This document shows, in pieces, positions 1-64,000 of a stretch of DNA of 64,000 bases (the first letter of the stretch is position 1; the number at the start of each line of letters is the position of its first letter). Made by a program: the position numbers and the translations under genes. The notes below the pieces were generated by a model, which saw only the letters and a program-made list of their open reading frames with translations, was not told the DNA's origin and did not search any database. The stretch covers positions 3,348,001 to 3,412,000 of the forward strand of contig NZ_CP039371.1 of assembly GCF_005080685.1 (NCBI RefSeq). Reading direction: 5' to 3'. This DNA comes from Pseudomonas putida (lineage in GTDB: Bacteria; Pseudomonadota; Gammaproteobacteria; Pseudomonadales; Pseudomonadaceae).

Positions 1-666
1 GGCGCTGCCGCTGGCCTTGCCGGCGCCGTTGAGCACACCGTCGATGCGGTACTTGATGGTCAGGCCCTGGCCGGTCATGCCCAGGTGAATGTCGCTGGCG
101 TGCTGTTTGAGTGCGTCGTAGAGCGTCGAATTGACCAGCTTGACCACTCGGCTCTGGTCTTCGCTGATGCTGGTCAACGACAGCCGTTGCAGAGGATCGC
201 TTTCGTTACCGGCTTCGGCTTCGTGGTCGAGGGCATCGACGGCATGGAAGCTTTCTTCGTGACGGGCCAGGAAGGTGGCGATGTCGGCGGCGTGGGCCAG
301 GTAAAGCGGCGCGCCTTGCAGCACGTCGTCGATCCAGGCCAGGCGGGCGTGGTCGAAGGGGTCGGCGAACACCCCAAGCACTTGCCCCGCCTGCTCGACC
401 AGGATGAATTCGCGCTTCAGGCACTGGGCCAGGCTGACCGTGTCGAAGCAGGGGGTGCTGGCCAGCAGGGTCTGGCTGTCCAGTACGGGGTAATGCAGGG
501 TGGCACCCAGGCGGCGGGTAAACGTGTCTGGCGTGTCGGCGGCGAGCCGCTCCAGGCAGTTGAGCAGGCGTTCGTCGGCGGCTTGCAGACGCGCCTGGGT
601 CAGCAGCTCACGAGAATAGGCTGTGACTTGCGGGGCCGACACACTGCACTGAGATACTTCGGACAT
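1..666 (-). CDS. GspE/PilB-type secretion ATPase, N-terminal part (runs off the left edge)
   Basis: The 222 codons visible start at ATG 666 (MSEVSQ) and stay open to base 1, so the C-terminal ATPase core lies outside the window. The segment around residues 170-220 (DQSRVVKLVNSTL, then a HASDIHLG motif and YRIDGVL) is the hallmark N2 region of type II secretion / type IV pilus assembly ATPases. These are cytoplasmic hexamers that power pseudopilus assembly. The Walker boxes are not in view, so the exact subfamily is open. It follows a lone receiver-domain regulator after 60 bp on the same strand and probably shares its sigma-54 promoter. The proximity to mnxG fits the known dependence of P. 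putida GB-1 Mn oxidase export on type II secretion, but that functional link is inference. Confidence 0.85.
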   Translation of the reverse strand, partial: MSEVSQCSVSAPQVTAYSRELLTQARLQAADERLLNCLERLAADTPDTFTRRLGATLHYPVLDSQTLLASTPCFDTVSLAQCLKREFILVEQAGQVLGVFADPFDHARLAWIDDVLQGAPLYLAHAADIATFLARHEESFHAVDALDHEAEAGNESDPLQRLSLTSISEDQSRVVKLVNSTLYDALKQHASDIHLGMTGQGLTIKYRIDGVLNGAGKASGSA

Positions 667-726
667 GGCCTGCGACTCCGCTCAGGGGCGCGTCGCAGGC
701 TGGCTCGGTCAGGGCTGCGGGCGCCG

Positions 727-1260
727 CTATTCCCCAGTGAGCAGTTGGTCGTCGTCGGGTCCAGGGGGCTTGGCGCCATTACGGCGGCGATCGGCCAGGA
801 CCCAGCTACCATCGAACAACTGCAAGGGGAACGATTCGTTCCTGTTCTGGCGTCGTTCGACGAACCCTTCGGCCGGGTTGTCCGTGGCCCTGCGCTGGCG
901 CTCGATGCCCATCAGGTCGAGGACTGCGCGGGCCAGTTCCGCCAAGGGGAACGGCTTGAACAGGACATGGCTCACGCCCAGTTCGGCGGCCCGCTCACGG
1001 ACCTCGGCGGTCGGGTGGGCGGTAATCAGCACGAAGTGGCACTGCCTGTTCCTGCGCACGGTCTCGAGGACCTGAAAACCCTCCATGTCGGGCAAACGGT
1101 AATCCAGCACAATTACATCCGGTGTCAGGCGTTCAGCCAGGCTGATACCACTGGCACCATCGTGGGCGACATGAACTTCCAGGCCTTGCGCCTGCAGATA
1201 CGCTTGCAGGTTCTGCGCAAGGGTCTGTTCGTCATCGACTACCAATACTCTGTTCACCAA
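727..1260 (-). CDS. Single-domain response regulator with unusual C-terminal tail
   Basis: Residues 1-120 are a CheY-like receiver. The acidic pair follows VLVV, the phospho-acceptor Asp sits in VLDYRLPD near residue 52, the conserved Thr is in ITA and the Lys is in FKPF. There is no DNA-binding or AAA+ output domain. The last 55 residues carry a basic segment (FPLQLFDGSWVLADRRR) that I cannot assign. The start is TTG 1260 or GTG 1257; a GGGAG ribosome site lies 6 nt before the TTG. Upstream is a sigma-54 promoter (1322-1337), and downstream is the GspE-type ATPase. A role in controlling secretion or Mn oxidation is inferred only from position. Confidence 0.85.
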   Translation of the reverse strand: MVNRVLVVDDEQTLAQNLQAYLQAQGLEVHVAHDGASGISLAERLTPDVIVLDYRLPDMEGFQVLETVRRNRQCHFVLITAHPTAEVRERAAELGVSHVLFKPFPLAELARAVLDLMGIERQRRATDNPAEGFVERRQNRNESFPLQLFDGSWVLADRRRNGAKPPGPDDDQLLTGE

Positions 1261-1321
1261 GGCCCACTCCCAAGAACTTCCCGGTTACCCGGTCTGCGAA
1301 GTGCGGCCTTGTACAGGCTTG

Positions 1322-1337
1322 AGCAGGCTTCGTGCCA
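1322..1337 (-). promoter_or_regulatory. Sigma-54 (-24/-12) promoter of the regulator/GspE unit
   Basis: On the minus strand the sequence is TGGCACGAAGCCTGCT. It matches the RpoN consensus TGGCACG-N4-TTGCW at all but one position, with the invariant GG and GC doublets exactly 12 bases apart. It lies about 60 bp before the response-regulator start and below two C4/G4 palindromes that could be activator sites. Confidence 0.75.
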
Positions 1338-1420
1338 GGCATGAATAGTCATCTCGCACCACTTGCAACTCGTTGATTCGCTTGGGTTTACCCCAGTCGT
1401 TCGGAACTCGCGCGTATCCG

Positions 1421-1482
1421 CTTCCCCACTTTCGGGGGAACTGATGGCATATTGCCAATTCGTTATTCCCCAGTAGTGGGGA
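1421..1482. promoter_or_regulatory. Two C4/G4 palindromes, candidate enhancer (UAS) sites
   Basis: Site A (1421-1440) is CTTCCCC-ACTTTC-GGGGGAA and site B (1465-1482) is ATTCCCC-AGTAGT-GGGGA. They lie roughly 110-170 bp upstream of the expected transcription start of the sigma-54 promoter at 1322-1337, the usual distance for sigma-54 enhancer-binding proteins. Site B has the same layout as the palindrome upstream of mnxG at 13154-13171. The same 238-bp gap also holds the 3' end of the mnx operon; no gene is seen in it. Confidence 0.55.
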
Positions 1483-1498
1483 CTCCTCATCGGCGGGC

Positions 1499-2143
1499 TC
1501 AATTAGCGATTTCCACTTTAGCGGATTCACGCAAACGTTGGCGCACGGCATGGCGCGCCTGCCCTTGCAATTGGCCGATGAGCGCGGCCCTGGCCAAGAC
1601 CAGACCCTGTTCTGTTATGACAGAAGCGCTATCACTTTGGTTCTGCATTCCTTGCAACCTGTCGCGATTGGCCTGATAGAAGGCTTCGACATCCGCCTGG
1701 GTAGGTTCGGCCACCTCGCTGAGCTGCGCATAGACCTGCTGGGCAGCCAGCTCGTGGCGGGTGTAGTCAGCGTACTCTGCACGAGTGAAGCCTGCTTGCG
1801 CCAGTCTTTGCTCGAAGATCGCCGGGCTACCGAAGGTGGCTTCGAGCTCGCCGACCTGGGCCGAGACCTGCTCGTCGCTGATGGCGATGCCGCGGCGCTG
1901 GGCCTCCTGCCACAGCAGCTCTTTATCGATCAGCTCGTCCAGGGCCTGGTCGCGCAGGCGCTTGTACAGCGTCGGATTGCGGATGCTACCCAATGCCCGC
2001 CCCTGGGCATCGAGGTATTCGCTGAGGTAGCGTTCCAGGCGCAGCAGGCCGATTTCCACGCCGTTGACCCGCGCCGCAGCCACTTCATTGGCGAACCCGA
2101 CCTTGGCCAGCACCAACAACAGGCACAGCATCACCATACGCAT
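1499..2143 (-). CDS. SurA-N-like periplasmic chaperone without PPIase domain
   Basis: The protein has 214 residues with a signal peptide (MRMVMLCLLLVLAKVGFA). A helical domain follows with the SurA/PpiD N-terminal pattern (LYKRLRDQALDELIDKELL, then RRGIAISDEQV). The parvulin PPIase domain that normally follows is absent, so this would be a holdase-type chaperone rather than an isomerase. The start ATG 2143 has a strong AAGGAGG site. It is the last gene of the mnxG operon, 12 bp after the cytochrome/binding-protein fusion. I infer that it helps the very large exported oxidase or its partners fold in the periplasm. Confidence 0.75.
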   Translation of the reverse strand: MRMVMLCLLLVLAKVGFANEVAAARVNGVEIGLLRLERYLSEYLDAQGRALGSIRNPTLYKRLRDQALDELIDKELLWQEAQRRGIAISDEQVSAQVGELEATFGSPAIFEQRLAQAGFTRAEYADYTRHELAAQQVYAQLSEVAEPTQADVEAFYQANRDRLQGMQNQSDSASVITEQGLVLARAALIGQLQGQARHAVRQRLRESAKVEIAN

Positions 2144-2155
2144 GGCAACCTCCTT

Positions 2156-3664
2156 TCAACGGGCATCCGGCAAGGGCCGGTACGGGGTAACGGAAGTGAA
2201 ACTCGGCCCTGGCAGCGACACGCTCACGACATGGGCGCCGGCCAACCCCTCGCGGCGACCGGGGCCGAAGCCCAGCACCGGGGTAAGCCCGGTGTCGATG
2301 TCGTGCAGGGCTTCGAGCGCAGCCACCAGGCGTTCACGACTGGCATCTCGCCCGATCTGCTTGAGCGCTTCGGTCAGCAGGCGCAGGGCGCACAAGGTGT
2401 TGACCTGCAACACGGCCTGGCGCCGGTCCAGCCCCTGGCGTTGTTGCACGGCGGCCAGGCTCGCCAGCCCCTGCTCGCTCCAGTCGCCGGGCACGTAGGG
2501 GTACGCCAGCAAGACCCGCTGCGACCATTGCTGCGCGAGCCCCGGCAACGCCGCTGCCACCTGGCTGGAGGCGGCCAGCAGGTAAGGCTGGCGCCCTGCC
2601 GACTGCAAGCTCGCCGCCAGTTCGGCGAATGCCTGGGCATGCCCAAGGAAGACGATGCCCTGCCCCTCGCTGGCCTGACCGTTGAACGCTTCGACCGGCG
2701 GTACCGACCAGCCCTGAGCTTGCAAGGCCATGCGTACCTGTTCCGCCTGGTCGGCCTGCTCGACGCCCGCATACACCACACGCAGTCCCTGCGGGGGCAG
2801 CCCCAGCCCCTCGCGGGCGTAGGCAGCCAAGCTCAGCAGCTGGGTGGGCAGCGCCGGCATGGGGTCGAAGATCTGCGTGCTGCCAGGGCCTTGCGGGGCA
2901 CTGCCGACCAGGGGCACTTCCTGACGCTCCAGCACCGTGGCAAGGCGAGCGTCGAGCATTGGGGCGATCGGCGCCACCAGGGCGAACGCCTGCTGGTCGT
3001 CGATCAGGCGATTCAAGGCCTGTTCGGCGCTGGCTGGGGAGTCGCCGGGATCGAGTACCACCAATTGCAGCTGACGCCCATGGATGCCGCCCTGCTGGTT
3101 GAGTTGTGCCAGACTGTCTTCCAGCACCGCCCGCACCACCTGCCCGGCTCCGGCCAACGGCCCCTGGCTGGGTAGCAGCGTGCCCAGGCGCAGCACGCCG
3201 TCCTCCACGCCAGGGTCGCGCTCGTCGGCCAGGCGCTTGAGGTAGGCGGTGAGGTTGCGCTGGTCGGCCAGGGTCAACTCGAACCGGGGCATGGCCGGAT
3301 CCAGGCGGTTGCCGGAAGGATCGACGCCTTGCTGGATGGCGCGGGCCAACGTGCTGTCGCGATAGGCTGGATAGCTGCGGCCATTGGCCTGGCGCTCTCC
3401 TTGCCCCGACGCCAGGCGTCGCCAATCGAGGCTGGGCGGGCGCACGCCGCCCTCGGCCCGACCGCGGCCATCGTTGCCGTGGCAACTGCCGCATGGCAGC
3501 ACCGAGGCTGGTACGCGCATGTCGCTGGCGCCTACGCGGGCCTGCAGCTGCACGTCGCTGCTGGAAACGCCTTCGCGGTACAAACGTTTGCCGGCCTGCT
3601 CGTTAGCGGTCAGATCCAGGGCCAAGGCCGAGCCGCAAGGTACGAGACACATGATGACCGCCAT
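2156..3664 (-). CDS. Cytochrome c fused to a type-1 periplasmic binding protein
   Basis: Near residue 50 is a c-type haem site CGSCHG with a plausible Met ligand further on (AMPRF). From about residue 150 to the end the protein reads as a LivJ-like type-1 periplasmic binding fold (RLGTLLPSQGPLAGAG, NQQGGIHGRQLQLVVLD, DDQQAFALVAPIAP). About 502 residues follow the ATG at 3664. That start gives a hydrophobic segment without an N-terminal charge, and no good ribosome site is seen, so the start is uncertain. A longer reading would run through a REP pair and is unlikely. It sits between the SCO genes and the SurA-like gene, so electron transfer or ligand sensing around the Mn oxidase is plausible but unproven. 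Confidence 0.75.
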   Translation of the reverse strand: MAVIMCLVPCGSALALDLTANEQAGKRLYREGVSSSDVQLQARVGASDMRVPASVLPCGSCHGNDGRGRAEGGVRPPSLDWRRLASGQGERQANGRSYPAYRDSTLARAIQQGVDPSGNRLDPAMPRFELTLADQRNLTAYLKRLADERDPGVEDGVLRLGTLLPSQGPLAGAGQVVRAVLEDSLAQLNQQGGIHGRQLQLVVLDPGDSPASAEQALNRLIDDQQAFALVAPIAPMLDARLATVLERQEVPLVGSAPQGPGSTQIFDPMPALPTQLLSLAAYAREGLGLPPQGLRVVYAGVEQADQAEQVRMALQAQGWSVPPVEAFNGQASEGQGIVFLGHAQAFAELAASLQSAGRQPYLLAASSQVAAALPGLAQQWSQRVLLAYPYVPGDWSEQGLASLAAVQQRQGLDRRQAVLQVNTLCALRLLTEALKQIGRDASRERLVAALEALHDIDTGLTPVLGFGPGRREGLAGAHVVSVSLPGPSFTSVTPYRPLPDAR

Positions 3665-3690
3665 CAGCCACGCCAGCCTGGAAGGAGCTT

Positions 3691-3809
3691 CTGTGGGAGC
3701 GGCCTTGTGTCGCGAATGGGCTGCGACGCAGCCCCAGCGACGCCTGTATCGCTGCGGACTTTCTGGGGCCGCTGCGCGCCCCTTTCGCGACACAAGGCCG
3801 CTCCCACAG
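3691..3809. repeat. Inverted pair of REP elements
   Basis: Two perfectly complementary 26-base arms (3691-3716 and 3784-3809), each containing GGGAGCGGCCTTGTGTCGCG, face each other across 67 bases. This is the standard head-to-head REP arrangement of P. putida. It fills the gap between the SCO gene and the cytochrome fusion gene and could stabilise mRNA or cause partial termination inside the mnx operon. Confidence 0.9.
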
Positions 3810-3849
3810 GCCGGGTGGCAAGCTCCAGGCAGTCCCAGGTTCATGGCCG

Positions 3850-4515
3850 CTACCGCCCCGCCAGGGGTTGCGCCAGCAGCTGCATGCGCTGGGCGATGGC
3901 CACCGGGGGTGCATCCGGGCGGATCTTGCTCCAGCGTTTGCCCGCCACATCGCCGGCAATCAGCTGGGTCGAGTGCTGCTCGGGGCTTGGCAGGAACTGG
4001 CCAAGGCGGCCCAGCACCAGATCGACATTGGCCTTGTCACCCGTAAGGAACAGCCAATTGGGCCCATCGACGCCCTGCTTCTCGGCAAACGCCTTGAGCA
4101 CCGCTGGCGTGTCGTTGAGCGGATCGCTGCTGATCGACACGAAGATCACCTGGGCCGCCAGTTCCTCGCCCATCGCCTCGCGCACCTCACGCAGCTTGCG
4201 GGTAATCAGTGGGCAAGCGTCGGTACAGTGGGTGAAGATCACGTTGAGCATCACCACCTTGTCCTTGAGCACGTCGCTGTAGAATCGCAGCTCGCGACCG
4301 TTCTGGTCCTTGAGCAACGTGTCGGTGAACCAGGCCTGGGCATCGTGGGTGCCGCCACCACTGGTGATTGCCGGGGGGGCCGGTTGCGGGTTGGGCTCGG
4401 CTTGCGGAGCATGGCCTTCATGGGCGAACGCCACCGAGCTGAGAATCCACAGGCAGGCCACCAAGGCCAGCCAGTCGGCGCTGCGCATCGTGGTATGGCG
4501 GGTCGCGCTGTTCAT
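3850..4515 (-). CDS. SCO1/SenC copper chaperone (second copy)
   Basis: This 221-residue thioredoxin-fold protein has an N-terminal hydrophobic signal or anchor. The copper-binding pair is in HCTDAC (CxxxC spacing) near residue 75, and the SCO features LDQNG-like and VSISSDPLNDT are present. SCO proteins deliver copper to, or reduce thiols at, cupro-enzymes on the periplasmic side. The start ATG 4515 has an AGAGGTG site and overlaps the preceding SCO gene by 4 bases. In this operon the likely client is the multicopper oxidase MnxG rather than cytochrome oxidase, which is inference from context. Confidence 0.9.
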   Translation of the reverse strand: MNSATRHTTMRSADWLALVACLWILSSVAFAHEGHAPQAEPNPQPAPPAITSGGGTHDAQAWFTDTLLKDQNGRELRFYSDVLKDKVVMLNVIFTHCTDACPLITRKLREVREAMGEELAAQVIFVSISSDPLNDTPAVLKAFAEKQGVDGPNWLFLTGDKANVDLVLGRLGQFLPSPEQHSTQLIAGDVAGKRWSKIRPDAPPVAIAQRMQLLAQPLAGR

Positions 4516-5180
4516 GGCTGCACCTCTTGATGATCGGCAATGGCGGTGCTCTTGGCGTGTACCCGACGGGCGCTGAGGCGGTTGATCTCCTCGACCAGCA
4601 CTGCCGGGTCGGTAAAGCCGTAGTAGCGGGTCCAGTGGCCACTGCGGCCATCACCGACCAGGATCAGCGGCGGATGCTGGCTGAGGTCGGCGCTGAAGCT
4701 GCCGAGCCCTTTGAGGGTCTCGGTGATGGCATAGGGCGAGCCGGTCAGCCAGTGCCAACCCGGCCCGTGCTGGAACGTCTTGGCATAGGCCTGCAGGCGC
4801 TTGGCGTCGTCGCGCTGCGGGTCGACGCTGATCGATACCAGTTGCACGTCGTCACCCACGCGACCGCCCAGTTGCTGCTGGACCTTGCCCATGATCGAGG
4901 AAACCACCGGGCATACCGTGGTGCAGCTGGTGTAGATGAAGCCCATGACCACCAGCCGGTCGCCGACCAGATCCTTTTCCAGGCGTACCGGCATGCCGTC
5001 CTGGTCGAGCAGAGAGACATCGGCGAAGCGCACGCTGGCCTTTTCCTGGTGAAGCGCCGGCGGCTGCGGCGCGCCGCCGTTGTGCTCGTGCCCGGCATGG
5101 GCCAAGGCCAACTGGGCGGACAGCACCAGGGGCAAGGTCAGGCTCAGGGACAACAGCTTGCAAGCAGGCTTGGTGTTCAT
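4512..5180 (-). CDS. SCO1/SenC copper chaperone (first copy)
   Basis: The protein has 222 residues with a signal peptide ending near AQLALAHA. A short His-rich stretch (HAGHEHNGG) follows that may bind metal. The SCO copper motif SCTTVCP is near residue 85, with VSISVDPQRDD after it. Its start overlaps the stop of the beta-propeller gene, and its stop overlaps the second SCO start, so the two copies are translationally coupled. They differ considerably in sequence, suggesting division of labour (for example reductant versus copper donor) rather than a recent duplication. Confidence 0.9.
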   Translation of the reverse strand: MNTKPACKLLSLSLTLPLVLSAQLALAHAGHEHNGGAPQPPALHQEKASVRFADVSLLDQDGMPVRLEKDLVGDRLVVMGFIYTSCTTVCPVVSSIMGKVQQQLGGRVGDDVQLVSISVDPQRDDAKRLQAYAKTFQHGPGWHWLTGSPYAITETLKGLGSFSADLSQHPPLILVGDGRSGHWTRYYGFTDPAVLVEEINRLSARRVHAKSTAIADHQEVQP

Positions 5181-7165
5181 CGCACACTCCTGATTTCACT
5201 TGGGACAGCGCCTCGGGCGCTGGTGGCAGCGGCCGGCAGGACGCGCAGGCTGGTGTAGTTTTCTTCGGCGAACTTGCGCCCCAGCGAGGGCGACTGCACG
5301 TGCAGGTACCAGGCGCCAGGGTCGGGCAGGGTCAAGGCGGCCTGATAGATGCCTGCCTCCACTTCCTCCAGCGGCAATTCGCGTGGCATCGACGACGGCG
5401 CCAGGAAATAACGCAAGTGCAGGTCACGCAGGCCCGCACGCGGCTTGCCGTCGTCGCCGACGATCCGCACCCGGGCGGTGAACGTGCTGTGCTGCGGCAG
5501 TGGTTTGTCCAGGCCGATGAACTCGGCGTGCCCGCCTCGCCGCCTGGCCGCACCGGGGGCCACGGCCACCTCGGTACTGAAGCAGTGGATGATCTGCGGC
5601 TGGTTGAGCAGGAACGCGACGTCGAAGGCGCCTGCAGCCGGCATCTTCACCGTCGAGCCATACACCCCCGGTGCCAGCTCGCGCAGGCTGCGGTCGACGA
5701 CGATCGCCGCCCGCGCCTGATGGCCACGGTTGTTGTAACCGGACATCGGCGCGTTCATGCCTTCGGCGTAGAAGTAGGTGGTGTTGTCCACCGGGTTGAC
5801 CACGAACACCGAATTGTCGTCGCGCGATACCGACAACCCCTGGGCCAACGGCAGGTCACCGGCCTGGCGCGGTGCGGCGGGGCCGGCCTCGAAACCTTGG
5901 ACGATCGGCTGGCGACCTTCACCGAGACTGCCCAGGTTGATCATGCTGACCTTGGGCGAAGCCAGGCCACGCACGTAGGCATAGCCCTTGGTGAAGGTCA
6001 GTTGATACGGCTCGGCAGACACCGGAATGCGATGGATTACCCGATCGGTACTGGCATCGATGACCAGGGCCTGGTTTTCCAGGGTATTGAGCACGATGCC
6101 GTAGCGTCCGTCGCTGCTGAATCGCATCGGCCCCAACCCCTGCTCGGCCTTGACGATATGCCGCAGCTGGTGGCTGCGGGCATCGAACACCCGCACCGTG
6201 CCCTCCCGGCCATCGGCCACGTACACAGCCTCCGACAGTGCCGAGTAGGCCACCGACAATGGGTGCGGCCCCACCGGTACGGACTTGAGCAAGCGCATCT
6301 CGGGGATATCGATGATGCTCAAGGTGCCGCTGTCGCGGTTGCTGACGAAGGCATAGCGCGAGTCGCCGCTAAAGGCGATTTCGTGATGCCCGCTGCCGGT
6401 GGCGAAGCTCTTGAGCATGGTGCGCCCAGGAACGTCGATCACCGTCACCCCGCTCTTGGCCGGATCGTTGCTGTTGTTGCCGACCCACAGCCGGTGCTGG
6501 TCCGGCTGCAGGGCGACGCGCAGCGGGTGTGCACCGGCGTCAAGGTCGGCCACGCGGGTGAAGGTCTCGGTATCGATCACCGCGATCTTGCCGCGTTCGG
6601 GAATCGACACGAAGACCTGCTTGTCGTCGCTGGTGGCCACCCAGTCCATCGGCGGGCCAGGCAGTTCGATGCGCGCCAGGGTGCTGGTGATGCCCCCCAC
6701 CGATACCGTCGGGTCGATCACCGTCAGGCTGGCGTCCTTGTTCAGCACCAGCAGGAAGTAGCCGTTGAGATCGAGCAATGGCCGGGCGCCGATGCTGCTC
6801 TTGAGAAACAACGCGACACGGGCCTTGCAGCTCTGGTCGCGTGAGCCCCCTGGCGGCGCCGACTGCGCCGGGTCGATCCAGGCCCCCGGCGCCATGCCCG
6901 ACAGCGGCTGGCCGCTGGCCTGGTCGGTGACCTTGAAGCGGATGTTGGCGAAATCCCCCTCGCGCAACACCTCGCCGCTCAGTGGCCGGGCCTCGAACTC
7001 CACGGTCAGCCCATCCCGGCTGAGCCGGTGCAGGGCCTGGGGATCCTCAGGCTCCTGCAACAGCTCGCGCGGGTCGCACCAGAGCTTCTCATATGCCACC
7101 CCAAGGCCGATCAGCGCTACTCCCAACAGCATCCCCAGGTACGCCGGGCGAGTCTTCTTGTTCAT
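5177..7165 (-). CDS. Membrane-anchored beta-propeller (YncE/cytochrome D1-like) protein
   Basis: The 662 residues begin with one N-terminal membrane segment (AYLGMLLGVALIGLGVAY). Repeated propeller blades follow with typical YncE phrases (VFVSIPERGKIAVIDTET, YAFVSNRDSGTLSIIDIP, YVADGREGTVRVFDA). The last 120 residues form a separate beta-rich domain (FTARVRIVGDDGKPRAGL, GAWYLHVQSPSLGRKFAE) resembling FixH/YtkA-type modules. No haem or copper motif is evident. It is directly downstream of mnxG (18-bp gap) with a GGGGGAG-type ribosome site. It may be an envelope partner or scaffold for the oxidase; the biochemical role is unknown. Confidence 0.8.
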   Translation of the reverse strand: MNKKTRPAYLGMLLGVALIGLGVAYEKLWCDPRELLQEPEDPQALHRLSRDGLTVEFEARPLSGEVLREGDFANIRFKVTDQASGQPLSGMAPGAWIDPAQSAPPGGSRDQSCKARVALFLKSSIGARPLLDLNGYFLLVLNKDASLTVIDPTVSVGGITSTLARIELPGPPMDWVATSDDKQVFVSIPERGKIAVIDTETFTRVADLDAGAHPLRVALQPDQHRLWVGNNSNDPAKSGVTVIDVPGRTMLKSFATGSGHHEIAFSGDSRYAFVSNRDSGTLSIIDIPEMRLLKSVPVGPHPLSVAYSALSEAVYVADGREGTVRVFDARSHQLRHIVKAEQGLGPMRFSSDGRYGIVLNTLENQALVIDASTDRVIHRIPVSAEPYQLTFTKGYAYVRGLASPKVSMINLGSLGEGRQPIVQGFEAGPAAPRQAGDLPLAQGLSVSRDDNSVFVVNPVDNTTYFYAEGMNAPMSGYNNRGHQARAAIVVDRSLRELAPGVYGSTVKMPAAGAFDVAFLLNQPQIIHCFSTEVAVAPGAARRRGGHAEFIGLDKPLPQHSTFTARVRIVGDDGKPRAGLRDLHLRYFLAPSSMPRELPLEEVEAGIYQAALTLPDPGAWYLHVQSPSLGRKFAEENYTSLRVLPAAATSARGAVPSEIRSVR

Positions 7166-7183
7166 GCTCGCGCTCCCCCTTCC

Positions 7184-10100
7184 TTACTGTGCCGCAGCCG
7201 TTGCCGGCGGCGCGTCGTTGGTTACCCGCAAAATCCCCCACAGCCCCGAGAGGTTGCCGTAGGCGGCGTAGTCCCGGAACAGATAGTCCCCCGGCACGCC
7301 ATTGGCGCCCCCGGCGCTCGGCAGCATGAAGCTGAAATGCGCGGCCGGTAGCACACTCTCCTGGGCACCGATGTACATGGCCATCGGGTTGAGCCCGAAG
7401 CGCACCGAGCCGACGCCAGGCAGGTTCGTCGGGTACCCATCGACGTCGTTCTTCTCCGCCTGGTAGTTGTGCAGCGGCCACAGGTGGCCATCGAGCTGGT
7501 AGACCATGCCGCGGCTGCCACCGCTGGGCATGACGATGTGGTTGCGCACCGGCTGCCCTGGCTTGGCGTAGAGCACCGGGGTCAGCGGGTCGCCACCGAC
7601 CAGGGCGTTGGCGTAGGCCATGTGGGCGTTGGGCACGTCACCGAAGCCCAGACCACCGGCGCGACCGAACGGCGAGTCCGGAGCCATGCCGAAGCGCAGC
7701 CACAGCGGTTCGGTGCGGTAGTTGACGGCCATGTTGCCGTTGTCCTGCGGGTCGCCCGCCGCGCCGTTGCCCTCGGTGTTGATACCTTCTACCGGACGGC
7801 CATCGGCCCAGCGCATGTTCAGCGCCCGCTGCCAGACCGTGACGAAGTCGCGGTAGTCCGCCTGGCCGCTGACCTTGACCGTTGCCTGGGCACGGGTCGC
7901 CGCGTCCTCGGTCCAAGTCGCGGTCTGCGGCAGGATGCTCATGGCACCGACCAGGCCTTTCTGCGGCTGCTTGATGAAGTCCGACGGGGTCAGGTTGAGG
8001 CCGCCGAACTCGATCGCGGTGGTGTTGATGTTGTCCACCGTGCGCCCCAGTTGCAGCACCGGTTTGCCTTCACGCTCCAGGTGGCCGGCGTAGTACTGGT
8101 ACACCTTGCTTGGATAGGCACCGCTGTTGCCGACCCGCGGCGGTACGGTCTGTACCGGGTTGAGGCCGACGTTGGCGCCATCGGACTTGGTGATGTCGTA
8201 GGCCAGCAGCTGGGCATGCAGCCCTACGTGGCTGGACGGCCGCATCAGGTTGTTGGCAAAGGCAGTGGAACCTTCGCTGTCGAACCGATCGCGCTTGACC
8301 ACGTTATGCATCACGGCAGTGCTTGGCAGGTCCGGCATCACCTGCGGCAGGCGGTTTTCCAGGGTGATGCTCACGCAGTCGCCGGCGTTGGCCCGCAGGA
8401 TCAGCGGCTCCACGGGCACGCCCGCTTTCAACTTGCCAGTGCCGGGGTCCAGATCGGCCTTGCGCACGTAGAGGATCGCGGTCGGGTCATGCAGCGGTGC
8501 ACTGTGGCCGCCGATGGTGAAGGCCTCGCCGTCCTCAGGGTCGACCCCGCTGACCAACGGGATGCTGGTCTTGCGGTTGTTGAACACCAGGGTGCCACCA
8601 TTGGCGTTGAGCGGCCCGCCGACATGCTGGCCGACGCCGGACGGGTCGTTGATGCTGACGCCGTTGCGGTTCTCCAGGATGTCGTTGGCCAGCGCGGCGA
8701 CGATCTCGTAGCTGCGTTTGACCGTGGTGCGGGTGCCGATGCCATTGGGGTTGGCCGTGGTTTTCGGGCAGATACCGTCGAAGTTCACGGTGTTGCGCAT
8801 GGCCACCGGCTGCGGGTTGTTGGGCAGCGGGAACAGGTCGGGGCGCTGGGCGGTGTAGTTGCGCATCACACCCCAGATACCATTCCAGTAACCTTCCAGG
8901 GCCGCATCCAGCGAGTACAGGTAGTCGCCATTGGTGGCGGCGGCACTGGAGATCATCGATACCGGCGCCATGAAGCCCAGTTGCTCGGAGATACCGATCA
9001 TCTGCGACGACTTCCAGCCCGAGTTGGAGCTGTTGCCGAAGCCCGTGCCATTTTGCAGCCACTTCACGCCGTGCAGGGTGACGTTGTGCTCCTCCTCGTG
9101 GCCACCGGCATGCATGCGCAGGCGCACATTGTCCCCCGAATAGGTGCGCAGCATCGGCGTGAATGGGTCGCCCGGTTCGCTGGCCTTGTTGATGTGCGGC
9201 GGGAACAGCGTGGTGCCGCCGGTGGGGCCGACCGCCGAGGTGATCGCCGAAGGCGCCAGGTTCATCGCCGGGATGGCGCGGTCGGTGCGGGTCTGCAGGG
9301 CGTAGCTGAGGTCGCCGGCCAAGCCGTCGGCCTGCATGCCGCGCTTGCCGTCCGGGCCGACCTTGTTCGGGTCGAACACGCGCAGGGCCAGCGGTTCGTT
9401 GCGGTAGTTGACGACGAACATGCCAGGGTCATCCACCGAGATCGCCTGTGGGCACGGCCGGCTCGGGCAGCCTGGATTGAGGCCGCCGCGCTCCTCGACG
9501 ATGGCTTCGAGCAGGCTCGAGGCCTTGCCGCGCACCGGCGGATTGATGGCGTAGCGGAAGCTGTCGGCGGTAGCCGGATACGACTGGGCATTGGGGATGC
9601 CATCGGGGCCTGCACCGACATACACACCCGCCTCGTAGGCATGCTGGAAGTCGCTGTATTCGAGGAAGAACTCGCGGTAGCTGTCGTTCTTGCCGTCGCC
9701 GTCGTGGTCGCCGGTCTGGATCACCGCCTGCCACGAGGTCGGACCGCCATCCTGGCGAGTCGCCGGGTTGTACAGCTGCTCGCCGGTTTCAGCGTGGTAC
9801 CAGGTGGAGTTGGCAGGCTCTGCCAGCACGGTGGCATACAGGCCCAACTGCTGGTGGGTCGATGGACCGAGGTGGTCATGGGTGAAGATGGTGCCCAGGC
9901 CCCGGTCGACGTTGTGGACGTTGACCAGCGGGTCGGCGAACCAGCGCTGCATGGCGGTACGCGCGCCCAGCCAGTCGGCCCTGCCGAAGCGGCCGAAGTA
10001 CGGGTGCGCCTTGGCTTTCGGGCAGGCCGCCGTGCCGTCGCGGGTGTCACCCTCGGTGCAATTGTTGTAGGCGCGGATGGCATGCACGCGCTCGACCACA

Positions 10101-13027
10101 CTGCCGGGCGAGAGAATGCCGTCCTCGTAGTTCCAGCCGTTGGCAGAACCGTCGGCGGCGGTCAGGTCCCACTTGGGCAAGTGGATGTGCTGGCCGATCA
10201 CGTCGGTTGGGGTACGCACCTGGTAGTCGTCCATTTCATAGAACGACGGAATCAGGTTGGTGTGCTGGTACATGGTGCAATCGAAGGTGTTCATGCGCAT
10301 CACCAGCGGCTCTGGTGGGCGCTGCTTGGTGATCACCGGCCAGGCATCCTCCCACAGGGCAATGATGCGCGCCTGCGGGAAGTGGTAGCCGACCTTGTTG
10401 TACACCGCATCGAACTGGATATTGGCGCCCTTGTAGATGCGGGGGCGGTCGGCGGTGAAGGCGGACGAGCCGCGGAAGTTGATGCCGGTGAGGCTTTCAC
10501 CGCTGAAGTACTCGCCAGCACCTGCAGATTGGGTCAGGCGCTTGCCGCGGTCGTCCATGCAGGGCTCGTAGAACGGCGCGCCCGCGGTGGGCAGCGCACC
10601 GTTGGTACGAAACGCCTTGGGCACAGGTTGGCTGCCTGGAATCAAGGCATAGCTCGGGTGCTCGGCCAAGGCGTGGAACTGCATGGCGGCCTGCTCGACG
10701 TCGGTGCCCTCCTCGGGCAGGTAGATCGGCTTGGCCTTGTGCACCACCTTGGAAAAATCGAGCTTGGTAGTGGTAGTCACCGCTTCGCCGCCAGCGGACA
10801 CGCCATCCAGCGCGTGACGCCCAAGACCGCCATCCCAGCCATCGACCTGATTGGGGTCGAGGTTGGCCCACAGCGCCTTGCCGGTGGCCTTGAGCTGGCG
10901 AGCCATGTCCGGATCGAGCATATCCAATGGAGGGGTTGGTGGACGGTTGCCGACGCTGCTCTCCATGCCGCCGATCCAGAACGGATAGCCAGGGTTCTTC
11001 AAGGTACCGTCGGCGTTGGTATCGGTGCGGTCGACCAGGGCCAGCGAGCCGATCGCCTTGCGTGCAGCGGGCTCATCGGCGTGGTCGTCGTCGCCCTCCT
11101 GCTCATCTTCCTCGGCGTCATCGTCATCGTGCGCCGCCACCAGTTCCTCGGACAGCTTGGGCACCACCACGACCTTGCCAGGCATCGGCGCCATGGCCTT
11201 GCCTGGCAGCGGCACGATGGCCGGGATGGGCGTGCCGGCGATGATTTCGCCATCGGGCAATGCCCGAGCGCCAACGGCAGGCTTGCCGCTGCGCAGGGCA
11301 AACGGTGTGCTATGGAAACCGTTCTCGCCCTGCCCGCTCACCTCCAGGCGGGTACCTTCCTCGAACACGTCGTGGACCCGCCACATGGCCCACATGCCTT
11401 GGGCGAAATGCGGGTAGAAGTGGCAGTGGTAGATGGCGTCGCCGGCCACGCGGTTGCGGTTACCCGACCCGCCGTTGGCGATTTCATAGGTGTAGCCCAC
11501 GCCCGCGCCGATACCTTGGGCATCGATGTAGTCGGAGTTGTCGTCGTTGGGGTTGAACAGCCACTGATGGCCGTGCAGGTGGAAAATGTGCTGTTCGTGG
11601 CCGTTATGGGTATTGCGGAACTTGGTGAAGTCGCCAATGTAGCTGTGGTGCACGTTGGCAGGCTCGGCCGGATACAGCGCCATGGTCGCTTTCACGCCGG
11701 TGGCGCTGGCAGGCGGCACCTCGCCAGGGCGGATGTGTTCGAGGCCAACGTTGGCCGGGACATCGACCAGGGTGCCGATATCGCCCACTGTGTGCGCACT
11801 CAGGAAGAACTCCTCATAAGCGCACGACAAGCAGTCATGCATCGGCCCGACACCCAGACGGTTGGCGACCACCTCGGCGCCCATGCCGCCCGAGCCGTAG
11901 TTGATCATGAACGAGTCGCGGGCAGGCTCCAGCACATGCCCCATCACCGGGTCCGCCCAGTATCCGGGGAAGGCCTGGGTACCGGCTACCTCGTCGGCGA
12001 ACTGCGAGGCGAAGTCGCGAAACGCCTCGAGCCGGTTGGGCAGTGCCGGGTTGCGCTTGCCGATGCTCTCCAGCGGGTAGGTCGACTTGGGGAAGCTGCC
12101 GTCCTGGTTGGGGCCCATGACGATGGCATCGGTCTCGCTGTTGATGATCTCGTTGTTGTAGATCATCGCGATGATCGGCTTGCCGGCCTTGCCCTCGCTG
12201 ATCCACGGCTCGGTTTGCGGGTAGCGGGCCTCGTAGTCGATCACCGGTTGGCCGGTGGGCGCACGCCCGCTGGTGGCCAGGCGCATTTCCTCTTCGGTGA
12301 GGGTGTTGCGGTAGGTGCGGCCATTCTTGGGCACCACCACCACCTGGCCGAACAGGCCGTTGGCAACGTTGCCCGCGGTGCCCTCACCGCCGAAGGTGGC
12401 TGCCTTGCTGGTCGCGGCGAAGGCCCCTTCGCGCTCGGCGTACAGCGTGTAGCTGCGGGTGTTGCCTGGGCTGACCAGGAAATTGCCATTGCGACCGGTG
12501 TTGGCGGAAATGTCGGCGATGCTGTTGACTGCCTGCATGCCGTTGACCTGGAAGCCGACCATGCGCTCGGCGACCTGTTCATCGGCGACGAAGCCTTCAT
12601 CGGCCTCGTTCTCGACCTCTTCCTCGCCTTCCACTTCCGGCCCCTCGGCCTCGATGCCGTGCTTGTTGGGGTTGGCCCGGTAATCGAGCAGGTTGGTCAG
12701 GTTGACCGTGAGGCAGTCACCGGCAGCCACACGCAGGACGATCGGGCGGGGCCGCTTGTCCGGGCGCAGGGTGACTTTCCCCGGCACGGCGGCACCGCCG
12801 ATGCTCAGCGGCACCTGTTTATCGTCCACCACATCCTCACGGAGGGCGAAGATCATGCCGTTGGCGTTCTGCGCGCCAAGGCGGTTGAACATCAGGGGCT
12901 GGTCCAATGCCACCACATTGGCCACCAGGGTGCGCTGGCACTGCACAGCCGCCTCGCTGGTGGCTTGCCAGCCCAGGAGGGCGAACACGAGTGATGTCAG
13001 GACGGGGCCTTTGTTCGGGGTCGACAT
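7184..13027 (-). CDS. mnxG: Giant multicopper oxidase, MnxG-type manganese oxidase
   Basis: From ATG 13027 (site GGAGGTG) the gene encodes about 1,947 residues, the size expected for P. putida MnxG, which oxidises Mn(II) to Mn(III/IV) at the cell surface. A signal peptide (TSLVFALLGWQATSEA) opens it. Copper-type motifs include FHLHGHQW near residue 481, YHCHFYPHFAQGMW near 530-545, GQHIHLPKW near 948 and THDHLGPSTH near 1050. A His/Glu-rich stretch (AGGHEEEHNVTLHG) lies near 1310. Two strongly acidic stretches at about 125-150 and 630-652 could bind metal. An alternative upstream start (13045) lacks a ribosome site. A well-spaced sigma-54 promoter is 39 bp upstream, consistent with reported RpoN and MnxR control of Mn oxidation in strain GB-1. 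Confidence 0.9.
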   Translation of the reverse strand: MSTPNKGPVLTSLVFALLGWQATSEAAVQCQRTLVANVVALDQPLMFNRLGAQNANGMIFALREDVVDDKQVPLSIGGAAVPGKVTLRPDKRPRPIVLRVAAGDCLTVNLTNLLDYRANPNKHGIEAEGPEVEGEEEVENEADEGFVADEQVAERMVGFQVNGMQAVNSIADISANTGRNGNFLVSPGNTRSYTLYAEREGAFAATSKAATFGGEGTAGNVANGLFGQVVVVPKNGRTYRNTLTEEEMRLATSGRAPTGQPVIDYEARYPQTEPWISEGKAGKPIIAMIYNNEIINSETDAIVMGPNQDGSFPKSTYPLESIGKRNPALPNRLEAFRDFASQFADEVAGTQAFPGYWADPVMGHVLEPARDSFMINYGSGGMGAEVVANRLGVGPMHDCLSCAYEEFFLSAHTVGDIGTLVDVPANVGLEHIRPGEVPPASATGVKATMALYPAEPANVHHSYIGDFTKFRNTHNGHEQHIFHLHGHQWLFNPNDDNSDYIDAQGIGAGVGYTYEIANGGSGNRNRVAGDAIYHCHFYPHFAQGMWAMWRVHDVFEEGTRLEVSGQGENGFHSTPFALRSGKPAVGARALPDGEIIAGTPIPAIVPLPGKAMAPMPGKVVVVPKLSEELVAAHDDDDAEEDEQEGDDDHADEPAARKAIGSLALVDRTDTNADGTLKNPGYPFWIGGMESSVGNRPPTPPLDMLDPDMARQLKATGKALWANLDPNQVDGWDGGLGRHALDGVSAGGEAVTTTTKLDFSKVVHKAKPIYLPEEGTDVEQAAMQFHALAEHPSYALIPGSQPVPKAFRTNGALPTAGAPFYEPCMDDRGKRLTQSAGAGEYFSGESLTGINFRGSSAFTADRPRIYKGANIQFDAVYNKVGYHFPQARIIALWEDAWPVITKQRPPEPLVMRMNTFDCTMYQHTNLIPSFYEMDDYQVRTPTDVIGQHIHLPKWDLTAADGSANGWNYEDGILSPGSVVERVHAIRAYNNCTEGDTRDGTAACPKAKAHPYFGRFGRADWLGARTAMQRWFADPLVNVHNVDRGLGTIFTHDHLGPSTHQQLGLYATVLAEPANSTWYHAETGEQLYNPATRQDGGPTSWQAVIQTGDHDGDGKNDSYREFFLEYSDFQHAYEAGVYVGAGPDGIPNAQSYPATADSFRYAINPPVRGKASSLLEAIVEERGGLNPGCPSRPCPQAISVDDPGMFVVNYRNEPLALRVFDPNKVGPDGKRGMQADGLAGDLSYALQTRTDRAIPAMNLAPSAITSAVGPTGGTTLFPPHINKASEPGDPFTPMLRTYSGDNVRLRMHAGGHEEEHNVTLHGVKWLQNGTGFGNSSNSGWKSSQMIGISEQLGFMAPVSMISSAAATNGDYLYSLDAALEGYWNGIWGVMRNYTAQRPDLFPLPNNPQPVAMRNTVNFDGICPKTTANPNGIGTRTTVKRSYEIVAALANDILENRNGVSINDPSGVGQHVGGPLNANGGTLVFNNRKTSIPLVSGVDPEDGEAFTIGGHSAPLHDPTAILYVRKADLDPGTGKLKAGVPVEPLILRANAGDCVSITLENRLPQVMPDLPSTAVMHNVVKRDRFDSEGSTAFANNLMRPSSHVGLHAQLLAYDITKSDGANVGLNPVQTVPPRVGNSGAYPSKVYQYYAGHLEREGKPVLQLGRTVDNINTTAIEFGGLNLTPSDFIKQPQKGLVGAMSILPQTATWTEDAATRAQATVKVSGQADYRDFVTVWQRALNMRWADGRPVEGINTEGNGAAGDPQDNGNMAVNYRTEPLWLRFGMAPDSPFGRAGGLGFGDVPNAHMAYANALVGGDPLTPVLYAKPGQPVRNHIVMPSGGSRGMVYQLDGHLWPLHNYQAEKNDVDGYPTNLPGVGSVRFGLNPMAMYIGAQESVLPAAHFSFMLPSAGGANGVPGDYLFRDYAAYGNLSGLWGILRVTNDAPPATAAAQ

Positions 13028-13065
13028 GCTGCACCTCCGGGACACAGGGACTCTGCGAGGAGGTG

Positions 13066-13082
13066 AGCAAGCTGTATGCCAA
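13066..13082 (-). promoter_or_regulatory. Sigma-54 (-24/-12) promoter of the mnxG operon
   Basis: The minus-strand sequence is TTGGCATACAGCTTGCT. The GG and GC doublets are exactly 12 bases apart and TGGCA...TTGCT fits the RpoN consensus. Transcription would begin near 13055, about 28 bases before the mnxG start and just ahead of its GGAGGTG ribosome site. Confidence 0.8.
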
Positions 13083-13133
13083 TCAGGAAATTGCCTTTAT
13101 TTCATTGAGTTGCGTTTGCAAGCGAATCGAATT

Positions 13134-13171
13134 GGGGAGGATTCCCCAGTGTGATTCCCCGAATGGGGGGA
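13134..13171. promoter_or_regulatory. C4/G4 palindromes, candidate UAS for mnxG
   Basis: This stretch holds GGGGAGGATTCCCC (13134-13147) and ATTCCCC-GAATGG-GGGGA (13154-13171), with ATTCCCC also directly repeated at 13141 and 13154. Centred about 85-110 bp upstream of the expected start site, they are placed as sigma-54 activator sites. The second has exactly the 18-base layout of the site at 1465-1482. The phosphonate operon ends only 30 bp away, with no terminator between. Confidence 0.55.
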
Positions 13172-13201
13172 CGATTTTCATTGTCATTTGCAGAGGTGAG
13201 G

Positions 13202-13771
13202 CTAGCGATAATCGACCGCGAGTATCTGCGAGCCTGCCTCCTTGGCATAAAAGGCATGCGCGACCCAGGACTCGATGAAGATGGAATCGCCCATGCGCAG
13301 TACATCCTCACGCCGAACACCAGACGGGCTACGCCAGAGCACTCCCACTGCACCAGACAGCACATAGACGAATTCCCTGGCCTGATGCCCGCCATTGAGG
13401 GTCGCCTGGTCGGCGCTGGTGAACAGCGGCGTGGTTCTGAGCACCATGAGGTGTTTGTCCGCCGATGTCTTCATGACATGACGATAGAAATAGGCCGGCT
13501 CGCCCGCGACGCATTTCAACCGGTCGAAGCGAGTTTGCCTGCCGGAAATCTTCACGCCATGTACCAGGTCGTCCGCTGATGATTCGATCTGCTCAATGAC
13601 ATGCGCTATCGGCATTTGCAGCGCCGCAGCCAGAGCGGTGAGCTGTGCTAGGGTCATCCGCGCCCCGCCCTCGACCTCGTCGTCATGCAGTCGAGCGTCG
13701 CCGAAACTCATCTTACGTGTGCTCAACAACCGTGCCAGCGCCGCGGGGTTGATATCCAAATATTCGCTCAT
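13202..13771 (-). CDS. HppE/HEPD-like XRE-cupin mononuclear iron oxygenase, second copy
   Basis: The 189 residues contain an N-terminal XRE-like helical domain (to about 60) and a C-terminal cupin with the 2-His-1-carboxylate iron site: H129 and E133 in NGGHQARE, and H172 in VAHAF. Residues matching HppE substrate contacts are kept (K20, Y94, Y96, N126), but the position of HppE Arg97 is Val88. I therefore read it as a paralogue of the epoxidase encoded at 17242-17814 with a different substrate or reaction. It is the last gene of the phosphonate operon, and its start overlaps the 2-phosphonomethylmalate synthase stop (ATGA). A purely regulatory XRE-cupin protein is less likely given the intact iron site. 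Confidence 0.8.
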
Positions 13772-14913
13772 GGCTTACGCCTCCCAGGCAGGGTCGAGTA
13801 AAGCAATCCAACATCGGCAAAACTCAGGGCACCGGCCTTGATCATCGAGACCTCGCGCACCCACTGCAGGAGGTCGGGCAGATCGTCCTCGGCATACTTC
13901 AGCTGCAATTGTTCCAGAGCGTATTTCAAGCAGGCACGTCCGGAATGCTTGCCCACGACGATTTCCCGCTGCCTCCCCACCAGCGCAGGAGAGAACGGCT
14001 CGAACGCCTTGCCATTGCTCAAGGTGCCCCTGGCATGTATGCCCGACTCATGGGTGAAGACATTGGCTCCAACCACCGGTTGCCAAGGATGAACCCGCGT
14101 ATGCGTAGCGCCCGCTACCAGTTCACTGAGCCCTTGTAATTTTTCGGGCCTCACGCCCACATCGACGCCGTACTGGACTTTCAACGACAGCACCAACTGC
14201 GCCAGGTCGGGCATGCCGGCTCGTTCACCAATACCGTTTACGGTAACGTGAAAGTACCTAGCGCCCGCCTGCAAGCCCGCTATCGTGTTGCCGACAGCAT
14301 GGCCGAAGTCATTGTGTGCATGGCACTGAACGTCGATGGGCGCTGCGGCGATCACCTCACCCACTACACGATGGTATTGCTCGGGGGTGAGGATGCCGAC
14401 AGTGTCGGAAAGCCGTAGCCTGTCGGCCCCTGCCTCATGTACACGAGCGGCATAGTCAGCGACGAAAGCGCTATCGGACCGACCTACATCCTCGGCGCTG
14501 ATCGAAACGAACGCGCCCCGTTGCTTGGCATAATCGATCAACTCGCAGGCGTGTTCGAGCAACCAGGCCTTGGGCTTGTTGACGCTGTCCTTGAGCTGGA
14601 TATCGGACGTCGGCAAACCGATATGAACGTACCTGAACCCCATGTCCAATGTGCGCCGCAGGTCGTCCTTTACGCCACGGTTCCAGCCAACCAGGCGTAT
14701 GTCCGTGCCCTGGGTACGTTCCAGCATCTGGGCCAGGGTCCGGCTCTCGCTGCCGCCCATGGCATTGATCCCTCCTTCGATCCAGCGGATACCCGCGTCC
14801 ACCAAGGCATCGAAAATCCTCAACTTGGTCGCGCTGTCGAATGCGACACCCGGCGCTTGCTCGCCATCGCGTAGCGTGGTGTCTTCAATGATCACATCGT
14901 CGCGAATGTTCAT
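13768..14913 (-). CDS. psf2: 2-Phosphonomethylmalate synthase (homocitrate/isopropylmalate synthase family)
   Basis: The 381 residues from ATG 14913 (GGGAG site, 6-nt spacing) form a DRE-TIM metallolyase. The signature DTTLRDGEQ is at residues 11-19 (R15 and D16 catalytic and metal-binding), the metal site HAHND at 198-202, and GERAG at 229-233. In phosphonate clusters this family (FrbC, Psf2) condenses phosphonopyruvate with acetyl-CoA to 2-phosphonomethylmalate, which pulls the unfavourable PEP mutase equilibrium forward. Homocitrate or citramalate synthase is the alternative, but the neighbouring PEP mutase and Psf-type genes make the phosphonate role far more likely. It is coupled by 4-base overlaps to genes on both sides. 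Confidence 0.88.
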
Positions 14914-15797
14914 GACGCGCTCCCTGCGTTGCCGGTTGAAAGCCTGGAGAAGTACAGGCATTGGTCACCCTCGTCGCCAAACGTGAGTCTGAGGTCGTGA
15001 AATGTCGCCATCGCGACGGTTGAAAGTGGGTATGACGGGCCGATGGGCATCTGCTGCTGGGCCAGGTCGAGATCCTTGCAGCGCACCGCCAGGCTGACAC
15101 TGCTGGACCCGCCCTGGGACAGGGCATAGTTCATTGCCACCTGCATATAGGCCGAGCGCCCTCTGCACGTGCTGAAAACAGCTTGCATCGACTCCAGGTC
15201 CAGCCCAAGCGCCTGGCCCTGGCTGATGACCTCGATTGCCCCTGCCAGGTTGATGCTCTCTGCCAGGTTATTGAGAATTTTCAGGCGCTGCGCCTTACCC
15301 GGCACTTCCACGAACGTCACCATCAGGGTGAAGGCGGCGAGTAATGGCCGAACAATGGAATAGGCCGCTGGCCGCGCCGACACGATAGCGCTCAAGGCGC
15401 CCTTGAGCGCGCCCTCGACGCCTCCAGAAACGGGGCACTCGATGAAATCCGCCCCGCGTGCTCGAAACGCGGCATGCAGTGCAATGGCCGTCTCGGGAGC
15501 GATCGTGCTCAGATCGACGACGATGCTCCCTTCAACGACATTCGCGAGCAGGCCCGTGTTCTTGTCATGGTAGATCTGCTCGACGGCCTGATGACCGGAA
15601 GAGCAGACGAAGATGATATTCGCGGCCCGTGCCACGGACCTGATTTCAGGAACCCAGAGAGCACCTTGGCGCACTAGCTCCGACGATTTGTCCTCGGACC
15701 GGTTATGGACAATCAGCTGGATGCGATGGCTGATCAGGCGTTGGCAAATTGCGCGCCCCATGCGCCCTAGGCCGATAAAACCGACGGCACCATTCAT
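14910..15797 (-). CDS. psf3: Psf3-type beta-hydroxyacid dehydrogenase (2-oxopropylphosphonate reductase)
   Basis: The 295 residues from ATG 15797 (AAGGAG site) belong to the 3-hydroxyisobutyrate/6-phosphogluconate dehydrogenase family. The Rossmann motif GLGRMG is at 9-14, NR at 32-33 suggests NADP preference, the substrate loop PVSGG is at 122-126, and the catalytic pattern is K173xxxN177 (KILNN). In Pseudomonas fosfomycin synthesis Psf3 reduces 2-oxopropylphosphonate to (S)-2-hydroxypropylphosphonate, the substrate for HppE. A longer reading to 15902 would start inside the upstream kinase gene and has no ribosome site, so I reject it. The start overlaps the upstream stop (ATGA). Confidence 0.88.
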
Positions 15798-16423
15798 GGG
15801 CGCTCCTTGAGCAGAGGCAAGAGGATGTTGCGCAGGTCTGCCGACACACGATAAGCCGGCTGATCCGCATCGATCACCGTCCAGCCCAACGCGTGCGACC
15901 ATCGGTCCATCAGCTTCTTAAGCTTGGCCTGGTGCTCGCTGAAAGTATGCGCACCGATTTCCTCGCACCCACATTCGTAGGGCGTGAATACCTGCTTGCG
16001 TAGGCCGGTGACGCCGACTTCGATATCGAAATAAAGCACCCTATCAGCCACAGGTAGCGGCGACACCAAGTCGAACAACCACTGTTCATCGTTACCATAA
16101 AGGGCTTCGGCAGCCAGGTGCTTCATCCAGTATCCGTCAAGCAGGTACACCTGATCGGTGCACGGTTGGTACTGCTTCATGACGGTGGCGATCGACCAGA
16201 TGAGAAACAGCGCCCGGGCTGGCCCCTGCATCTGGGCGATGCACACGCGCAGCTGATCGAGGTCGGGTTGCAAGAACCTGCATTCTGGAAACGCCTCGGT
16301 ATCAAAAACATCCCACTTGTCGATCACCCGGCAGGGCACGCCCATCGAGGTCAACCAGCGTTGCAGATATTCACATTGCGTGGACTTACCTGCGCCATCG
16401 GTACCTGCAAGTGCTATCAGCAT
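15794..16423 (-). CDS. Thymidylate kinase-like P-loop kinase of the phosphonate operon
   Basis: The 209 residues have a P-loop GTDGAGKST (7-15), an LLDGYWMKHLA segment where thymidylate kinases have the DR(Y/W)-type motif, and a C-terminal helical part typical of the dTMP kinase fold. The genome should have its own Tmk elsewhere, and the divergent mid-region suggests another acceptor. In a fosfomycin cluster, a second phosphorylation of phospho-fosfomycin (the job of FomB in Streptomyces) or nucleotide activation of an intermediate are possible roles; both are inference. Its start lies 4 bp downstream of the FosC-type kinase stop. Confidence 0.75.
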   Translation of the reverse strand: MLIALAGTDGAGKSTQCEYLQRWLTSMGVPCRVIDKWDVFDTEAFPECRFLQPDLDQLRVCIAQMQGPARALFLIWSIATVMKQYQPCTDQVYLLDGYWMKHLAAEALYGNDEQWLFDLVSPLPVADRVLYFDIEVGVTGLRKQVFTPYECGCEEIGAHTFSEHQAKLKKLMDRWSHALGWTVIDADQPAYRVSADLRNILLPLLKERP

Positions 16424-16427
16424 CGGT

Positions 16428-17219
16428 TCATTCGCTCAAAAACACAGTCCCAAACTGACGTGTGCCACGCAGGGACTGATCAAGATGATGGAAGTGCTCG
16501 AACGCCAGCACTTCCGATTCCACGCCTCGTTGTGCGAGCAGACGCTGTTGCATGAACTTGTTGCGCATGCCGCCGGTCAGGTCCGTAGCAGCGGAGCCGC
16601 CCACCAGCCCTTGTACATCGGACGCATTGGTGCTGCTGACGAACGCAATGATGGTGCTCGGATCTGCGGGGTCGTAAATGCCGCTCACATCGGTGTAATA
16701 CAGCACCCGACGAACATCGAAATCCTCGGTCAACAAGGCGGGGATGTCGTCACTGGACAGCAATAGCGGTTCGCGCCCTTGGCCGATTACCAAATCACCG
16801 CTGAGCAAAGGTATATAACCTGCGGCCATCACAGCGCGGAGAGAGCGCGTGTCCATCGTCAAGCAACCGCTCTCATCGGCACTGCACAGGGCGCTTGTCT
16901 GTAACGGATAGACTCTCAAGGCATGATCGACACAAACGTTTGAGATTTCCGACAACATCGCGAACATGGTCACCGTCATCATGGGCAAATCGACTGATGG
17001 CAATCCCCCGTCGCGCTCGAATATCCGGTAATCGGTGGGCGCCAGATTGCCATATGACCCACCCCCTAAAACCAGGATGAGCGGAACGTCCCAACTTGCC
17101 GCCCTGCTTTGCAATACCTCGGCTATGAATGCAATCACCTCGTGACGTAACTCATAGCGGCCTTGCTTTCTCGTGGTGATGCTGCCACCGAGTTTGACCA
17201 CATAACAGGCTGCGCGCAT
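16428..17219 (-). CDS. fosC: Fosfomycin kinase, FomA/FosC type (self-resistance)
   Basis: The 263 residues from ATG 17219 (GGGGGAGG site) are close to FomA in length and belong to the amino-acid-kinase fold. K9 in VVKLGGS and K18 align exactly with FomA catalytic Lys9 and Lys18. T215 and K221 in LTGGMRNK keep the spacing of FomA Thr210 and Lys216. The glycine loop GGGSYGN is at 52-58, but its last residue is Asn where FomA has His58, a substrate-contacting residue. FomA and FosC phosphorylate the phosphonate of fosfomycin, protecting MurA in the producer. A general acetylglutamate or isopentenyl phosphate kinase is less likely in this context. Confidence 0.85.
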   Translation of the reverse strand: MRAACYVVKLGGSITTRKQGRYELRHEVIAFIAEVLQSRAASWDVPLILVLGGGSYGNLAPTDYRIFERDGGLPSVDLPMMTVTMFAMLSEISNVCVDHALRVYPLQTSALCSADESGCLTMDTRSLRAVMAAGYIPLLSGDLVIGQGREPLLLSSDDIPALLTEDFDVRRVLYYTDVSGIYDPADPSTIIAFVSSTNASDVQGLVGGSAATDLTGGMRNKFMQQRLLAQRGVESEVLAFEHFHHLDQSLRGTRQFGTVFLSE

Positions 17220-17241
17220 GCCTGCCTCCCCCGTTTTATAA

Positions 17242-17829
<588 letters not shown>

Positions 17830-18570
17830 TTATCGGTTCATCAGTGACTGGCGGTAGATATTCGACATCGCTACCAGCCGAGGGGTGTTCGGCTCATGCT
17901 CGTGGCGACTCTGGCGAGTTGAAAGCCATTGTTCGGCGGTGCAGGGTGAGGCATCAGATAGTTGTTCGAAAACCGTGTAGCCTGCTCCGACCTGAATGAA
18001 AGTGTGCGCATCGGAACCCCCGGTGGTCGCCAACTTCAAGGCTTCGGCAAGCGCCACGTAGCGCGGTGCATTAGCCATGTCTTTGGCAGGTACTTCTATG
18101 GCATGGATATAGCGGCCGAGCATTTCCAAGTCGTCACAGGTTTTCCCAGGCCAAAGTACATGGTGCGCGACCAGCTTGAACGGCTTACCGCGCCGCTTCA
18201 GGCGGTCATGGAGAGCGGCCAAGGTATAGGCACCGGCTGAGCGCTCCAATGCCAACAGCCCTTGCAGATCGGTATGCACACCAACGTTGGTTTTGTTGGC
18301 AAGTTCCAGTTCCGCCGCAGGGAACAGGCAAACACCCTGAACGCATAGCGTGTTCTCGCCATGGAGGTAACCGCCCATCTGGTTTTCGACGAATAATCCC
18401 TGCATCAACGACGCGTAGCCGTCTGCCTCGATATGTTCGGTGATGCACAGCGCATCCAGGCCACTGATCGACGCCATCTCGAGCACTTGGCCGATCGCCT
18501 GCCAATCGGGTGATGACTGGCGCTTGCTCAACAGCAAATGCACGTGGGTATCAACGCATCTGGTTGTCAT
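17830..18570 (-). CDS. psfC: PsfC-type PHP-fold oxidative decarboxylase
   Basis: The 246 residues form a PHP (polymerase and histidinol phosphatase) fold. Metal ligand candidates are H9 and H11 (DTHVH), E45-H46 (ITEH), E87 (AAELE), H136-H137 (VAHH) and D187/H189 (GSDAH). PsfC of fosfomycin-making pseudomonads is a diiron PHP protein that oxidatively decarboxylates 2-phosphonomethylmalate to 3-oxo-4-phosphonobutanoate, which leads to 2-oxopropylphosphonate. The operon company matches that role exactly. The start ATG 18570 has a GAGGTG site. A phosphoesterase is the alternative by fold alone. Confidence 0.82.
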   Translation of the reverse strand: MTTRCVDTHVHLLLSKRQSSPDWQAIGQVLEMASISGLDALCITEHIEADGYASLMQGLFVENQMGGYLHGENTLCVQGVCLFPAAELELANKTNVGVHTDLQGLLALERSAGAYTLAALHDRLKRRGKPFKLVAHHVLWPGKTCDDLEMLGRYIHAIEVPAKDMANAPRYVALAEALKLATTGGSDAHTFIQVGAGYTVFEQLSDASPCTAEQWLSTRQSRHEHEPNTPRLVAMSNIYRQSLMNR

Positions 18571-18573
18571 GTT

Positions 18574-19134
18574 TCACCTCATCACTGATCTCACGATGCG
18601 CTCATACCGGGTGTAGGGTGGTAGGCATTCGCCCACATAGGGCGCATCGTCGAATACCCTGACAAGCAGGGCCTGCTCATGCTGCCGGTGGCTTGAAAAA
18701 GCGCTGAGCTCATGTTCGGTCATCAACCCACCCTGGTTTTCCAGGCTTTGCTTTGAGCCCCGACCCAGTTGCATGCGATAGGCCGGGTCTACCGTTGCCA
18801 GATAACGTTTTGCATCGATGTGCATCGCCACAGGCGCACACACCGAAGCTGGAAACCACCGGCTCAGCCAGGTAGCCGCCAGCGCGGCATGCTCCCGGTC
18901 CCGGTAGTAATCGGGCAGTTCCGGGTCGCCCGCGCACAAGCAGTGGCCGATGTCATGAAACAATGCAGCGACCACGAGGGGGCTTTCACACCCTGCGGCC
19001 TGTGCTTGATAAGCGACCCACAGGGAATGCTGGAGCAAATTACCGCCTTCGTTGAGCTCAATGTTCGCGCATTGGCGCATGACGCTTTTAAGCAAGAGCA
19101 ACACATTGTGGGTCGCCACATCAGTCATACCCAT
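18574..19134 (-). CDS. PhnZ-family HD-domain (mixed-valence diiron) oxygenase
   Basis: From ATG 19134 (or ATG 19128) the product has about 186 residues of the phosphonate-associated HD family. Predicted diiron ligands are H36, H60-D61 (LFHDIGH), H82, H105 and D162, with K109 (HIDAKRYL) matching the PhnZ phosphonate-binding Lys. E29 occupies the PhnZ Glu27 position, while the PhnZ Tyr24 position is Glu26. PhnZ-type enzymes oxidise 1-hydroxyphosphonates and cleave the C-P bond, so its presence in a biosynthetic operon is unexpected. It may oxidise an intermediate, as MIOX-like relatives do. The start overlaps the PEP mutase stop. Confidence 0.8.
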   Translation of the reverse strand: MGMTDVATHNVLLLLKSVMRQCANIELNEGGNLLQHSLWVAYQAQAAGCESPLVVAALFHDIGHCLCAGDPELPDYYRDREHAALAATWLSRWFPASVCAPVAMHIDAKRYLATVDPAYRMQLGRGSKQSLENQGGLMTEHELSAFSSHRQHEQALLVRVFDDAPYVGECLPPYTRYERIVRSVMR

Positions 19135-19999
19135 ATAAACGCTCTGCAACTTCCAGCTCATCGTAATCCAGCAGTTTGAATATCTCTGGCAAGGAAGCGA
19201 TGCGGGGATTGATCGTACTGATGCCGTTATCTTGACGAATCTGCCGCGCTGCGTCGCGCATGGCGTGTACGGATGCGCGCATCATGTGGTTTGCACATAT
19301 ATAGATGGATACACCCGCTTGCTCCAACAGAGCGACCGGCGTATCCACATAGGTGGTGGGCGCAACCACCAAAGGGCAACGGCCTTGCCAGCACCGGGCA
19401 AATTCGAGTATGTCACGGCCGTCGCCAGACTTCGAATGGATGAACAAAGCATCCGCGCCAGCGGCGTAATAACGCTCGGCTCGTTTTAGTGCAGCGGTTA
19501 CATCCAGCCCAGCGATCAACGCCTCGGTGCGAGCGATTACGGAAAACTGCGGATCTCGCTTGGCATCCTGGGCGGCTTTTATTTTTCCACAGAATCCATC
19601 CACCGAACTCAGCGCATGCACCCCATCGATAAATGAATTCATTTTTGGAAATTGCTTGTCTTCCAGAGAAATGCCCGCCAAGCCATAATGAGACAAGCGT
19701 TTCACGATATGCCGAACATTATTGAAGTTACCAAATCCAGAATCGCCATCGAAGAGCACTGGAATGCTCACTGCGTCGTGGATGGTTTGTGCCACTTCGA
19801 CGACCTGACTCCAGGAGGCCTCGTTACAATCACGTAACCCCAAGGCTGACGAAATGGACAACCCCGACGCCCAGATGGCCGGAAACCCTGCTTCTTCGAC
19901 GATACGCGCAGACAACCCACTGTGGGCCTCCAGCATGAGGTCGAGTTTATCGTTAAACAAGTTTTGTCGGAAAATTCCTGCAGAAGACAATGCACGCAT
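19121..19999 (-). CDS. pepM: Phosphoenolpyruvate phosphonomutase (PepM/Psf1)
   Basis: The 292 residues fold as an isocitrate-lyase-superfamily barrel. The diagnostic PEP mutase motif EDKx5NS is present as EDKQFPKMNS at 113-122, and the metal-binding DGDSGFGN is at 84-91. The enzyme isomerises PEP to phosphonopyruvate, forming the C-P bond that starts nearly all phosphonate pathways. It is the first gene of the nine-gene minus-strand operon, with a GGAG site 6 nt before ATG 19999. No phosphonopyruvate decarboxylase gene is present, which fits a pathway that traps phosphonopyruvate with acetyl-CoA. Methylisocitrate lyase is excluded by the intact EDKx5NS motif. Confidence 0.95.
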   Translation of the reverse strand: MRALSSAGIFRQNLFNDKLDLMLEAHSGLSARIVEEAGFPAIWASGLSISSALGLRDCNEASWSQVVEVAQTIHDAVSIPVLFDGDSGFGNFNNVRHIVKRLSHYGLAGISLEDKQFPKMNSFIDGVHALSSVDGFCGKIKAAQDAKRDPQFSVIARTEALIAGLDVTAALKRAERYYAAGADALFIHSKSGDGRDILEFARCWQGRCPLVVAPTTYVDTPVALLEQAGVSIYICANHMMRASVHAMRDAARQIRQDNGISTINPRIASLPEIFKLLDYDELEVAERLYGYD

Positions 20000-20225
20000 T
20001 AAACACTCCGTTTAACTTGCAATTTAACTCCATGTGCAATCAGTGTTAGCCAATGCACCTGAAAAACACAAGACCTTAGTTTCATTCCCTTACAAATGAA
20101 CCAACCTTCCGACAATGTCACTGACGGGTTACAAAAAGCCGGCCATCACCGCCTTGACAATAACGCCAACGCCTTTCTAGTCTCGTACCTGCCTAATTGA
20201 AGGCGTACCCGCATCAGGAGAGCCT
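20000..20225. promoter_or_regulatory. Divergent promoter region of the phosphonate island
   Basis: This 226-bp AT-rich gap separates pepM (minus) from the peptide gene (plus) and must hold both promoters. For the plus side a TTGACA at 20154-20159 is followed after 18 bases by TAGTCT (20178-20183), a fair sigma-70 pair 42 bp before the peptide start. A clear minus-side promoter was not identified. TTTAACTTGCAATTTAAC near 20010 contains two TTTAAC direct repeats that could be an operator. No regulator gene is recognisable within the island. Confidence 0.45.
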
Positions 20226-20312
20226 ATGAAGATCGTTATTTCCAGCAGCATCCCGGCTGTCACCAGTAATGGTGTGCAAGTTCGTTCCACCGGCGGAGGT
20301 TCGGCAAAATAA
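20226..20312 (+). CDS. 28-residue peptide, candidate RiPP precursor or leader peptide
   Basis: ATG 20226 follows a good ribosome site (AGGAG, 6-nt spacing) and opens 28 codons ending in TAA. The peptide begins MKIVISSSIP and ends STGGGSAK. It has six Ser, two Thr, no Cys, three Lys/Arg residues and a Gly-Gly-Gly stretch near the C-terminus. It has no transmembrane segment. It is followed by a perfect hairpin (20333-20356) and then by three tightly packed genes of unknown purpose. The ribosome site, the hairpin and the position argue that it is translated. It could be a modified-peptide precursor or a regulatory leader peptide; I recognise no known family. Confidence 0.5.
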   Translation: MKIVISSSIPAVTSNGVQVRSTGGGSAK

Positions 20313-20332
20313 ACCTCCATTACTCCCCACTT

Positions 20333-20356
20333 GCGATGAGGGTCCGCCCTCATCGC
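20333..20356 (+). terminator. Perfect 10-bp hairpin between the peptide gene and the DUF6065 gene
   Basis: GCGATGAGGG and CCCTCATCGC flank a TCCG loop, without a T-run after the stem. Located 20 bp past the peptide stop, it could act as an attenuator or mRNA-stabilising structure that leaves more peptide transcript than downstream transcript, as is common after RiPP precursor genes. Confidence 0.6.
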
Positions 20357-20384
20357 CATTTACATCAGGACACTTTCGTCGAAC

Positions 20385-21125
20385 ATGGATAATGCCATCC
20401 AGTTTTATCGCGCCTTGCCCGATATTCCTTTGCCATCAGCCGCACAAAGGGCATTGGATGGAAATATATCGGCACGTGCTCATCAGTTTTGCGAACCGTT
20501 CCTGGTCGCCAACGGCATGGGTTATCTGCTTTATCCACCGATAGATTTCAACTTGTATTGGGACGGGACACAGACCCTGGTTCAATTAGAAGGCATCAGC
20601 GATTGGATCATTGTCGACAAGATATTCCTGCCCTATTCCATGGATCATTGGCGCGATCAGGTGGACTCCGAACTCGTCGACACATTGCCGGTGTTCCTCG
20701 AAGCGTTCCCCGAGCGAGGCGTATTGCAGTTATGGTCGGGCTACTTCGCCAGCACGCGTCCCAGCTACAGCCTATGGATCAGAGGGCCGGTGAACCGCCC
20801 CAGCAGCAAGGCCTACAGCGTGATAGAGGGCATCGTGGAGACCGACTGGTGGGCTGGCCCGCTGTTCACCAACATCGAAATAAGCAAGACCGATACGCCC
20901 ATCATGTTCCGGCGCAATGTGCCCTTGCTTCAGGTGTTCGCATTGCCCCGCGGCATTCACCAGCGTGACGCGCGTGAGCCCGTTTTGGTGACCGAACTCA
21001 CACAGGGGGTGGACAGCCAGTTCGTCGCCCGCATGAAGGACACCGCAAATCGGCGCAATACGCAGAGGCCCGGTTCTTATCGAAAATGCGCTCGGCAGTC
21101 GAGGAGGTCGGATGATCGAGACTGA
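20385..21125 (+). CDS. DUF6065-like protein of unknown function
   Basis: The 246 residues include conserved-looking aromatic segments: NGMGYLLYPPIDFNLYWDG, GLF-type WSGYFASTRPSYSLWIRGP and DWWAGPLFTNIEI. I recognise the pattern as the DUF6065 family, which has no established activity. No signal peptide, membrane helix, metal site or nucleotide motif is evident. The start ATG 20385 has a weak ribosome site, perhaps because it depends on the upstream hairpin or peptide translation. It overlaps the nucleotidyltransferase start by 14 bases. Its location in a module with a tiny peptide makes peptide handling a reasonable guess, and no more. Confidence 0.65.
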   Translation: MDNAIQFYRALPDIPLPSAAQRALDGNISARAHQFCEPFLVANGMGYLLYPPIDFNLYWDGTQTLVQLEGISDWIIVDKIFLPYSMDHWRDQVDSELVDTLPVFLEAFPERGVLQLWSGYFASTRPSYSLWIRGPVNRPSSKAYSVIEGIVETDWWAGPLFTNIEISKTDTPIMFRRNVPLLQVFALPRGIHQRDAREPVLVTELTQGVDSQFVARMKDTANRRNTQRPGSYRKCARQSRRSDDRD

Positions 21126-22122
21126 CCGCGTCTATCAACTGCTACCCCGCCTCATCGATTCGATAGCACGCCGCGAACCCGTGCTCATCGAAGGGTTGGA
21201 CGACAGCGAAATCCTTGCCCTGCTGCCCATCCTGACCCGGCACAAGTTGGAAAGTATCGCCCTGCTGTCGATGGAGGAAACTTCGGCGATGGCTACTTTT
21301 TACAACGACACCTATGAAGCACAGTTTTCTGCCGTTCGTGATCGGCTCGCCAAGCCATTGAAAGCGTCTGCCGGCGTCTTTCTGCAGGGTTTTCCACGCT
21401 GCCTGGACTACTCGGATTTCTACACGCCTGGCATGCGCAGCGATATCGACCTCTACGTCCCCGTATCGACCTGCAGCGCATTTCGCGAAGCCGCAATGCA
21501 GGCGGGTTTCGATTACTACGGTTTCGACCATCAGCGCGTATTCGTTTTGAACGAACGGCAATCGGATGCGCTGACGGCCCGGCAGTGGGCAAGCAAAGAC
21601 CTGCCCTTGACCCTACCTGTGGAGGTGGCGTTACCTGACCTGCCCGTGGAGCTTTCTGACTGCTACCTCCCCTATGTACTGCGGGAGGGCAAGGTCTATC
21701 TGTTCATATCCATCGAAATCCACCACCTCTATACTCATCTTTCGGACATCGATGTGCTTGAAGCGAACAGGGAGTACTGGCCGCAGATGGGCGTGGATCG
21801 CTGCAACCCCGAAGCCACCTTGTTCTTCAACCTGATCCGGCTCTATCGCGGCGTGCTCGCAGATGAAGCACGCATGCGCCTGGTACTCGATAGCGCATGC
21901 CTGTTCACCAGCAAGCATTATCGCTTCGACTTAGGCCTGTTGCAGCAGTTGATCGTCGGTGCTCAGGATACAGATCGGGTTATGGCTGTATGCCTGGCAT
22001 TAGCCAACCTGCACCCGTTGTTCGAGCCGCTGGTGTGCATCCCCTGCACACATATCCACGCCCAGCTCGCTGGCGAGTGGCTTTCGCGCTTTCAGCAAAG
22101 CTTGCGCGCGGGCGCCCAGTGA
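21112..22122 (+). CDS. Nucleotidyltransferase-fold protein (NTP_transf_5 type)
   Basis: The 336 residues carry a polymerase-beta nucleotidyltransferase signature. FLQGFPR at 90-96 is followed by MRSDIDLYV with catalytic Asp111 and Asp113, and the long helical C-terminal half is typical of the uncharacterised nucleotidyltransferase family PF14907. Members occur in several natural-product loci, including lasso-peptide clusters; a specific substrate is unknown. The start ATG 21112 has a strong GAGGAGG site. It could nucleotidylate a phosphonate intermediate, a small molecule or the upstream peptide. The stop overlaps the MFS start. Confidence 0.72.
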   Translation: MIETDRVYQLLPRLIDSIARREPVLIEGLDDSEILALLPILTRHKLESIALLSMEETSAMATFYNDTYEAQFSAVRDRLAKPLKASAGVFLQGFPRCLDYSDFYTPGMRSDIDLYVPVSTCSAFREAAMQAGFDYYGFDHQRVFVLNERQSDALTARQWASKDLPLTLPVEVALPDLPVELSDCYLPYVLREGKVYLFISIEIHHLYTHLSDIDVLEANREYWPQMGVDRCNPEATLFFNLIRLYRGVLADEARMRLVLDSACLFTSKHYRFDLGLLQQLIVGAQDTDRVMAVCLALANLHPLFEPLVCIPCTHIHAQLAGEWLSRFQQSLRAGAQ

Positions 22123-23312
22123 CCAGCCCCAAAGCGCCCTACCAACTCGTCTGCGCCTTTGCCCTCGAAAACTTCTGCAGCCAGGTTTTGTTCATCTATA
22201 CGCCGTTGTTCGTCATTTTCAACGGCGGGGATGGCGTACTCGGGTCGTTTCTACGAGCCCTGGCCTACATCGGTCCAGTACTGTTCGGCTACTACATCGG
22301 CGTTCTGGTCGATCACTTCGACAAGCGTTGGCTGGGTTGCAGCATCGCCCTTTTGTTAGCCGCTGCCGCCGCTTGCTACACCTTGCGACTACCGGACCAG
22401 ACACTGGGCGAGACCTTCCTGTTCCTGGGCTCGGTTTCCATAGGCACTTACTTCCTGAACAACCTTCGCGCGTCGGTGATGCCGAGTGTCGCCCGCCGGG
22501 CGCAACTGCCACGCATGAATGCCACCTTGCTGGTAACCGAGAACATTGCGCTGCTCGCGGCCCCCTTGATTGCCTCGCTGTTGCTTTCGGCAAGCAGCCC
22601 GAGCGTTGGGTTTGCCGTCATTGCCGCGCTCTTTTGTCTGGCGACCACCCTCTATTACTTCGCGCTGGCGAATCTGCCTTGTGTCGAGCATTCGCCGCAG
22701 GCATTGGGCACCTTTGGCGACAATCTGCGCCTACTTACCTCTAACAAGCCCTTGCTCCGGCTCGTCTATGTCGTCATGGGCAACAATGCGTTCGTTGGCG
22801 TCTACCTGCTCTACATTCTCATCTACGCCGCAGAGACCGGGTTGTTCGATGCCGCGCAAGTCCCCCAGATCCTGATCGCCTACGCGCTCGGCTCGATCCT
22901 GTCCGGCAGCACGGCCGAAAAGGCCATTACGTTATTCGGCAACCGCAACCTGGCCCTGCTGTGCTGCCTATTGATGGCGATGGGGGGCTCGCTTCCTCTG
23001 TGGTTACCAGCCTATGAAGTCTTTTTCCTTTCAGCCTTTCTCGTGGGATTCTTTGCCGCTTATGTCGTGATCGCCGTCTGGACGCTCCGGCAAACCCTGA
23101 TTCCGGCCGCTTCCCTGGGACGCGTCACCGGAATTACCAGCGCGCTATTCAAGCTGTCCATGGTCGTCGCAATCCCCATCGCCGGCCTGCTCGGCGAAAG
23201 CCAGGGCAGCGCGGCGGCAGTTGTGTTTGGCCTTGCCGGCATTCTGCTCGGCGCAATACCCCTGGCGCGGGCGGCACTTGTCGAGCGTTTTGGCAAAACC
23301 GGGGCAACATGA
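22119..23312 (+). CDS. MFS exporter of the phosphonate island
   Basis: GTG 22119 overlaps the nucleotidyltransferase stop (GTGA) and begins VTSPKAPYQLVCAFALENF, giving 397 residues with 10-12 hydrophobic helices of the major facilitator superfamily. Basic loops occur after helices 2 and 4 (DHFDKRWLG, ARRAQLPRMN). The fold resembles MFS drug exporters, and the likely cargo is the product of the adjacent pathway (fosfomycin-like phosphonate or modified peptide). A longer upstream reading in the same frame to 21897 lies inside the nucleotidyltransferase gene and is rejected. No terminator is obvious after the stop. Confidence 0.85.
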   Translation: MTSPKAPYQLVCAFALENFCSQVLFIYTPLFVIFNGGDGVLGSFLRALAYIGPVLFGYYIGVLVDHFDKRWLGCSIALLLAAAAACYTLRLPDQTLGETFLFLGSVSIGTYFLNNLRASVMPSVARRAQLPRMNATLLVTENIALLAAPLIASLLLSASSPSVGFAVIAALFCLATTLYYFALANLPCVEHSPQALGTFGDNLRLLTSNKPLLRLVYVVMGNNAFVGVYLLYILIYAAETGLFDAAQVPQILIAYALGSILSGSTAEKAITLFGNRNLALLCCLLMAMGGSLPLWLPAYEVFFLSAFLVGFFAAYVVIAVWTLRQTLIPAASLGRVTGITSALFKLSMVVAIPIAGLLGESQGSAAAVVFGLAGILLGAIPLARAALVERFGKTGAT

Positions 23313-23450
23313 CGCAGAATCAACGTAGATGAAATATTTTGAACGTCCTCGCCTGGCAAGATTCAAAGCTTGATCCACGTCGTCCCTCGCACGGAGCCTG
23401 CCTTGAACCCACAGCCCTCCCCCCCGCGGACCAGCCTTGGAGCCCAACGC

Positions 23451-23738
23451 ATGAAAATGCCTTGCCGCGCACCTAACGCCAACCTGAAGCTCGATTACGT
23501 ACGCGATACCCTGTTCGGCCCGGTAGCCCTTAGCGTCGAGTGCCAATGCCAGCTCGCCCCAGTCAACGTCCAGGGGCGCCCGGCCTTGCGCCTGCATATC
23601 TGCCCGCCATTGCCGGACAAGGTCGAACGCGCCCATAGCGTCGCCTTCATCTGGGAAGGCTGCAGCTACCACGGCGTGGTACGTGACCGCGGCAAATGCG
23701 GCGATGGCGGGCTCAACTTGCTGGTGGAACTGCAATAA
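23451..23738 (+). CDS. Conserved hypothetical protein, 95 residues
   Basis: ATG 23451 is preceded by GGAG at 8 nt. The product (MKMPCRAPNANLKLDY... ending GLNLLVELQ) has no signal peptide, membrane segment or motif that I can assign. The region has G+C and codon use like the core genome, marking the end of the phosphonate island. Coding is supported by its continuity, but the start could be upstream (23370). Confidence 0.6.
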   Translation: MKMPCRAPNANLKLDYVRDTLFGPVALSVECQCQLAPVNVQGRPALRLHICPPLPDKVERAHSVAFIWEGCSYHGVVRDRGKCGDGGLNLLVELQ

Positions 23739-23827
23739 CTCGATAAACGGCGGCGATCTGGGCTGAACCTGCCGCCAATACCGTGTCTCCATTGAAGGAG
23801 GGTCAACTTCTGCTTCTGGAGATCGCC

Positions 23828-24442
23828 ATGAACAGCCCGTTGCTCAAGCTCTTCACCCACCCCGCCGACGCCTGGCTGGATATCCGCCGCGCCGAGGACA
23901 CTCATCCGCAACACTACCTGCCACGTCTGCTGGCCTTGGCGCTGGTTCCGGCCGCGTGTCTGTTCATCGGCACCACCACATTGGGCTGGAGCCTGGCCGG
24001 GGAGGATCGGGTACGCCTGGGCATGGGCAGCGCGACGCAATTGGCTGGGTTGCTGTATGGCGCCACCGTGGTCGGGGTGATGCTGATGGGGGTGATGATT
24101 CGCTGGATGTCTCGCGGCTTCGATGCTCAGCCCACGCTGAACCAGTGCATAGGCTTCGCCGCCTACTGCGCCACGCCCTGGTTCGTGGCCGGGGTCGTTG
24201 GCCTGGTACCCATGCGCTGGCTGGCCGTCGCCGCCCTGCTGGCCGCCTCGGCCTACGCCACGGTGCTGCTGTTCGGCGGGTTGCAGACTTTTCTGCGCCT
24301 TCGCAAGGAGCAGGCCATGCTGTTCTCGGCCTGCGTGTGGGGCGTGGGACTACTGCTATTGGTGACCCTCCTGGTCGCGATGATCCTGTTCTGGTTCAAC
24401 GGCCTGATGCCTGAGTATGTGCGCCCGGCCAGCCTCGGCTGA
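23828..24442 (+). CDS. Yip1-family integral membrane protein
   Basis: The 204 residues have five predicted membrane helices. The beginning MNSPLLKLFTHPADAWLDIRR is typical of bacterial Yip1-domain proteins, and the core includes FAAYCATPWFVAGVVGLVP. These are inner-membrane proteins of unknown role, often in cation-homeostasis or stress contexts. The start ATG 23828 was chosen because the hydrophilic Yip1 N-terminus begins there; GGAG sits 8 nt upstream. Confidence 0.85.
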   Translation: MNSPLLKLFTHPADAWLDIRRAEDTHPQHYLPRLLALALVPAACLFIGTTTLGWSLAGEDRVRLGMGSATQLAGLLYGATVVGVMLMGVMIRWMSRGFDAQPTLNQCIGFAAYCATPWFVAGVVGLVPMRWLAVAALLAASAYATVLLFGGLQTFLRLRKEQAMLFSACVWGVGLLLLVTLLVAMILFWFNGLMPEYVRPASLG

Positions 24443-24458
24443 CCGGGCATCGGCGGCG

Positions 24459-24698
24459 TCAGGCGATGGCCTTGAGCGGTGCCGTCTGGCGGGCCTGCAT
24501 GGCATGCAGTTGCCCGACCAGGTTGACCAAATCGCGGCAGCTGTTGAGGCTGTGCAGCGGTACGTCGGCGAGGGTCACTCCCCCGTCGAGGTTGTTGCCC
24601 TGACCCAGGCGAATGGTCAGGTTGGCGCCGTCCAGGCAGCTGACTTCACAACGATCAGGCAGGCAGGCCTGTTCGATCATCTGCCGCATTTCTAGCAT
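24459..24698 (-). CDS. DUF1652-family small protein
   Basis: The 79 residues begin MLEMRQMIEQACLPDRC, with AGGAG five bases before ATG 24698; a start at 24719 is possible but has no ribosome site. The pattern (Arg-Cys near 17, LTIRLGQG, LADVPL, LNSCRDLVNLV) matches the Pseudomonas-specific DUF1652 family, whose function is unknown. It is convergent with the Yip1 gene. Confidence 0.75.
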   Translation of the reverse strand: MLEMRQMIEQACLPDRCEVSCLDGANLTIRLGQGNNLDGGVTLADVPLHSLNSCRDLVNLVGQLHAMQARQTAPLKAIA

Positions 24699-24920
24699 CG
24701 AAACTCCTATCAACGACATGGTATGACCCTCTCTGTGCTGGATGGCCTATTGTGTGTGGTTACGCCTGTATGCGGCGGGGCGCCAATTGATAATGCCCAT
24801 GCCCAAGCGGCCGTCCATGCGCCTGGGCAATGATCGAGCGAAGAATCCCTTAGCACCTTAGTGGAAGAGCTCGGCCCCTGTTGGACGTTCGGTCGGGTGC
24901 CGCGACCAGGCGACGGGCGG

Positions 24921-25796
24921 TCAGCCGCCCAAAGGTGCCATCTGACCGAAGCGCCCGGCCTGGAAGGCTTCGAACGACTCGACGATTTCCGCCTGGGTAT
25001 TCATCACGAAAGGACCGTAGCCGACGATCGGCTCGTCAATGGGCTCGCCACTGAGCAGCAGCAGGCTGGTGTCCTCCAGCGCCTGTACCGCCACATCCGC
25101 GCCGTCGCGCTGTAGCAGCACCAGGCTGGCGGAACCGGCGTCGCGCTCGGCATTGATCCGAACGCTGCCACGCAGTACCACCAGCGCCGCGTTACGCCCT
25201 GCAGCGATGGGCAGCTGTAGCGTGGCGCCAGCTTTCAAGCGCAGGTCCCAAACATCCATGGCGGTGAAGGTCCGGGCGGGGCCATGATGCCCCTGGTAAG
25301 CACCCGCGATCACCCGCACGCTACCGCTCCCTCCTTCCAACTGCACCTGCGGGATGTCCTTGGCCAGCAAGGTCTGGTAGCCGGCTGGTGCACGCTTGTC
25401 CCGCGATGGCAGGTTGACCCACAGCTGGACCATTTCCAGGGTACCGCCGCTGCGGGCGAAGGACGGGGCATGAAACTCTTCGTGAATGATGCCATTGGCA
25501 GCAGTCATCCACTGCACGTCGCCGGGTCCGATCAAACCGCCCGCCCCGGTCGAATCGCGGTGCTCCAGTTCCCCTTGGTAAACGATGGTCACGGTCTCGA
25601 ACCCACGGTGCGGATGCTCCCCCACGCCACGGCGTTGAGAGGTCGGGCTGAAATCGTGGGGCCCGGCGTAGTCCAGCAGCAGGAAGGGACTGATCTGGCT
25701 GGCCAGGTTGTCGTAGGTGAACAGACTGCGCACCGGGAAACCATCCCCGACCCAATGGGCGGTAGGGCTGCGGTGTATACCCAGGATCTTTTTCAT
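24921..25796 (-). CDS. Pirin-family bicupin protein
   Basis: The 291 residues from ATG 25796 (GAGGAG site) comprise two cupin domains. The N-terminal metal site is complete: HPH in GEHPHRGFET and the HEEFH segment further on. YhhW-type pirins act as quercetin 2,3-dioxygenases or redox-sensing cofactors in the cytoplasm; the natural substrate here is unknown. The 200 bp downstream (24720-24920) show no gene. It is flanked by a co-directional hydrolase gene. Confidence 0.88.
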   Translation of the reverse strand: MKKILGIHRSPTAHWVGDGFPVRSLFTYDNLASQISPFLLLDYAGPHDFSPTSQRRGVGEHPHRGFETVTIVYQGELEHRDSTGAGGLIGPGDVQWMTAANGIIHEEFHAPSFARSGGTLEMVQLWVNLPSRDKRAPAGYQTLLAKDIPQVQLEGGSGSVRVIAGAYQGHHGPARTFTAMDVWDLRLKAGATLQLPIAAGRNAALVVLRGSVRINAERDAGSASLVLLQRDGADVAVQALEDTSLLLLSGEPIDEPIVGYGPFVMNTQAEIVESFEAFQAGRFGQMAPLGG

Positions 25797-25859
25797 GAGA
25801 AGTCTCCTCTCTTGGCTGGGTAACACCTTACCAATGTGCGCAATCAGCCGGTAGACGGC

Positions 25860-26774
25860 TCAAATGGCATTGATCGTTCCATCAGTAGAACAACGATTGG
25901 CATCAGGTTGCAAAAATTCCAGCACCTGCTCCGCAGCCGGCCCTGGCTGCTCCTGCATAAAGCAATGCCCGCCAGGCATTTCCTTTGTGCTCACGGCCTC
26001 ATTGAGCTGCGCCAGGTGTTTCACCGATTGCGGCACGAAGGGGTAAGTCTGTTCGCCATAGAGTATGCGCGTCGGAATGCTGATGCTTTTCAGCGATGCC
26101 CACAACCGCGCAGGGAATGAACTGAAGACTTCAACCTCGCGGCTCGGCCGGCATTTGAGCACCACCTGCTCGCCGCATTCGCCAATCGCATGCTCGATGT
26201 AGGCGTGCAACGCGGTTTCCGCCCAGCCCTTGAAAATGCCCCGCCCCTGCAACGAGGCCAATGCCGCCTGGCGATCCGGCCAATGGCTGCGCCGCCGCGC
26301 GGCCATGCGCGCCAGGCCATGCCGACGATGCAGCCCGAGCAACCGGGCGGCGCCCATCACGCTGAGCATGCGCCGGCTGAACAATACCGGATCGAGCAAC
26401 ACAGCGCGGCGGAACAGGTGCGGCTCGCTGGCCACGATCAGGCTGGTGAGCACGCCACCGAAACTGTGGCCCAAGGCATACCGGTGAACCTCGCCGTATT
26501 CGCCACGCCCGGCCTCGAAGGCCTCGACCGCCAGGGCAGCCGTACGGTTCCAGCCACGGAACGGCCCACCGTGATCGCTGTCGCCGTGGCCCTGGACATC
26601 ACTCAACCAGAGGTCGAAATGCTCTGCCAGGCGCGCCAGCAGCGGTTGATAGGCCAGGCAACAAAAACCGTTGCCGTGCAGGAAATGCAGCAAAGGCTTG
26701 CCGCTGGCGGGCGAACGCCAGCCGCGCAAGGTGAAGCCTTCGGAGCAATCGTGGGTCCAGGGGATCAACTGCAT
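25860..26774 (-). CDS. Alpha/beta hydrolase
   Basis: The 304 residues contain the oxyanion segment LHFLHGNGFCC, the acid-loop-like WLSDVQGHGDS, the nucleophile elbow GHSFGG and a C-terminal catalytic His in PGGHCFM. The sequence suits a soluble esterase or lipase-like enzyme of the cytoplasm. The substrate is not predictable. It is transcribed divergently from the acetyltransferase gene; the 187-bp gap between them shows no further gene. Confidence 0.85.
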   Translation of the reverse strand: MQLIPWTHDCSEGFTLRGWRSPASGKPLLHFLHGNGFCCLAYQPLLARLAEHFDLWLSDVQGHGDSDHGGPFRGWNRTAALAVEAFEAGRGEYGEVHRYALGHSFGGVLTSLIVASEPHLFRRAVLLDPVLFSRRMLSVMGAARLLGLHRRHGLARMAARRRSHWPDRQAALASLQGRGIFKGWAETALHAYIEHAIGECGEQVVLKCRPSREVEVFSSFPARLWASLKSISIPTRILYGEQTYPFVPQSVKHLAQLNEAVSTKEMPGGHCFMQEQPGPAAEQVLEFLQPDANRCSTDGTINAI

Positions 26775-26961
26775 CGGCGGTTGTACTCGACAGTTCAGGA
26801 AAACCCAGATTCTACAAACAGCAGCGGGTGCAACGGAATCATCGATTCAGGGCCATCAGGACATTGGCCAGCATCAGGCGACATGAAAGAGGTCAATACC
26901 CCATGGCAATTGCGGTAGATTAGCCGCCCGGATTCGATCTGCTTTGTATTAAGGAAGCCCA

Positions 26962-27441
26962 ATGAGCCTTGCCATCCGCCCCGCCGTGCGCAGCGATGCC
27001 GCGCAGATTCTCGCCTTCATCACCGAACTTGCCGACTACGAACGCGCTCGCCACGAGGTCGTGGCAAGCGTCGAGGATATCGAGCACAGCCTGTTCGACG
27101 AGGGCAGCACCGTGCACAGCCTGATCTGCGAGCGCGACGGCCAGGCCATAGGCTTTGCCGTGTACTTCTACAGCTATTCGACCTGGCTGGGGCGCAATGG
27201 CATCTACCTCGAGGACCTCTACATCACCCCCGAGCAACGTGGCGGCGGAGCGGGCCGCGATCTGTTACGCCACATCGCTCGCGAGGCGGTGCAAAACCGT
27301 TGTGGGCGCCTGGAATGGAGCGTGCTGGATTGGAACGAGCCGGCCATCGGCTTCTACCGCTCCCTGGGGGCTGAAGCGCAGGACGAGTGGGTGCGCTATC
27401 GCCTGGATGGGGACAAGCTGCTGGCGTTTGCCCAGGGGTGA
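26962..27441 (+). CDS. GNAT N-acetyltransferase (diamine acetyltransferase-like)
   Basis: The 159 residues of a GNAT fold include the acetyl-CoA loop RGGGAG and the segments LEDLYITPEQ and EWSVLDWNEPAIGFYRSLGA, which are characteristic of the SSAT/thialysine acetyltransferase branch. The likely reaction is acetylation of a small amine. The start ATG 26962 has AAGG/GGAA-type purines upstream. Confidence 0.85.
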   Translation: MSLAIRPAVRSDAAQILAFITELADYERARHEVVASVEDIEHSLFDEGSTVHSLICERDGQAIGFAVYFYSYSTWLGRNGIYLEDLYITPEQRGGGAGRDLLRHIAREAVQNRCGRLEWSVLDWNEPAIGFYRSLGAEAQDEWVRYRLDGDKLLAFAQG

Positions 27442-27443
27442 AG

Positions 27444-27631
27444 GGCACCGGCTTTGCCGGTGTTCGCGGCGGTTCGGCGCCCCGACAAGCCCGCTCCTAC
27501 AGGGTCGGTGCTGGCCTTGATGACAGTGCAGATCCTGTAGGAGCGGGTTTACCCGCGAAGCAGACTACTCAGTGAATGGCACCGGCCTCGCCGGTGTTCG
27601 CGGCGGTTCGGCGCCTCGACAAGCCCGCTCC
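27444..27631. repeat. REP element flanked by two 54-bp near-identical direct repeats
   Basis: Two 54-base copies (27444-27497 and 27578-27631) match at 51 positions; each contains GGTGTTCGCGGCGGTTCGGC and ends GACAAGCCCGCTCC. Between them is an inverted REP half (CTGTAGGAGCGGGTTTACCCGCGAAG, read in two pieces around 27535-27560). This is a typical intergenic repeat patch between convergent genes and probably ends transcription from both sides. Confidence 0.85.
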
Positions 27632-27655
27632 AGGTATCCACCGCCATCCCCTGGT

Positions 27656-28585
27656 TTACCGCCTCTGCCAAACCGACCCGGCGATATCCACTTGCTTGGG
27701 CAGCACCCGATTGTCAAAAAACAGCTGCGCCGTGCGCTGCTGGGCGGCGACGATCTCAGCGCTGACCGGTATCAGCGGCGAAGCCGGACGATGACTGAAG
27801 CTTTGCCTCACCACCGCCTCCGGCAAGCCCATGAAGCCTGCCAGCAACGCGATGCTCCCGGCCTCATCGCTGCGGGTCAGCGCCTCGGCCTGGGTGATTT
27901 CGTCCAGCAATTGCCCAACGAAGTCGCCATTGGCCTCGACAAAACCCCGCGCGCCCAACATGAACGGCCCGATCAAGCCCAGCCCCTGGCCGTCTGCCAG
28001 CAAGCGCGCCTTGCCTTCCAGCTCGATGGCGGAATAGAACGGATCCCAGATGGCCCAGGCTTCGACACTGCCCCGCTCGAAGGCTGCACGGGCATCGGCG
28101 GGCGCCAGGTATACCGGCTGCACGTCGTGCATGCTCAGGCCGGCCTGGGCCAGTGCACGTAGCACCAGGTTGTGGGCGCTGGAGCCCTTTTGCAAGGCAA
28201 TACGTTTACCCTTGAGCTCGGCCAGTGAATGGATCGCGCTGCCCTTGGGCACGAGAATCACTTCTGCTTTAGGCTTGGGCGGTTCGGCGGCAAGGTACAA
28301 CAGGTCGGCACCGGCTGCCTGAGCGAAAATCGGCGGGATATCCCCGGTCGAACCGATATCCAGGCTGCCGATGTTGAGCGCCTCGAGCATCTGCGGGCCA
28401 GCCGGGAACTCGATCCATTCGACGCGGGTATTGGCGAAACGCGTTTCCAGCAGATGGTGCTGCTTGGCCAGCACCAGGCTGATCGAGCCCTTCTGGTAGC
28501 CGATGCGCAGGTTCGCAGGGTCGGCCGCCTGGGCGACAGCGGCAAAGGCCAGCCACGCGAACAGGGCCAGGCGTAGTAAAACCAT
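27656..28585 (-). CDS. Sulfonate/taurine-type ABC substrate-binding protein (SsuA-like)
   Basis: The 309 residues begin with a signal peptide (LALFAWLAFAAVAQA). They have the SsuA/TauA pattern: RIGYQKGSISLVLAK, EALNIGSLDIGSTGDIPP, LKGKRIALQKGSSAHNLV and WAIWDPFYSA. It should capture an organosulfur compound in the periplasm. It ends a four-gene operon (TonB receptor, monooxygenase, aldo-keto reductase, this gene) and has no permease or ATPase beside it, so it must use a transporter encoded elsewhere. Confidence 0.88.
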   Translation of the reverse strand: MVLLRLALFAWLAFAAVAQAADPANLRIGYQKGSISLVLAKQHHLLETRFANTRVEWIEFPAGPQMLEALNIGSLDIGSTGDIPPIFAQAAGADLLYLAAEPPKPKAEVILVPKGSAIHSLAELKGKRIALQKGSSAHNLVLRALAQAGLSMHDVQPVYLAPADARAAFERGSVEAWAIWDPFYSAIELEGKARLLADGQGLGLIGPFMLGARGFVEANGDFVGQLLDEITQAEALTRSDEAGSIALLAGFMGLPEAVVRQSFSHRPASPLIPVSAEIVAAQQRTAQLFFDNRVLPKQVDIAGSVWQRR

Positions 28586-28588
28586 GGC

Positions 28589-29632
28589 TCACTCCTTCCA
28601 GTCGGTAGAGGGTTTTTCCCAGAGATTGATCCCCCCTTCCACCGCGTACTGGTCGATTTCGGCCAGTTCCTCCTGGCTGAACGCCAGGTTATCCAGTGCG
28701 GCTACGTTCTCGATTACCTGCTCCGGGCGGCTGGCACCGATCAATGCCGAGGTGACCCGTGGGTCGCGCAGGGTCCAGGCCAGTGCCAGTTGCGCCAGGC
28801 TCTGCCCACGGCGCTTGGCGATCTCGTTGAGCGCCCGGGCCCGGGCGATATTGGCCTCAGACAGGTGCCCAGGCAGCAGCGAACCGCCGCCTGCGCGGTT
28901 GACCCTGGCATCGGCAGGAATTCCGTCGAGGTACTTGTCGCTGAGCAGGCCCTGGGCCAAGGCGGTGAAGACGATCACGCCGGTGCCCAATTCGGCGGTG
29001 GTGTCCAGCAGGTCTCGCTCGATCCAGCGGTTGAACAAGTTGTAGGAAGGCTGGTGGATCAGCAGCGGCACCTTGAGTTCGGTCAGCAGGCCTGCGATCT
29101 CACGGGTCTTGCCCGCCGAATACGAGGAAATACCGATATACAGCGCCTTGCCCTGGCGCACGATGTCGGCAAGGGCGATGGCGGTTTCCTCGAGCGGCGT
29201 ATCGGCGTCGAAACGGTGCGAATAGAAGATGTCGACGTAGTCCAGCCCCAGGCGCTGCAAGCTCTGGTCGAGGCTGGCATGCAAGTACTTGCGCGAACTG
29301 CCGCCCTGGCCGTAAGGGCCTGGCCACATGTCCCAGCCAGCCTTGGTGGAGATGATCAATTCGTCACGGTAGCTGCGCAGGTCTTCACGCAGCAGGCGGC
29401 CGAAATTGACCTCGGCACTGCCATAGGGCGGGCCGTAGTTGTTGGCCAGGTCGAAGTGGTTGATGCCGGCATCGAACGCACTGCGCAGCAAGGCACGTTG
29501 GGTATCGATGGGCGTGGCATCGCCGAAGTTGTGCCACAGGCCCAGGGACAGGGCGGGCAGGACCAGGCCGCTGCGCCCGACACGGCGGTAAGGCATGCGC
29601 GCGTAGCGCTCGGGGTTGGCGATGTAGCTCAT
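28589..29632 (-). CDS. Aldo/keto reductase, YghZ/Gpr-like
   Basis: The 347 residues of the AKR14 branch have DLANNYGPPYGSAE with the catalytic Asp and Tyr, STKAGWDMWPGPYG, YSHRFDADTPLEE and an NADPH site near IGASRPEQV. Relatives (YghZ) reduce L-glyceraldehyde 3-phosphate and methylglyoxal. In this operon it could detoxify aldehydes released when the adjacent monooxygenase cleaves sulfonates or sulfones, which is inference. The start overlaps the monooxygenase stop by four bases. Confidence 0.87.
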   Translation of the reverse strand: MSYIANPERYARMPYRRVGRSGLVLPALSLGLWHNFGDATPIDTQRALLRSAFDAGINHFDLANNYGPPYGSAEVNFGRLLREDLRSYRDELIISTKAGWDMWPGPYGQGGSSRKYLHASLDQSLQRLGLDYVDIFYSHRFDADTPLEETAIALADIVRQGKALYIGISSYSAGKTREIAGLLTELKVPLLIHQPSYNLFNRWIERDLLDTTAELGTGVIVFTALAQGLLSDKYLDGIPADARVNRAGGGSLLPGHLSEANIARARALNEIAKRRGQSLAQLALAWTLRDPRVTSALIGASRPEQVIENVAALDNLAFSQEELAEIDQYAVEGGINLWEKPSTDWKE

Positions 29633-30963
29633 GGGTGACCTCGGTCGGCAAAGTAAGGATTGGCGGGCCGTGACAGGCCCAGGTGATCACGCAGGGTCTG
29701 GCCCTGGTACTGGCGGCGGAACAGGCCCCGGCGCTGCAACTCGGGCACCACTTGGGTGGCGAAGTCCTCGAGGCCCAGAGGCAGGTGCGGCACCAGGACG
29801 TTGAAACCATCGGCGGCGCGCCCCTCGAACCAGGCCTGCAATTGATCGGCGATCTGCGTCGGGGTGCCGACCAGGCTGTAGTGCCCTCGCCCGCCGGCGA
29901 TGCGACGGCCCAGTTCGGCCAGGGTCAGTTGTTCGTTGCCGGCCAGTTCGGTGAGCAATTGCTGACGGCTGCGCTGGCCATCCTCGGTAGGAGGAAGCTC
30001 CGGCAACGGGCCGTCCAGCGGGTAGCCCGAAAGGTCGAAGTTGCCGAGCATGCGCCCAAGCAAGGCCACGCCCACCCGTGGGTCGACCAGCGCCTGGAAC
30101 TGCTGGTACTTGTCCTGGGCCTCGGCAGCGCTACGCCCGACCACGACGAACACCCCTGGCATGATCTTCAACGATTGCTCGTCACGCCCATAACGCTGCA
30201 ACCGGCCCTTGAGATCGGCATAGAACGCTTGGGCCCGAGCCAGGCTGGGCTGGGCGGTAAACACCACTTCGGCGCTTTCGGCGGCCAGTTCACGGCCGGT
30301 TTCCGAGGAGCCGGCCTGGACCAGAACGGGCCTTCCCTGGGGCGAGCGAGCGACGTTCAGCGGGCCGCGCACGCGGAAGTGCTCGCCGACATGGTCGAGG
30401 GTACGTACCGCATCGGGGTGATGGAACACTCCGCTGGCCTTGTCGCGCAGGAAAGCATCATCCGCCCAGCTGTCCCACAGCCCTTGTACCACCTGCTGGA
30501 ACTCACGCGCCCGGGCATAGCGTTCGGCATGGGGTATATGAGCGCTGCGGCCGAAGTTGCCGGCTTCGGCGGCAGCATCGGAGGTGACCAGATTCCAGCC
30601 CGCGCGGCCACCTGAAAGGTGGTCGAGCGAAGCGTACTTGCGTGCTATGTGGTACGGCTCGTTGTAGCTGGTGGTCGCCGTGGCGATCAAGCCGATGCGC
30701 TCGGTCAGGGCGCTCAGCGCCGAGAGCAGGGTCAGCGGCTCGAAGTACACCGAGCGGGCACTGTGACTGGCCAGTGCGTCGCTGGGCGCCGCCACGCTGT
30801 CGGCGATGAACAGTGCGTCGAAGCAGGCGGCTTCGGCGATTTCGGCGGCGCGGCGATAGCTGGCGAAATCCAGCGGGTCGGCGGGCACGTCCGGATGACG
30901 CCAGGCGGCGATATGGTGCCCGGTGGCCATGAGGAAGGCGCCGAGACTCATTTGACGGCTCAT
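29629..30963 (-). CDS. Flavin-dependent monooxygenase, NtaA/SnaA/DszA family
   Basis: The 444 residues from ATG 30963 (GGAG site in AAGGAGATCGAC) form a luciferase-like TIM barrel. Family phrases are FDALFIADS, YNEPYHIARKYASLDHLSGGRAGWNLVTS and a terminal FNVLVPHLPLG. These enzymes use FMNH2 from a separate reductase to oxidise sulfones, sulfonates or aminocarboxylates. A longer reading to 31263 would enter the TonB receptor gene and has no support. The operon partners favour organosulfur oxidation. Confidence 0.88.
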   Translation of the reverse strand: MSRQMSLGAFLMATGHHIAAWRHPDVPADPLDFASYRRAAEIAEAACFDALFIADSVAAPSDALASHSARSVYFEPLTLLSALSALTERIGLIATATTSYNEPYHIARKYASLDHLSGGRAGWNLVTSDAAAEAGNFGRSAHIPHAERYARAREFQQVVQGLWDSWADDAFLRDKASGVFHHPDAVRTLDHVGEHFRVRGPLNVARSPQGRPVLVQAGSSETGRELAAESAEVVFTAQPSLARAQAFYADLKGRLQRYGRDEQSLKIMPGVFVVVGRSAAEAQDKYQQFQALVDPRVGVALLGRMLGNFDLSGYPLDGPLPELPPTEDGQRSRQQLLTELAGNEQLTLAELGRRIAGGRGHYSLVGTPTQIADQLQAWFEGRAADGFNVLVPHLPLGLEDFATQVVPELQRRGLFRRQYQGQTLRDHLGLSRPANPYFADRGHP

Positions 30964-30991
30964 GTCGATCTCCTTGAAAGCGGCGACGCGG

Positions 30992-33205
30992 TTAGAAGTC
31001 CTTGCGCAACTGCACGCCGAAGTAACGCCCGTCGTCGCGTGGCACGGCGCGGTAGATGTAATCACCGCCACTGGCGAGCATCTGCGCATACGACTTGTCG
31101 CCCAGGTTCTTGCCCAGCAACGCGACGCGCCAGCCGTTGTTGTAGTCAGCCAGGGCAACGCTGGCGTTCCAGATGCCATAGGCGCCCTGCACGGTATCGG
31201 GATTCTGGTCGAGGCTGAACTGCACCGAGTCCTGCCAGCTGTAGTCGCTGGAAAGCTCGACATCCAGGCCGTTGTCCAGCGGGATCACGTAGTCGGCGCG
31301 CAGGTATGCCTTCCAGTCCGGGGTGAACGGCAGGCGGCCGCCATCGATATCGCAGCTCGCAGCAGCGCCAGCCGGGCAATTGAAGTGGTCGACCCGCGCC
31401 TTGGTGTAGGCCACCGCGGTAGACAGCTTGAGCTGGCGGGTCGCCTGGAAACTGGCATCGAGCTCGACGCCCTGGGTCTTGACCTTGCCGGCATTGACCA
31501 GGCGGGTTACCACCTGGTTGGCCACGGTGTCGTAGAAGTTGGCCTGGTAGTTGTCGTAGTCGGTGTGGAACACCGCCAGGTTGGCCGTCAGGCGATTGTC
31601 CAGCGCCGTGCTCTTGAGGCCGATCTCATAGGCATCGGAGGTTTCCGGCTTGAGTGCCTCGGTATCGCGCGGCTGCATGTTGAAGAACACGTTGTAGGCC
31701 GGCCCCTTGTAGCCACGCGAATAGGTGACGTAGCCGGTCAGGTTGTCATTGAAGTCGTACTGCAACCCGGTCCGGCCACTCCAGCCGTCTTCATCGACTG
31801 ACCCGGAGCTGGCGGTCGAAGGCTGGATGCCGGTGACGGCGGTAGCCGAGGAAGAGACGCGGCGATGGTCGTATTCGAGGTCGTCGTGGGTCCAGCGCAG
31901 GCCGAGGATCGCGCGGAAGTCGTCGGTGAAATTGAAGGTGTTCTCGCCGAACAGGGCCACGCTGTCGTTGGTGGTCGAGTAGTCGGCCCGGCCGCTGTCG
32001 GCCACCCCGCCGTTGACCGACAGGCGCTGGTAGGTCTCGTTCGAGGTGCCGTGCATATAGAAGGCACCGAGCACGTACTCGTTGAACTGCCCCTTGGGCG
32101 AGGTCAGGCGAAACTCCTGGCTGTATTGGTCGTAGTCCACCGTGCCCTTGTCGTGCGAGGCAGTGACGGGCAGCAAGGCGCGGCGGTCGCCGTCCTGGTA
32201 CTGGGTGTTGTCCCAACCGCGCCAGGCGCTGATCGAGGTCAGGGTGTAGTCGCCCAGTTGCCAGTCGAGCTGGGCCGACAGACCTTGGTTCTCGTCCTCG
32301 ACATGGGTCTTGAAATCACTGCTGATATCGCGGTTGTGGGCGCTCGGCCGGACCCCACCGAGCTGGCGGGTGAACGCATCGCTGGCACGGGTGATGACTC
32401 CGCTGGGCAGGGTGTCCTCACCTTTCATGTAGTCGCCGATCAGGGTCAGGCGCAGGTCGTCGCGCGGCTCGAATTCCAGCTTGCCACGCACGCCCTTGCG
32501 CTCGTAGCCGTTGACGTCATGGCCGTTGGTGATGTTCTCGACGTTGCCATCGTAGTCGCCCCACAAGGTGCTCAAGGAGCCCTTGAGCTGTTCGTTCAGG
32601 CGCCCGCCGATGCCGAAGCGCAAGCGGTTCTCGTCGCCACCGCCGAAGTGCGAGTAATCCACGTAGCCCTGGGTCTGCTCGGGAATGGCCTTGCTGACGA
32701 TGTTCAGTACCCCGGCCGAGGCGTTCTTGCCGAACAGCGTGCCCTGTGGGCCACGCAGCACCTCGATGCGCTCCAGGTCGAGCAGGTCCAGGGTCGACTG
32801 CCCGGGCCGGCCGAAGACCACGCCGTCGACCACCGTGGCAACGGTCGGCTCGACGCCAGGCGAGGTGGAGATGGTGCCCACGCCGCGGATGAACAATGAC
32901 GTGTCCTTGTTCGAGGCACCGGCCCGGTAGTTCAGGGTCGGTACCTGCTGGACGATACTGGCGACACTGTTGCGGTTGTCGCGCTCGAGCTGCTCGCCGT
33001 CGATCACCGAGACGGCCACGGGCACTTCCTGCAAGGTGGCCTCGCGGCGCGTGGCGGTAACGGTCACGGCGCCGAGCGCAGTGGCCTGGGGCGCTTGCTC
33101 GGCAGGCTCGGCGGCCTGGCTGGCCTGGCCAAACACGGCCAGCAGCACGGCGGCGGCCAGGGGTTGACGTTGCTTGAACGGAAATGCCGTACGACTTCTT
33201 TGCAT
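30992..33205 (-). CDS. TonB-dependent outer-membrane receptor
   Basis: The 737 residues from ATG 33205 include a signal peptide (RQPLAAAVLLAVFGQASQA), a plug domain (residues 50-160, with VTVTATRREATLQEVPVAVS as TonB box plus entry), a 22-strand barrel, and a C-terminal aromatic (VQLRKDF). The plug resembles Fe-independent substrate receptors (FIRGVGTISTSPGVEP). Since it leads an operon with sulfonate uptake and oxidation genes, a bulky organosulfur ester or conjugate is a likely cargo. Expression is probably repressed by the LacI-type protein through GTTAGCGCTAAC operators upstream. Confidence 0.9.
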   Translation of the reverse strand: MQRSRTAFPFKQRQPLAAAVLLAVFGQASQAAEPAEQAPQATALGAVTVTATRREATLQEVPVAVSVIDGEQLERDNRNSVASIVQQVPTLNYRAGASNKDTSLFIRGVGTISTSPGVEPTVATVVDGVVFGRPGQSTLDLLDLERIEVLRGPQGTLFGKNASAGVLNIVSKAIPEQTQGYVDYSHFGGGDENRLRFGIGGRLNEQLKGSLSTLWGDYDGNVENITNGHDVNGYERKGVRGKLEFEPRDDLRLTLIGDYMKGEDTLPSGVITRASDAFTRQLGGVRPSAHNRDISSDFKTHVEDENQGLSAQLDWQLGDYTLTSISAWRGWDNTQYQDGDRRALLPVTASHDKGTVDYDQYSQEFRLTSPKGQFNEYVLGAFYMHGTSNETYQRLSVNGGVADSGRADYSTTNDSVALFGENTFNFTDDFRAILGLRWTHDDLEYDHRRVSSSATAVTGIQPSTASSGSVDEDGWSGRTGLQYDFNDNLTGYVTYSRGYKGPAYNVFFNMQPRDTEALKPETSDAYEIGLKSTALDNRLTANLAVFHTDYDNYQANFYDTVANQVVTRLVNAGKVKTQGVELDASFQATRQLKLSTAVAYTKARVDHFNCPAGAAASCDIDGGRLPFTPDWKAYLRADYVIPLDNGLDVELSSDYSWQDSVQFSLDQNPDTVQGAYGIWNASVALADYNNGWRVALLGKNLGDKSYAQMLASGGDYIYRAVPRDDGRYFGVQLRKDF

Positions 33206-33317
33206 GATGCTCACTGCCTTGAGTAACCAGACCAGGCCCACAGGGGGCGACACGGGAAGTGCTGTGGGAGACTGGTCTCGCTCGTGCGAGTGGCAGGCGC
33301 TTGCCGACAGCTGCGCT

Positions 33318-33331
33318 TGTTAGCGCTAACA
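33318..33331. promoter_or_regulatory. LacI-type operator 1
   Basis: TGTTAGCGCTAACA is a perfect 14-bp palindrome with the central CG of LacI/GalR operators. It lies 113 bp upstream of the TonB receptor start (minus) and 131 bp before the lacI-type gene (plus). Confidence 0.8.
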
Positions 33332-33420
33332 TGAGCAAGTATCGGAGGCTCTCGATTAGTCGGTCAAATAATAAAAAGTCAGATTTATATGCAATAAAGC
33401 TATTTGCCATCCGCCGCCAC

Positions 33421-33432
33421 GTTAGCGCTAAC
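33421..33432. promoter_or_regulatory. LacI-type operator 2
   Basis: GTTAGCGCTAAC is repeated exactly 102 bp from operator 1 and lies 29 bp before the regulator start, placing it for autorepression. Two operators could permit DNA looping across the AT-rich promoter between them. Confidence 0.8.
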
Positions 33433-33461
33433 ATCGCGCCATCTCTCCAGGAAGCCAGCGT

Positions 33462-34507
33462 GTGAGCCAAGCCAAGGAACCCACCCGCAAACGTCGCGGC
33501 GCCGGCCGTGTGACCCTCGCCGAGGTAGCACGGGCCGCCGAGGTTTCGGCCATCAGCGTGTCGCGCTACTTCAATCAGCCAGAGCAGGTCTCGCCACCGC
33601 TGCGCGAGCGCATCGAGGCCGCCGTGCAGGCGCTGGGCTACGTGCCGAACCTGGTGGCCGGGGGCTCGCCTCGGCACGCGGGCGCATTGTCGGCATGGTC
33701 ATACCGAACATTTCCGGGCCGATCTTCGCCCAGACCATCCAGGCCTTCAGCGACACCCTGAGCCGACACGGCTACCAGTTGCTGTTGGCCTCCAGCTATT
33801 TCAGCGAGGCACAGGAAGAAAGCGCGGTGCGGGCGTTTCTCGGCTGGTCGCCGGCGGCGCTGGTGGTGACCAGCCACTTCCATAGCCCGGCCACCGAGAA
33901 GATGCTGGCCGAAGCCGATGTGCCCGTGGTGGAGATCTGGGACTACTGCCCGCAACGTGCGCCCCTGCAGGTCGGCTTCCTGCATCACCAGGTCGGTGTG
34001 CAGGCGTGCCGCTACCTGCTGGATCAGGGTCATCGCCGCATCGCCTTCGTGCAAAACAGCGCCCCAGGCGACTTCAGCGCACTGGAGCGACGGGACGGTT
34101 ACCTCCAGGTGCTGCGAGAAGCGGGGCTCGAGCCCTGCGTATTCGCGCCCTCGGCTGACCGTGCGCCGTTCGAGGCGGGCAAGCAGGCAATGGAAGCGCT
34201 GATGCTGCGCGAGCCTCGGCCCCAGGCGATCCTCTTCGCCAACGACAACCTCGCTGCCGGCGCCCTGCTCGCCGGCCAGCGCGCCGGCCTGAGACTACCC
34301 CAAGACATGGCGATCATGGGCTTTGGCGACTACCCGTTCGCCGACATGCTGCTGCCCAGCCTGACGACCCTGCGCCCGCCCTCGCGGGAAATCGGTGAAG
34401 TGGCGGCGCTGCGAGTGTTGCAGCACCTGGGTGCGATCGCCGTGGATGACGAGGTGCCGCGCCTGAACTTGCTGCAGTGCGAATTGGTGGTGCGGGAGAG
34501 CGCTTGA
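33462..34507 (+). pseudogene. LacI/GalR-family repressor interrupted by a one-base frameshift
   Basis: GTG 33462 opens a typical LacI HTH (VTLAEVARAAEVSAISVSRYFNQPEQVS) running to LVAGG near residue 66. At about 33660 the reading frame changes: the expected LASARGRIVGMVIPN continuation is in another frame, in which the complete PBP1-like sensor domain runs to 34507 (ending LLQCELVVRESA). A missing C in GGGGGC-TCG would explain it. Both halves are fully conserved in pattern, so this is a very recent mutation or a sequencing error. If real, the DNA-binding domain is separated from the effector domain and the adjacent TonB receptor operon would be deregulated. Confidence 0.85.
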
Positions 34508-34590
34508 GAAGATGCTCCCTGTGACAATCCGCCCCTGGAGGATTATGCTCGTCAGGTATGTCCCACAGCCCCAATATGTGAGCGCCGAAT

Positions 34591-35496
34591 ATGAAAATCG
34601 ATGACATGGACGCCTTCGTGGCGGTCATCCGTTGCCAGTCGACCAACCTTGCCGCCGAGGCCCTGCAGCTCACGCAGCCGGCGATCACGCGTCGCGTGCA
34701 AAACTTCGAGGAAGACCTTGGCGCCACCCTCCTCGACCGCAACACCAAACCGCTCAAACCCACGCCCATGGGCCTGCGGGTATACGAGCAGTGCAAGGCC
34801 ATCCTGCGCGAAATCGACTCGCTGCGCGAACTGGTGGCCAACGACGGCGCGCCGTCGGGCACCCTGCGCCTGGGCGTGCCGCAAACCTTGGGCGACGTGG
34901 TGCTGCTCGATGCCCTGGCGCGCCTGCACGAGGTCTACCCGCAACTGCGTACCCAGGTCACCAGCGGTTGGGGTAGCAGCCTCATCGCCCGCATGGAAAA
35001 CGCCGAACTGGATGCCGCAGCGGCGCTGTTTCCCCCAGGCAAGATCTTCCCCGAAGGCATCGCCAGCCAGTCCATCGCGCGCATGCCCCTGCGCGTGGTC
35101 GCGGCCAAAGGCAGCGCTGGCAAGCGCAGCTACAAGCTGCGTGATTGCTATACCCGAGGCTGGGTGCTCAACCCCGATGGCTGCGGCTTTCGTGCAGGGT
35201 TGCAACGGGCCTTGAGCGAACAGGGCCTGAGCCTGACGATCAATCTGGAGACGTTTGGCACCGACTTGCAACTGGGGCTGGTCGCCAACGGCCAGGGGCT
35301 GGGACTGGTGCCGGAGCCACTGCTGCTCGCCAGCCGCCATCGCGATGCCCTGGAGGTGCTCAATATCACCGATTTCAAACCACAGGTGGACCTGTGGCTG
35401 TTCCACCCGCGCTATCTCGGCAACCTGCAGGAACCCGTCGAGCTGTTTGGCCAGATCGCCGGGGCGAGCCTGCAGGTCGATGCTGCCAATAAATAA
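34591..35496 (+). CDS. LysR-family transcriptional regulator
   Basis: The 301 residues have an N-terminal winged HTH (DAFVAVIRCQSTNLAAEALQ, TQPAITRRVQNFEEDLGATL) and a C-terminal periplasmic-binding-like sensor (GTLRLGVPQTLGDV). It is encoded just upstream of the acyl-CoA-dehydrogenase-like gene on the same strand and presumably controls it or the sulfonate operons. No close relative with known effector can be named from the sequence alone. Confidence 0.88.
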   Translation: MKIDDMDAFVAVIRCQSTNLAAEALQLTQPAITRRVQNFEEDLGATLLDRNTKPLKPTPMGLRVYEQCKAILREIDSLRELVANDGAPSGTLRLGVPQTLGDVVLLDALARLHEVYPQLRTQVTSGWGSSLIARMENAELDAAAALFPPGKIFPEGIASQSIARMPLRVVAAKGSAGKRSYKLRDCYTRGWVLNPDGCGFRAGLQRALSEQGLSLTINLETFGTDLQLGLVANGQGLGLVPEPLLLASRHRDALEVLNITDFKPQVDLWLFHPRYLGNLQEPVELFGQIAGASLQVDAANK

Positions 35497-35620
35497 AATC
35501 TTTACATAATGACAATGCAAATAAATTCTACAAACTGATAATTAGCATAGAATCAAAAAGACTTTTACAGCATTCATCCAGAAGCATACGGTCTTAGGGA
35601 ATATCCATGTTCAGGGATGA

Positions 35621-36766
35621 ATGCCCATGAGTCTACCGCTCTCCACCGGCGCGCTCGCCGAACTCACCCAAGCCTTGGCGGCCAATGCCGAGCGCTACGA
35701 CCGCAGCGGTGAGTTTCCCTACGACAACTTCAAGTTGCTCCACCAGCATCGCCTGCTCGGCTTGACCGTACCGCAGGCGCTGGGCGGCGGCGGCGGTGCG
35801 GACCTCGCCACTGCACGCCAGGTGATCGCCGCCGTGGGCAAGGGCGACCCTGCCACCGCATTGATCCTGTCGATGCAATACCTGCAGCACTTTCGCCTGC
35901 AGGACGAAGCACGCTGGCCTGTCCACCTGCGCCAGCGGGTGGCACGCGATGCGGTCGTCGACGGCGCGCTGATCAATGCGTTTCGGGTCGAGCCCGACCT
36001 GGGTTCGCCCTCGCGCGGCGGGCTACCTGCCACCGTGGCCAGGCGCAGCGCCGAAGGCTGGCGCCTGTCGGGGAGCAAGATCTACTCCACCGGCAGCCAC
36101 GGTCTGACCTGGTACCTGGTGTGGGCGCGCAGCGACGACCCGGATCCTCTGGTAGGCGGCTACCTGGTGCACAAGGACACCCCTGGCATCCGCATCATCG
36201 AGGACTGGGACCACCTGGGCATGCGCGCCACCTGCAGCCACGAAGTGCGCTTCGACGACGTGCTGATACCACTGGATCACGCGGTCAGCGTCAGCCCTGC
36301 CAGCGCACCGCGCGTGGAACTGGAGGGCGTCACCGCACTGTGGATGTCGGTGCTGCTGTCAGCCCTGTACGACGGCGTGGCCCAGGCAGCACGCGACTGG
36401 TTGGTGAATTTTCTCAACGAGCGCGTGCCTTCCAACCTGGGCGCGCCGCTGGCCAGCTTGCCGCGCTTCCAGGACATCGTCGGACGCATCGATACCGTGC
36501 TGTTCGCCAACCAGGCACTGCTCGACTCGGCGGTCGCCGGGCGCATCGAGCCGCAACATGCGGGGCAGATCAAGCACCTGGTCAGCCGTAACGCCATCGA
36601 GGCCGTGGAGCTGGCCATCGAAGCCGCCGGCAACCCCGGGCTGTCCCGCCGTAATCCGTTGGAGCGGCATTATCGCGACGTGCTCTGCAGCCGGATCCAT
36701 ACACCTCAGGACGACGTGGTACTGGGCCAGGTTGGGCGCGCGGCGCTGGGTGGCGCCAACGCATGA
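35621..36766 (+). CDS. Acyl-CoA dehydrogenase-like flavoprotein (SfnB/DszC-type)
   Basis: The 381 residues (ATG 35621, or ATG 35627) have an acyl-CoA dehydrogenase fold: GLTVPQALGGGGGADLATAR near 45-65, WRLSGSKIYSTGS as the middle beta domain, and a helical C-terminus. The usual catalytic Glu is not evident where expected, which fits the monooxygenase branch (DszC, SfnB) of sulfur-scavenging loci rather than beta-oxidation. The 124-bp leader is AT-rich. It is probably part of the sulfur region, but the substrate is unknown. Confidence 0.8.
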   Translation: MPMSLPLSTGALAELTQALAANAERYDRSGEFPYDNFKLLHQHRLLGLTVPQALGGGGGADLATARQVIAAVGKGDPATALILSMQYLQHFRLQDEARWPVHLRQRVARDAVVDGALINAFRVEPDLGSPSRGGLPATVARRSAEGWRLSGSKIYSTGSHGLTWYLVWARSDDPDPLVGGYLVHKDTPGIRIIEDWDHLGMRATCSHEVRFDDVLIPLDHAVSVSPASAPRVELEGVTALWMSVLLSALYDGVAQAARDWLVNFLNERVPSNLGAPLASLPRFQDIVGRIDTVLFANQALLDSAVAGRIEPQHAGQIKHLVSRNAIEAVELAIEAAGNPGLSRRNPLERHYRDVLCSRIHTPQDDVVLGQVGRAALGGANA

Positions 36767-36791
36767 TCGCCAAAGGTCGAGGTACGCAGCG

Positions 36792-36823
36792 GCCTCTTCG
36801 CGGGTAAACCCGTTCCTACAGGG
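36792..36823. repeat. Single REP element overlapping a gene end
   Basis: The segment contains TTCGCGGGTAAACCCG followed by TTCCTACAGGG, the common P. putida REP core. It lies between convergent genes, and its TTCCTACAGGG end supplies the stop codon (TAG on the minus strand, 36816-36818) of the monooxygenase gene. Confidence 0.8.
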
Positions 36824-38159
36824 TCAGCGGCGCATTCGGAGTGTGCGTCCACCGCGGGATTTCCAGGCCGAGGCTTTCGCGCAACGTGGTGCCTTCGTAG
36901 GCACTGCGGTACACCCCACGCTCCTGCAGCAGGGGCACCACTTCCTGGGTGAAGCGTCGGAACTGCCCTGGGTGGCCGATGTAGATGTTGAAACCGTCCA
37001 AGGCACGCGCTTCGAACCAGGTGGCCATTTTCGCGGCTACCGTTTGCGCCGAACCGACGAACGCCCCCGGGCGCAGTTGGCGGCCGAACTCCACCGCCTG
37101 GCGCAGGGTGAAACCCTTTTCCCGCGCCTGGTCGGCAATACGCTTGGCATTGGTGAAGAAGCTGCTGCGCGCGTGTTCCAGGCTCTGTTGGGGGAACGGC
37201 GCATCGAGGTCGTACTGGCTGAAATCATGCCAACCAAAATTGCGCCCGAACTCCTTCAGCGCCAGCTCGAAGCTGTGATCCTGCTCATGGTAGTGGCGCT
37301 CGATTTCCCGAGCGTGCTCGTCGGTATCGCCGACGTAGATTTCTGCGCCAGGCAAGATCAACAACTGCTCCGGATCGCGCCCCAGGCGTTCGGCACGGCC
37401 TTTCACATCCCGATAGAACGCCTGCCCCTGCTCGATGCTCGCGGCGTGGGTGAACACCACATCGGCGGTTGCGGCGCCCAGCGCCCTGCCCTGTTCGGAG
37501 TCGCCAGCCTGGAAGATCACCGGTTGGCCCTGGGGCGAGCGCTGGATGTTCAGCGGCCCGACGACCGCGAAGTGCTCGCCCTTGTGGTTCAGCGCATGCA
37601 GCTTTGCAGGGTCGAGAAACCGACCGGTTTCGCGGTTGCGTGGGAAAGCCCCTTCTTCATACGAGTGCCATAGCCCCTGCACGACCTGTACGTGCTCCTG
37701 CGCACGGGCGTAGCGCGTGTCGTAGTCGTAGTGCTCGTCGCGGCCATAGTTGCCTGCCGTGCCGGCATCGCCACTGGTGACCACGTTCCAACCGGCCCGG
37801 CCCTTGCTGATCAGGTCCAGAGACGCCAACCGGCGTGCGACGTTGTAGGGTTCGTTATAGGACGTGGTCAGGGTCCCCACCAAACCGATCTGCCGGGTGC
37901 TGACGGCCAGTGCCGACAGCAGTGTCAGCGGCTCCAGGCGATTGAGGTAGTGCGAGGGCGACCCTGGGGTGATGAACTGGCTGTCGACGATGAATATCAG
38001 GTCGAACAAGGCAGCCTCGGCCTGGCGGGCGATGTCGATGTACCAGTCGATGTTCACGCTGGCATCTGCCGGCAGTTCCGGGTCCAGCCACAGGTTATGC
38101 CGGCCCGGGCCACCACAGCCCATGGTCAGGGCGCCAAGTTTGATCTGTCGCTTGCTCAT
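36816..38159 (-). CDS. Flavin-dependent monooxygenase, NtaA/DszA family (second)
   Basis: The 447 residues are homologous in pattern to the product of 29629-30963 (YNEPYNVARRLASLDLISKGRAGWNVVTSGDAG, GPLNIQRSPQGQPVIFQAGDS). It again needs FMNH2 from a reductase. The start ATG 38159 has AGGGAGC upstream. It is the last gene of a three-gene minus operon (SsuD-like, binding protein, this gene). Its last codons and stop lie in a REP element. Confidence 0.88.
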   Translation of the reverse strand: MSKRQIKLGALTMGCGGPGRHNLWLDPELPADASVNIDWYIDIARQAEAALFDLIFIVDSQFITPGSPSHYLNRLEPLTLLSALAVSTRQIGLVGTLTTSYNEPYNVARRLASLDLISKGRAGWNVVTSGDAGTAGNYGRDEHYDYDTRYARAQEHVQVVQGLWHSYEEGAFPRNRETGRFLDPAKLHALNHKGEHFAVVGPLNIQRSPQGQPVIFQAGDSEQGRALGAATADVVFTHAASIEQGQAFYRDVKGRAERLGRDPEQLLILPGAEIYVGDTDEHAREIERHYHEQDHSFELALKEFGRNFGWHDFSQYDLDAPFPQQSLEHARSSFFTNAKRIADQAREKGFTLRQAVEFGRQLRPGAFVGSAQTVAAKMATWFEARALDGFNIYIGHPGQFRRFTQEVVPLLQERGVYRSAYEGTTLRESLGLEIPRWTHTPNAPLTL

Positions 38160-38175
38160 GGAAAGCTCCCTGCGC

Positions 38176-39138
38176 TTATTCGCTGTGGGCCTGAGCCGTG
38201 GCCGGCTGCTGCAGGGCTGCGGAGAACGAGGTGTCGAACAGGCTGGCGGCCGGATACGACTTGATCAGGCCGAGGCCGGCAAAGAAGTCCACGGTTTTCT
38301 GGGCATCGACGACCACCTGCGGGTTCAGGGGCGCAAGGTCGGTGCGGGCAGTGGCAAACCAGGTGCGAGCAATGGCGCCATCGGCACGGGTGCGCTTGGC
38401 CCAGGCATCGGCATAGGCCTCGGTGTTTGCCGGGTCGCTCAGGGTCCAGTCGCGGGCTTTTTTCAGGCGCTGGAGGAAGTCGCTGATCTGCGCACGCTTG
38501 GCCTCGACGGCCTTGGCGTTGGCGACCACGAAACTCTGCGCCGGGATCAAGCCTTCGGCGGTCGCCAGCACACGGGCGCCGTTGCGTTTTTGCTGGGTAA
38601 CGTAGGGCTCCCAGGTGGCGATCACGTCCACCGAACCACCGTCCAGCGCATGGGAGGCATCCAGCGCGCTGAGGTAGCGCAGATCCAGCGAGTCACGGGG
38701 CACGCCCGCCTTGTCCAGGGCGGTGAACAACAGTTGCTGGCTCCACGAACCCTTCCAGATTGCCGCGCGCTTGCCCCGCAGGTCGGCCAGGCTGTGGATG
38801 TTGGAATCCTTGCCGGCAAGGATCGCCACGCCTTCAAGGTTCTGCCGACTGACTGCGATCACCTTGATCGGTGCGCCCAACGCGCCAAGGAACAGCGGCG
38901 GCGCATCACCAAGCAAACCGAGATCCAGGCTGCCGACATTGAGCGCCTCGGCCACGGGGGAGCCGGCGGTGAACTGTTTCCATTCGAGAGTATAGGGCAG
39001 GTCATCGAGCACACCGGCCGCTTCCATGACGGCGCGGGCGTTGTAGCTCTGGTCGCCGACGACCAGGGTTTGCGCGGCGGCAGCCAGGCTCAGTGAGGTG
39101 GCCAGCACACCGGCGGCCAATTGCTTGAGGTATCGCAC
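38176..39138 (-). CDS. Sulfonate ABC substrate-binding protein (second)
   Basis: The best start is GTG 39138, with AGGAG six bases upstream, giving 320 residues with signal peptide (LAAGVLATSLSLAAAAQ) and an SsuA-like core (AEALNVGSLDLGLLGDAPPL, LRGKRAAIWKGSWSQQLL, VIATWEPYVTQQ). It differs clearly from the binding protein at 27656-28585 and presumably takes a different organosulfur ligand. Again no permease or ATPase accompanies it. Confidence 0.88.
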   Translation of the reverse strand: MRYLKQLAAGVLATSLSLAAAAQTLVVGDQSYNARAVMEAAGVLDDLPYTLEWKQFTAGSPVAEALNVGSLDLGLLGDAPPLFLGALGAPIKVIAVSRQNLEGVAILAGKDSNIHSLADLRGKRAAIWKGSWSQQLLFTALDKAGVPRDSLDLRYLSALDASHALDGGSVDVIATWEPYVTQQKRNGARVLATAEGLIPAQSFVVANAKAVEAKRAQISDFLQRLKKARDWTLSDPANTEAYADAWAKRTRADGAIARTWFATARTDLAPLNPQVVVDAQKTVDFFAGLGLIKSYPAASLFDTSFSAALQQPATAQAHSE

Positions 39139-39233
39139 GTTCGTCTCCTGGTGCCCTGTGGGCACGGCAGCCGATCCGCGCGCGCGGTCTCGTCGCTAGT
39201 TGGGTACTAAAGGGGGGGGGTGAATGAATGGTT

Positions 39234-40304
39234 TCAGGCGTTGCGCGCAGCCACCTTGGCGCGGGTCAACGGAATCAGTTCGCGGCCGTAGTCGATGGCG
39301 TCTTCCAGGGGGTCGAAGCCGCGGATCAGGAAATTCGTCACACCGAGGTCGTAGTAGGCCAGCAAGGCGTCAGCCACTTGCTCCGGGGTGCCTACCAGGG
39401 CGGTGGAGTTGTGGCCTCCCCCCACCAGCGCGGCGATGCCGGTCCACAGCCGCTCGTCGACGCGCTCGCCTCTGGCCACCGTTTCAAGCAGGCGCTGGGC
39501 ACCGACGCTCTGGGGTTTGTTGGCGATCACCGGCCCTGAGCGTTCGATACGCTCGCGTGCCTGGCCGAGAATGGTCTCGGCCTTGGCCCAGGCGGCCTCT
39601 TCGGTGGCGGCGATGATCGGCCGGAACGATACGCTGAACTGCACTTCGCGGCCATGGCGGGCGGCCTCGGCGCGCACGGCGGCAATGGTCTCGGCGGTTT
39701 GCTCCAGCGACTCGCCCCACAGCGCGAAGACATCGGCATGCTTGCCGGCCACCTCCAGTGCCGCTTGCGACGAGCCACCGAAGAACACCGGCAGGTGCGG
39801 CTGCTGCAGCGGCTTGATCGCCGAGAACGCGCCCTGGGCGTGATAGTGCTCGCCCGCGTGGTCGAACGGTGTGTCGCTGGTCCAGACCTTGCGCACCACC
39901 TCGAGGAATTCGTCGGTACGGGCGTAGCGCTGGTCGTGATCCAGGTAGTCGCCATCCTTGCGCTGCTCGGTGTCGTTACCACCGCTGATCACATGCACGG
40001 CCAGGCGGCCGTCGAGCAAGTGTTCGAGGGTGGCCAGCTTGCGCGCGGCCAGGGTCGGCGCGACGAAACCTGGACGGTGCGCCAGCAGGAAATGAATACG
40101 CGAAGTGGCCTGCCCGGCCAGCGCTGTCACCAGGAAGCCGTCGGGTTGATCGGACCAGTAGCCCACCAGGATACGATCGAAGCCGGCCTGCTCATGGGCC
40201 TGGGCGAAGCGGGTGATATAGCCCTTGTCGAAGATTGGCCCTTGCGGTGCACGTATTTCCGAAGACAGCCGGTGGCCGATCATGCCGATGAATTGAACGC
40301 TCAT
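39234..40304 (-). CDS. SsuD-like alkanesulfonate monooxygenase
   Basis: The 356 residues from ATG 40304 show the SsuD branch of the luciferase-like family: FLLAHRPGFVAPTLAARKLATLEHLLDGRL, HVISGGN, DGDYLDHDQRYARTDEFLEV and the C-terminal GTPEQVADALLAYYDLGV. Such enzymes release sulfite from alkanesulfonates with FMNH2 and oxygen. It is first in its operon, divergent from the cysteine-dioxygenase-like gene across a 212-bp AT-rich promoter region. Confidence 0.88.
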   Translation of the reverse strand: MSVQFIGMIGHRLSSEIRAPQGPIFDKGYITRFAQAHEQAGFDRILVGYWSDQPDGFLVTALAGQATSRIHFLLAHRPGFVAPTLAARKLATLEHLLDGRLAVHVISGGNDTEQRKDGDYLDHDQRYARTDEFLEVVRKVWTSDTPFDHAGEHYHAQGAFSAIKPLQQPHLPVFFGGSSQAALEVAGKHADVFALWGESLEQTAETIAAVRAEAARHGREVQFSVSFRPIIAATEEAAWAKAETILGQARERIERSGPVIANKPQSVGAQRLLETVARGERVDERLWTGIAALVGGGHNSTALVGTPEQVADALLAYYDLGVTNFLIRGFDPLEDAIDYGRELIPLTRAKVAARNA

Positions 40305-40464
40305 GGGGAGACCTTGGTTTCTGGGTGGATGGTTATGCATTTTGAATCTAGATGCAGTCAGGCTTATAAGCTATAGCTTCGAAAAGGCGCTGTGAAATGC
40401 GTTTTGGGCATAACCTAATGCCTTTGCCCTGCACAGATTTCAGAACATAATCGACATCCTGTAA

Positions 40465-40479
40465 ATGCAATATTTGCAT
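40465..40479. promoter_or_regulatory. Palindrome in the divergent sulfur promoter
   Basis: ATGCAA-TAT-TTGCAT is a perfect inverted repeat with a 3-base centre in the AT-rich gap between the SsuD-like gene and the cupin/rhodanese pair. It may be an operator for a LysR-type regulator (CysB or the local LysR), which is inference. Confidence 0.4.
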
Positions 40480-40516
40480 ATTAGCTTATGATCAATTTGA
40501 ATTTTGAGAATATTCA

Positions 40517-41170
40517 ATGGCTTTGCTAGGGTTACTGCAAACCGTTAGCCGAGCCATGACCATGAGCCACCCCCAACGCAATGACCGCCTGCGCGATTTC
40601 ATTGGCGCCCTGTCCGAGCTGCTTGAACGCGACCCCGACGAAGCGACCCTTCTCGATCAGGGCCAGGGCCTGCTGCGCAGCCTGGTCAGCCATGACGACT
40701 GGCTACCCGATGCACTCGCCCAACCCGATCCGACCCGCTACCAGCAGTACTTGCTGCACTGCGACTCGCGTCAGCGTTTTTCCGTGGTCAGCTTCGTCTG
40801 GGGGCCTGGGCAACAGACCCCGATCCATGACCATCGCGTCTGGGGACTGATCGGCATGCTGCGCGGCGCCGAGTATTCGCAAGGTTTCACTCGCACGGCG
40901 CAAGGCACGCTGGAGCCCGATGGCGCCCCGGTTCGGATCGACCCAGGCCATGTGGAGGCGGTGTCGCCGCGCATTGGCGACATCCACCAGGTCAGCAATG
41001 CCTTCACTGACCGTGTATCGATCAGCATCCATGTCTATGGCGCCAACATCGGTGCAGTAAGCCGGGCCGTATACCTGGCGGACGGCAGCGAGAAACCGTT
41101 CATTTCCGGTTATTCCAATACCCAATTGCCCAACATCTGGGACCTGTCGAAAGAGAACCCTGCCCCATGA
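40517..41170 (+). CDS. Cysteine dioxygenase-like cupin
   Basis: The 217 residues (less if ATG 40556 or 40562 is used) include the thiol dioxygenase motif PIHDHRVWGLIGMLRGAE with two iron His, and a third His in GDIHQVSNA. Family members (CDO, 3-mercaptopropionate dioxygenase) convert small thiols to sulfinates. The gene overlaps the rhodanese gene by four bases, so the pair likely processes a sulfur compound together: oxidation to a sulfinate and sulfur transfer. The exact thiol substrate cannot be read from the sequence. Confidence 0.82.
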   Translation: MALLGLLQTVSRAMTMSHPQRNDRLRDFIGALSELLERDPDEATLLDQGQGLLRSLVSHDDWLPDALAQPDPTRYQQYLLHCDSRQRFSVVSFVWGPGQQTPIHDHRVWGLIGMLRGAEYSQGFTRTAQGTLEPDGAPVRIDPGHVEAVSPRIGDIHQVSNAFTDRVSISIHVYGANIGAVSRAVYLADGSEKPFISGYSNTQLPNIWDLSKENPAP

Positions 41171-42759
41171 GCACTTTCACCACCCGCAGTTTCCAAGACA
41201 TCCGCCGCGCTCTGCTGGCCCATGAAGAAGTCGCCCTGATCGACGTGCGCGAGGAGGACCCGTTCGCCCAGGAGCACCCTCTGTTCGCTGCCAACATCCC
41301 TTTGTCGAAGCTGGAAATCGAGGTGTACGCCCGCGTCCCCCGCCGCGATACCGCCATCACCCTCTACGACGATGGCGAAGGCCTCGCCGCCCTTGCGGCC
41401 GATCGCTTGCTCGCACTGGGCTACAGCGATGTGGCGTTGCTCGAGGGCGGCCTGGCCGGTTGGCGCGATGCCGGGGGCGAGCTGTTCCGCGACGTCAACG
41501 TACCGAGCAAGGCATTCGGCGAATTGGTGGAGAGCGTGCGCCATACGCCATCGCTGGCCGCCGAAGAGGTCCAGGCGCTGCTCGATGCCAAGGCCGACGT
41601 GGTGGTATTGGACGCCCGCCGCTTCGATGAGTACCAGACCATGAGCATCCCTGGCGGCGTCAGCGTACCCGGCGCCGAACTGGTGCTGCGCGTCGCCGAG
41701 CTGGCACCCAACCCGGCGACCCAGGTCATCGTCAACTGCGCCGGTCGCACCCGCAGCATCATCGGCACCCAGTCGCTGGTCAACGCAGGCATCCCCAACC
41801 CGGTCGCGGCGTTGCGCAATGGCACCATCGGCTGGACCCTGGCCGGCCAAAAACTGGCCCACGGCCAGCAACGCACGTTCACGCAGGTCGCTGACGCCAC
41901 CCGCGCCCGTGCCGCCGAGCGGGCACGCAAGGTCGCCGACCAGGCCGGCGTGCTGCGCCTGGGTCACGAGGGCCTGGCCAAGTGGCAGGCCGAGCCTGGC
42001 CGTACTACCTACCTGTTCGATGTGCGCACACCCGAGGAGTATGCCAAGGGCCACCTGCCTGGCAGCCGCTCGGTGCCCGGCGGGCAGTTGGTGCAGGAAA
42101 CCGACCATGTCGCCAGCGTCCGCGGAGCCCGTATCGTGCTGGTGGACGACGATGGCGTGCGCGCCAACATGAGTGCCTCGTGGCTGGCGCAGATGGGTTG
42201 GCAGGTGGCGGTGCTCGATGGGCTTTCGGTCGAACAGTTCAGCGAGACCGGCGATTGGCAGGTGCCGCTGCCTGCGCAGCCGGTCATCGATGAGATCGAC
42301 GTCCAGCAGCTCGAGGACTTGCTGGCCGAGCCAGGCACCGTGCTACTGGATTTCACCACCAGCGCCAACTATGTCAACCGGCATATCCCAGGCGCCCATT
42401 GGGCGATCCGCGCGCAGTTGCCCGAAGTGCTCGAACGCCTGCCTGTAGCCCAGCGTTATGTGCTGACCTGTGGCAGCAGCTTGCTGGCACGCTTTGCCGC
42501 CGCCGACCTGCAAGCGCTGACGCAGTTGCCGGTGCAGGTACTGGCGGGCGGTACGGCGCGCTGGATCGCCGCGGACAAACCGTTGGAGCGTGGCGAAACG
42601 CACTTGGCCTCGGCCCGTACCGACCGTTATCGTCGTCCTTATGAAGGCACTGACAATCCACGGGAAGCGATGCAGGGTTACCTGGATTGGGAATTCGGGT
42701 TGATCGCCCAGTTGCAGCGCGATGGCACCCATGGGTTCGAGGTGTTGACCCAGTCTTGA
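41167..42759 (+). CDS. Four-domain rhodanese-like sulfurtransferase
   Basis: The 530 residues contain four rhodanese repeats. Repeats 2 and 4 have the catalytic Cys (C191 in VNCAGRTRS and C435 in LTCGSSLL); repeats 1 and 3 have Asp instead (LYDDGEG and LVDDDGV). Alternating active and inactive repeats suggests two tandem rhodaneses, each with an inactive partner domain. Sulfur transfer from thiosulfate, persulfide or a sulfinate-derived sulfane is likely. It is translationally coupled to the cysteine-dioxygenase-like gene and followed by a strong terminator. Confidence 0.88.
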   Translation: MSTFTTRSFQDIRRALLAHEEVALIDVREEDPFAQEHPLFAANIPLSKLEIEVYARVPRRDTAITLYDDGEGLAALAADRLLALGYSDVALLEGGLAGWRDAGGELFRDVNVPSKAFGELVESVRHTPSLAAEEVQALLDAKADVVVLDARRFDEYQTMSIPGGVSVPGAELVLRVAELAPNPATQVIVNCAGRTRSIIGTQSLVNAGIPNPVAALRNGTIGWTLAGQKLAHGQQRTFTQVADATRARAAERARKVADQAGVLRLGHEGLAKWQAEPGRTTYLFDVRTPEEYAKGHLPGSRSVPGGQLVQETDHVASVRGARIVLVDDDGVRANMSASWLAQMGWQVAVLDGLSVEQFSETGDWQVPLPAQPVIDEIDVQQLEDLLAEPGTVLLDFTTSANYVNRHIPGAHWAIRAQLPEVLERLPVAQRYVLTCGSSLLARFAAADLQALTQLPVQVLAGGTARWIAADKPLERGETHLASARTDRYRRPYEGTDNPREAMQGYLDWEFGLIAQLQRDGTHGFEVLTQS

Positions 42760-42782
42760 GAGTCGGACTGTAGTGCAGACCG

Positions 42783-42808
42783 AGCGCCGCCCCTGCGGCG
42801 CTTTGTTT
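42783..42808 (+). terminator. Rho-independent terminator after the rhodanese gene
   Basis: AGCGCCGC and GCGGCGCT pair around a CCCT loop and are followed by TTTGTTT. It ends the cupin/rhodanese transcript before mexE. Confidence 0.9.
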
Positions 42809-42860
42809 ATGCGCATTCCTGTGTTGCGCCATGCCCCGCATCGATAATCCATCCCGACAT

Positions 42861-42884
42861 ATCATTGCGCGTGATAATAACCTT
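42861..42884 (+). promoter_or_regulatory. MexT-type LysR box upstream of mexE
   Basis: ATCA-N5-CGTGAT-N4-ACCTT resembles the MexT site ATCA-N5-GTCGAT-N4-ACYAT, and it keeps the nod-box core ATC-N9-GAT. It lies about 76 bp before mexE. No mexT gene is in the window, so the regulator would be encoded elsewhere. Confidence 0.5.
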
Positions 42885-42959
42885 CGCTCCATTCGATTCG
42901 TGCGTCACGCGTAAGGCACTCAAACTCCGCCCACTACTAATACATTGGCGGAGTTCTCC

Positions 42960-44201
42960 ATGGACCACTCACTCAAACCCTTGCGCTTGCCACTCGCCGC
43001 CCTGGCCGTGGTGGTGATCAGCGCTTGCGGCCGCACCCCCGACGCCGTGCAGGCTCCCGCCGCGCCCAAGGTGACCGTGGCCAAGGTCATCGAACAACCG
43101 ATCAACGAATGGGACGAATTCACCGGCCGTCTCGAAGCCCCTGAAACCGTCGAAGTGCGCCCACGGGTATCGGGCCAGATCGACCGTGTCGCCTTCACCG
43201 AAGGTGCCCAGGTCAACAAGGGCGACCTGCTGTTCCAGATCGACCCACGCCCGTTCCAGGCCGAGGTGCGTCGCCTCGAAGCCCAGTTGCAACAGGCCAA
43301 GGCCACTGCGATTCGTAGCGCCAATGAAGCCCGTCGCGGCGAGCGTCTTCGCGACAGCAACGCCATCTCCGCGGAACTCGCCGAATCGCGCAGCAGCGCC
43401 GCCGCCGAAGCCCGCGCCGGCGTCGATGCGATCCAGGCGCAACTGGACCTGGCCCGCCTGAACCTGAGCTTCACCCGCGTCACCGCGCCGATCAGTGGCC
43501 GCGTCAGCCGTGCCGAGTACACTGCCGGCAACATCGTCAGCGCCGACGTCACGCCGCTGACCAGCGTGGTTTCCACCGACAAGGTCTACGCCTACTTCGA
43601 TGCCGACGAACGCGTCTACCTGAAATACACCCAACTCGCCCGTGACGGCCAGCGCGGCCAGACCACCCCGGTGTACCTGGGCCTGACCAACGAAGCCGGC
43701 AACCCGCACCTGGGCCAGATGAACTTCGTCGACAACCAGGTCAACCCGCGCACCGGCACCATCCGTGGCCGCGCCGTGTTCGACAACCGCGACGGCCAGT
43801 TCACCCCCGGCCTGTATGCACGCCTGAAGCTGGTCGGCAGCGCCCAGTACGACGCCGTGCTGATCAACGACGAAGCCGTGGGCACCGACCTTGGCAAGAA
43901 GTTCGTGCTGGTCATGGACAAGGACAACACCGCCGCCTACCGCTCCGTGGAACTGGGGCCCAAGCTCGAAGGCCTGCGCATCGTGCGCAGCGGTCTGGCC
44001 AAGGACGACCGTATCGTCGTACGTGGCTTGCAACGGGTGCGCCCTGGCTCGGCTGTAACGCCGGAAGAAACGCCGATGGCCAGTGACGCCACCCTCGCCG
44101 CCCTCGCCCGCCAACGCCAGGCGTTGGAAGCCAGCAACCCGGCGCCTGCGGCCAACCGCACCACTGTGAATGTCGCCAGCGCCCAGGCGCCACGCGGTTA
44201 A
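42960..44201 (+). CDS. mexE: RND efflux periplasmic adaptor MexE
   Basis: The 413 residues from ATG 42960 (GGCGGAG site) match MexE in length. A lipobox (VVISAC, Cys23) anchors it to the inner membrane; lipoyl, alpha-hairpin (RRLEAQLQQAKAT...AQLDLARLNLSFT) and beta-barrel domains follow. It links MexF to OprN in a tripartite pump that exports phenicols, quinolones and trimethoprim in relatives. It is separated from mexF by 12 bp. Confidence 0.92.
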   Translation: MDHSLKPLRLPLAALAVVVISACGRTPDAVQAPAAPKVTVAKVIEQPINEWDEFTGRLEAPETVEVRPRVSGQIDRVAFTEGAQVNKGDLLFQIDPRPFQAEVRRLEAQLQQAKATAIRSANEARRGERLRDSNAISAELAESRSSAAAEARAGVDAIQAQLDLARLNLSFTRVTAPISGRVSRAEYTAGNIVSADVTPLTSVVSTDKVYAYFDADERVYLKYTQLARDGQRGQTTPVYLGLTNEAGNPHLGQMNFVDNQVNPRTGTIRGRAVFDNRDGQFTPGLYARLKLVGSAQYDAVLINDEAVGTDLGKKFVLVMDKDNTAAYRSVELGPKLEGLRIVRSGLAKDDRIVVRGLQRVRPGSAVTPEETPMASDATLAALARQRQALEASNPAPAANRTTVNVASAQAPRG

Positions 44202-44213
44202 GGGATCACTCCG

Positions 44214-47200
44214 ATGAACTTCTCGAAATTCTTCATAACCCGGCCGATCTTCGCCGCGGTGCTGTCGCTGATCCTGTTGATCGCGGGCTCCATCGCCCTG
44301 TTCAAATTGCCGATCAGCGAATACCCCGAAGTGGTCCCGCCGACTGTCGTGGTGCGCGCCAACTTCCCTGGCGCCAACCCCAAGGTCATCGGCGAAACCG
44401 TCGCCGCGCCGCTTGAGCAGGCCATCACCGGTGTCGAGAACATGCTCTACATGTCCTCGCAGTCCACCGCCGATGGCAAGCTGACGCTGACCATCACCTT
44501 CGCCCTGGGCACCGACCTGGACAACGCCCAGGTGCAGGTCCAGAACCGCGTGACCCGCACCCAGCCCAAGTTGCCCGAGGAAGTGACGCGTATCGGCATC
44601 ACCGTCGACAAGGCCTCGCCCGACCTGACCATGGTCGTGCACCTGACCTCGCCGGATAACCGCTATGACATGCTCTACCTCTCCAACTACGCCATCCTCA
44701 ACATCAAGGACGAGCTGGCACGCCTGGGCGGCGTCGGCGACGTGCAGTTGTTCGGCATGGGCGACTACTCGCTGCGCGTGTGGCTCGACCCGAACAAGAC
44801 CGCCTCGCGCAACCTGACCGCAAGCGATGTGGTCGCGGCCATTCGCGAACAGAACCGCCAGGTCGCCGCCGGCCAGCTGGGCGCACCGCCCGCGCCTGGC
44901 TCGACCAGCTTCCAACTCTCGATCAATACCCAGGGCCGCCTGGTCAACGAGGAAGAGTTCGAGAACATCATCATCCGTGCCGGTGCCGACGGCGAGATCA
45001 CTCGCCTGAAGGACATCGCCCGGGTCGAGCTGGGCTCCAGCCAATACGCCCTGCGCTCGCTGCTGAACAACCAGCCGGCAGTGGCCATCCCGATCTTCCA
45101 GCGCCCTGGCTCCAACGCCATCGAGATCTCCGATGAAGTGCGGGCGAAAATGGCCGAGCTGAAAAAGGACTTCCCCGAAGGGATGGACTACAGCATCGTC
45201 TATGACCCGACCATCTTCGTCCGTGGCTCGATCGAAGCCGTGGTGCACACGCTGTTCGAGGCACTGGTGCTGGTGGTGCTGGTGGTGATCCTGTTCCTGC
45301 AGACCTGGCGCGCCTCGATCATCCCGCTGATGGCCGTACCGGTATCGCTGATCGGTACCTTCGCGGTGATGCACCTGTTCGGCTTCTCGCTCAATGCCTT
45401 GTCGTTGTTCGGACTGGTGCTGGCCATCGGTATCGTGGTGGATGACGCCATCGTCGTGGTGGAGAACGTCGAGCGTAATATCGGCCTGGGCCTGAAACCG
45501 CTCGAAGCCACGCAAAAGGCCATGGGCGAGGTCACCGGGCCGATCATCGCCACCGCCCTGGTGCTGTGCGCGGTATTCGTGCCTGCGGCGTTCATTTCCG
45601 GCCTCACCGGGCAGTTCTACAAGCAGTTCGCCCTGACCATCGCGATTTCCACGGTAATCTCGGCTTTCAACTCGCTGACACTGTCGCCTGCGTTGGCCGC
45701 CGTGCTCCTCAAGGAACACCATGCGCCGAAGGATCGCTTCTCGCGGCTCCTGGAAAAACTGCTGGGTAGCTGGCTGTTCGCGCCGTTCAACCGCTTCTTC
45801 GATCGCGCTTCGAACCGCTACGTCGGCGGCGTGCGCCGCGTCATCCGCTCCAGTGGCATCGCCCTGTTCGTCTATGCCGGGCTGATGGGCCTGACCTACC
45901 TGGGCTTCTCGTCCACCCCGACCGGGTTCGTGCCAGCCCAGGACAAGCAATACCTGGTGGCCTTCGCCCAGTTGCCGGACGCCGCGAGCCTCGACCGCAC
46001 CGAGGCGGTGATCAAGCGCATGAGCGAGATCGCCCTCAAGCAACCGGGTGTCGCCGATTCGGTCGCCTTCCCGGGCCTGTCCATCAACGGTTTCACCAAC
46101 AGCCCCAACAGCGGCATCGTGTTCACCCCGCTCAAGCCGTTCGACGAGCGCAAGGATCCGAGCCAGTCGGCAGCGGCCATCGCCGCAGCACTGAACGCCC
46201 AATTTGCTGACATCCAGGACGCCTACATCGCGATCTTCCCGCCGCCGCCCGTACAAGGCCTTGGCACCATCGGCGGTTTCCGCCTGCAGATCGAGGACCG
46301 TGGCAACCTGGGCTACGAAGCGCTGTACAAAGAGACCCAGAACATCATCGCCAAGAGCCACAACGTGCCGGAACTGGCAGGTCTGTTCACCAGCTACCAG
46401 GTCAACGTTCCGCAGGTCGATGCGGCCATTGACCGGGAGAAGGCCAAGACCCACGGCGTGGCGATCACCGACATCTTCGACACCCTGCAGGTCTACCTGG
46501 GTTCGCTGTACACCAACGACTTCAACCGCTTTGGCCGTACCTACCAGGTCAACGTCCAGGCCGAGCAGCAGTTCCGTCTCGACGCCGAGCAGATCGGCCA
46601 GTTGAAGGTGCGCAACAACCTTGGCGAGATGATCCCGCTGGCGACCTTCCTCAAGGTCAGCGACACCTCGGGGCCGGACCGCGTGATGCACTACAACGGC
46701 TTCATCACCGCTGAAATCAACGGTGCGGCCGCCCCTGGCTACAGCTCCGGCCAAGCCGAGGCTGCGATCGAGAAGCTGCTGAAACAGGAACTGCCCAACG
46801 GCATGACGTTCGAGTGGACTGACCTGACCTACCAGCAGATCCTCTCGGGCAATACCGCCCTGCTGGTGTTCCCGCTGTGCGTACTGCTGGCCTTCCTGGT
46901 GCTGGCTGCCCAGTACGAGAGCTGGAGCCTGCCATTGGCGGTGATCCTGATCGTGCCGATGACCCTGCTGTCGGCCATCACCGGTGTCATCGTCTCCGGT
47001 GGCGACAACAACATCTTCACCCAGATCGGCCTGATCGTCCTGGTGGGCCTGGCGTGCAAGAACGCGATCCTGATCGTCGAGTTCGCCAAGGACGAGCAAG
47101 CCAAGGGCCTCGACCCACTGGCTGCGGTACTGGAAGCCTGCCGCCTGCGTTTGCGGCCGATCCTGATGACCTCGATCGCCTTCATCATGGGCGTGGTACC

Positions 47201-47393
47201 GCTGGTGTTCTCCTCCGGTGCCGGCTCGGAAATGCGCCACGCCATGGGTGTGGCGGTGTTCTCGGGGATGATCGGCGTGACCGTGTTCGGCCTGTTCCTG
47301 ACCCCCGTGTTCTTCTTCCTGATCCGCCGTTTCGTGGAGCGTCGCCAGGCCCGCAAGGCCGCGTCCGCGCCATCGCTGGAGAGCCACGCATGA
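44214..47393 (+). CDS. mexF: RND efflux transporter MexF
   Basis: The 1,059 residues of the HAE1-RND family have 12 membrane helices, two large periplasmic loops and the proton-relay motif in LFGLVLAIGIVVDDAIVVVENVER. The start MNFSKFFITRPIFAAVLSL is characteristic of MexF. Substrate and proton antiport occur across the inner membrane. The stop overlaps the oprN start. Confidence 0.94.
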   Translation: MNFSKFFITRPIFAAVLSLILLIAGSIALFKLPISEYPEVVPPTVVVRANFPGANPKVIGETVAAPLEQAITGVENMLYMSSQSTADGKLTLTITFALGTDLDNAQVQVQNRVTRTQPKLPEEVTRIGITVDKASPDLTMVVHLTSPDNRYDMLYLSNYAILNIKDELARLGGVGDVQLFGMGDYSLRVWLDPNKTASRNLTASDVVAAIREQNRQVAAGQLGAPPAPGSTSFQLSINTQGRLVNEEEFENIIIRAGADGEITRLKDIARVELGSSQYALRSLLNNQPAVAIPIFQRPGSNAIEISDEVRAKMAELKKDFPEGMDYSIVYDPTIFVRGSIEAVVHTLFEALVLVVLVVILFLQTWRASIIPLMAVPVSLIGTFAVMHLFGFSLNALSLFGLVLAIGIVVDDAIVVVENVERNIGLGLKPLEATQKAMGEVTGPIIATALVLCAVFVPAAFISGLTGQFYKQFALTIAISTVISAFNSLTLSPALAAVLLKEHHAPKDRFSRLLEKLLGSWLFAPFNRFFDRASNRYVGGVRRVIRSSGIALFVYAGLMGLTYLGFSSTPTGFVPAQDKQYLVAFAQLPDAASLDRTEAVIKRMSEIALKQPGVADSVAFPGLSINGFTNSPNSGIVFTPLKPFDERKDPSQSAAAIAAALNAQFADIQDAYIAIFPPPPVQGLGTIGGFRLQIEDRGNLGYEALYKETQNIIAKSHNVPELAGLFTSYQVNVPQVDAAIDREKAKTHGVAITDIFDTLQVYLGSLYTNDFNRFGRTYQVNVQAEQQFRLDAEQIGQLKVRNNLGEMIPLATFLKVSDTSGPDRVMHYNGFITAEINGAAAPGYSSGQAEAAIEKLLKQELPNGMTFEWTDLTYQQILSGNTALLVFPLCVLLAFLVLAAQYESWSLPLAVILIVPMTLLSAITGVIVSGGDNNIFTQIGLIVLVGLACKNAILIVEFAKDEQAKGLDPLAAVLEACRLRLRPILMTSIAFIMGVVPLVFSSGAGSEMRHAMGVAVFSGMIGVTVFGLFLTPVFFFLIRRFVERRQARKAASAPSLESHA

Positions 47394-48805
47394 ACCTGCT
47401 CAAACCCCTGACCCCGAGCCTGCTGGCCCTGGCCCTGGCGGCCTGTGCGGTGGGCCCGGACTACCAGGCGCCGGCCACCGAGCCGGCCAGCCTGGGCAGC
47501 GATGCCCAGGCCAAGGCCTTCGACCGCAGCCGTTTCGAGAGCATCTGGTGGAAGCAGTTCGACGACCCGGTGCTGAACCAGTTGGTGCAGGCATCGCTGG
47601 ACGGCAACCGCGACCTGCGCGTGGCATTCGCCCGGCTCAAGTCGGCGCGGGCGATCCGCGAGGACGCCGAGAACGACACCTTCCCGGTGGTCACCAGCCG
47701 CGCCAGCAGCGAAGTGGGCAAGGGCCAGGTGCCGGGGCAGACCGAGCAACGGGTCAACAGCGAGCGCTACGACCTGGGCCTGGACATGGCCTGGGAACTC
47801 GACCTGTTTGGCCGTATCCAGCGCCAGATCGAAGCCAGCGAAGCCCAGGAAGCGGCCGCCCAGGCCGATCTGCAACAGTTGCAGGTCAGCCTGATCGCCG
47901 AGCTGGTCGATGCCTATGGGCAACTGCGTGGCGCGCAATTGCGTGAACAGATTGCCGTAGCCAACCTCAAGACCCAGCAGGAATCGCGCAACATCACTGT
48001 GACCCTGCGCGATGCGGGGGTCGGCAACGAACTCGACGTGGTCCGCGCCGATGCTCGCCTGGCGGGTGTCGAGGCCACCGTACCGCAATTGCAGGCCGAG
48101 CAGGTGCGCGCCCGCAACCGCATCGCCACCCTGCTCGGCCAACGCCCGGACGCCCTGAGCGTGGACCTGTCGCCCAAGGCCCTGCCGGCCATCGCCAAGG
48201 CCTTGCCGGTGGGCGATCCCGGCGAACTGTTGCGCCGCCGCCCGGACATCCGCAGCGCCGAACGCCAGTTGGCCGCTGCCACCGCCAACGTTGGCGTGGC
48301 GACCGCCGACCTGTTCCCACGGGTCAGCCTCAGCGGCTTCCTTGGTTTCACTGCCGCGCGCGGCTCGCAGATTGGCTCGTCGGCGGCCAACGCCTGGTCG
48401 CTGGGCCCAAGCATCACCTGGGCGGCCTTCGACCTGGGCAGCGTGCGGGCCCGCCTGCGCGGCGCCAAGGCCGATGCCGACGGCGCCCTGGCCAACTACG
48501 AGCAGCAGGTGCTGCTGGCGCTGGAAGAGTCGGCCAATGCCTTCAGCGACTACGGCAAGACCCAGCAGCGGCTGCTTTCGCTGATGCGTCAGAGCGATGC
48601 CAGCCGCAAGGCGGCGGAACTCGCTTCGGTGCGCTACCGCGAAGGCACGGTCGACTACCTGGTACTGCTCGATGCCGAGCGCGAACGCCTGGGCGCCGAA
48701 GATGCCCAGGCCCAGGGCGAGGTCGAGTTGTATCGCGGGATCGTCGCCATCTACAAGGCCTTGGGCGGTGGCCGGCAGCCTGAGACGGTGGCCAGCGCGC
48801 ACTGA
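47390..48805 (+). CDS. oprN: Outer-membrane efflux channel OprN
   Basis: The 471 residues are a TolC/OprM-type lipoprotein. The lipobox LAAC is at Cys19, followed by the signature CAVGPDY and two OEP repeats (WELDLFGRIQRQIEASEAQ and YRIGTVDYLVLLDAER-like). It forms the trimeric exit duct of the MexEF pump. The overlap with mexF (ATGA) couples their translation. A terminator follows. Confidence 0.93.
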   Translation: MNLLKPLTPSLLALALAACAVGPDYQAPATEPASLGSDAQAKAFDRSRFESIWWKQFDDPVLNQLVQASLDGNRDLRVAFARLKSARAIREDAENDTFPVVTSRASSEVGKGQVPGQTEQRVNSERYDLGLDMAWELDLFGRIQRQIEASEAQEAAAQADLQQLQVSLIAELVDAYGQLRGAQLREQIAVANLKTQQESRNITVTLRDAGVGNELDVVRADARLAGVEATVPQLQAEQVRARNRIATLLGQRPDALSVDLSPKALPAIAKALPVGDPGELLRRRPDIRSAERQLAAATANVGVATADLFPRVSLSGFLGFTAARGSQIGSSAANAWSLGPSITWAAFDLGSVRARLRGAKADADGALANYEQQVLLALEESANAFSDYGKTQQRLLSLMRQSDASRKAAELASVRYREGTVDYLVLLDAERERLGAEDAQAQGEVELYRGIVAIYKALGGGRQPETVASAH

Positions 48806-48844
48806 TTCAACGACTCCTTTGGTTGGCTCCTCCCCCAACCGTTT

Positions 48845-48893
48845 GCCCCGCACGGCTTTGCCTCATTGGTACTGCTCTGCGGGGCTTTTTTTT
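48845..48893 (+). terminator. Rho-independent terminator after oprN
   Basis: GCCCCGCA (48845) pairs with TGCGGGGC (48878-48885) and is followed by eight T. The 25-base loop is long, but the stem and T-run are clear. Confidence 0.85.
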
Positions 48894-49045
48894 GGGTTCT
48901 TCATGGATTGTCGGGGAGCTGGCTTGGCATTGGATTGGGCACGATCCATTTTAGAACCGTTTTTGCAGTAACGATCCGACCACGCAACTTGCAGGCCAAA
49001 GCATTCTGCCCCAAGCTCTGCCCTTCCCCCGCCACGGACCGCCCG

Positions 49046-50101
49046 ATGCCCAGACGCCAGCGCTACCTGATCGCCCTGCTGCTGCTGATCCTGGTATTGG
49101 CCGCGATCGTCTACGTGCGCCGAACTCCGCAAGCGGTGGCCCCCAGCCTGCCGCCGCACAGCTATGCCAAAGCCCTGCGCCAAGCCCACGATGGCCTGCC
49201 GGGCGCGGCCCGAGTGCTGTACCAACAGTTGCAGCGCGAGGACCTCACCGCCATCCGCCGCGCCGCACTGTACGCCGAACTGCCCAACTATCCCTCGCCA
49301 CAAGCCTTGAAACTGGCGCGTCATGACCTGGAAAACGATGATCCGTTGGTCCGCCGGGCCGCCATCGCCAGCGTCCGCCGGCTGCTGCCCGCCGCGCAAC
49401 GCAGCCTGGTTCTGGGGCCGTTGCTCGATGACGAGGACCAGTCCGTGCGCTTTGCTGCGGTCGATGCCCTGCTCGGGCTCGACCCAGATGCCATCGGCCT
49501 GTACTTCGGGCCGCTGCAAAGTGCGCTGGAGCAGTATCAGCAGGCGTTGGAGCAGCAACCTGACGATGCACAGGCGCAAGTACACCTGGCGCGCCTGTAC
49601 CTGCATGAGAACGACTACACGCAAGCCGCGCAGGCGCTGCAACGCAGCCTGCAGATGGCTCCGGAAAACCTCGCTGCATTGGCGACCCAGGTTCGCCTGC
49701 TCGAACGCCAGGGCCAACACGACGCGTCCCGCCAGGTCCTGGCCAAGGCTCTGGCTCTACGCCCGGACTCGGCGTTCCTGCAATACGAACTGGGGCTCTG
49801 GCTCAATCGTCATCAACAACCCGAATATGCGCTGCTGGCATTGTCCCGTGCCGTTGAACTGGAACCGGAAAACCCTGACTACCGCTACACGCTGGCGGTC
49901 ACCCTGCACGCCCTGGAGCAGGTCGACGCGGCGCAGAAGCAACTGGAGACCCTGCTCAGCCGCCAGCCCGCCAATCGGCGGGCGCGTGTACTGCTGATTC
50001 AGTACTGGAAAGAAACCGGCCAACTGCAGAATGTCCAGGTGCTGCTGGCCGAGCTGGAGCAGCAGAACCCGGATGATCCGGTGCTTCAACAAGGTTTATA
50101 G
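49046..50101 (+). CDS. Membrane-anchored HEAT/TPR repeat protein
   Basis: The 351 residues from ATG 49046 have a single N-terminal membrane helix (YLIALLLLILVLAAIVYV). A HEAT-like segment follows (DDPLVRRAAIASVRRLLP, DDEDQSVRFAAVDALLG), then at least four TPR units from about residue 160 (PDDAQAQVHLARLYLHENDYTQAAQALQRSL). It has no catalytic motif, so it probably serves as a scaffold in the periplasm. An upstream in-frame extension to 48866 covers the oprN terminator and is rejected. Confidence 0.85.
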   Translation: MPRRQRYLIALLLLILVLAAIVYVRRTPQAVAPSLPPHSYAKALRQAHDGLPGAARVLYQQLQREDLTAIRRAALYAELPNYPSPQALKLARHDLENDDPLVRRAAIASVRRLLPAAQRSLVLGPLLDDEDQSVRFAAVDALLGLDPDAIGLYFGPLQSALEQYQQALEQQPDDAQAQVHLARLYLHENDYTQAAQALQRSLQMAPENLAALATQVRLLERQGQHDASRQVLAKALALRPDSAFLQYELGLWLNRHQQPEYALLALSRAVELEPENPDYRYTLAVTLHALEQVDAAQKQLETLLSRQPANRRARVLLIQYWKETGQLQNVQVLLAELEQQNPDDPVLQQGL

Positions 50102-50181
50102 GAAAAACCTCAAATAGGTTGAACCCCTGCATGAGGTGGTCAGTCCAGTGGGTATCGGATACCAGCCACAGGAGCTTCACC

Positions 50182-51780
50182 TTGGCCAGTTCGTTATCGA
50201 CAGACGAACGTGCCTTGATTCTGGCACCCACCGGGGTGGCCACGCAGACGTCGGCCATCCTGGCGTCGGTGGGCATCGAGTGCTTGTGCGCGCCCGATGC
50301 GGCCACCATGGGGGCTCGGCTCGGTGAAGGTGCCGGCGTGGCGATCATCGATACACGTACACTGCATCGAGGGCCCTGCGCAGGTCTGCAGGACTTCATC
50401 GCACAGCAGCCAAGTTGGTCGGATCTCCCTGTACTGCTGTTGAATGACCCGGCAGCGCTCGGGCCACCGCAACCCTGGCTGGGCAACGTGGTCATGCTCG
50501 ACACCCCGTTCGACGGCGCGAGGATGTTGCCGTTGATCGACGTCGCCCTGCGCTCCCGGCGCCGTCAGTACCAGACACGCGATGCCCTGCAGGATCTACA
50601 ACGACGCCTGCACACCGCCGGTAGCGAACCGAATGCGACCGAACGGGCACTTCGCCAGACCCAGAAGATGGACGCCATCGGCCAGTTGGCCGCAGGCGTT
50701 GCCCACGACTTCAACAACTTGTTGACCAGCATTGGCGGCAGTTTCGAGCTGATCGACCGGCGCCTGCGGCAAGGCCGTGCCGAGGGCTTGGATAGCGTGC
50801 TGCATAGGGGCCAGGAGGCTGTCGGTCGCGCGGCCCGCCTCACCCACCGTCTGTTGGCGTTTTCCTCGCGGCAGTCGCTGGCCAAGCAACGCGTCGATCT
50901 GCGCCCTTTACTCGATGTGCAACGCCTACAAGCACAATTGAGCCAGCATGTGCAGTTGACCCTGCAACTGACCGACGACCTCTGGCCGGTGACAGCTGAC
51001 GAAAGCCAGTTGCGCGAGGCGCTCGACAACCTGCTGCAAAACGCCTGTGAAGCCATGCCCAACGGCGGCGTGTTGCGCATCGAGGCGGACAATCGGCAGA
51101 TCGCACTGCAGCGCTGGGACGACACCGGTTTGCCGCAGGGCGACTATCTCTGCCTGAGCATCATCGATGATGGCCAGGGGATGTCGCAGGTCACCCTGGA
51201 GCATGCCTTCGAACCGTTTTTCAGCACCAAGCCGGTCGGCCAGGGCATCGGTCTGGGGTTATCGATGGTCTATGGCTTCAGCCGACAATCCCAAGGCCAT
51301 GTAGCGCTGCATAGCCGCATCGGCCATGGCACCCAGGTCGATCTTTACCTGCCCCGACACCTCGGTGAAGCGGCCTCGCCGCCCCCCCGGTCGGCTGGGC
51401 CACGGCAGGTCAAGGGTCGGCATGTACTGCTGGTGGAAGACGACGCGCATGTCCGCCAACTGCTTTGCCAGACGCTCAACGAAGCGGGTTTCGTCTGCCA
51501 GAGCCGCTGCGATGCCAGCGCGGCGTTGCAAGTGCTGCGCTCGTCCCAAGCGGTCGACCTGCTGTTGAGCGATGTCGGCCTGCCCGGCATGAACGGCCGG
51601 CAACTGGCCGAAATCGCCCGCACCGTGCGTCCGCATTTGCCGGTGCTGTTCATTACCGGCTATGCGGAAACCGCCATGGCCCGCGAAGCGTTCCTGGCGC
51701 CGGGCATGCAGTTGATCTGCAAGCCGTTCGAGCTCAAGCAATTGCAGGAGCAGGTCGCGCACATGCTCGGTGCTGGCTGA
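50182..51780 (+). CDS. Hybrid histidine kinase with C-terminal receiver
   Basis: The best-supported start is TTG 50182 (AGGAG seven bases upstream), giving 532 residues; ATG 50119 is possible but lacks a site. An N-terminal degenerate receiver-like domain (to about 120) is followed by a kinase core (H-box GVAHDFNNLL, N-box NLLQNACEAM, G-boxes DDGQGM and GIGLGLSM), then a receiver with Asp in LLLSDVGLPGMNG and Lys in ICKPFE. There is no membrane segment, so it is a cytosolic sensor. It is convergent with a related kinase 3 bp away. Confidence 0.88.
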   Translation: MASSLSTDERALILAPTGVATQTSAILASVGIECLCAPDAATMGARLGEGAGVAIIDTRTLHRGPCAGLQDFIAQQPSWSDLPVLLLNDPAALGPPQPWLGNVVMLDTPFDGARMLPLIDVALRSRRRQYQTRDALQDLQRRLHTAGSEPNATERALRQTQKMDAIGQLAAGVAHDFNNLLTSIGGSFELIDRRLRQGRAEGLDSVLHRGQEAVGRAARLTHRLLAFSSRQSLAKQRVDLRPLLDVQRLQAQLSQHVQLTLQLTDDLWPVTADESQLREALDNLLQNACEAMPNGGVLRIEADNRQIALQRWDDTGLPQGDYLCLSIIDDGQGMSQVTLEHAFEPFFSTKPVGQGIGLGLSMVYGFSRQSQGHVALHSRIGHGTQVDLYLPRHLGEAASPPPRSAGPRQVKGRHVLLVEDDAHVRQLLCQTLNEAGFVCQSRCDASAALQVLRSSQAVDLLLSDVGLPGMNGRQLAEIARTVRPHLPVLFITGYAETAMAREAFLAPGMQLICKPFELKQLQEQVAHMLGAG

Positions 51781-51783
51781 ACC

Positions 51784-53874
51784 TCAGCTGCCGAGCATGC
51801 TTACCGCCTGACTGGCCAGGCTTTGAAGCGAAAATGGCTTGAGCATCAGCGCCGTGCCTGGCGCATCCAGCAGGCGCTGCTCGATCGGCGCGTCGGTGAA
51901 GCCGGTGATGAACAGTATCTTCTGCTCCGGCGTGATCATGCGCAGGGTCTTGGCCAACTGCCGCCCGCTGAAGCCGCCCGGCAGGCCGATATCGGTGATC
52001 ACCAGGTCAAAGGGGCCATCCTGCTGGAACGATTCCAGCGCGCTGTTGGCGTCCACCGCGTCGAACACCTCGAAGCCGCGCTCAGCCAGGTATTCATGCA
52101 TCAACGTGCGCAAATTGCCTTCGTCATCCACCAGCAGCAGGCGCTGGCCCTCGACCGGCCTGTCGACCGCTGGTGGCGGGGTGGGTTCTGCCGGCACCGG
52201 CTCCAGGCTGCGCGGGAACAGCATGGAAACCCGTGTGCCCTGCCCAGGAGACGATTCCATCCAGACATAGCCACCGGACTGGCGAACGAAGCCGTAGACC
52301 ATCGGCAGGCCCAGGCCGGCGCCGCGGCCCACCGGTTTGCTGGTATAGAACGGCTCGAACACCCGGGAGACTTCATCGGCGGCCAGGCCGTGGCCGGTGT
52401 CCTCGACGTGCAGGGCCACGTAATCGCCCGGCGGCAAGCCGCCCGCCTCGGGAAATGCGCTGACCAACCGCTCGTTGACGCTACGAATGGTCACGCTACC
52501 GCGCTCCAGGCAGGCTTCCCGGGCATTGACACACAAATTGATGATGGCGTTGTCCAACTGGCCAATATCCAGGCACACCGGCCAAGGCAGCACATCGAGC
52601 TGCCAATGCAGGCGCATCTCGGCGCCTAGCGTCTGGCGCAGCAGCGGGTCGAGGTCGGCCAGGTGGCGGTTGATGTCGAGCGGCCGTGGGGCGAGCGGCT
52701 GTCTACGGGAAAACGCCAGTAGCCGGTGGGTCAGGCTCATGGCCCGTTGCACCGAATCCTGGGCCAGATCGGTGTAGGTTTCCAACCCCTCCAGCCGCCC
52801 TTGGGCCAGGCGCCGCTGGAGCAACTCCAAGCTGCCGCCGATGCCCGACAACAGGTTGTTCAGCTCATGGGCCATGCCACCGGCCATCTGGCCAACCGCC
52901 TCCAGGCGATGGCTATCGCGCATCAGGGCTTCGGCCTGGCGGATCGCCTCCTCCCGATCGGCGGTGATGTCACGACCGACGGCGGTGAACGTATTACCGT
53001 CGAACCGGGCGGTCCAGCGGAACCGCCGGTAATGCCCATCCTGGTGGCGAAGGCGGGTTTCCACCGGCTCGTCGAGTTTGCCGTGCACCACGTCGATCAC
53101 CGCCACCTGGACTTCGGTGCGATCGGCCGGGTGTACCATTTCGAGAATCGGCATATCCATCACCTGTTCCTCGCTCCAGCCAAGGATGTGGTACAGCGCC
53201 GGGTTGGCGGCGAGGAACTTGAGCTCGCGGGTGACTATCAGCATCGCATCGCGCGACAGTTGCCAGATATGCTCGCGGTCGGCCATGTAGCGGGCGATCT
53301 GCGCCTCGAAGCTCTGCGTCTGGTCGCGCCAGGCCTGATGCGCGTCGACGCTGGCGGTGGTGTCGATCACGGTGTGCAGGAACCCCGCCACCTCGCCCTC
53401 CTCATCGCGGATCGGCGAGTAGCTGAAGGCGAACCAGGCCTTGCTCCCGGATTCGCCCCGAGGGATGGACACCGGCTGATCCTCGATGAAGCTGGAGTGC
53501 CCTTCGAGCACCTTGAAGACCCACGGTCCCACTTCTTCCCAAGCGCCGTGCCACACGTCGTCGAAGCGCTGGCCCAAGGCGTCGGGCACATCGCCGCGCA
53601 GGACCAGGTAGGCATCGTTACAGAGCACGATCATCTCGCCCCCCCATACCACCGCGCTGGGAAACGCCGAGGACAGCATCATGTCGACGGCAATGCGCAG
53701 TGTCGCTGGCCAGCGGGCCAACGGCCCCAGTGAGGTGCGCGCCCAATCGAAAGCAGCCAGGCGCTTGCCCGGGGCCTCGCCGTGGCTGGTGGTAGGCGCC
53801 AGCAGCACAGCTGGCGGTTCGGCCCTACGTGGAGGAGTTGTGGCAACCAAACCCTGATCCTTGTGCAATTCCAA
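51784..53874 (-). CDS. PAS hybrid histidine kinase with C-terminal receiver
   Basis: About 696 residues; the start (TTG 53874) has no good ribosome site and is uncertain. Two PAS-like domains (WARTSLGPLARWPATLRIA... and HIWQLSRDAMLIVTRELKF) lead into a kinase core (GGMAHELNNLL, NLCVNAREAC, DTGHGL, GAGLGLPM) and a receiver (Asp in LVITDIGLPGGFSG, Lys in MLKPFS). It is soluble. The first PAS is of the type seen in light or redox sensing kinases, but no flavin Cys motif is evident. No partner regulator is adjacent apart from the fused receiver. Confidence 0.88.
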   Translation of the reverse strand: MELHKDQGLVATTPPRRAEPPAVLLAPTTSHGEAPGKRLAAFDWARTSLGPLARWPATLRIAVDMMLSSAFPSAVVWGGEMIVLCNDAYLVLRGDVPDALGQRFDDVWHGAWEEVGPWVFKVLEGHSSFIEDQPVSIPRGESGSKAWFAFSYSPIRDEEGEVAGFLHTVIDTTASVDAHQAWRDQTQSFEAQIARYMADREHIWQLSRDAMLIVTRELKFLAANPALYHILGWSEEQVMDMPILEMVHPADRTEVQVAVIDVVHGKLDEPVETRLRHQDGHYRRFRWTARFDGNTFTAVGRDITADREEAIRQAEALMRDSHRLEAVGQMAGGMAHELNNLLSGIGGSLELLQRRLAQGRLEGLETYTDLAQDSVQRAMSLTHRLLAFSRRQPLAPRPLDINRHLADLDPLLRQTLGAEMRLHWQLDVLPWPVCLDIGQLDNAIINLCVNAREACLERGSVTIRSVNERLVSAFPEAGGLPPGDYVALHVEDTGHGLAADEVSRVFEPFYTSKPVGRGAGLGLPMVYGFVRQSGGYVWMESSPGQGTRVSMLFPRSLEPVPAEPTPPPAVDRPVEGQRLLLVDDEGNLRTLMHEYLAERGFEVFDAVDANSALESFQQDGPFDLVITDIGLPGGFSGRQLAKTLRMITPEQKILFITGFTDAPIEQRLLDAPGTALMLKPFSLQSLASQAVSMLGS

Positions 53875-54037
53875 TGGATAGCACCCGCATCATCACGGCC
53901 AACGGCCCTGGTCTGCAAGCGATGCATGCCCTTCGACGCGCACCAATGGCAGCCGGCCAAAGCAGGGCTATGCTGTTCAGGCCTGCCCAAAACCTTGCAA
54001 CGACAACCCCTTCACCGCATCCGACGGGAACCTGATC

Positions 54038-54724
54038 ATGAGCAAGAAGATTCTGGTCGTGCTGACCAACACCGCTAAATACCCCCTGTTGAACCGTGCC
54101 ACGGGGCTATGGCTGGGTGAGGCGGTGCATTTCGTCGACACAGTGCAGAAGGCCGGCTACAGCGTCGATTACGTCAGCCCCAGCGGTGGCTACGTGCCGA
54201 TCGATCCGCACAGCCTGCAGATGGCACCTGAATTGGACTGGCAATGGTATGACGACAAGACTTTCATGAACCGCCTGGGTGCAACCTCCAGCCCCGGCCA
54301 GGTCAAGGCCGAGGAGTACCGCGCCATCTACTACACCGGTGGCCATGGCGTGCTCTACGACTTTCCCGATAATCCGGCCCTGCAGGCCCTCGCCCGGCGC
54401 ATCTACGAGAACCAGGGCGTCGTCGCCGCCGTTTGCCACGGCGTGGCCGGTCTGCTGAACATCAAGCTAAGCGATAACAGCCTGCTGCTTCGCGACCGGC
54501 AGATCACCGGGTTCTCCAATACCGAGGAGAAACTGGCCGAGCTGGACAAGGTGGTACCGTTTCTCACCGAAAACGAGTTGGTGGCCCGCGGTGGCCGCTA
54601 CGAAAAGCACGAGGATCCGTGGGCATCCTTCGTGGTCAGCGATGGCCGCCTGATCACCGGGCAGAACCCGGCATCCAGCGCCGGGGTTGCCGAGGCTGTG
54701 CTTAAGGCGTTAGCAGTGAAATAA
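54038..54724 (+). CDS. DJ-1/PfpI (Hsp31-like) class I glutamine amidotransferase-like protein
   Basis: The 228 residues have the nucleophile elbow VAAVCHGVAGLL with the conserved Cys-His and the upstream YYTGGHGVLYDFPDN. Family members act as glyoxalase III, deglycases or chaperones in stress. The sequence most resembles the YhbO/Hsp31 branch. It is encoded independently between the kinase gene and the sensor-remnant gene. Confidence 0.88.
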   Translation: MSKKILVVLTNTAKYPLLNRATGLWLGEAVHFVDTVQKAGYSVDYVSPSGGYVPIDPHSLQMAPELDWQWYDDKTFMNRLGATSSPGQVKAEEYRAIYYTGGHGVLYDFPDNPALQALARRIYENQGVVAAVCHGVAGLLNIKLSDNSLLLRDRQITGFSNTEEKLAELDKVVPFLTENELVARGGRYEKHEDPWASFVVSDGRLITGQNPASSAGVAEAVLKALAVK

Positions 54725-54857
54725 ATCCTACGCATGCCCGCTCCTAATCCAAAGTGCGTGCGCCAAACGGATTACAGTCGCCACCTGGGTGCAACCGTAG
54801 GCTCATGTTCTTTTGAGGACCCGTGTCGGGCACTCATTGGATGCGAGGGCAAAGCCG

Positions 54858-55454
54858 ATGGCGACCAACCTGCAGGCGCACCGTGGCATGCTGACGCTGA
54901 CGTCGATCGTCGCCATAGGCCTGCTGCCACTTATGTTCGGATTGATGGTGATGTCCATGCAGCTGGACAGGCAATTGGAAACGAACGCGCGCACTGCGGT
55001 GGAGCACACCTTGCTCGCGGTCGACCGCTTGCTCGACCAGATGCAGATCGCCACGCTGGAGGCGCCAGCACTCTCCGGCGAACCGGGCGACGAGACCCTG
55101 GCCAGCGTGACAGTCGAGCTGGCACGCGACCAGGCCATGCAAGCTCTCACACGCAACCACAGCGAGTTGACGCTCCGAGTAGAGCTCGCCGGCACGGCAA
55201 TCTGGGGGTATTCCGCCAGTCGAGACGACCACAAGGCCTTACAAGAAGGGGAATTCCTTCAGCGCGCCCACTCCGACAAATACGGCTACACCGTGCAAGG
55301 GAGCTACCATCCTGGCCATACCGGGCGCCAGGCACGCCATTCGATGTTGCAGGTACTGCCCTCACTGGCGCTGGTCAGCATCCTGACCGGCGCCACCGGA
55401 TATCTGGGCATGGCCAGGCCGCGCCGTTTACGGGCGGCCCAGAGCAGTGCCTGA
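54858..55454 (+). CDS. Two-helix membrane sensor remnant related to CSS-EAL proteins
   Basis: The 198 residues from ATG 54858 have an N-terminal helix (LTLTSIVAIGLLPLMFGLMVMS), a periplasmic region (LLAVDRLLDQMQ, PALSGEPGDETLASVTVELA) and a second helix (LPSLALVSILTGATGYLGMA), then end. The layout parallels the sensor half of the EAL protein at 56840-58426 (HVDRILDSLAEVAHGLLPLAG). However, it lacks both the CSS motif and the EAL domain. It may be a degenerate or regulatory stand-alone sensor. Confidence 0.6.
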   Translation: MATNLQAHRGMLTLTSIVAIGLLPLMFGLMVMSMQLDRQLETNARTAVEHTLLAVDRLLDQMQIATLEAPALSGEPGDETLASVTVELARDQAMQALTRNHSELTLRVELAGTAIWGYSASRDDHKALQEGEFLQRAHSDKYGYTVQGSYHPGHTGRQARHSMLQVLPSLALVSILTGATGYLGMARPRRLRAAQSSA

Positions 55455-55460
55455 TGCGGC

Positions 55461-56537
55461 TCAGTCTGCGCTCAGCACACCGCGACGCACCTGATCACGC
55501 TCGATCGACTCGAACAGCGCCTTGAAGTTGCCCTCGCCGAAGCCATCGTCACCCTTGCGCTGAATGAACTCGAAGAACACCGGCCCAAGCAGGGTTTCCG
55601 AGAAAATCTGCAACAGCAGGCGCTTGTCGCCGGCTTCGGCGGCGCCATCGAGCAGAATGCCGCGGGCCTGTAACTGGTCTACCGGCTCACCATGGCCTGG
55701 CAGACGCTCTTCGAGCATCTCGTAGTAGGTCTGTGGCGGCGCGGTCATGAAACGCATGCCGAAGCCCTTGAGCGCATCCCAGGTCTTTAGCAGGTCATCG
55801 GTGAGGAATGCCACGTGCTGGATGCCCTCGCCATTGAACTGCATGAGGAACTCCTCGATCTGCCCAGCGCCCTTGGACGACTCCTCGTTCAGCGGGATGC
55901 GGATCATGCCGTCGGGTGCGGTCATGGCGCGCGAGGTCAGGCCGGTGTACTCGCCCTTGATGTCGAAGTAGCGGATCTCGCGGAAGTTGAACAGTTTCTC
56001 GTAGAACCCCGCCCAGTAGGCCATGCGCCCGCGATAGACGTTGTGGGTCAGGTGGTCGATGATCTTCAACCCCGCGCCAACCGGGTTGCGCTCCACGCCT
56101 TCGATGAAGTTGAAGTCGATATCGTAGATCGAGCTGCCTTCTTCATGGCGGTCGATCAGGTAAAGCGGTGCGCCACCGATACCCTTGATCGCGGGCAGCC
56201 GCAGCTCCATCGGGCCGGTTTCGATTTCCACCGGCTGCGCGCCCAATTCCAGGGCTCGGGCATAGGCCTCATGGGAATTACGCACGCGAAACGCCATGCC
56301 ACAAACCGACGGGCCGTGCTCGGCGGCAAAATAGGAAGCGACACTGCGCGGTTCGTTGTTGAGGATCAGGTTGATGCCGCCCTGGCGATACAGGTGCACA
56401 TCCTTGGAGCGGTGGGTTGCCACCTTGGTGAAACCGAGCATCTGGAACACAGGTTCCAGCACGCCGGGCGTTGGCGACGCCAGTTCGATGAATTCAAAGC
56501 CCATCAGGCCCATTGGGTTATCAAAGAGATCTGCCAT
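55461..56537 (-). CDS. hpd: 4-Hydroxyphenylpyruvate dioxygenase
   Basis: The 358 residues from ATG 56537 equal the length of P. fluorescens HPPD. The domain pair has typical phrases ([84 protein letters not shown]), with iron ligands His, His and Glu in these segments. It converts 4-hydroxyphenylpyruvate to homogentisate in tyrosine catabolism. The longer upstream reading to 56645 has no ribosome site. The other homogentisate genes are not adjacent. Confidence 0.95.
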
Positions 56538-56839
56538 GTTCGTGTCCTCATCTACAGCCAAATAGTCGTTAAATGCTGGGGAAATAGAACGAAACTGGCG
56601 GCGAGCAGGGAATACCTCGAACACTGCGGGCGAGGAAGTCACCAATGATGAGTTTGAACCCGTGGTAGGCCATACGTGTGCATTCTCGGCGGGTTGATGG
56701 CCGCGACAAGGCGGGCCTTATTGTTGTATTCGTAAATCGATTCTACATCGCGTAATTACCTTTGTCGCGCTTTAGTTCGTCCCACCTGGCGACAAGCGGC
56801 TATCCTTGCCGTGGTCCCTTTCCACAAGGCTAGGCCAGC
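56538..56839. other. hpd / EAL-gene divergent intergenic region
   Basis: This 302-bp stretch between divergent genes shows no coding capacity. It includes an AT-rich segment with AATCGATT (palindrome, near 56736) that may be an operator. I see no convincing -35/-10 pair or other feature. Confidence 0.5.
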
Positions 56840-58426
56840 ATGCCCCTTTCGGTTAAACGTCCCGCCCGCTGGAGCTGGCGCGCCCTGCTTCCCTGGGGCG
56901 TGGCGGTACTGCCGGTGGTGTGTGGCCTGGCCGTCATGCGCTGGCAGGTGGAGCGCGAGTTGCAGGACAACAGCCTGGCCACCGCGCATCAGGTTGTCGA
57001 ACATGTCGATCGTATCCTGGACAGCTTGGCAGAGGTGGCCCATGGCTTGCTGCCGTTGGCCGGCCAAGCCTGTGACGAGACCAAACTGGCCTTGCGCCGC
57101 CAGGTAACCGGTAACGCCTTCGTTCGCTCAACCAATCTCTTCGACCATGACAACCTGTACTGCAGTTCATTGTTTGGCGACTTCGAAGAGCATGTCGATG
57201 CAGGTGACTACACCGACGGCAAGCTCTGGTTGATGGATGGCAACTCGATCACGCCCAAGCACCCGCTGCTGGTCTATCGCGCCAGTGAGGGTGACCGTGG
57301 CGCCATCGCCACGGTGGATGGCGAGCACCTGCTGACCGCCCTGCGCCTGATCGGTGGCCAACAGGTGATGCAACTGCAAGTGGGCGAGCACTGGATGGGC
57401 GTGGATGGCGTGGTTCGCCAGGGCACTCCGAAGCCTGCAGCCACCGCGCCGACGATACAGGGCTCGACCCGTTACCCGTTCAGCGTTCACGGTGGCTACG
57501 CCGCAGGCACCGAGGGACGGTTGCTGCGCAGCCATTACCCGGCATTGCTCAGCCTGCTGGCGGTGCTCGGTGCGCTGGCGGGCGCCATCTGCCGCTGGCA
57601 GATCCGCCGCGCCTCGTCACCCAGCATGGAGTTGCGCCGGGCCCTGGAAGCGGATGAATTCCTGCCTTACTTCCAGCCTGTGGTGCGTGCCGGTGACTAT
57701 CGCTGGGCCGGCGCCGAGGTGTTGATGCGCTGGAACCACCCGCGTGAGGGTCTGGTACGCCCTGACCTGTTCATCCCGTATGCCGAGCACAGCGGGCAGA
57801 TCGTCGCCATGACTCGCGCGCTGATGCTGCACGCTGCCCAGCAGCTGGCGCCCTACGCTTCGCTACTGGACGAGGGCTTTCGCGTGTCGGTCAACGTCAC
57901 CGCCGACCACTGCCGCGACCTGAGCCTGATCGACGACTGCCAGACCTTCCTCCAGCACTTCCCGCCTGGCCGCGTGGTGCTGACCCTGGAGCTCACCGAG
58001 CGCAAGTTGATCGAGCCCACTCCGGTGACCCTGGAACTGTTCGAGAAACTCCACGGCATGGGTGTGATGATCGCCCTCGATGATTTTGGCACCGGCCAGT
58101 CGAGCCTCAACTACCTACGCCAGTTCAAGGTCGACTACGTGAAAATCGACCAGAGCTTCGTCGCCATGATCGGCGGTGATGCGCTGTCGGTGCATATCCT
58201 CGACAGCGTCATCGAACTGTCCGCCAAGCTTGGCCTGCAGATCGTCGCCGAAGGCGTCGAGACAGAGCAGCAGCGCGACTACCTGGCAGGGCATGGCGTG
58301 CACTTCCAGCAGGGCTACCTGTTCGCCCGGCCGATGCCGGCACAGGCGTTTCTCCAGGCCCTGGCCGCCCGCCCCGACGCCGTGCAGTTGCCGCACGGCG
58401 CGCCCCCTGAGATCATGCGCGGCTGA
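56840..58426 (+). CDS. CSS-motif EAL-domain cyclic-di-GMP phosphodiesterase
   Basis: The 528 residues have two membrane helices (about 15-32 and 235-255) bracketing a periplasmic CSS domain (YCSSLF near 113, CDETK near 80). Such domains sense thiol redox state through DsbA/B. The cytoplasmic EAL domain has EVLMRW in place of EALLRW, followed by the intact NVT, ELTE, LDDFGTG, KIDQSF and AEGVET motifs, so it is likely active against c-di-GMP. The start ATG 56840 has AGG-type purines upstream. Confidence 0.9.
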   Translation: MPLSVKRPARWSWRALLPWGVAVLPVVCGLAVMRWQVERELQDNSLATAHQVVEHVDRILDSLAEVAHGLLPLAGQACDETKLALRRQVTGNAFVRSTNLFDHDNLYCSSLFGDFEEHVDAGDYTDGKLWLMDGNSITPKHPLLVYRASEGDRGAIATVDGEHLLTALRLIGGQQVMQLQVGEHWMGVDGVVRQGTPKPAATAPTIQGSTRYPFSVHGGYAAGTEGRLLRSHYPALLSLLAVLGALAGAICRWQIRRASSPSMELRRALEADEFLPYFQPVVRAGDYRWAGAEVLMRWNHPREGLVRPDLFIPYAEHSGQIVAMTRALMLHAAQQLAPYASLLDEGFRVSVNVTADHCRDLSLIDDCQTFLQHFPPGRVVLTLELTERKLIEPTPVTLELFEKLHGMGVMIALDDFGTGQSSLNYLRQFKVDYVKIDQSFVAMIGGDALSVHILDSVIELSAKLGLQIVAEGVETEQQRDYLAGHGVHFQQGYLFARPMPAQAFLQALAARPDAVQLPHGAPPEIMRG

Positions 58427-58460
58427 TTCACTCGCTCATCTCCCTGGTTCAGAGGCATTC

Positions 58461-59348
58461 GTGTCAAAAGGCATTATTTCATCGGTCCTGGCGTCCTGCT
58501 TGTTCGCTGTGATGTACGGCTATACCTCCTTGCTCACCCCGTTGGACGGTGAGGAAATTTTCGGCTGGCGTATTCTCTTGACGCTGCCCTGCCTGACCCT
58601 GTTCATGCTGCTGAGCAAGGACTGGAAGCTGGTCGGCGGGCTGCTGGGGCGCGTGCGTCAGGCGCCGATGTTGTTGCTGGGGATGGTCGGCACCTCGTGG
58701 CTGATGGGCGTGCAACTGTGGCTGTTCCTGTGGGCACCGCTGCATGGGCGCAGCCTGGAAGTCTCCATGGGTTACTTCCTGCTGCCACTGGCCATGGTCC
58801 TGACCGGGCGGCTGGTCTATGGCGAGCGCCTGTCGCGCCTGCAGACCGTCGCGGTGGGCTGCGCCGCCCTGGGCGTGGGGCACGAGTTGTACCAGCATGG
58901 CAGCTTCGCCTGGGAAACCCTGCTGGTGATGACCGGCTACCCGGTCTACTTCGTACTGCGCCGGCGCTGCCGCACCGACCACCTGGGTGGATTATGGTGC
59001 GACATGTGCCTGTTGCTGCCATGGGCGTTGTATTTCGTCATCCAGGGGCCGCTTTCCGGCGCCGACCTGGCAGCGCATCCGGGCCTTTACGGCCTGATTC
59101 CGCTGCTGGGGGCGATCAGCGCACTCGCCCTGATCGCCTACGTGCTCGCCAGCCGCCAACTGCCCTTCAGCCTGTTCGGCCTGCTCAGCTATGTCGAGCC
59201 GGTACTGCTGGTGGGCGTGTCGCTGCTGCTCGGCGCAACCATCGCCGCGGATCAGTGGCTGACCTACCTGCCGATCTGGGCCGCGGTGCTGGTGCTGGTG
59301 CTCGAAGGCATCAAGCACCTGCTGCGTCAACGTCGGCGCTCGGTGTAA
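58461..59348 (+). CDS. rarD: RarD/EamA-family transporter
   Basis: The 295 residues start at GTG 58461 and carry ten predicted membrane helices. The RarD family signature features are [20 protein letters not shown], [22 protein letters not shown] and [17 protein letters not shown]. RarD proteins are implicated in drug or amino-acid permeation. Its 3' end overlaps the convergent terC gene by 38 bp. The long in-frame extension to 58176 lies in the EAL gene and is rejected. Confidence 0.88.
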
Positions 59349-60882
59349 GGCGCACCTGGCGCACCCGCCGTTCCTCTACCGCCACGACGGTCAAGGTCCA
59401 GCCGTTGCAGGCCAGGCGGTCGCCGACCATCGGCAGGCGATCGAGCAGGCTCATCACCAGGCCCGCGAGGGTCTGGTAGTCCTCGGTGGCCCGGGCGGCG
59501 AAGCCCGTGCGCGCCTGGACCTGGCTCAGGTTGAGGGCACCGCTGACGACAAACTCGTCGCCCTCCTCCACGATTGCCGGGCCCTCCACCTCGCTGGCGT
59601 CCGGCAGTTCACCGGCAATCGACTCGAGAATGTCGGTCATGGTCAGCAGGCCGGTGAAGTCGCCGAATTCGTTGACCACGAAGGCGATGTGCGTCGACTG
59701 GCTGCGCATCTGTTCCAGAGCGTTGAGAATGCTGAAGCTCTCCAGCAGGTTCAGGGGCGCCCGGACCATGCGCTCGAGTTCCGGCTCACTGCCGGTAAGC
59801 AACTCCTTGAGCAGTTCCTTCTTGTGCATGAAGCCCAGGGGCTCGTCGATACGGCCATCGCGGATCAGCGGCAGGCGTGAGTACGGCGAGTTGGCCAGAG
59901 CCTCGGTGATGGATTCTGGCGGCTGCGCCAGATCGATCACGTCGACCTCGGCGCGGGCGGTCATCACCGTGCGGATCGGCCGTTCGGCCAGGTTCAACAC
60001 ACCACTGATCATCACCCGCTCACGACGATCGAACAGCACCTGCTCTTCGCCACCTTCGACCAGGTCGGCAATGTCCTCACCCACCTCGTCGGCCTCGACC
60101 CGACGGCCGCCCAGCAGACGCAACACGGCGTGCGCGGTACGCTCACGCAGCGGCTTGTGCTGCTGCAGGCTGCGCTTGCGGCGGGCGCGGGCCAGCTGGT
60201 TGAACAGCTCGATGAGCAGCGAGAAGCCGATGGCCGCGTACAGGTAGCCTTTGGGGATGTGGAAGCCCAGGCCTTCGGCGGTCAGGCTGAAGCCGATCAT
60301 CATCAGGAAGCCCAGACACAGCATGATCACCGTGGGGTGGGCGTTGACGAAGCGGGTCAGCGGCTTGCTGGCGACGATCATGATGCCGATCGAGAAGATC
60401 ACCGCGATCATCATCACCGACAAGTGCTCGACCATGCCCACCGCGGTAATGACTGCATCGAGCGAGAACACCGCATCGAGCACCACGATTTGCGCCACGA
60501 TCGGCCAGAACGCAGCATGCCGCACCGGGCCGCTGGCCTGGGTGAGATGCCCCTCCAGCCGTTCGTGCAGCTCCATGGTGGCCTTGAACAGCAGGAACAC
60601 ACCACCGAACAGCATGATCAGGTCACGGCCGGAGAAGCTCTTGTCGAACACCTCGAACAGTGGCGCGGTCAGGGTGACCATCCACGAGATACTGGCCAGC
60701 AGGCCGAGGCGCATGATCAATGCCAGGCTCAGGCCGATCACCCGCGCGCGGTCACGCTGATGCGGCGGCAGCTTGTCGGCGAGGATGGCGATGAACACCA
60801 GGTTGTCGATACCCAGCACCAGCTCGAGGACGATAAGCGTCAGCAGGCCCAGCCAGGCCGTGGGGTCGGCTAGCCATTCCAT
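59311..60882 (-). CDS. TerC-family membrane protein with CBS and CorC domains
   Basis: The 523 residues have seven membrane helices of the TerC fold ([52 protein letters not shown]), a CBS pair (residues 300-420: [28 protein letters not shown]) and a C-terminal CorC/HlyC domain ([16 protein letters not shown]). The YoaE family is thought to export metals or support protein quality control at the membrane. The 273-bp region 60883-61155 upstream shows no gene. Confidence 0.9.
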
Positions 60883-61155
60883 TAGCGGGTACTCACGAGG
60901 GTGACGTCACGAAGACGGGGGAAGGTTGGCCAGGACGGCCGGGAACTGGGGGGCTCCGCGAAGGTGCTCATATAGACCTTGATAGACAATTGGGAAGGTG
61001 ATGCTACAAGCACAGCAGGTTTTCCAGATAGCGCGAAACTATTACAAAACCTGTAACGGGGATGCCGCGGGTGTAGGGCTGGAGGGTTGCGGCGCTCGAT
61101 CTACACAGCGCCGTCCACCTTAAGCGTACCGACCATCAACACACCACATACCCAT

Positions 61156-62574
61156 TCATGGCATTACCGGTGGCACATATTGCAACGTGGTCCCCAGCGC
61201 CCACAACAGCAGCAGCACCAAAGGTACGTGCACCAGCAACTGCACGAACGAGAAGCCGATCAGATCCCGCGCCTTGAGCCCCAGCACGCCCAGCAACGGC
61301 AGCATGTAGAACGGGTTGATCAGGTTCGGCAAGGCCTCGGCCGCATTGTAGATCTGCACCGCCCAGCCCAGGTGATATTGCAGGTCGTTGGCCACCAGCA
61401 TCACGTAGGGCGCTTCGATGATCCACTTGCCGCCTCCCGAGGGAATGAAGAAGCCCAGCACGGCCGAATAGACGCCCATCAGCACGGCGTAGGTGTCGTG
61501 CGTAGCGATCTGGGTGAAGAACAGCGAGATATGGTGGGCCAGGGTCTGCTCGTCGAGCCCCTTGACCTGGGTGAGGATGGCCGCGATCGAGCCATACAGC
61601 GGGAACTGGATCAGAACCCCGGTGGTGGTCGGCACGGCGCGAGCCACGGCGTCGAGGAAGCTGCGCGGGCGCCAGTGCAGCAAGGCACCGAGCATGATGA
61701 ACAGCAGGTTGTAGGTGTTCAGCCCGGAAATTGCGGTGATCGCAGGCTTGGTGGCGAACTCCTGGTACAGCCAGCCCCCAGCCAGAGCCACCAGCAGCAG
61801 GATCAGCAACGGGCTGTGCTCCAGCCACTCGCCCGGGCGCGTACGCTTGGGCGCCGGTGGCGCGGTGAAGCTCGGATCGACGCCGCAGTCCTGGGCGCTG
61901 CGCGCACTGTTCGGGCCGGGTGCGGTGGCGTAGGCGATCACCAGAGAGACGATTACCAGGGCCGCCAGCATCACGCCAGACTGCCAGAGAAAGATGGTCT
62001 CGGTGAACGGGATCACACCGGTGATGGACAGGATCGACGGTGGCAAGCTGGCCGGGTTGGCCTGCAGTTGCGCTGCCGAGGAGGAAAGGCCCAGTGCCCA
62101 CACGGCACCGAGGCCCAGATAAGCGGCAGCACCCGCGGCGCGGTAGTCCATCTTAAGGTCGGTGCGGCGCGCCAGGGCCCGAACCAGCAGCCCGCCGAAC
62201 ACCAGCGACAGGCCCCAGTTGAGCAACGAGGCGAGCATCGAGATCAGCGCCACCCAGCACACTGCCGAGCGGCCATTGCGCGGGATGCGTGCCAGCCGGT
62301 CGATCAGCCGCGCCGCGGGCGGCGAGCTGGCCACCACATAGCCGCCGATGACCACGAAGGCCATCTGCATGGTGAACGGGATGAGGCTCCAGAAGCCATC
62401 GCCGAAGGCCTTGGCGGTGTCGAGGGGCTTGGCGCCCATGGCCAGGGCGCCGATGCATACCAGCAGTACGGCGAGGGCGGCGAACACCCAGGAGTCGGGG
62501 AACCAGCGTTCTGCCCAATTGGAGCAGCGCAGGGCAAAGCGGGCGGAGCGGCTGTCTTGAATTTCAGCGGCCAC
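61156..62574 (-). CDS. atoE: Short-chain fatty acid transporter AtoE
   Basis: The 472 residues from GTG 62574 (AGGAAG site) have about 12 membrane helices and the AtoE features SWVFAALAVLL, GDGFWSLIPFTMQMAFVVIGGYVVA, FIPSGGGKWIIEAPYV and NPFYMLPLLGVLGLKARDLIGF. It imports acetoacetate or butyrate for the AtoDA CoA-transferase. It follows atoA after a REP pair. Confidence 0.93.
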   Translation of the reverse strand: MAAEIQDSRSARFALRCSNWAERWFPDSWVFAALAVLLVCIGALAMGAKPLDTAKAFGDGFWSLIPFTMQMAFVVIGGYVVASSPPAARLIDRLARIPRNGRSAVCWVALISMLASLLNWGLSLVFGGLLVRALARRTDLKMDYRAAGAAAYLGLGAVWALGLSSSAAQLQANPASLPPSILSITGVIPFTETIFLWQSGVMLAALVIVSLVIAYATAPGPNSARSAQDCGVDPSFTAPPAPKRTRPGEWLEHSPLLILLLVALAGGWLYQEFATKPAITAISGLNTYNLLFIMLGALLHWRPRSFLDAVARAVPTTTGVLIQFPLYGSIAAILTQVKGLDEQTLAHHISLFFTQIATHDTYAVLMGVYSAVLGFFIPSGGGKWIIEAPYVMLVANDLQYHLGWAVQIYNAAEALPNLINPFYMLPLLGVLGLKARDLIGFSFVQLLVHVPLVLLLLWALGTTLQYVPPVMP

Positions 62575-62631
62575 AACATCTTCCTTTTATTGGTCTTATC
62601 GGTTTGAACGCAGATTGGAGCTAAACACAAA

Positions 62632-62713
62632 AACCCTGTGGGAGCGGGCTTGCCCGCGAATGCGAGGGTGAATTCACCGACGCATTCGCGGGCAAGCCCG
62701 CTCCCACAGGGTT
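62632..62713. repeat. REP palindrome pair between atoE and atoA
   Basis: Two perfectly complementary 33-base arms (62632-62664 and 62681-62713), each holding GGGAGCGGGCTTGCCCGCG, surround a 16-base loop that itself contains the palindrome GGTGAATTCACC. The stem lies between atoA and atoE on the minus strand and could reduce atoE expression or stabilise the atoDA transcript. Confidence 0.92.
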
Positions 62714-62731
62714 AGCCTGCGGCTTGTGTAA

Positions 62732-63388
62732 TCAGAAGGTCATTTCCTTCACATCGTCAGGCACGATCAGCTTGCCCGCAGTCTTTTCGATGATCTCTTC
62801 AACGCTCACGCCCGGTGCGGTCTCGCGCAGGATGAAAGCGCCGTCTTCGATTTCCAGGTAAGCGAGGTCGGTCAGCACCTTGCGGATGCAACCGGCGCCG
62901 GTCAGCGGCAGGCTGCACTGGGGCAGCAGCTTGGACTCGCCATCCTTGGAGGCGTGGGTCATGGTGACGATGATGTTCTCGGCACCGGCCACCAGGTCCA
63001 TCGCCCCGCCCATGCCCTTGACCAGCTTGCCGGGAATCATCCACGAGGCGATGTTGCCTTGCACATCGACCTCGAAGGCACCCAGTACGGTCAGGTCGAC
63101 ATGGCCACCCCGGATCATGGCGAACGACTGGGCCGAATCGAAGATCGAGGCGCCGCGGCGGGCGGTGACGGTCTGTTTACCGGCGTTGATCATGTCGGCA
63201 TCGATGGTGCCTTCGGTGGGGAACTCGCCCATGCCGAGCAGGCCGTTTTCCGACTGCAACATCACGTCCATGTCGGCGGGCACGTAGTTGGCCACCAGGG
63301 TCGGGATGCCGATGCCGAGGTTGACGTAGTAACCGTCCTTGAGTTCGCGGGCAACGCGTTGAGCCATCTGTTCGCGGGTCAGTGCCAT
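62732..63388 (-). CDS. atoA: 3-Oxoacid CoA-transferase subunit B (AtoA)
   Basis: The 218 residues include the SENGLLGMG motif with the catalytic Glu, plus GGHVDLTVLGAFEVD and PGKLVKGMGGAMDLVAGA. With AtoD it transfers CoA between acetoacetate and acyl-CoA donors. It is 35 bp downstream of atoD. Confidence 0.94.
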   Translation of the reverse strand: MALTREQMAQRVARELKDGYYVNLGIGIPTLVANYVPADMDVMLQSENGLLGMGEFPTEGTIDADMINAGKQTVTARRGASIFDSAQSFAMIRGGHVDLTVLGAFEVDVQGNIASWMIPGKLVKGMGGAMDLVAGAENIIVTMTHASKDGESKLLPQCSLPLTGAGCIRKVLTDLAYLEIEDGAFILRETAPGVSVEEIIEKTAGKLIVPDDVKEMTF

Positions 63389-63423
63389 GGTCAGGATCTC
63401 TTTGTTGTTCTGATGGATGGCGC

Positions 63424-64000
63424 TCAGGCCTTGACGGTGCGCTTTTCGATACGTTTTTCGAAGGTGCCGACGATCACCCGGTCGACGAAGATGCCGGGGG
63501 TGTGGATCTCGCTGGGCAGCAGCACACCGGGCTCGACGATTTCCTCGACCTCGACCACGGTGATCTTGCCGGCGGTGGCAGCCAGCGGGTTGAAGTTCTG
63601 CGCGGTGTTGCGGTACACCACGTTGCCGTAGTGGTCGGCCTTCCAGCCCTTGACGATGGCGAAGTCACCCGTGATGGATTCTTCGAGGATGTACTGGCGC
63701 CCGCTGAATTCACGCACTTCCTTGCCTTCGGCAACTGGCGTGCCATAGCCGGTGGCAGTGAAAAAGGCCGGGATGCCGGCACCACCGGCACGCATTTTCT
63801 CGGCCAGAGTGCCTTGCGGGGTGAGTTCCACTTCCAGTTCGCCGCTGAGCAACTGACGTTCGAACTCGGCGTTTTCGCCCACGTAGGAGGCGATCATCTT
63901 GCGGATCTGCCGATCCTCGAGCAGCACGCCCAGGCCGAAGCCGTCGACGCCGCAGTTGTTGGACACGACCGTCAGGCCCTTCACGCCACGGCGCTTGATT
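63424..64000 (-). CDS. atoD: 3-Oxoacid CoA-transferase subunit A (AtoD), 5' end outside the window
   Basis: The open frame continues past base 64000: the visible part begins [17 protein letters not shown], so about 40 N-terminal residues are missing. The signature [15 protein letters not shown] and AFNPLA-type [19 protein letters not shown] are present. It forms the acetoacetate CoA-transferase with AtoA. Confidence 0.93.

Follow-up and report, generated by a model that had tools for sequence, protein, structure and literature searches.

A predicted fosfomycin operon of Pseudomonas putida and its divergent peptide unit

The operon, the divergent unit and their genomic slot

The window, that is, the whole stretch of 64,000 nucleotides of Pseudomonas putida DNA analysed here (contig NZ_CP039371.1, positions 3,348,001 to 3,412,000), carries a nine-gene operon on the minus strand, running from 19999 to 13202. 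A second unit is encoded divergently from it, and both are part of a low-GC block. In window positions, the features are:

13190..23438, unstranded: whole low-GC block, missing from the same slot in another genome (G045), with which the window is syntenic up to 13189 and again from 23439; GC drop
19121..19999, minus: pepM/psfA (Psf1), PEP mutase; TIGR02320 above the equivalog cut-off, EDKx5NS motif
18574..19128 (start inferred; longest ORF from 19161), minus: HD-domain protein, grouping with the PhnZ and TmpB oxygenases; TIGR03276 below cut-off, PDB matches to PhnZ and TmpB, metal ligands and pocket residues kept
17830..18570, minus: psfC, PHP-type diiron enzyme; 7rty, E 1.3e-106, 66% identity
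17242..17814, minus: hppE (Psf4), epoxidase; 5u55, E 2.3e-86, 68%
16428..17219 (start inferred; longest ORF from 17339), minus: fosC-like kinase of the amino-acid-kinase fold; NF000122, with FomA and isopentenyl phosphate kinase in the PDB
15794..16423, minus: thymidylate-kinase-like (tmk-like) P-loop protein; weak P-loop matches
14910..15797 (start inferred; longest ORF from 15902), minus: psf3, (S)-2-HPP dehydrogenase type; 5u5g, E 1.1e-119, 64%
13768..14913 (start inferred; longest ORF from 14961), minus: psf2/psfB, phosphonomethylmalate synthase; HMGL-like and homocitrate synthase families, 59% to the P. fluorescens PS833 copy
13202..13771, minus: hppE2, second HppE-like cupin; 5u55, E 3.3e-22, 34% to the HppE of the window
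20226..20312, plus: 28-aa peptide ORF, divergent from the operon, AGGAGAG before the ATG
20385..21125, plus: DUF6065 protein; PF19541, 60.0 bits against 26.6
21112..22122, plus: 336-aa protein with a DID motif
22119..23312 (start inferred; longest ORF from 21897), plus: predicted MFS exporter; PF07690, 62.7 bits, TIGR00900 below cut-off

Adjacent genes of the operon either overlap or are at most some 25 nt apart, with ATGA overlaps between tmk-like and psf3, psf3 and psf2, and psf2 and hppE2, the start codons for these calls having been picked by comparison with relatives. The tightly overlapping operon of the original prediction is real, and its content is larger than was described: the six named genes are present, and three others (HD, tmk-like and second HppE-like), plus the divergent peptide unit, had been missed. 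The left boundary given there, 13202, coincides with the end of the second HppE-like gene. All reading frames in the window are open, and an Rfam scan of 12900-24000 returned nothing at gathering scores.

The block adjoins a genuine mnxG gene, whose product scores 3850 bits with NF041487 (cut-off 3100). The original prediction considered this Mn-oxidase neighbour notable. The slot beside mnxG is variable and carries a different insert in another genome, so the adjacency is probably incidental. A functional link to manganese oxidation was rejected for the same reason.

Core enzymes and the proposed route to fosfomycin

Six functions of the Psf pathway are encoded, all on the minus strand, within exactly 13202-19999, as was predicted and as confirmed by family and PDB matches. 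The PEP mutase reaches 322.2 bits with TIGR02320, over the NCBIfam equivalog cut-off of 319.55, and its EDKx5NS motif reads EDKQFPKMNS. The alignment to Psf proteins suggested by the original prediction gave 64-68% identity for the three that have PDB chains, namely PsfC, HppE and Psf3, and 7rty ("PsfC") was the only PDB relative of the first at E<=1. HppE was expected to have all substrate contacts; it keeps the lysine, R97, Y103, Y105, N135 and the H-E-H triad (Streptomyces wedmorensis numbering), but Y102 is a cysteine, where we take these residues, Y102 included, to be the metal triad and the substrate contacts. The psf2 product is homocitrate-synthase-like, and this synthase is present where a decarboxylase would be. 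Family scans of the nine operon proteins found no match to phosphonopyruvate decarboxylase or methyltransferase families, in agreement with the predicted absence of these Streptomyces-route genes. The best family for the kinase is fosC, at 210.9 bits, below the model cut-off of 350, and we treat it as a candidate FosC-type self-resistance enzyme.

Every known step of the pseudomonad route from PEP to fosfomycin is thus supported by a candidate gene in the operon, with the PEP mutase, the Psf2/PsfB-type synthase and the FosC-like kinase accompanying the three enzymes compared above. The route, as laid out in PMC12871164, would run here as follows. The PEP mutase would generate phosphonopyruvate, to which Psf2/PsfB would add an acetyl group, giving 2-phosphonomethylmalate. 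PsfC would carry out the oxidative decarboxylation of this compound to 3-oxo-4-phosphonobutanoate, and the loss of CO2 from the latter would lead to 2-oxopropylphosphonate. Psf3 would then reduce this ketone to (S)-2-hydroxypropylphosphonate, on which HppE would close the epoxide to form fosfomycin. Finally, the FosC-like kinase would phosphorylate fosfomycin, probably as self-protection of the producer, given that the cysteine of MurA, the target, is retained. From this gene content we infer fosfomycin as the product of the operon, made by the pseudomonad route, with a probability of about 0.85. Counting against this reading, four of the nine operon genes (kinase, HD, tmk-like and HppE2) fall outside the core chemistry, and the kinase scores under the fosC cut-off.

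The whole unit recurs in another Pseudomonas genome (G389), with the same nine operon genes in the same order. Its proteins are nearer to the PDB chains than those of the window (80% identity for HppE), and a tree uniting them with the PDB proteins was favoured (RELL 0.86), the alternatives, with AU values of 0.125 and 0.152, not being rejected. Between the window and this genome, third codon positions change the most in the eight operon genes compared (psf2 left out). A further point against is that the unit is not always kept, since psf2 is split by a frame break in G389 and a third Pseudomonas genome (G146) has only a decayed relic. Among genome contigs, no relative was confirmed by a PsfC scan and one, PS833, by an HppE-alignment scan; both scans are limited in their reach, as neither found G389 or the window itself. 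An HppE search of plasmids returned one weak Deinococcus cupin, and a model built on HppE and HppE2 matched seven other genomes of the phylum weakly, at E 3e-8 to 6e-6, matches that were set aside as general cupins. The locus points to a rare fosfomycin unit that moves en bloc. The pseudomonad route to this clinically used antibiotic was discovered recently, and the locus would represent an additional complete natural example of it.

The peptide unit, the additional genes and alternative readings

The kind of cluster is known, and the part that is unexplained is the peptide module. The 28-aa peptide shares 27 of its 28 residues with its G389 counterpart, while 50% of the third positions have changed and the intergenic stretch stands at 51%; it is the best-conserved product among those compared with that genome, as expected for a short ORF under selection. 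The 336-aa protein had no Pfam or NCBIfam match and only chance-level PDB matches, but its DID motif, which is presumably that of nucleotidyltransferases, suggests by eye an NTase fold. Single-sequence structure predictions were set aside, given mean pLDDT values of 36.7 for the DUF6065 protein and 38.0 for the 336-aa protein.

A distant relative of the DUF6065 protein, 37% identical, is found on two Rhizobium plasmids, after an 84-aa repeat peptide resembling a RiPP precursor. These loci showed no relative of the 336-aa protein, and plasmid records gave no match to this protein or to the 28-aa peptide. Upstream of standard DUF6065 genes, no short ORF preceded by a ribosome-site-like word resembled by eye the Pseudomonas or Rhizobium peptides at 24 of 27 loci, the other three not being orientable.

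There is close to an even chance that the divergent unit is an independent RiPP-like cluster merely lying beside the fosfomycin genes. Its opposite transcription and its own MFS gene would fit such independence, as would the Rhizobium plasmids, where DUF6065 occurs with the repeat peptide and MFS and with no other gene of the block in the stretch examined. However, all three Pseudomonas loci having the unit (window, G389 and the G146 relic) carry it together with psf genes, and the Pseudomonas genomes searched gave no instance of it on its own, leaving aside a single weak match to a broken DUF6065 in G094. It is possible, with lower odds, that the peptide, DUF6065, 336-aa and MFS genes make and export a modified peptide as a companion to the fosfomycin genes. 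More tentative still is a two-part system, in which a peptide of 28-30 aa, the DUF6065 protein and the 336-aa protein would form a peptide-modification pathway working with the phosphonate pathway (through, for example, a peptide or nucleotidyl carrier, a phosphonate conjugate or a partner antibiotic), and HppE2 and the HD protein would act on a second phosphonate. If so, DUF6065 proteins of this subfamily would represent a novel kind of enzyme for peptide modification.

Besides this conserved peptide with DUF6065, the locus exposes three other parts with which the core route as known could dispense: the relative of HD oxygenases, HppE2 and a tmk-like kinase. The HD protein scores 132.7 bits with TIGR03276 (cut-off 214.6) and, in all three copies aligned, keeps the six metal ligands and the phosphonate-pocket residues H62, K108, S126 and R158; the position of PhnZ Tyr24 is a gap in the three, and that of Glu27 is E, D or S. 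Taking the roles of the PhnZ residues as we assume them, the missing Tyr24 and the variable Glu27 make it a relative of PhnZ rather than PhnZ itself. HppE2 keeps the metal triad, the lysine, Y103, Y105 and N135, but R97 is a valine in both the window and G389, for which reason it is filed as HppE-like and not as HppE. Relatives of the tmk-like protein lie near PEP mutase genes on two Rhizobium plasmids. Speculatively, the tmk-like protein might add a second phosphate, as an analogue of FomB, the HD protein might cleave a hydroxylated phosphonate by-product, and HppE2 might oxidise a related phosphonate.

Alternatively, the substrate of these three proteins might be fosfomycin or an intermediate of the pathway, and the main product another phosphonate or a further tailored one. 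In G389, HppE2 and HD are retained with open frames, HD is intact in the G146 relic although pepM and psfC are broken there, and the residues retained in both proteins, together with the valine common to the two HppE2 copies, would suit such activities. We consider this unlikely, since the operon has a FosC-like kinase and its HppE, Psf3 and PsfC closely resemble enzymes characterised in fosfomycin synthesis; moreover, the proteins of G389 are closer still to the PDB chains, yet that genome also has HppE2 and HD. Slightly more doubtful is that the cluster is silent or decaying. The frame break in G389, the G146 relic and a promoter scan of 12900-23900, with no sigma-70-type site against 4.6 expected, would speak for it, but that scan covers one promoter type, the window frames are all open, and the changes relative to G389 are biased to third positions. 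That the cluster is of the flavophos (bsf) type, or another one based on 2-phosphonomethylmalate, is very improbable, even though it has PEP mutase, synthase and PsfC in common with the Burkholderia stagnalis locus (PMC12871164). A scan of twelve proteins gave no match to the beta-keto acid cleavage enzyme, lumazine synthase or aconitase families, the operon does have HppE and Psf3, and both this type and the Streptomyces type were rejected on gene content.

Comparison with known systems

In P. syringae PB-5123, the psf cluster for fosfomycin, reportedly the subject of work by Kim in 2012, Olivares in 2017 and Simon in 2021 (cited in PMC12871164 and PMC8719888), has like the window the PEP mutase, Psf2/PsfB, PsfC, Psf3 and HppE functions, and its FosC function has a candidate counterpart in the FosC-like kinase; the sequence comparison was made through the three PDB chains (64-68%). 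The fosfomycin-like cluster of P. fluorescens PS833 (loci L012/L013), described in PMC8719888, also has Psf2, PsfC-like, HppE, Psf3-like, MFS and PEP mutase genes, with identities to the window of 59% for psf2, 47% for HppE, 40% for PsfC and 29% for Psf3. However, its gene order differs, it has a FAH-family gene, and its ORF list showed no recognisable counterpart of the HD protein, the kinase, the tmk-like protein, HppE2, the peptide or DUF6065. The flavophos bsf cluster of Burkholderia (stagnalis, L047), as given in PMC12871164, shares the PEP mutase, a PsfC-like protein (41%) and a Psf2-like protein (59%), and has a beta-keto acid cleavage enzyme and lumazine synthase where the window has Psf3, HppE and the kinase.

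As for the additional genes, the HD protein has the fold family, metal ligands and pocket residues in common with the PhnZ and TmpB oxygenases, and is encoded in a biosynthetic operon. The 84-aa repeat peptide of the Rhizobium plasmid loci (L044, L045) bears no visible likeness to the 28-aa peptide of the window, but the arrangement is similar: a gene for a short peptide comes first, and a DUF6065 gene and an MFS gene, or pieces of one, come after it. Set against RiPP loci in general, the divergent unit presents a short peptide gene, a candidate precursor, beside the genes for DUF6065, which may be a modifying enzyme, and for a predicted MFS exporter.

The psf operon and the predicted route to fosfomycin

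The locus is a complete psf-type fosfomycin gene set, for which the pathway is predicted from sequence with high confidence. Its core is an operon of nine tightly packed genes:

19999-13202, minus strand: pepM, HD, psfC, hppE, fosC-like, tmk-like, psf3, psf2 and hppE2, in this order

The PEP mutase lies above the equivalog cut-off in the family comparison, which also places Psf2 among homocitrate-synthase-like proteins. HppE and Psf3 are identified by their PDB matches, 5u55 and 5u5g, and the sole PDB relative of PsfC is 7rty; these chains presumably come from Pseudomonas syringae PB-5123; the PDB output gives the names of the molecules only. Aligning the window proteins to the Psf proteins, as had been proposed, gave identities to these chains of 66% (PsfC), 68% (HppE) and 64% (Psf3). 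The kinase is FosC/FomA-like in both family and PDB comparisons, scoring 210.9 bits with the fosC model, under its cut-off of 350.

Psf3 and HppE have their roles in the pseudomonad route. According to PMC12871164, this route runs via 2-phosphonomethylmalate and 3-oxo-4-phosphonobutanoate, the decarboxylated product being 2-oxopropylphosphonate, and PsfABC are attributed to P. syringae PB-5123. The window has an open reading frame for each enzyme of the route, which bears out the original prediction of a complete set, although the individual steps are deduced from homology. Since the MurA of this genome keeps its cysteine (in GGCAIG), the strain, as a producer, would have to protect itself, a role that would fit the FosC-like kinase.

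The six functions of the original prediction stand, but its listing overlooked the HD, HppE2 and tmk-like genes. Whereas the psf-type set is an already known kind of cluster, the more interesting and unexplained part is its conserved company, namely these three genes and a divergent peptide unit.

Distribution, mobility and decay of the block

Among 398 Pseudomonas genomes, HppE was found in three: the window genome, G389 and G208 (P. fluorescens PS833, for which PMC8719888 mentions a fosfomycin-like cluster). In the same search, a second HppE-like gene occurred in two, the window genome and G389. A combined model of HppE and HppE2 had a single match among 194 relatives of G389, in G389 only, and eight among 398 genomes of the phylum, of which just the one in the window genome was strong. 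DUF6065, a family of the peptide unit, matched two of 298 Pseudomonas genomes, above the cut-off only in the window genome; across the phylum, 24 of 398 genomes had a match over this cut-off, counting the window genome. The G389 protein as a query found, in 239 Pseudomonas genomes, itself and a fragment in G146. The arrangement is thus common to three lineages: the window genome, G389 and G146.

PsfC, HppE and Psf3 of G389 are closer to the PDB chains (71%, 80% and 77%) than those of the window. In a tree built from the three proteins, a grouping of G389 with these chains is preferred, though not significantly, over the alternatives. If this placement is right, parsimony predicts the HD, HppE2, tmk-like and peptide genes in PB-5123 too.

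Decay is seen in two relatives. The relic of G146 (L087, G146:C33:111000-130000, at about 9235-11620) has a broken pepM and an intact HD gene (its product 47% identical to that of the window and 53% to that of G389). Its psfC is cut short and continues into the end of hppE2, DUF6065 is left as a fragment, and the peptide gene lacks an ATG. In G389, the psf2 frame is broken into two overlapping ORFs (L011:10771-11965), possibly a pseudogene or a sequencing error.

The Mn-oxidase neighbour of the original prediction is confirmed as MnxG; in the genome G045, the slot beside mnxG contains another insert. There, synteny runs on the mnxG side up to window position 13189 and resumes at 23439, and the stretch of about 4.2 kb between these ends (L040:4238-8446) carries, in place of the block, a VasX/BTH_I2691-type T6SS effector gene; the slot is a variable cargo site. 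Per kb, the GC content ranges from 0.525 to 0.614 within the block, whereas the surrounding bins have 0.623-0.675. In G389, two direct repeats of 277 nt with 92% identity (L011:1860-2136 and 12585-12861) enclose the block, a trace of its insertion. Because of the low GC, the differing slot content and these repeats, the adjacency to mnxG is probably an accident of position.

The divergent peptide unit

Upstream of the operon, a unit on the plus strand encodes a 28-aa ORF, a DUF6065 protein, a 336-aa protein with no family match, and an MFS exporter; G389 has it in unchanged orientation.

20226-20312, plus strand: 28-aa ORF, with an AGGAGAG ribosome site before its ATG, shorter than usual ORF-listing lengths

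Between the window and G389, 27 of the 28 aligned residues are kept despite changes at 50% of the third codon positions and synonymous changes in 14 codons, which makes the small ORF appear to be a genuine gene under selection. Eleven other proteins are 56-77% kept in this comparison, which leaves out psf2 because of its broken frame in G389 (its pieces are 74% identical in a separate comparison). In the intergenic stretch, 114 of 223 positions (51%) match.

By analogy, the DUF6065 arrangement suggests a RiPP-like pathway, because in two Rhizobium plasmids the DUF6065 gene (37% identity) has a repeat peptide gene before it and, after it, an intact or fragmented MFS gene. The peptide, which looks like a multi-core RiPP precursor, is encoded directly before the DUF6065 gene:

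L044:9700-9951 and L045:7565-7951: peptide with three near-identical DFxDDGxVHIANKSP units

However, this peptide has no visible likeness to that of Pseudomonas, and such a peptide was not seen in the 24 orientable loci of the 27 DUF6065 loci examined. Two more plasmid DUF6065 proteins (Sinorhizobium, 24%) have, in the one context viewed, a 170-aa protein of another kind upstream.

The tmk-like, HppE2 and HD proteins

The tmk-like protein has weak family matches covering the P-loop, and relatives in six plasmid records; a PEP mutase relative lies near in two of the five plasmid contexts viewed (R. leguminosarum Tp73_4 and R. rhizoryzae). On the Rhizobium plasmids, L082 (3031-8651) and L083 are phosphonate loci with PEP mutase genes close to a tmk-like gene related to that of the window, L082 also having an annotated phosphonopyruvate decarboxylase. 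Separately, an Agrobacterium CFBP6625 plasmid (L049:7979-12871) encodes Psf2-like (56%) and PEP-mutase-like proteins next to isopropylmalate dehydratase and dehydrogenase genes, possibly another 2-phosphonomethylmalate cluster.

HppE2, 34% identical to the window HppE, groups with its G389 counterpart (bootstrap 100), and both keep the metal triad, the K, Y103, Y105 and N135, with R97 replaced by Val.

The HD protein is a relative of the PhnZ and TmpB oxygenases in family and PDB comparisons. All three aligned copies keep the six metal ligands, together with the phosphonate-binding residues H62, K108, S126 and R158. They have, however, a gap at Tyr24 of PhnZ, and the position of Glu27 is E, D or S.
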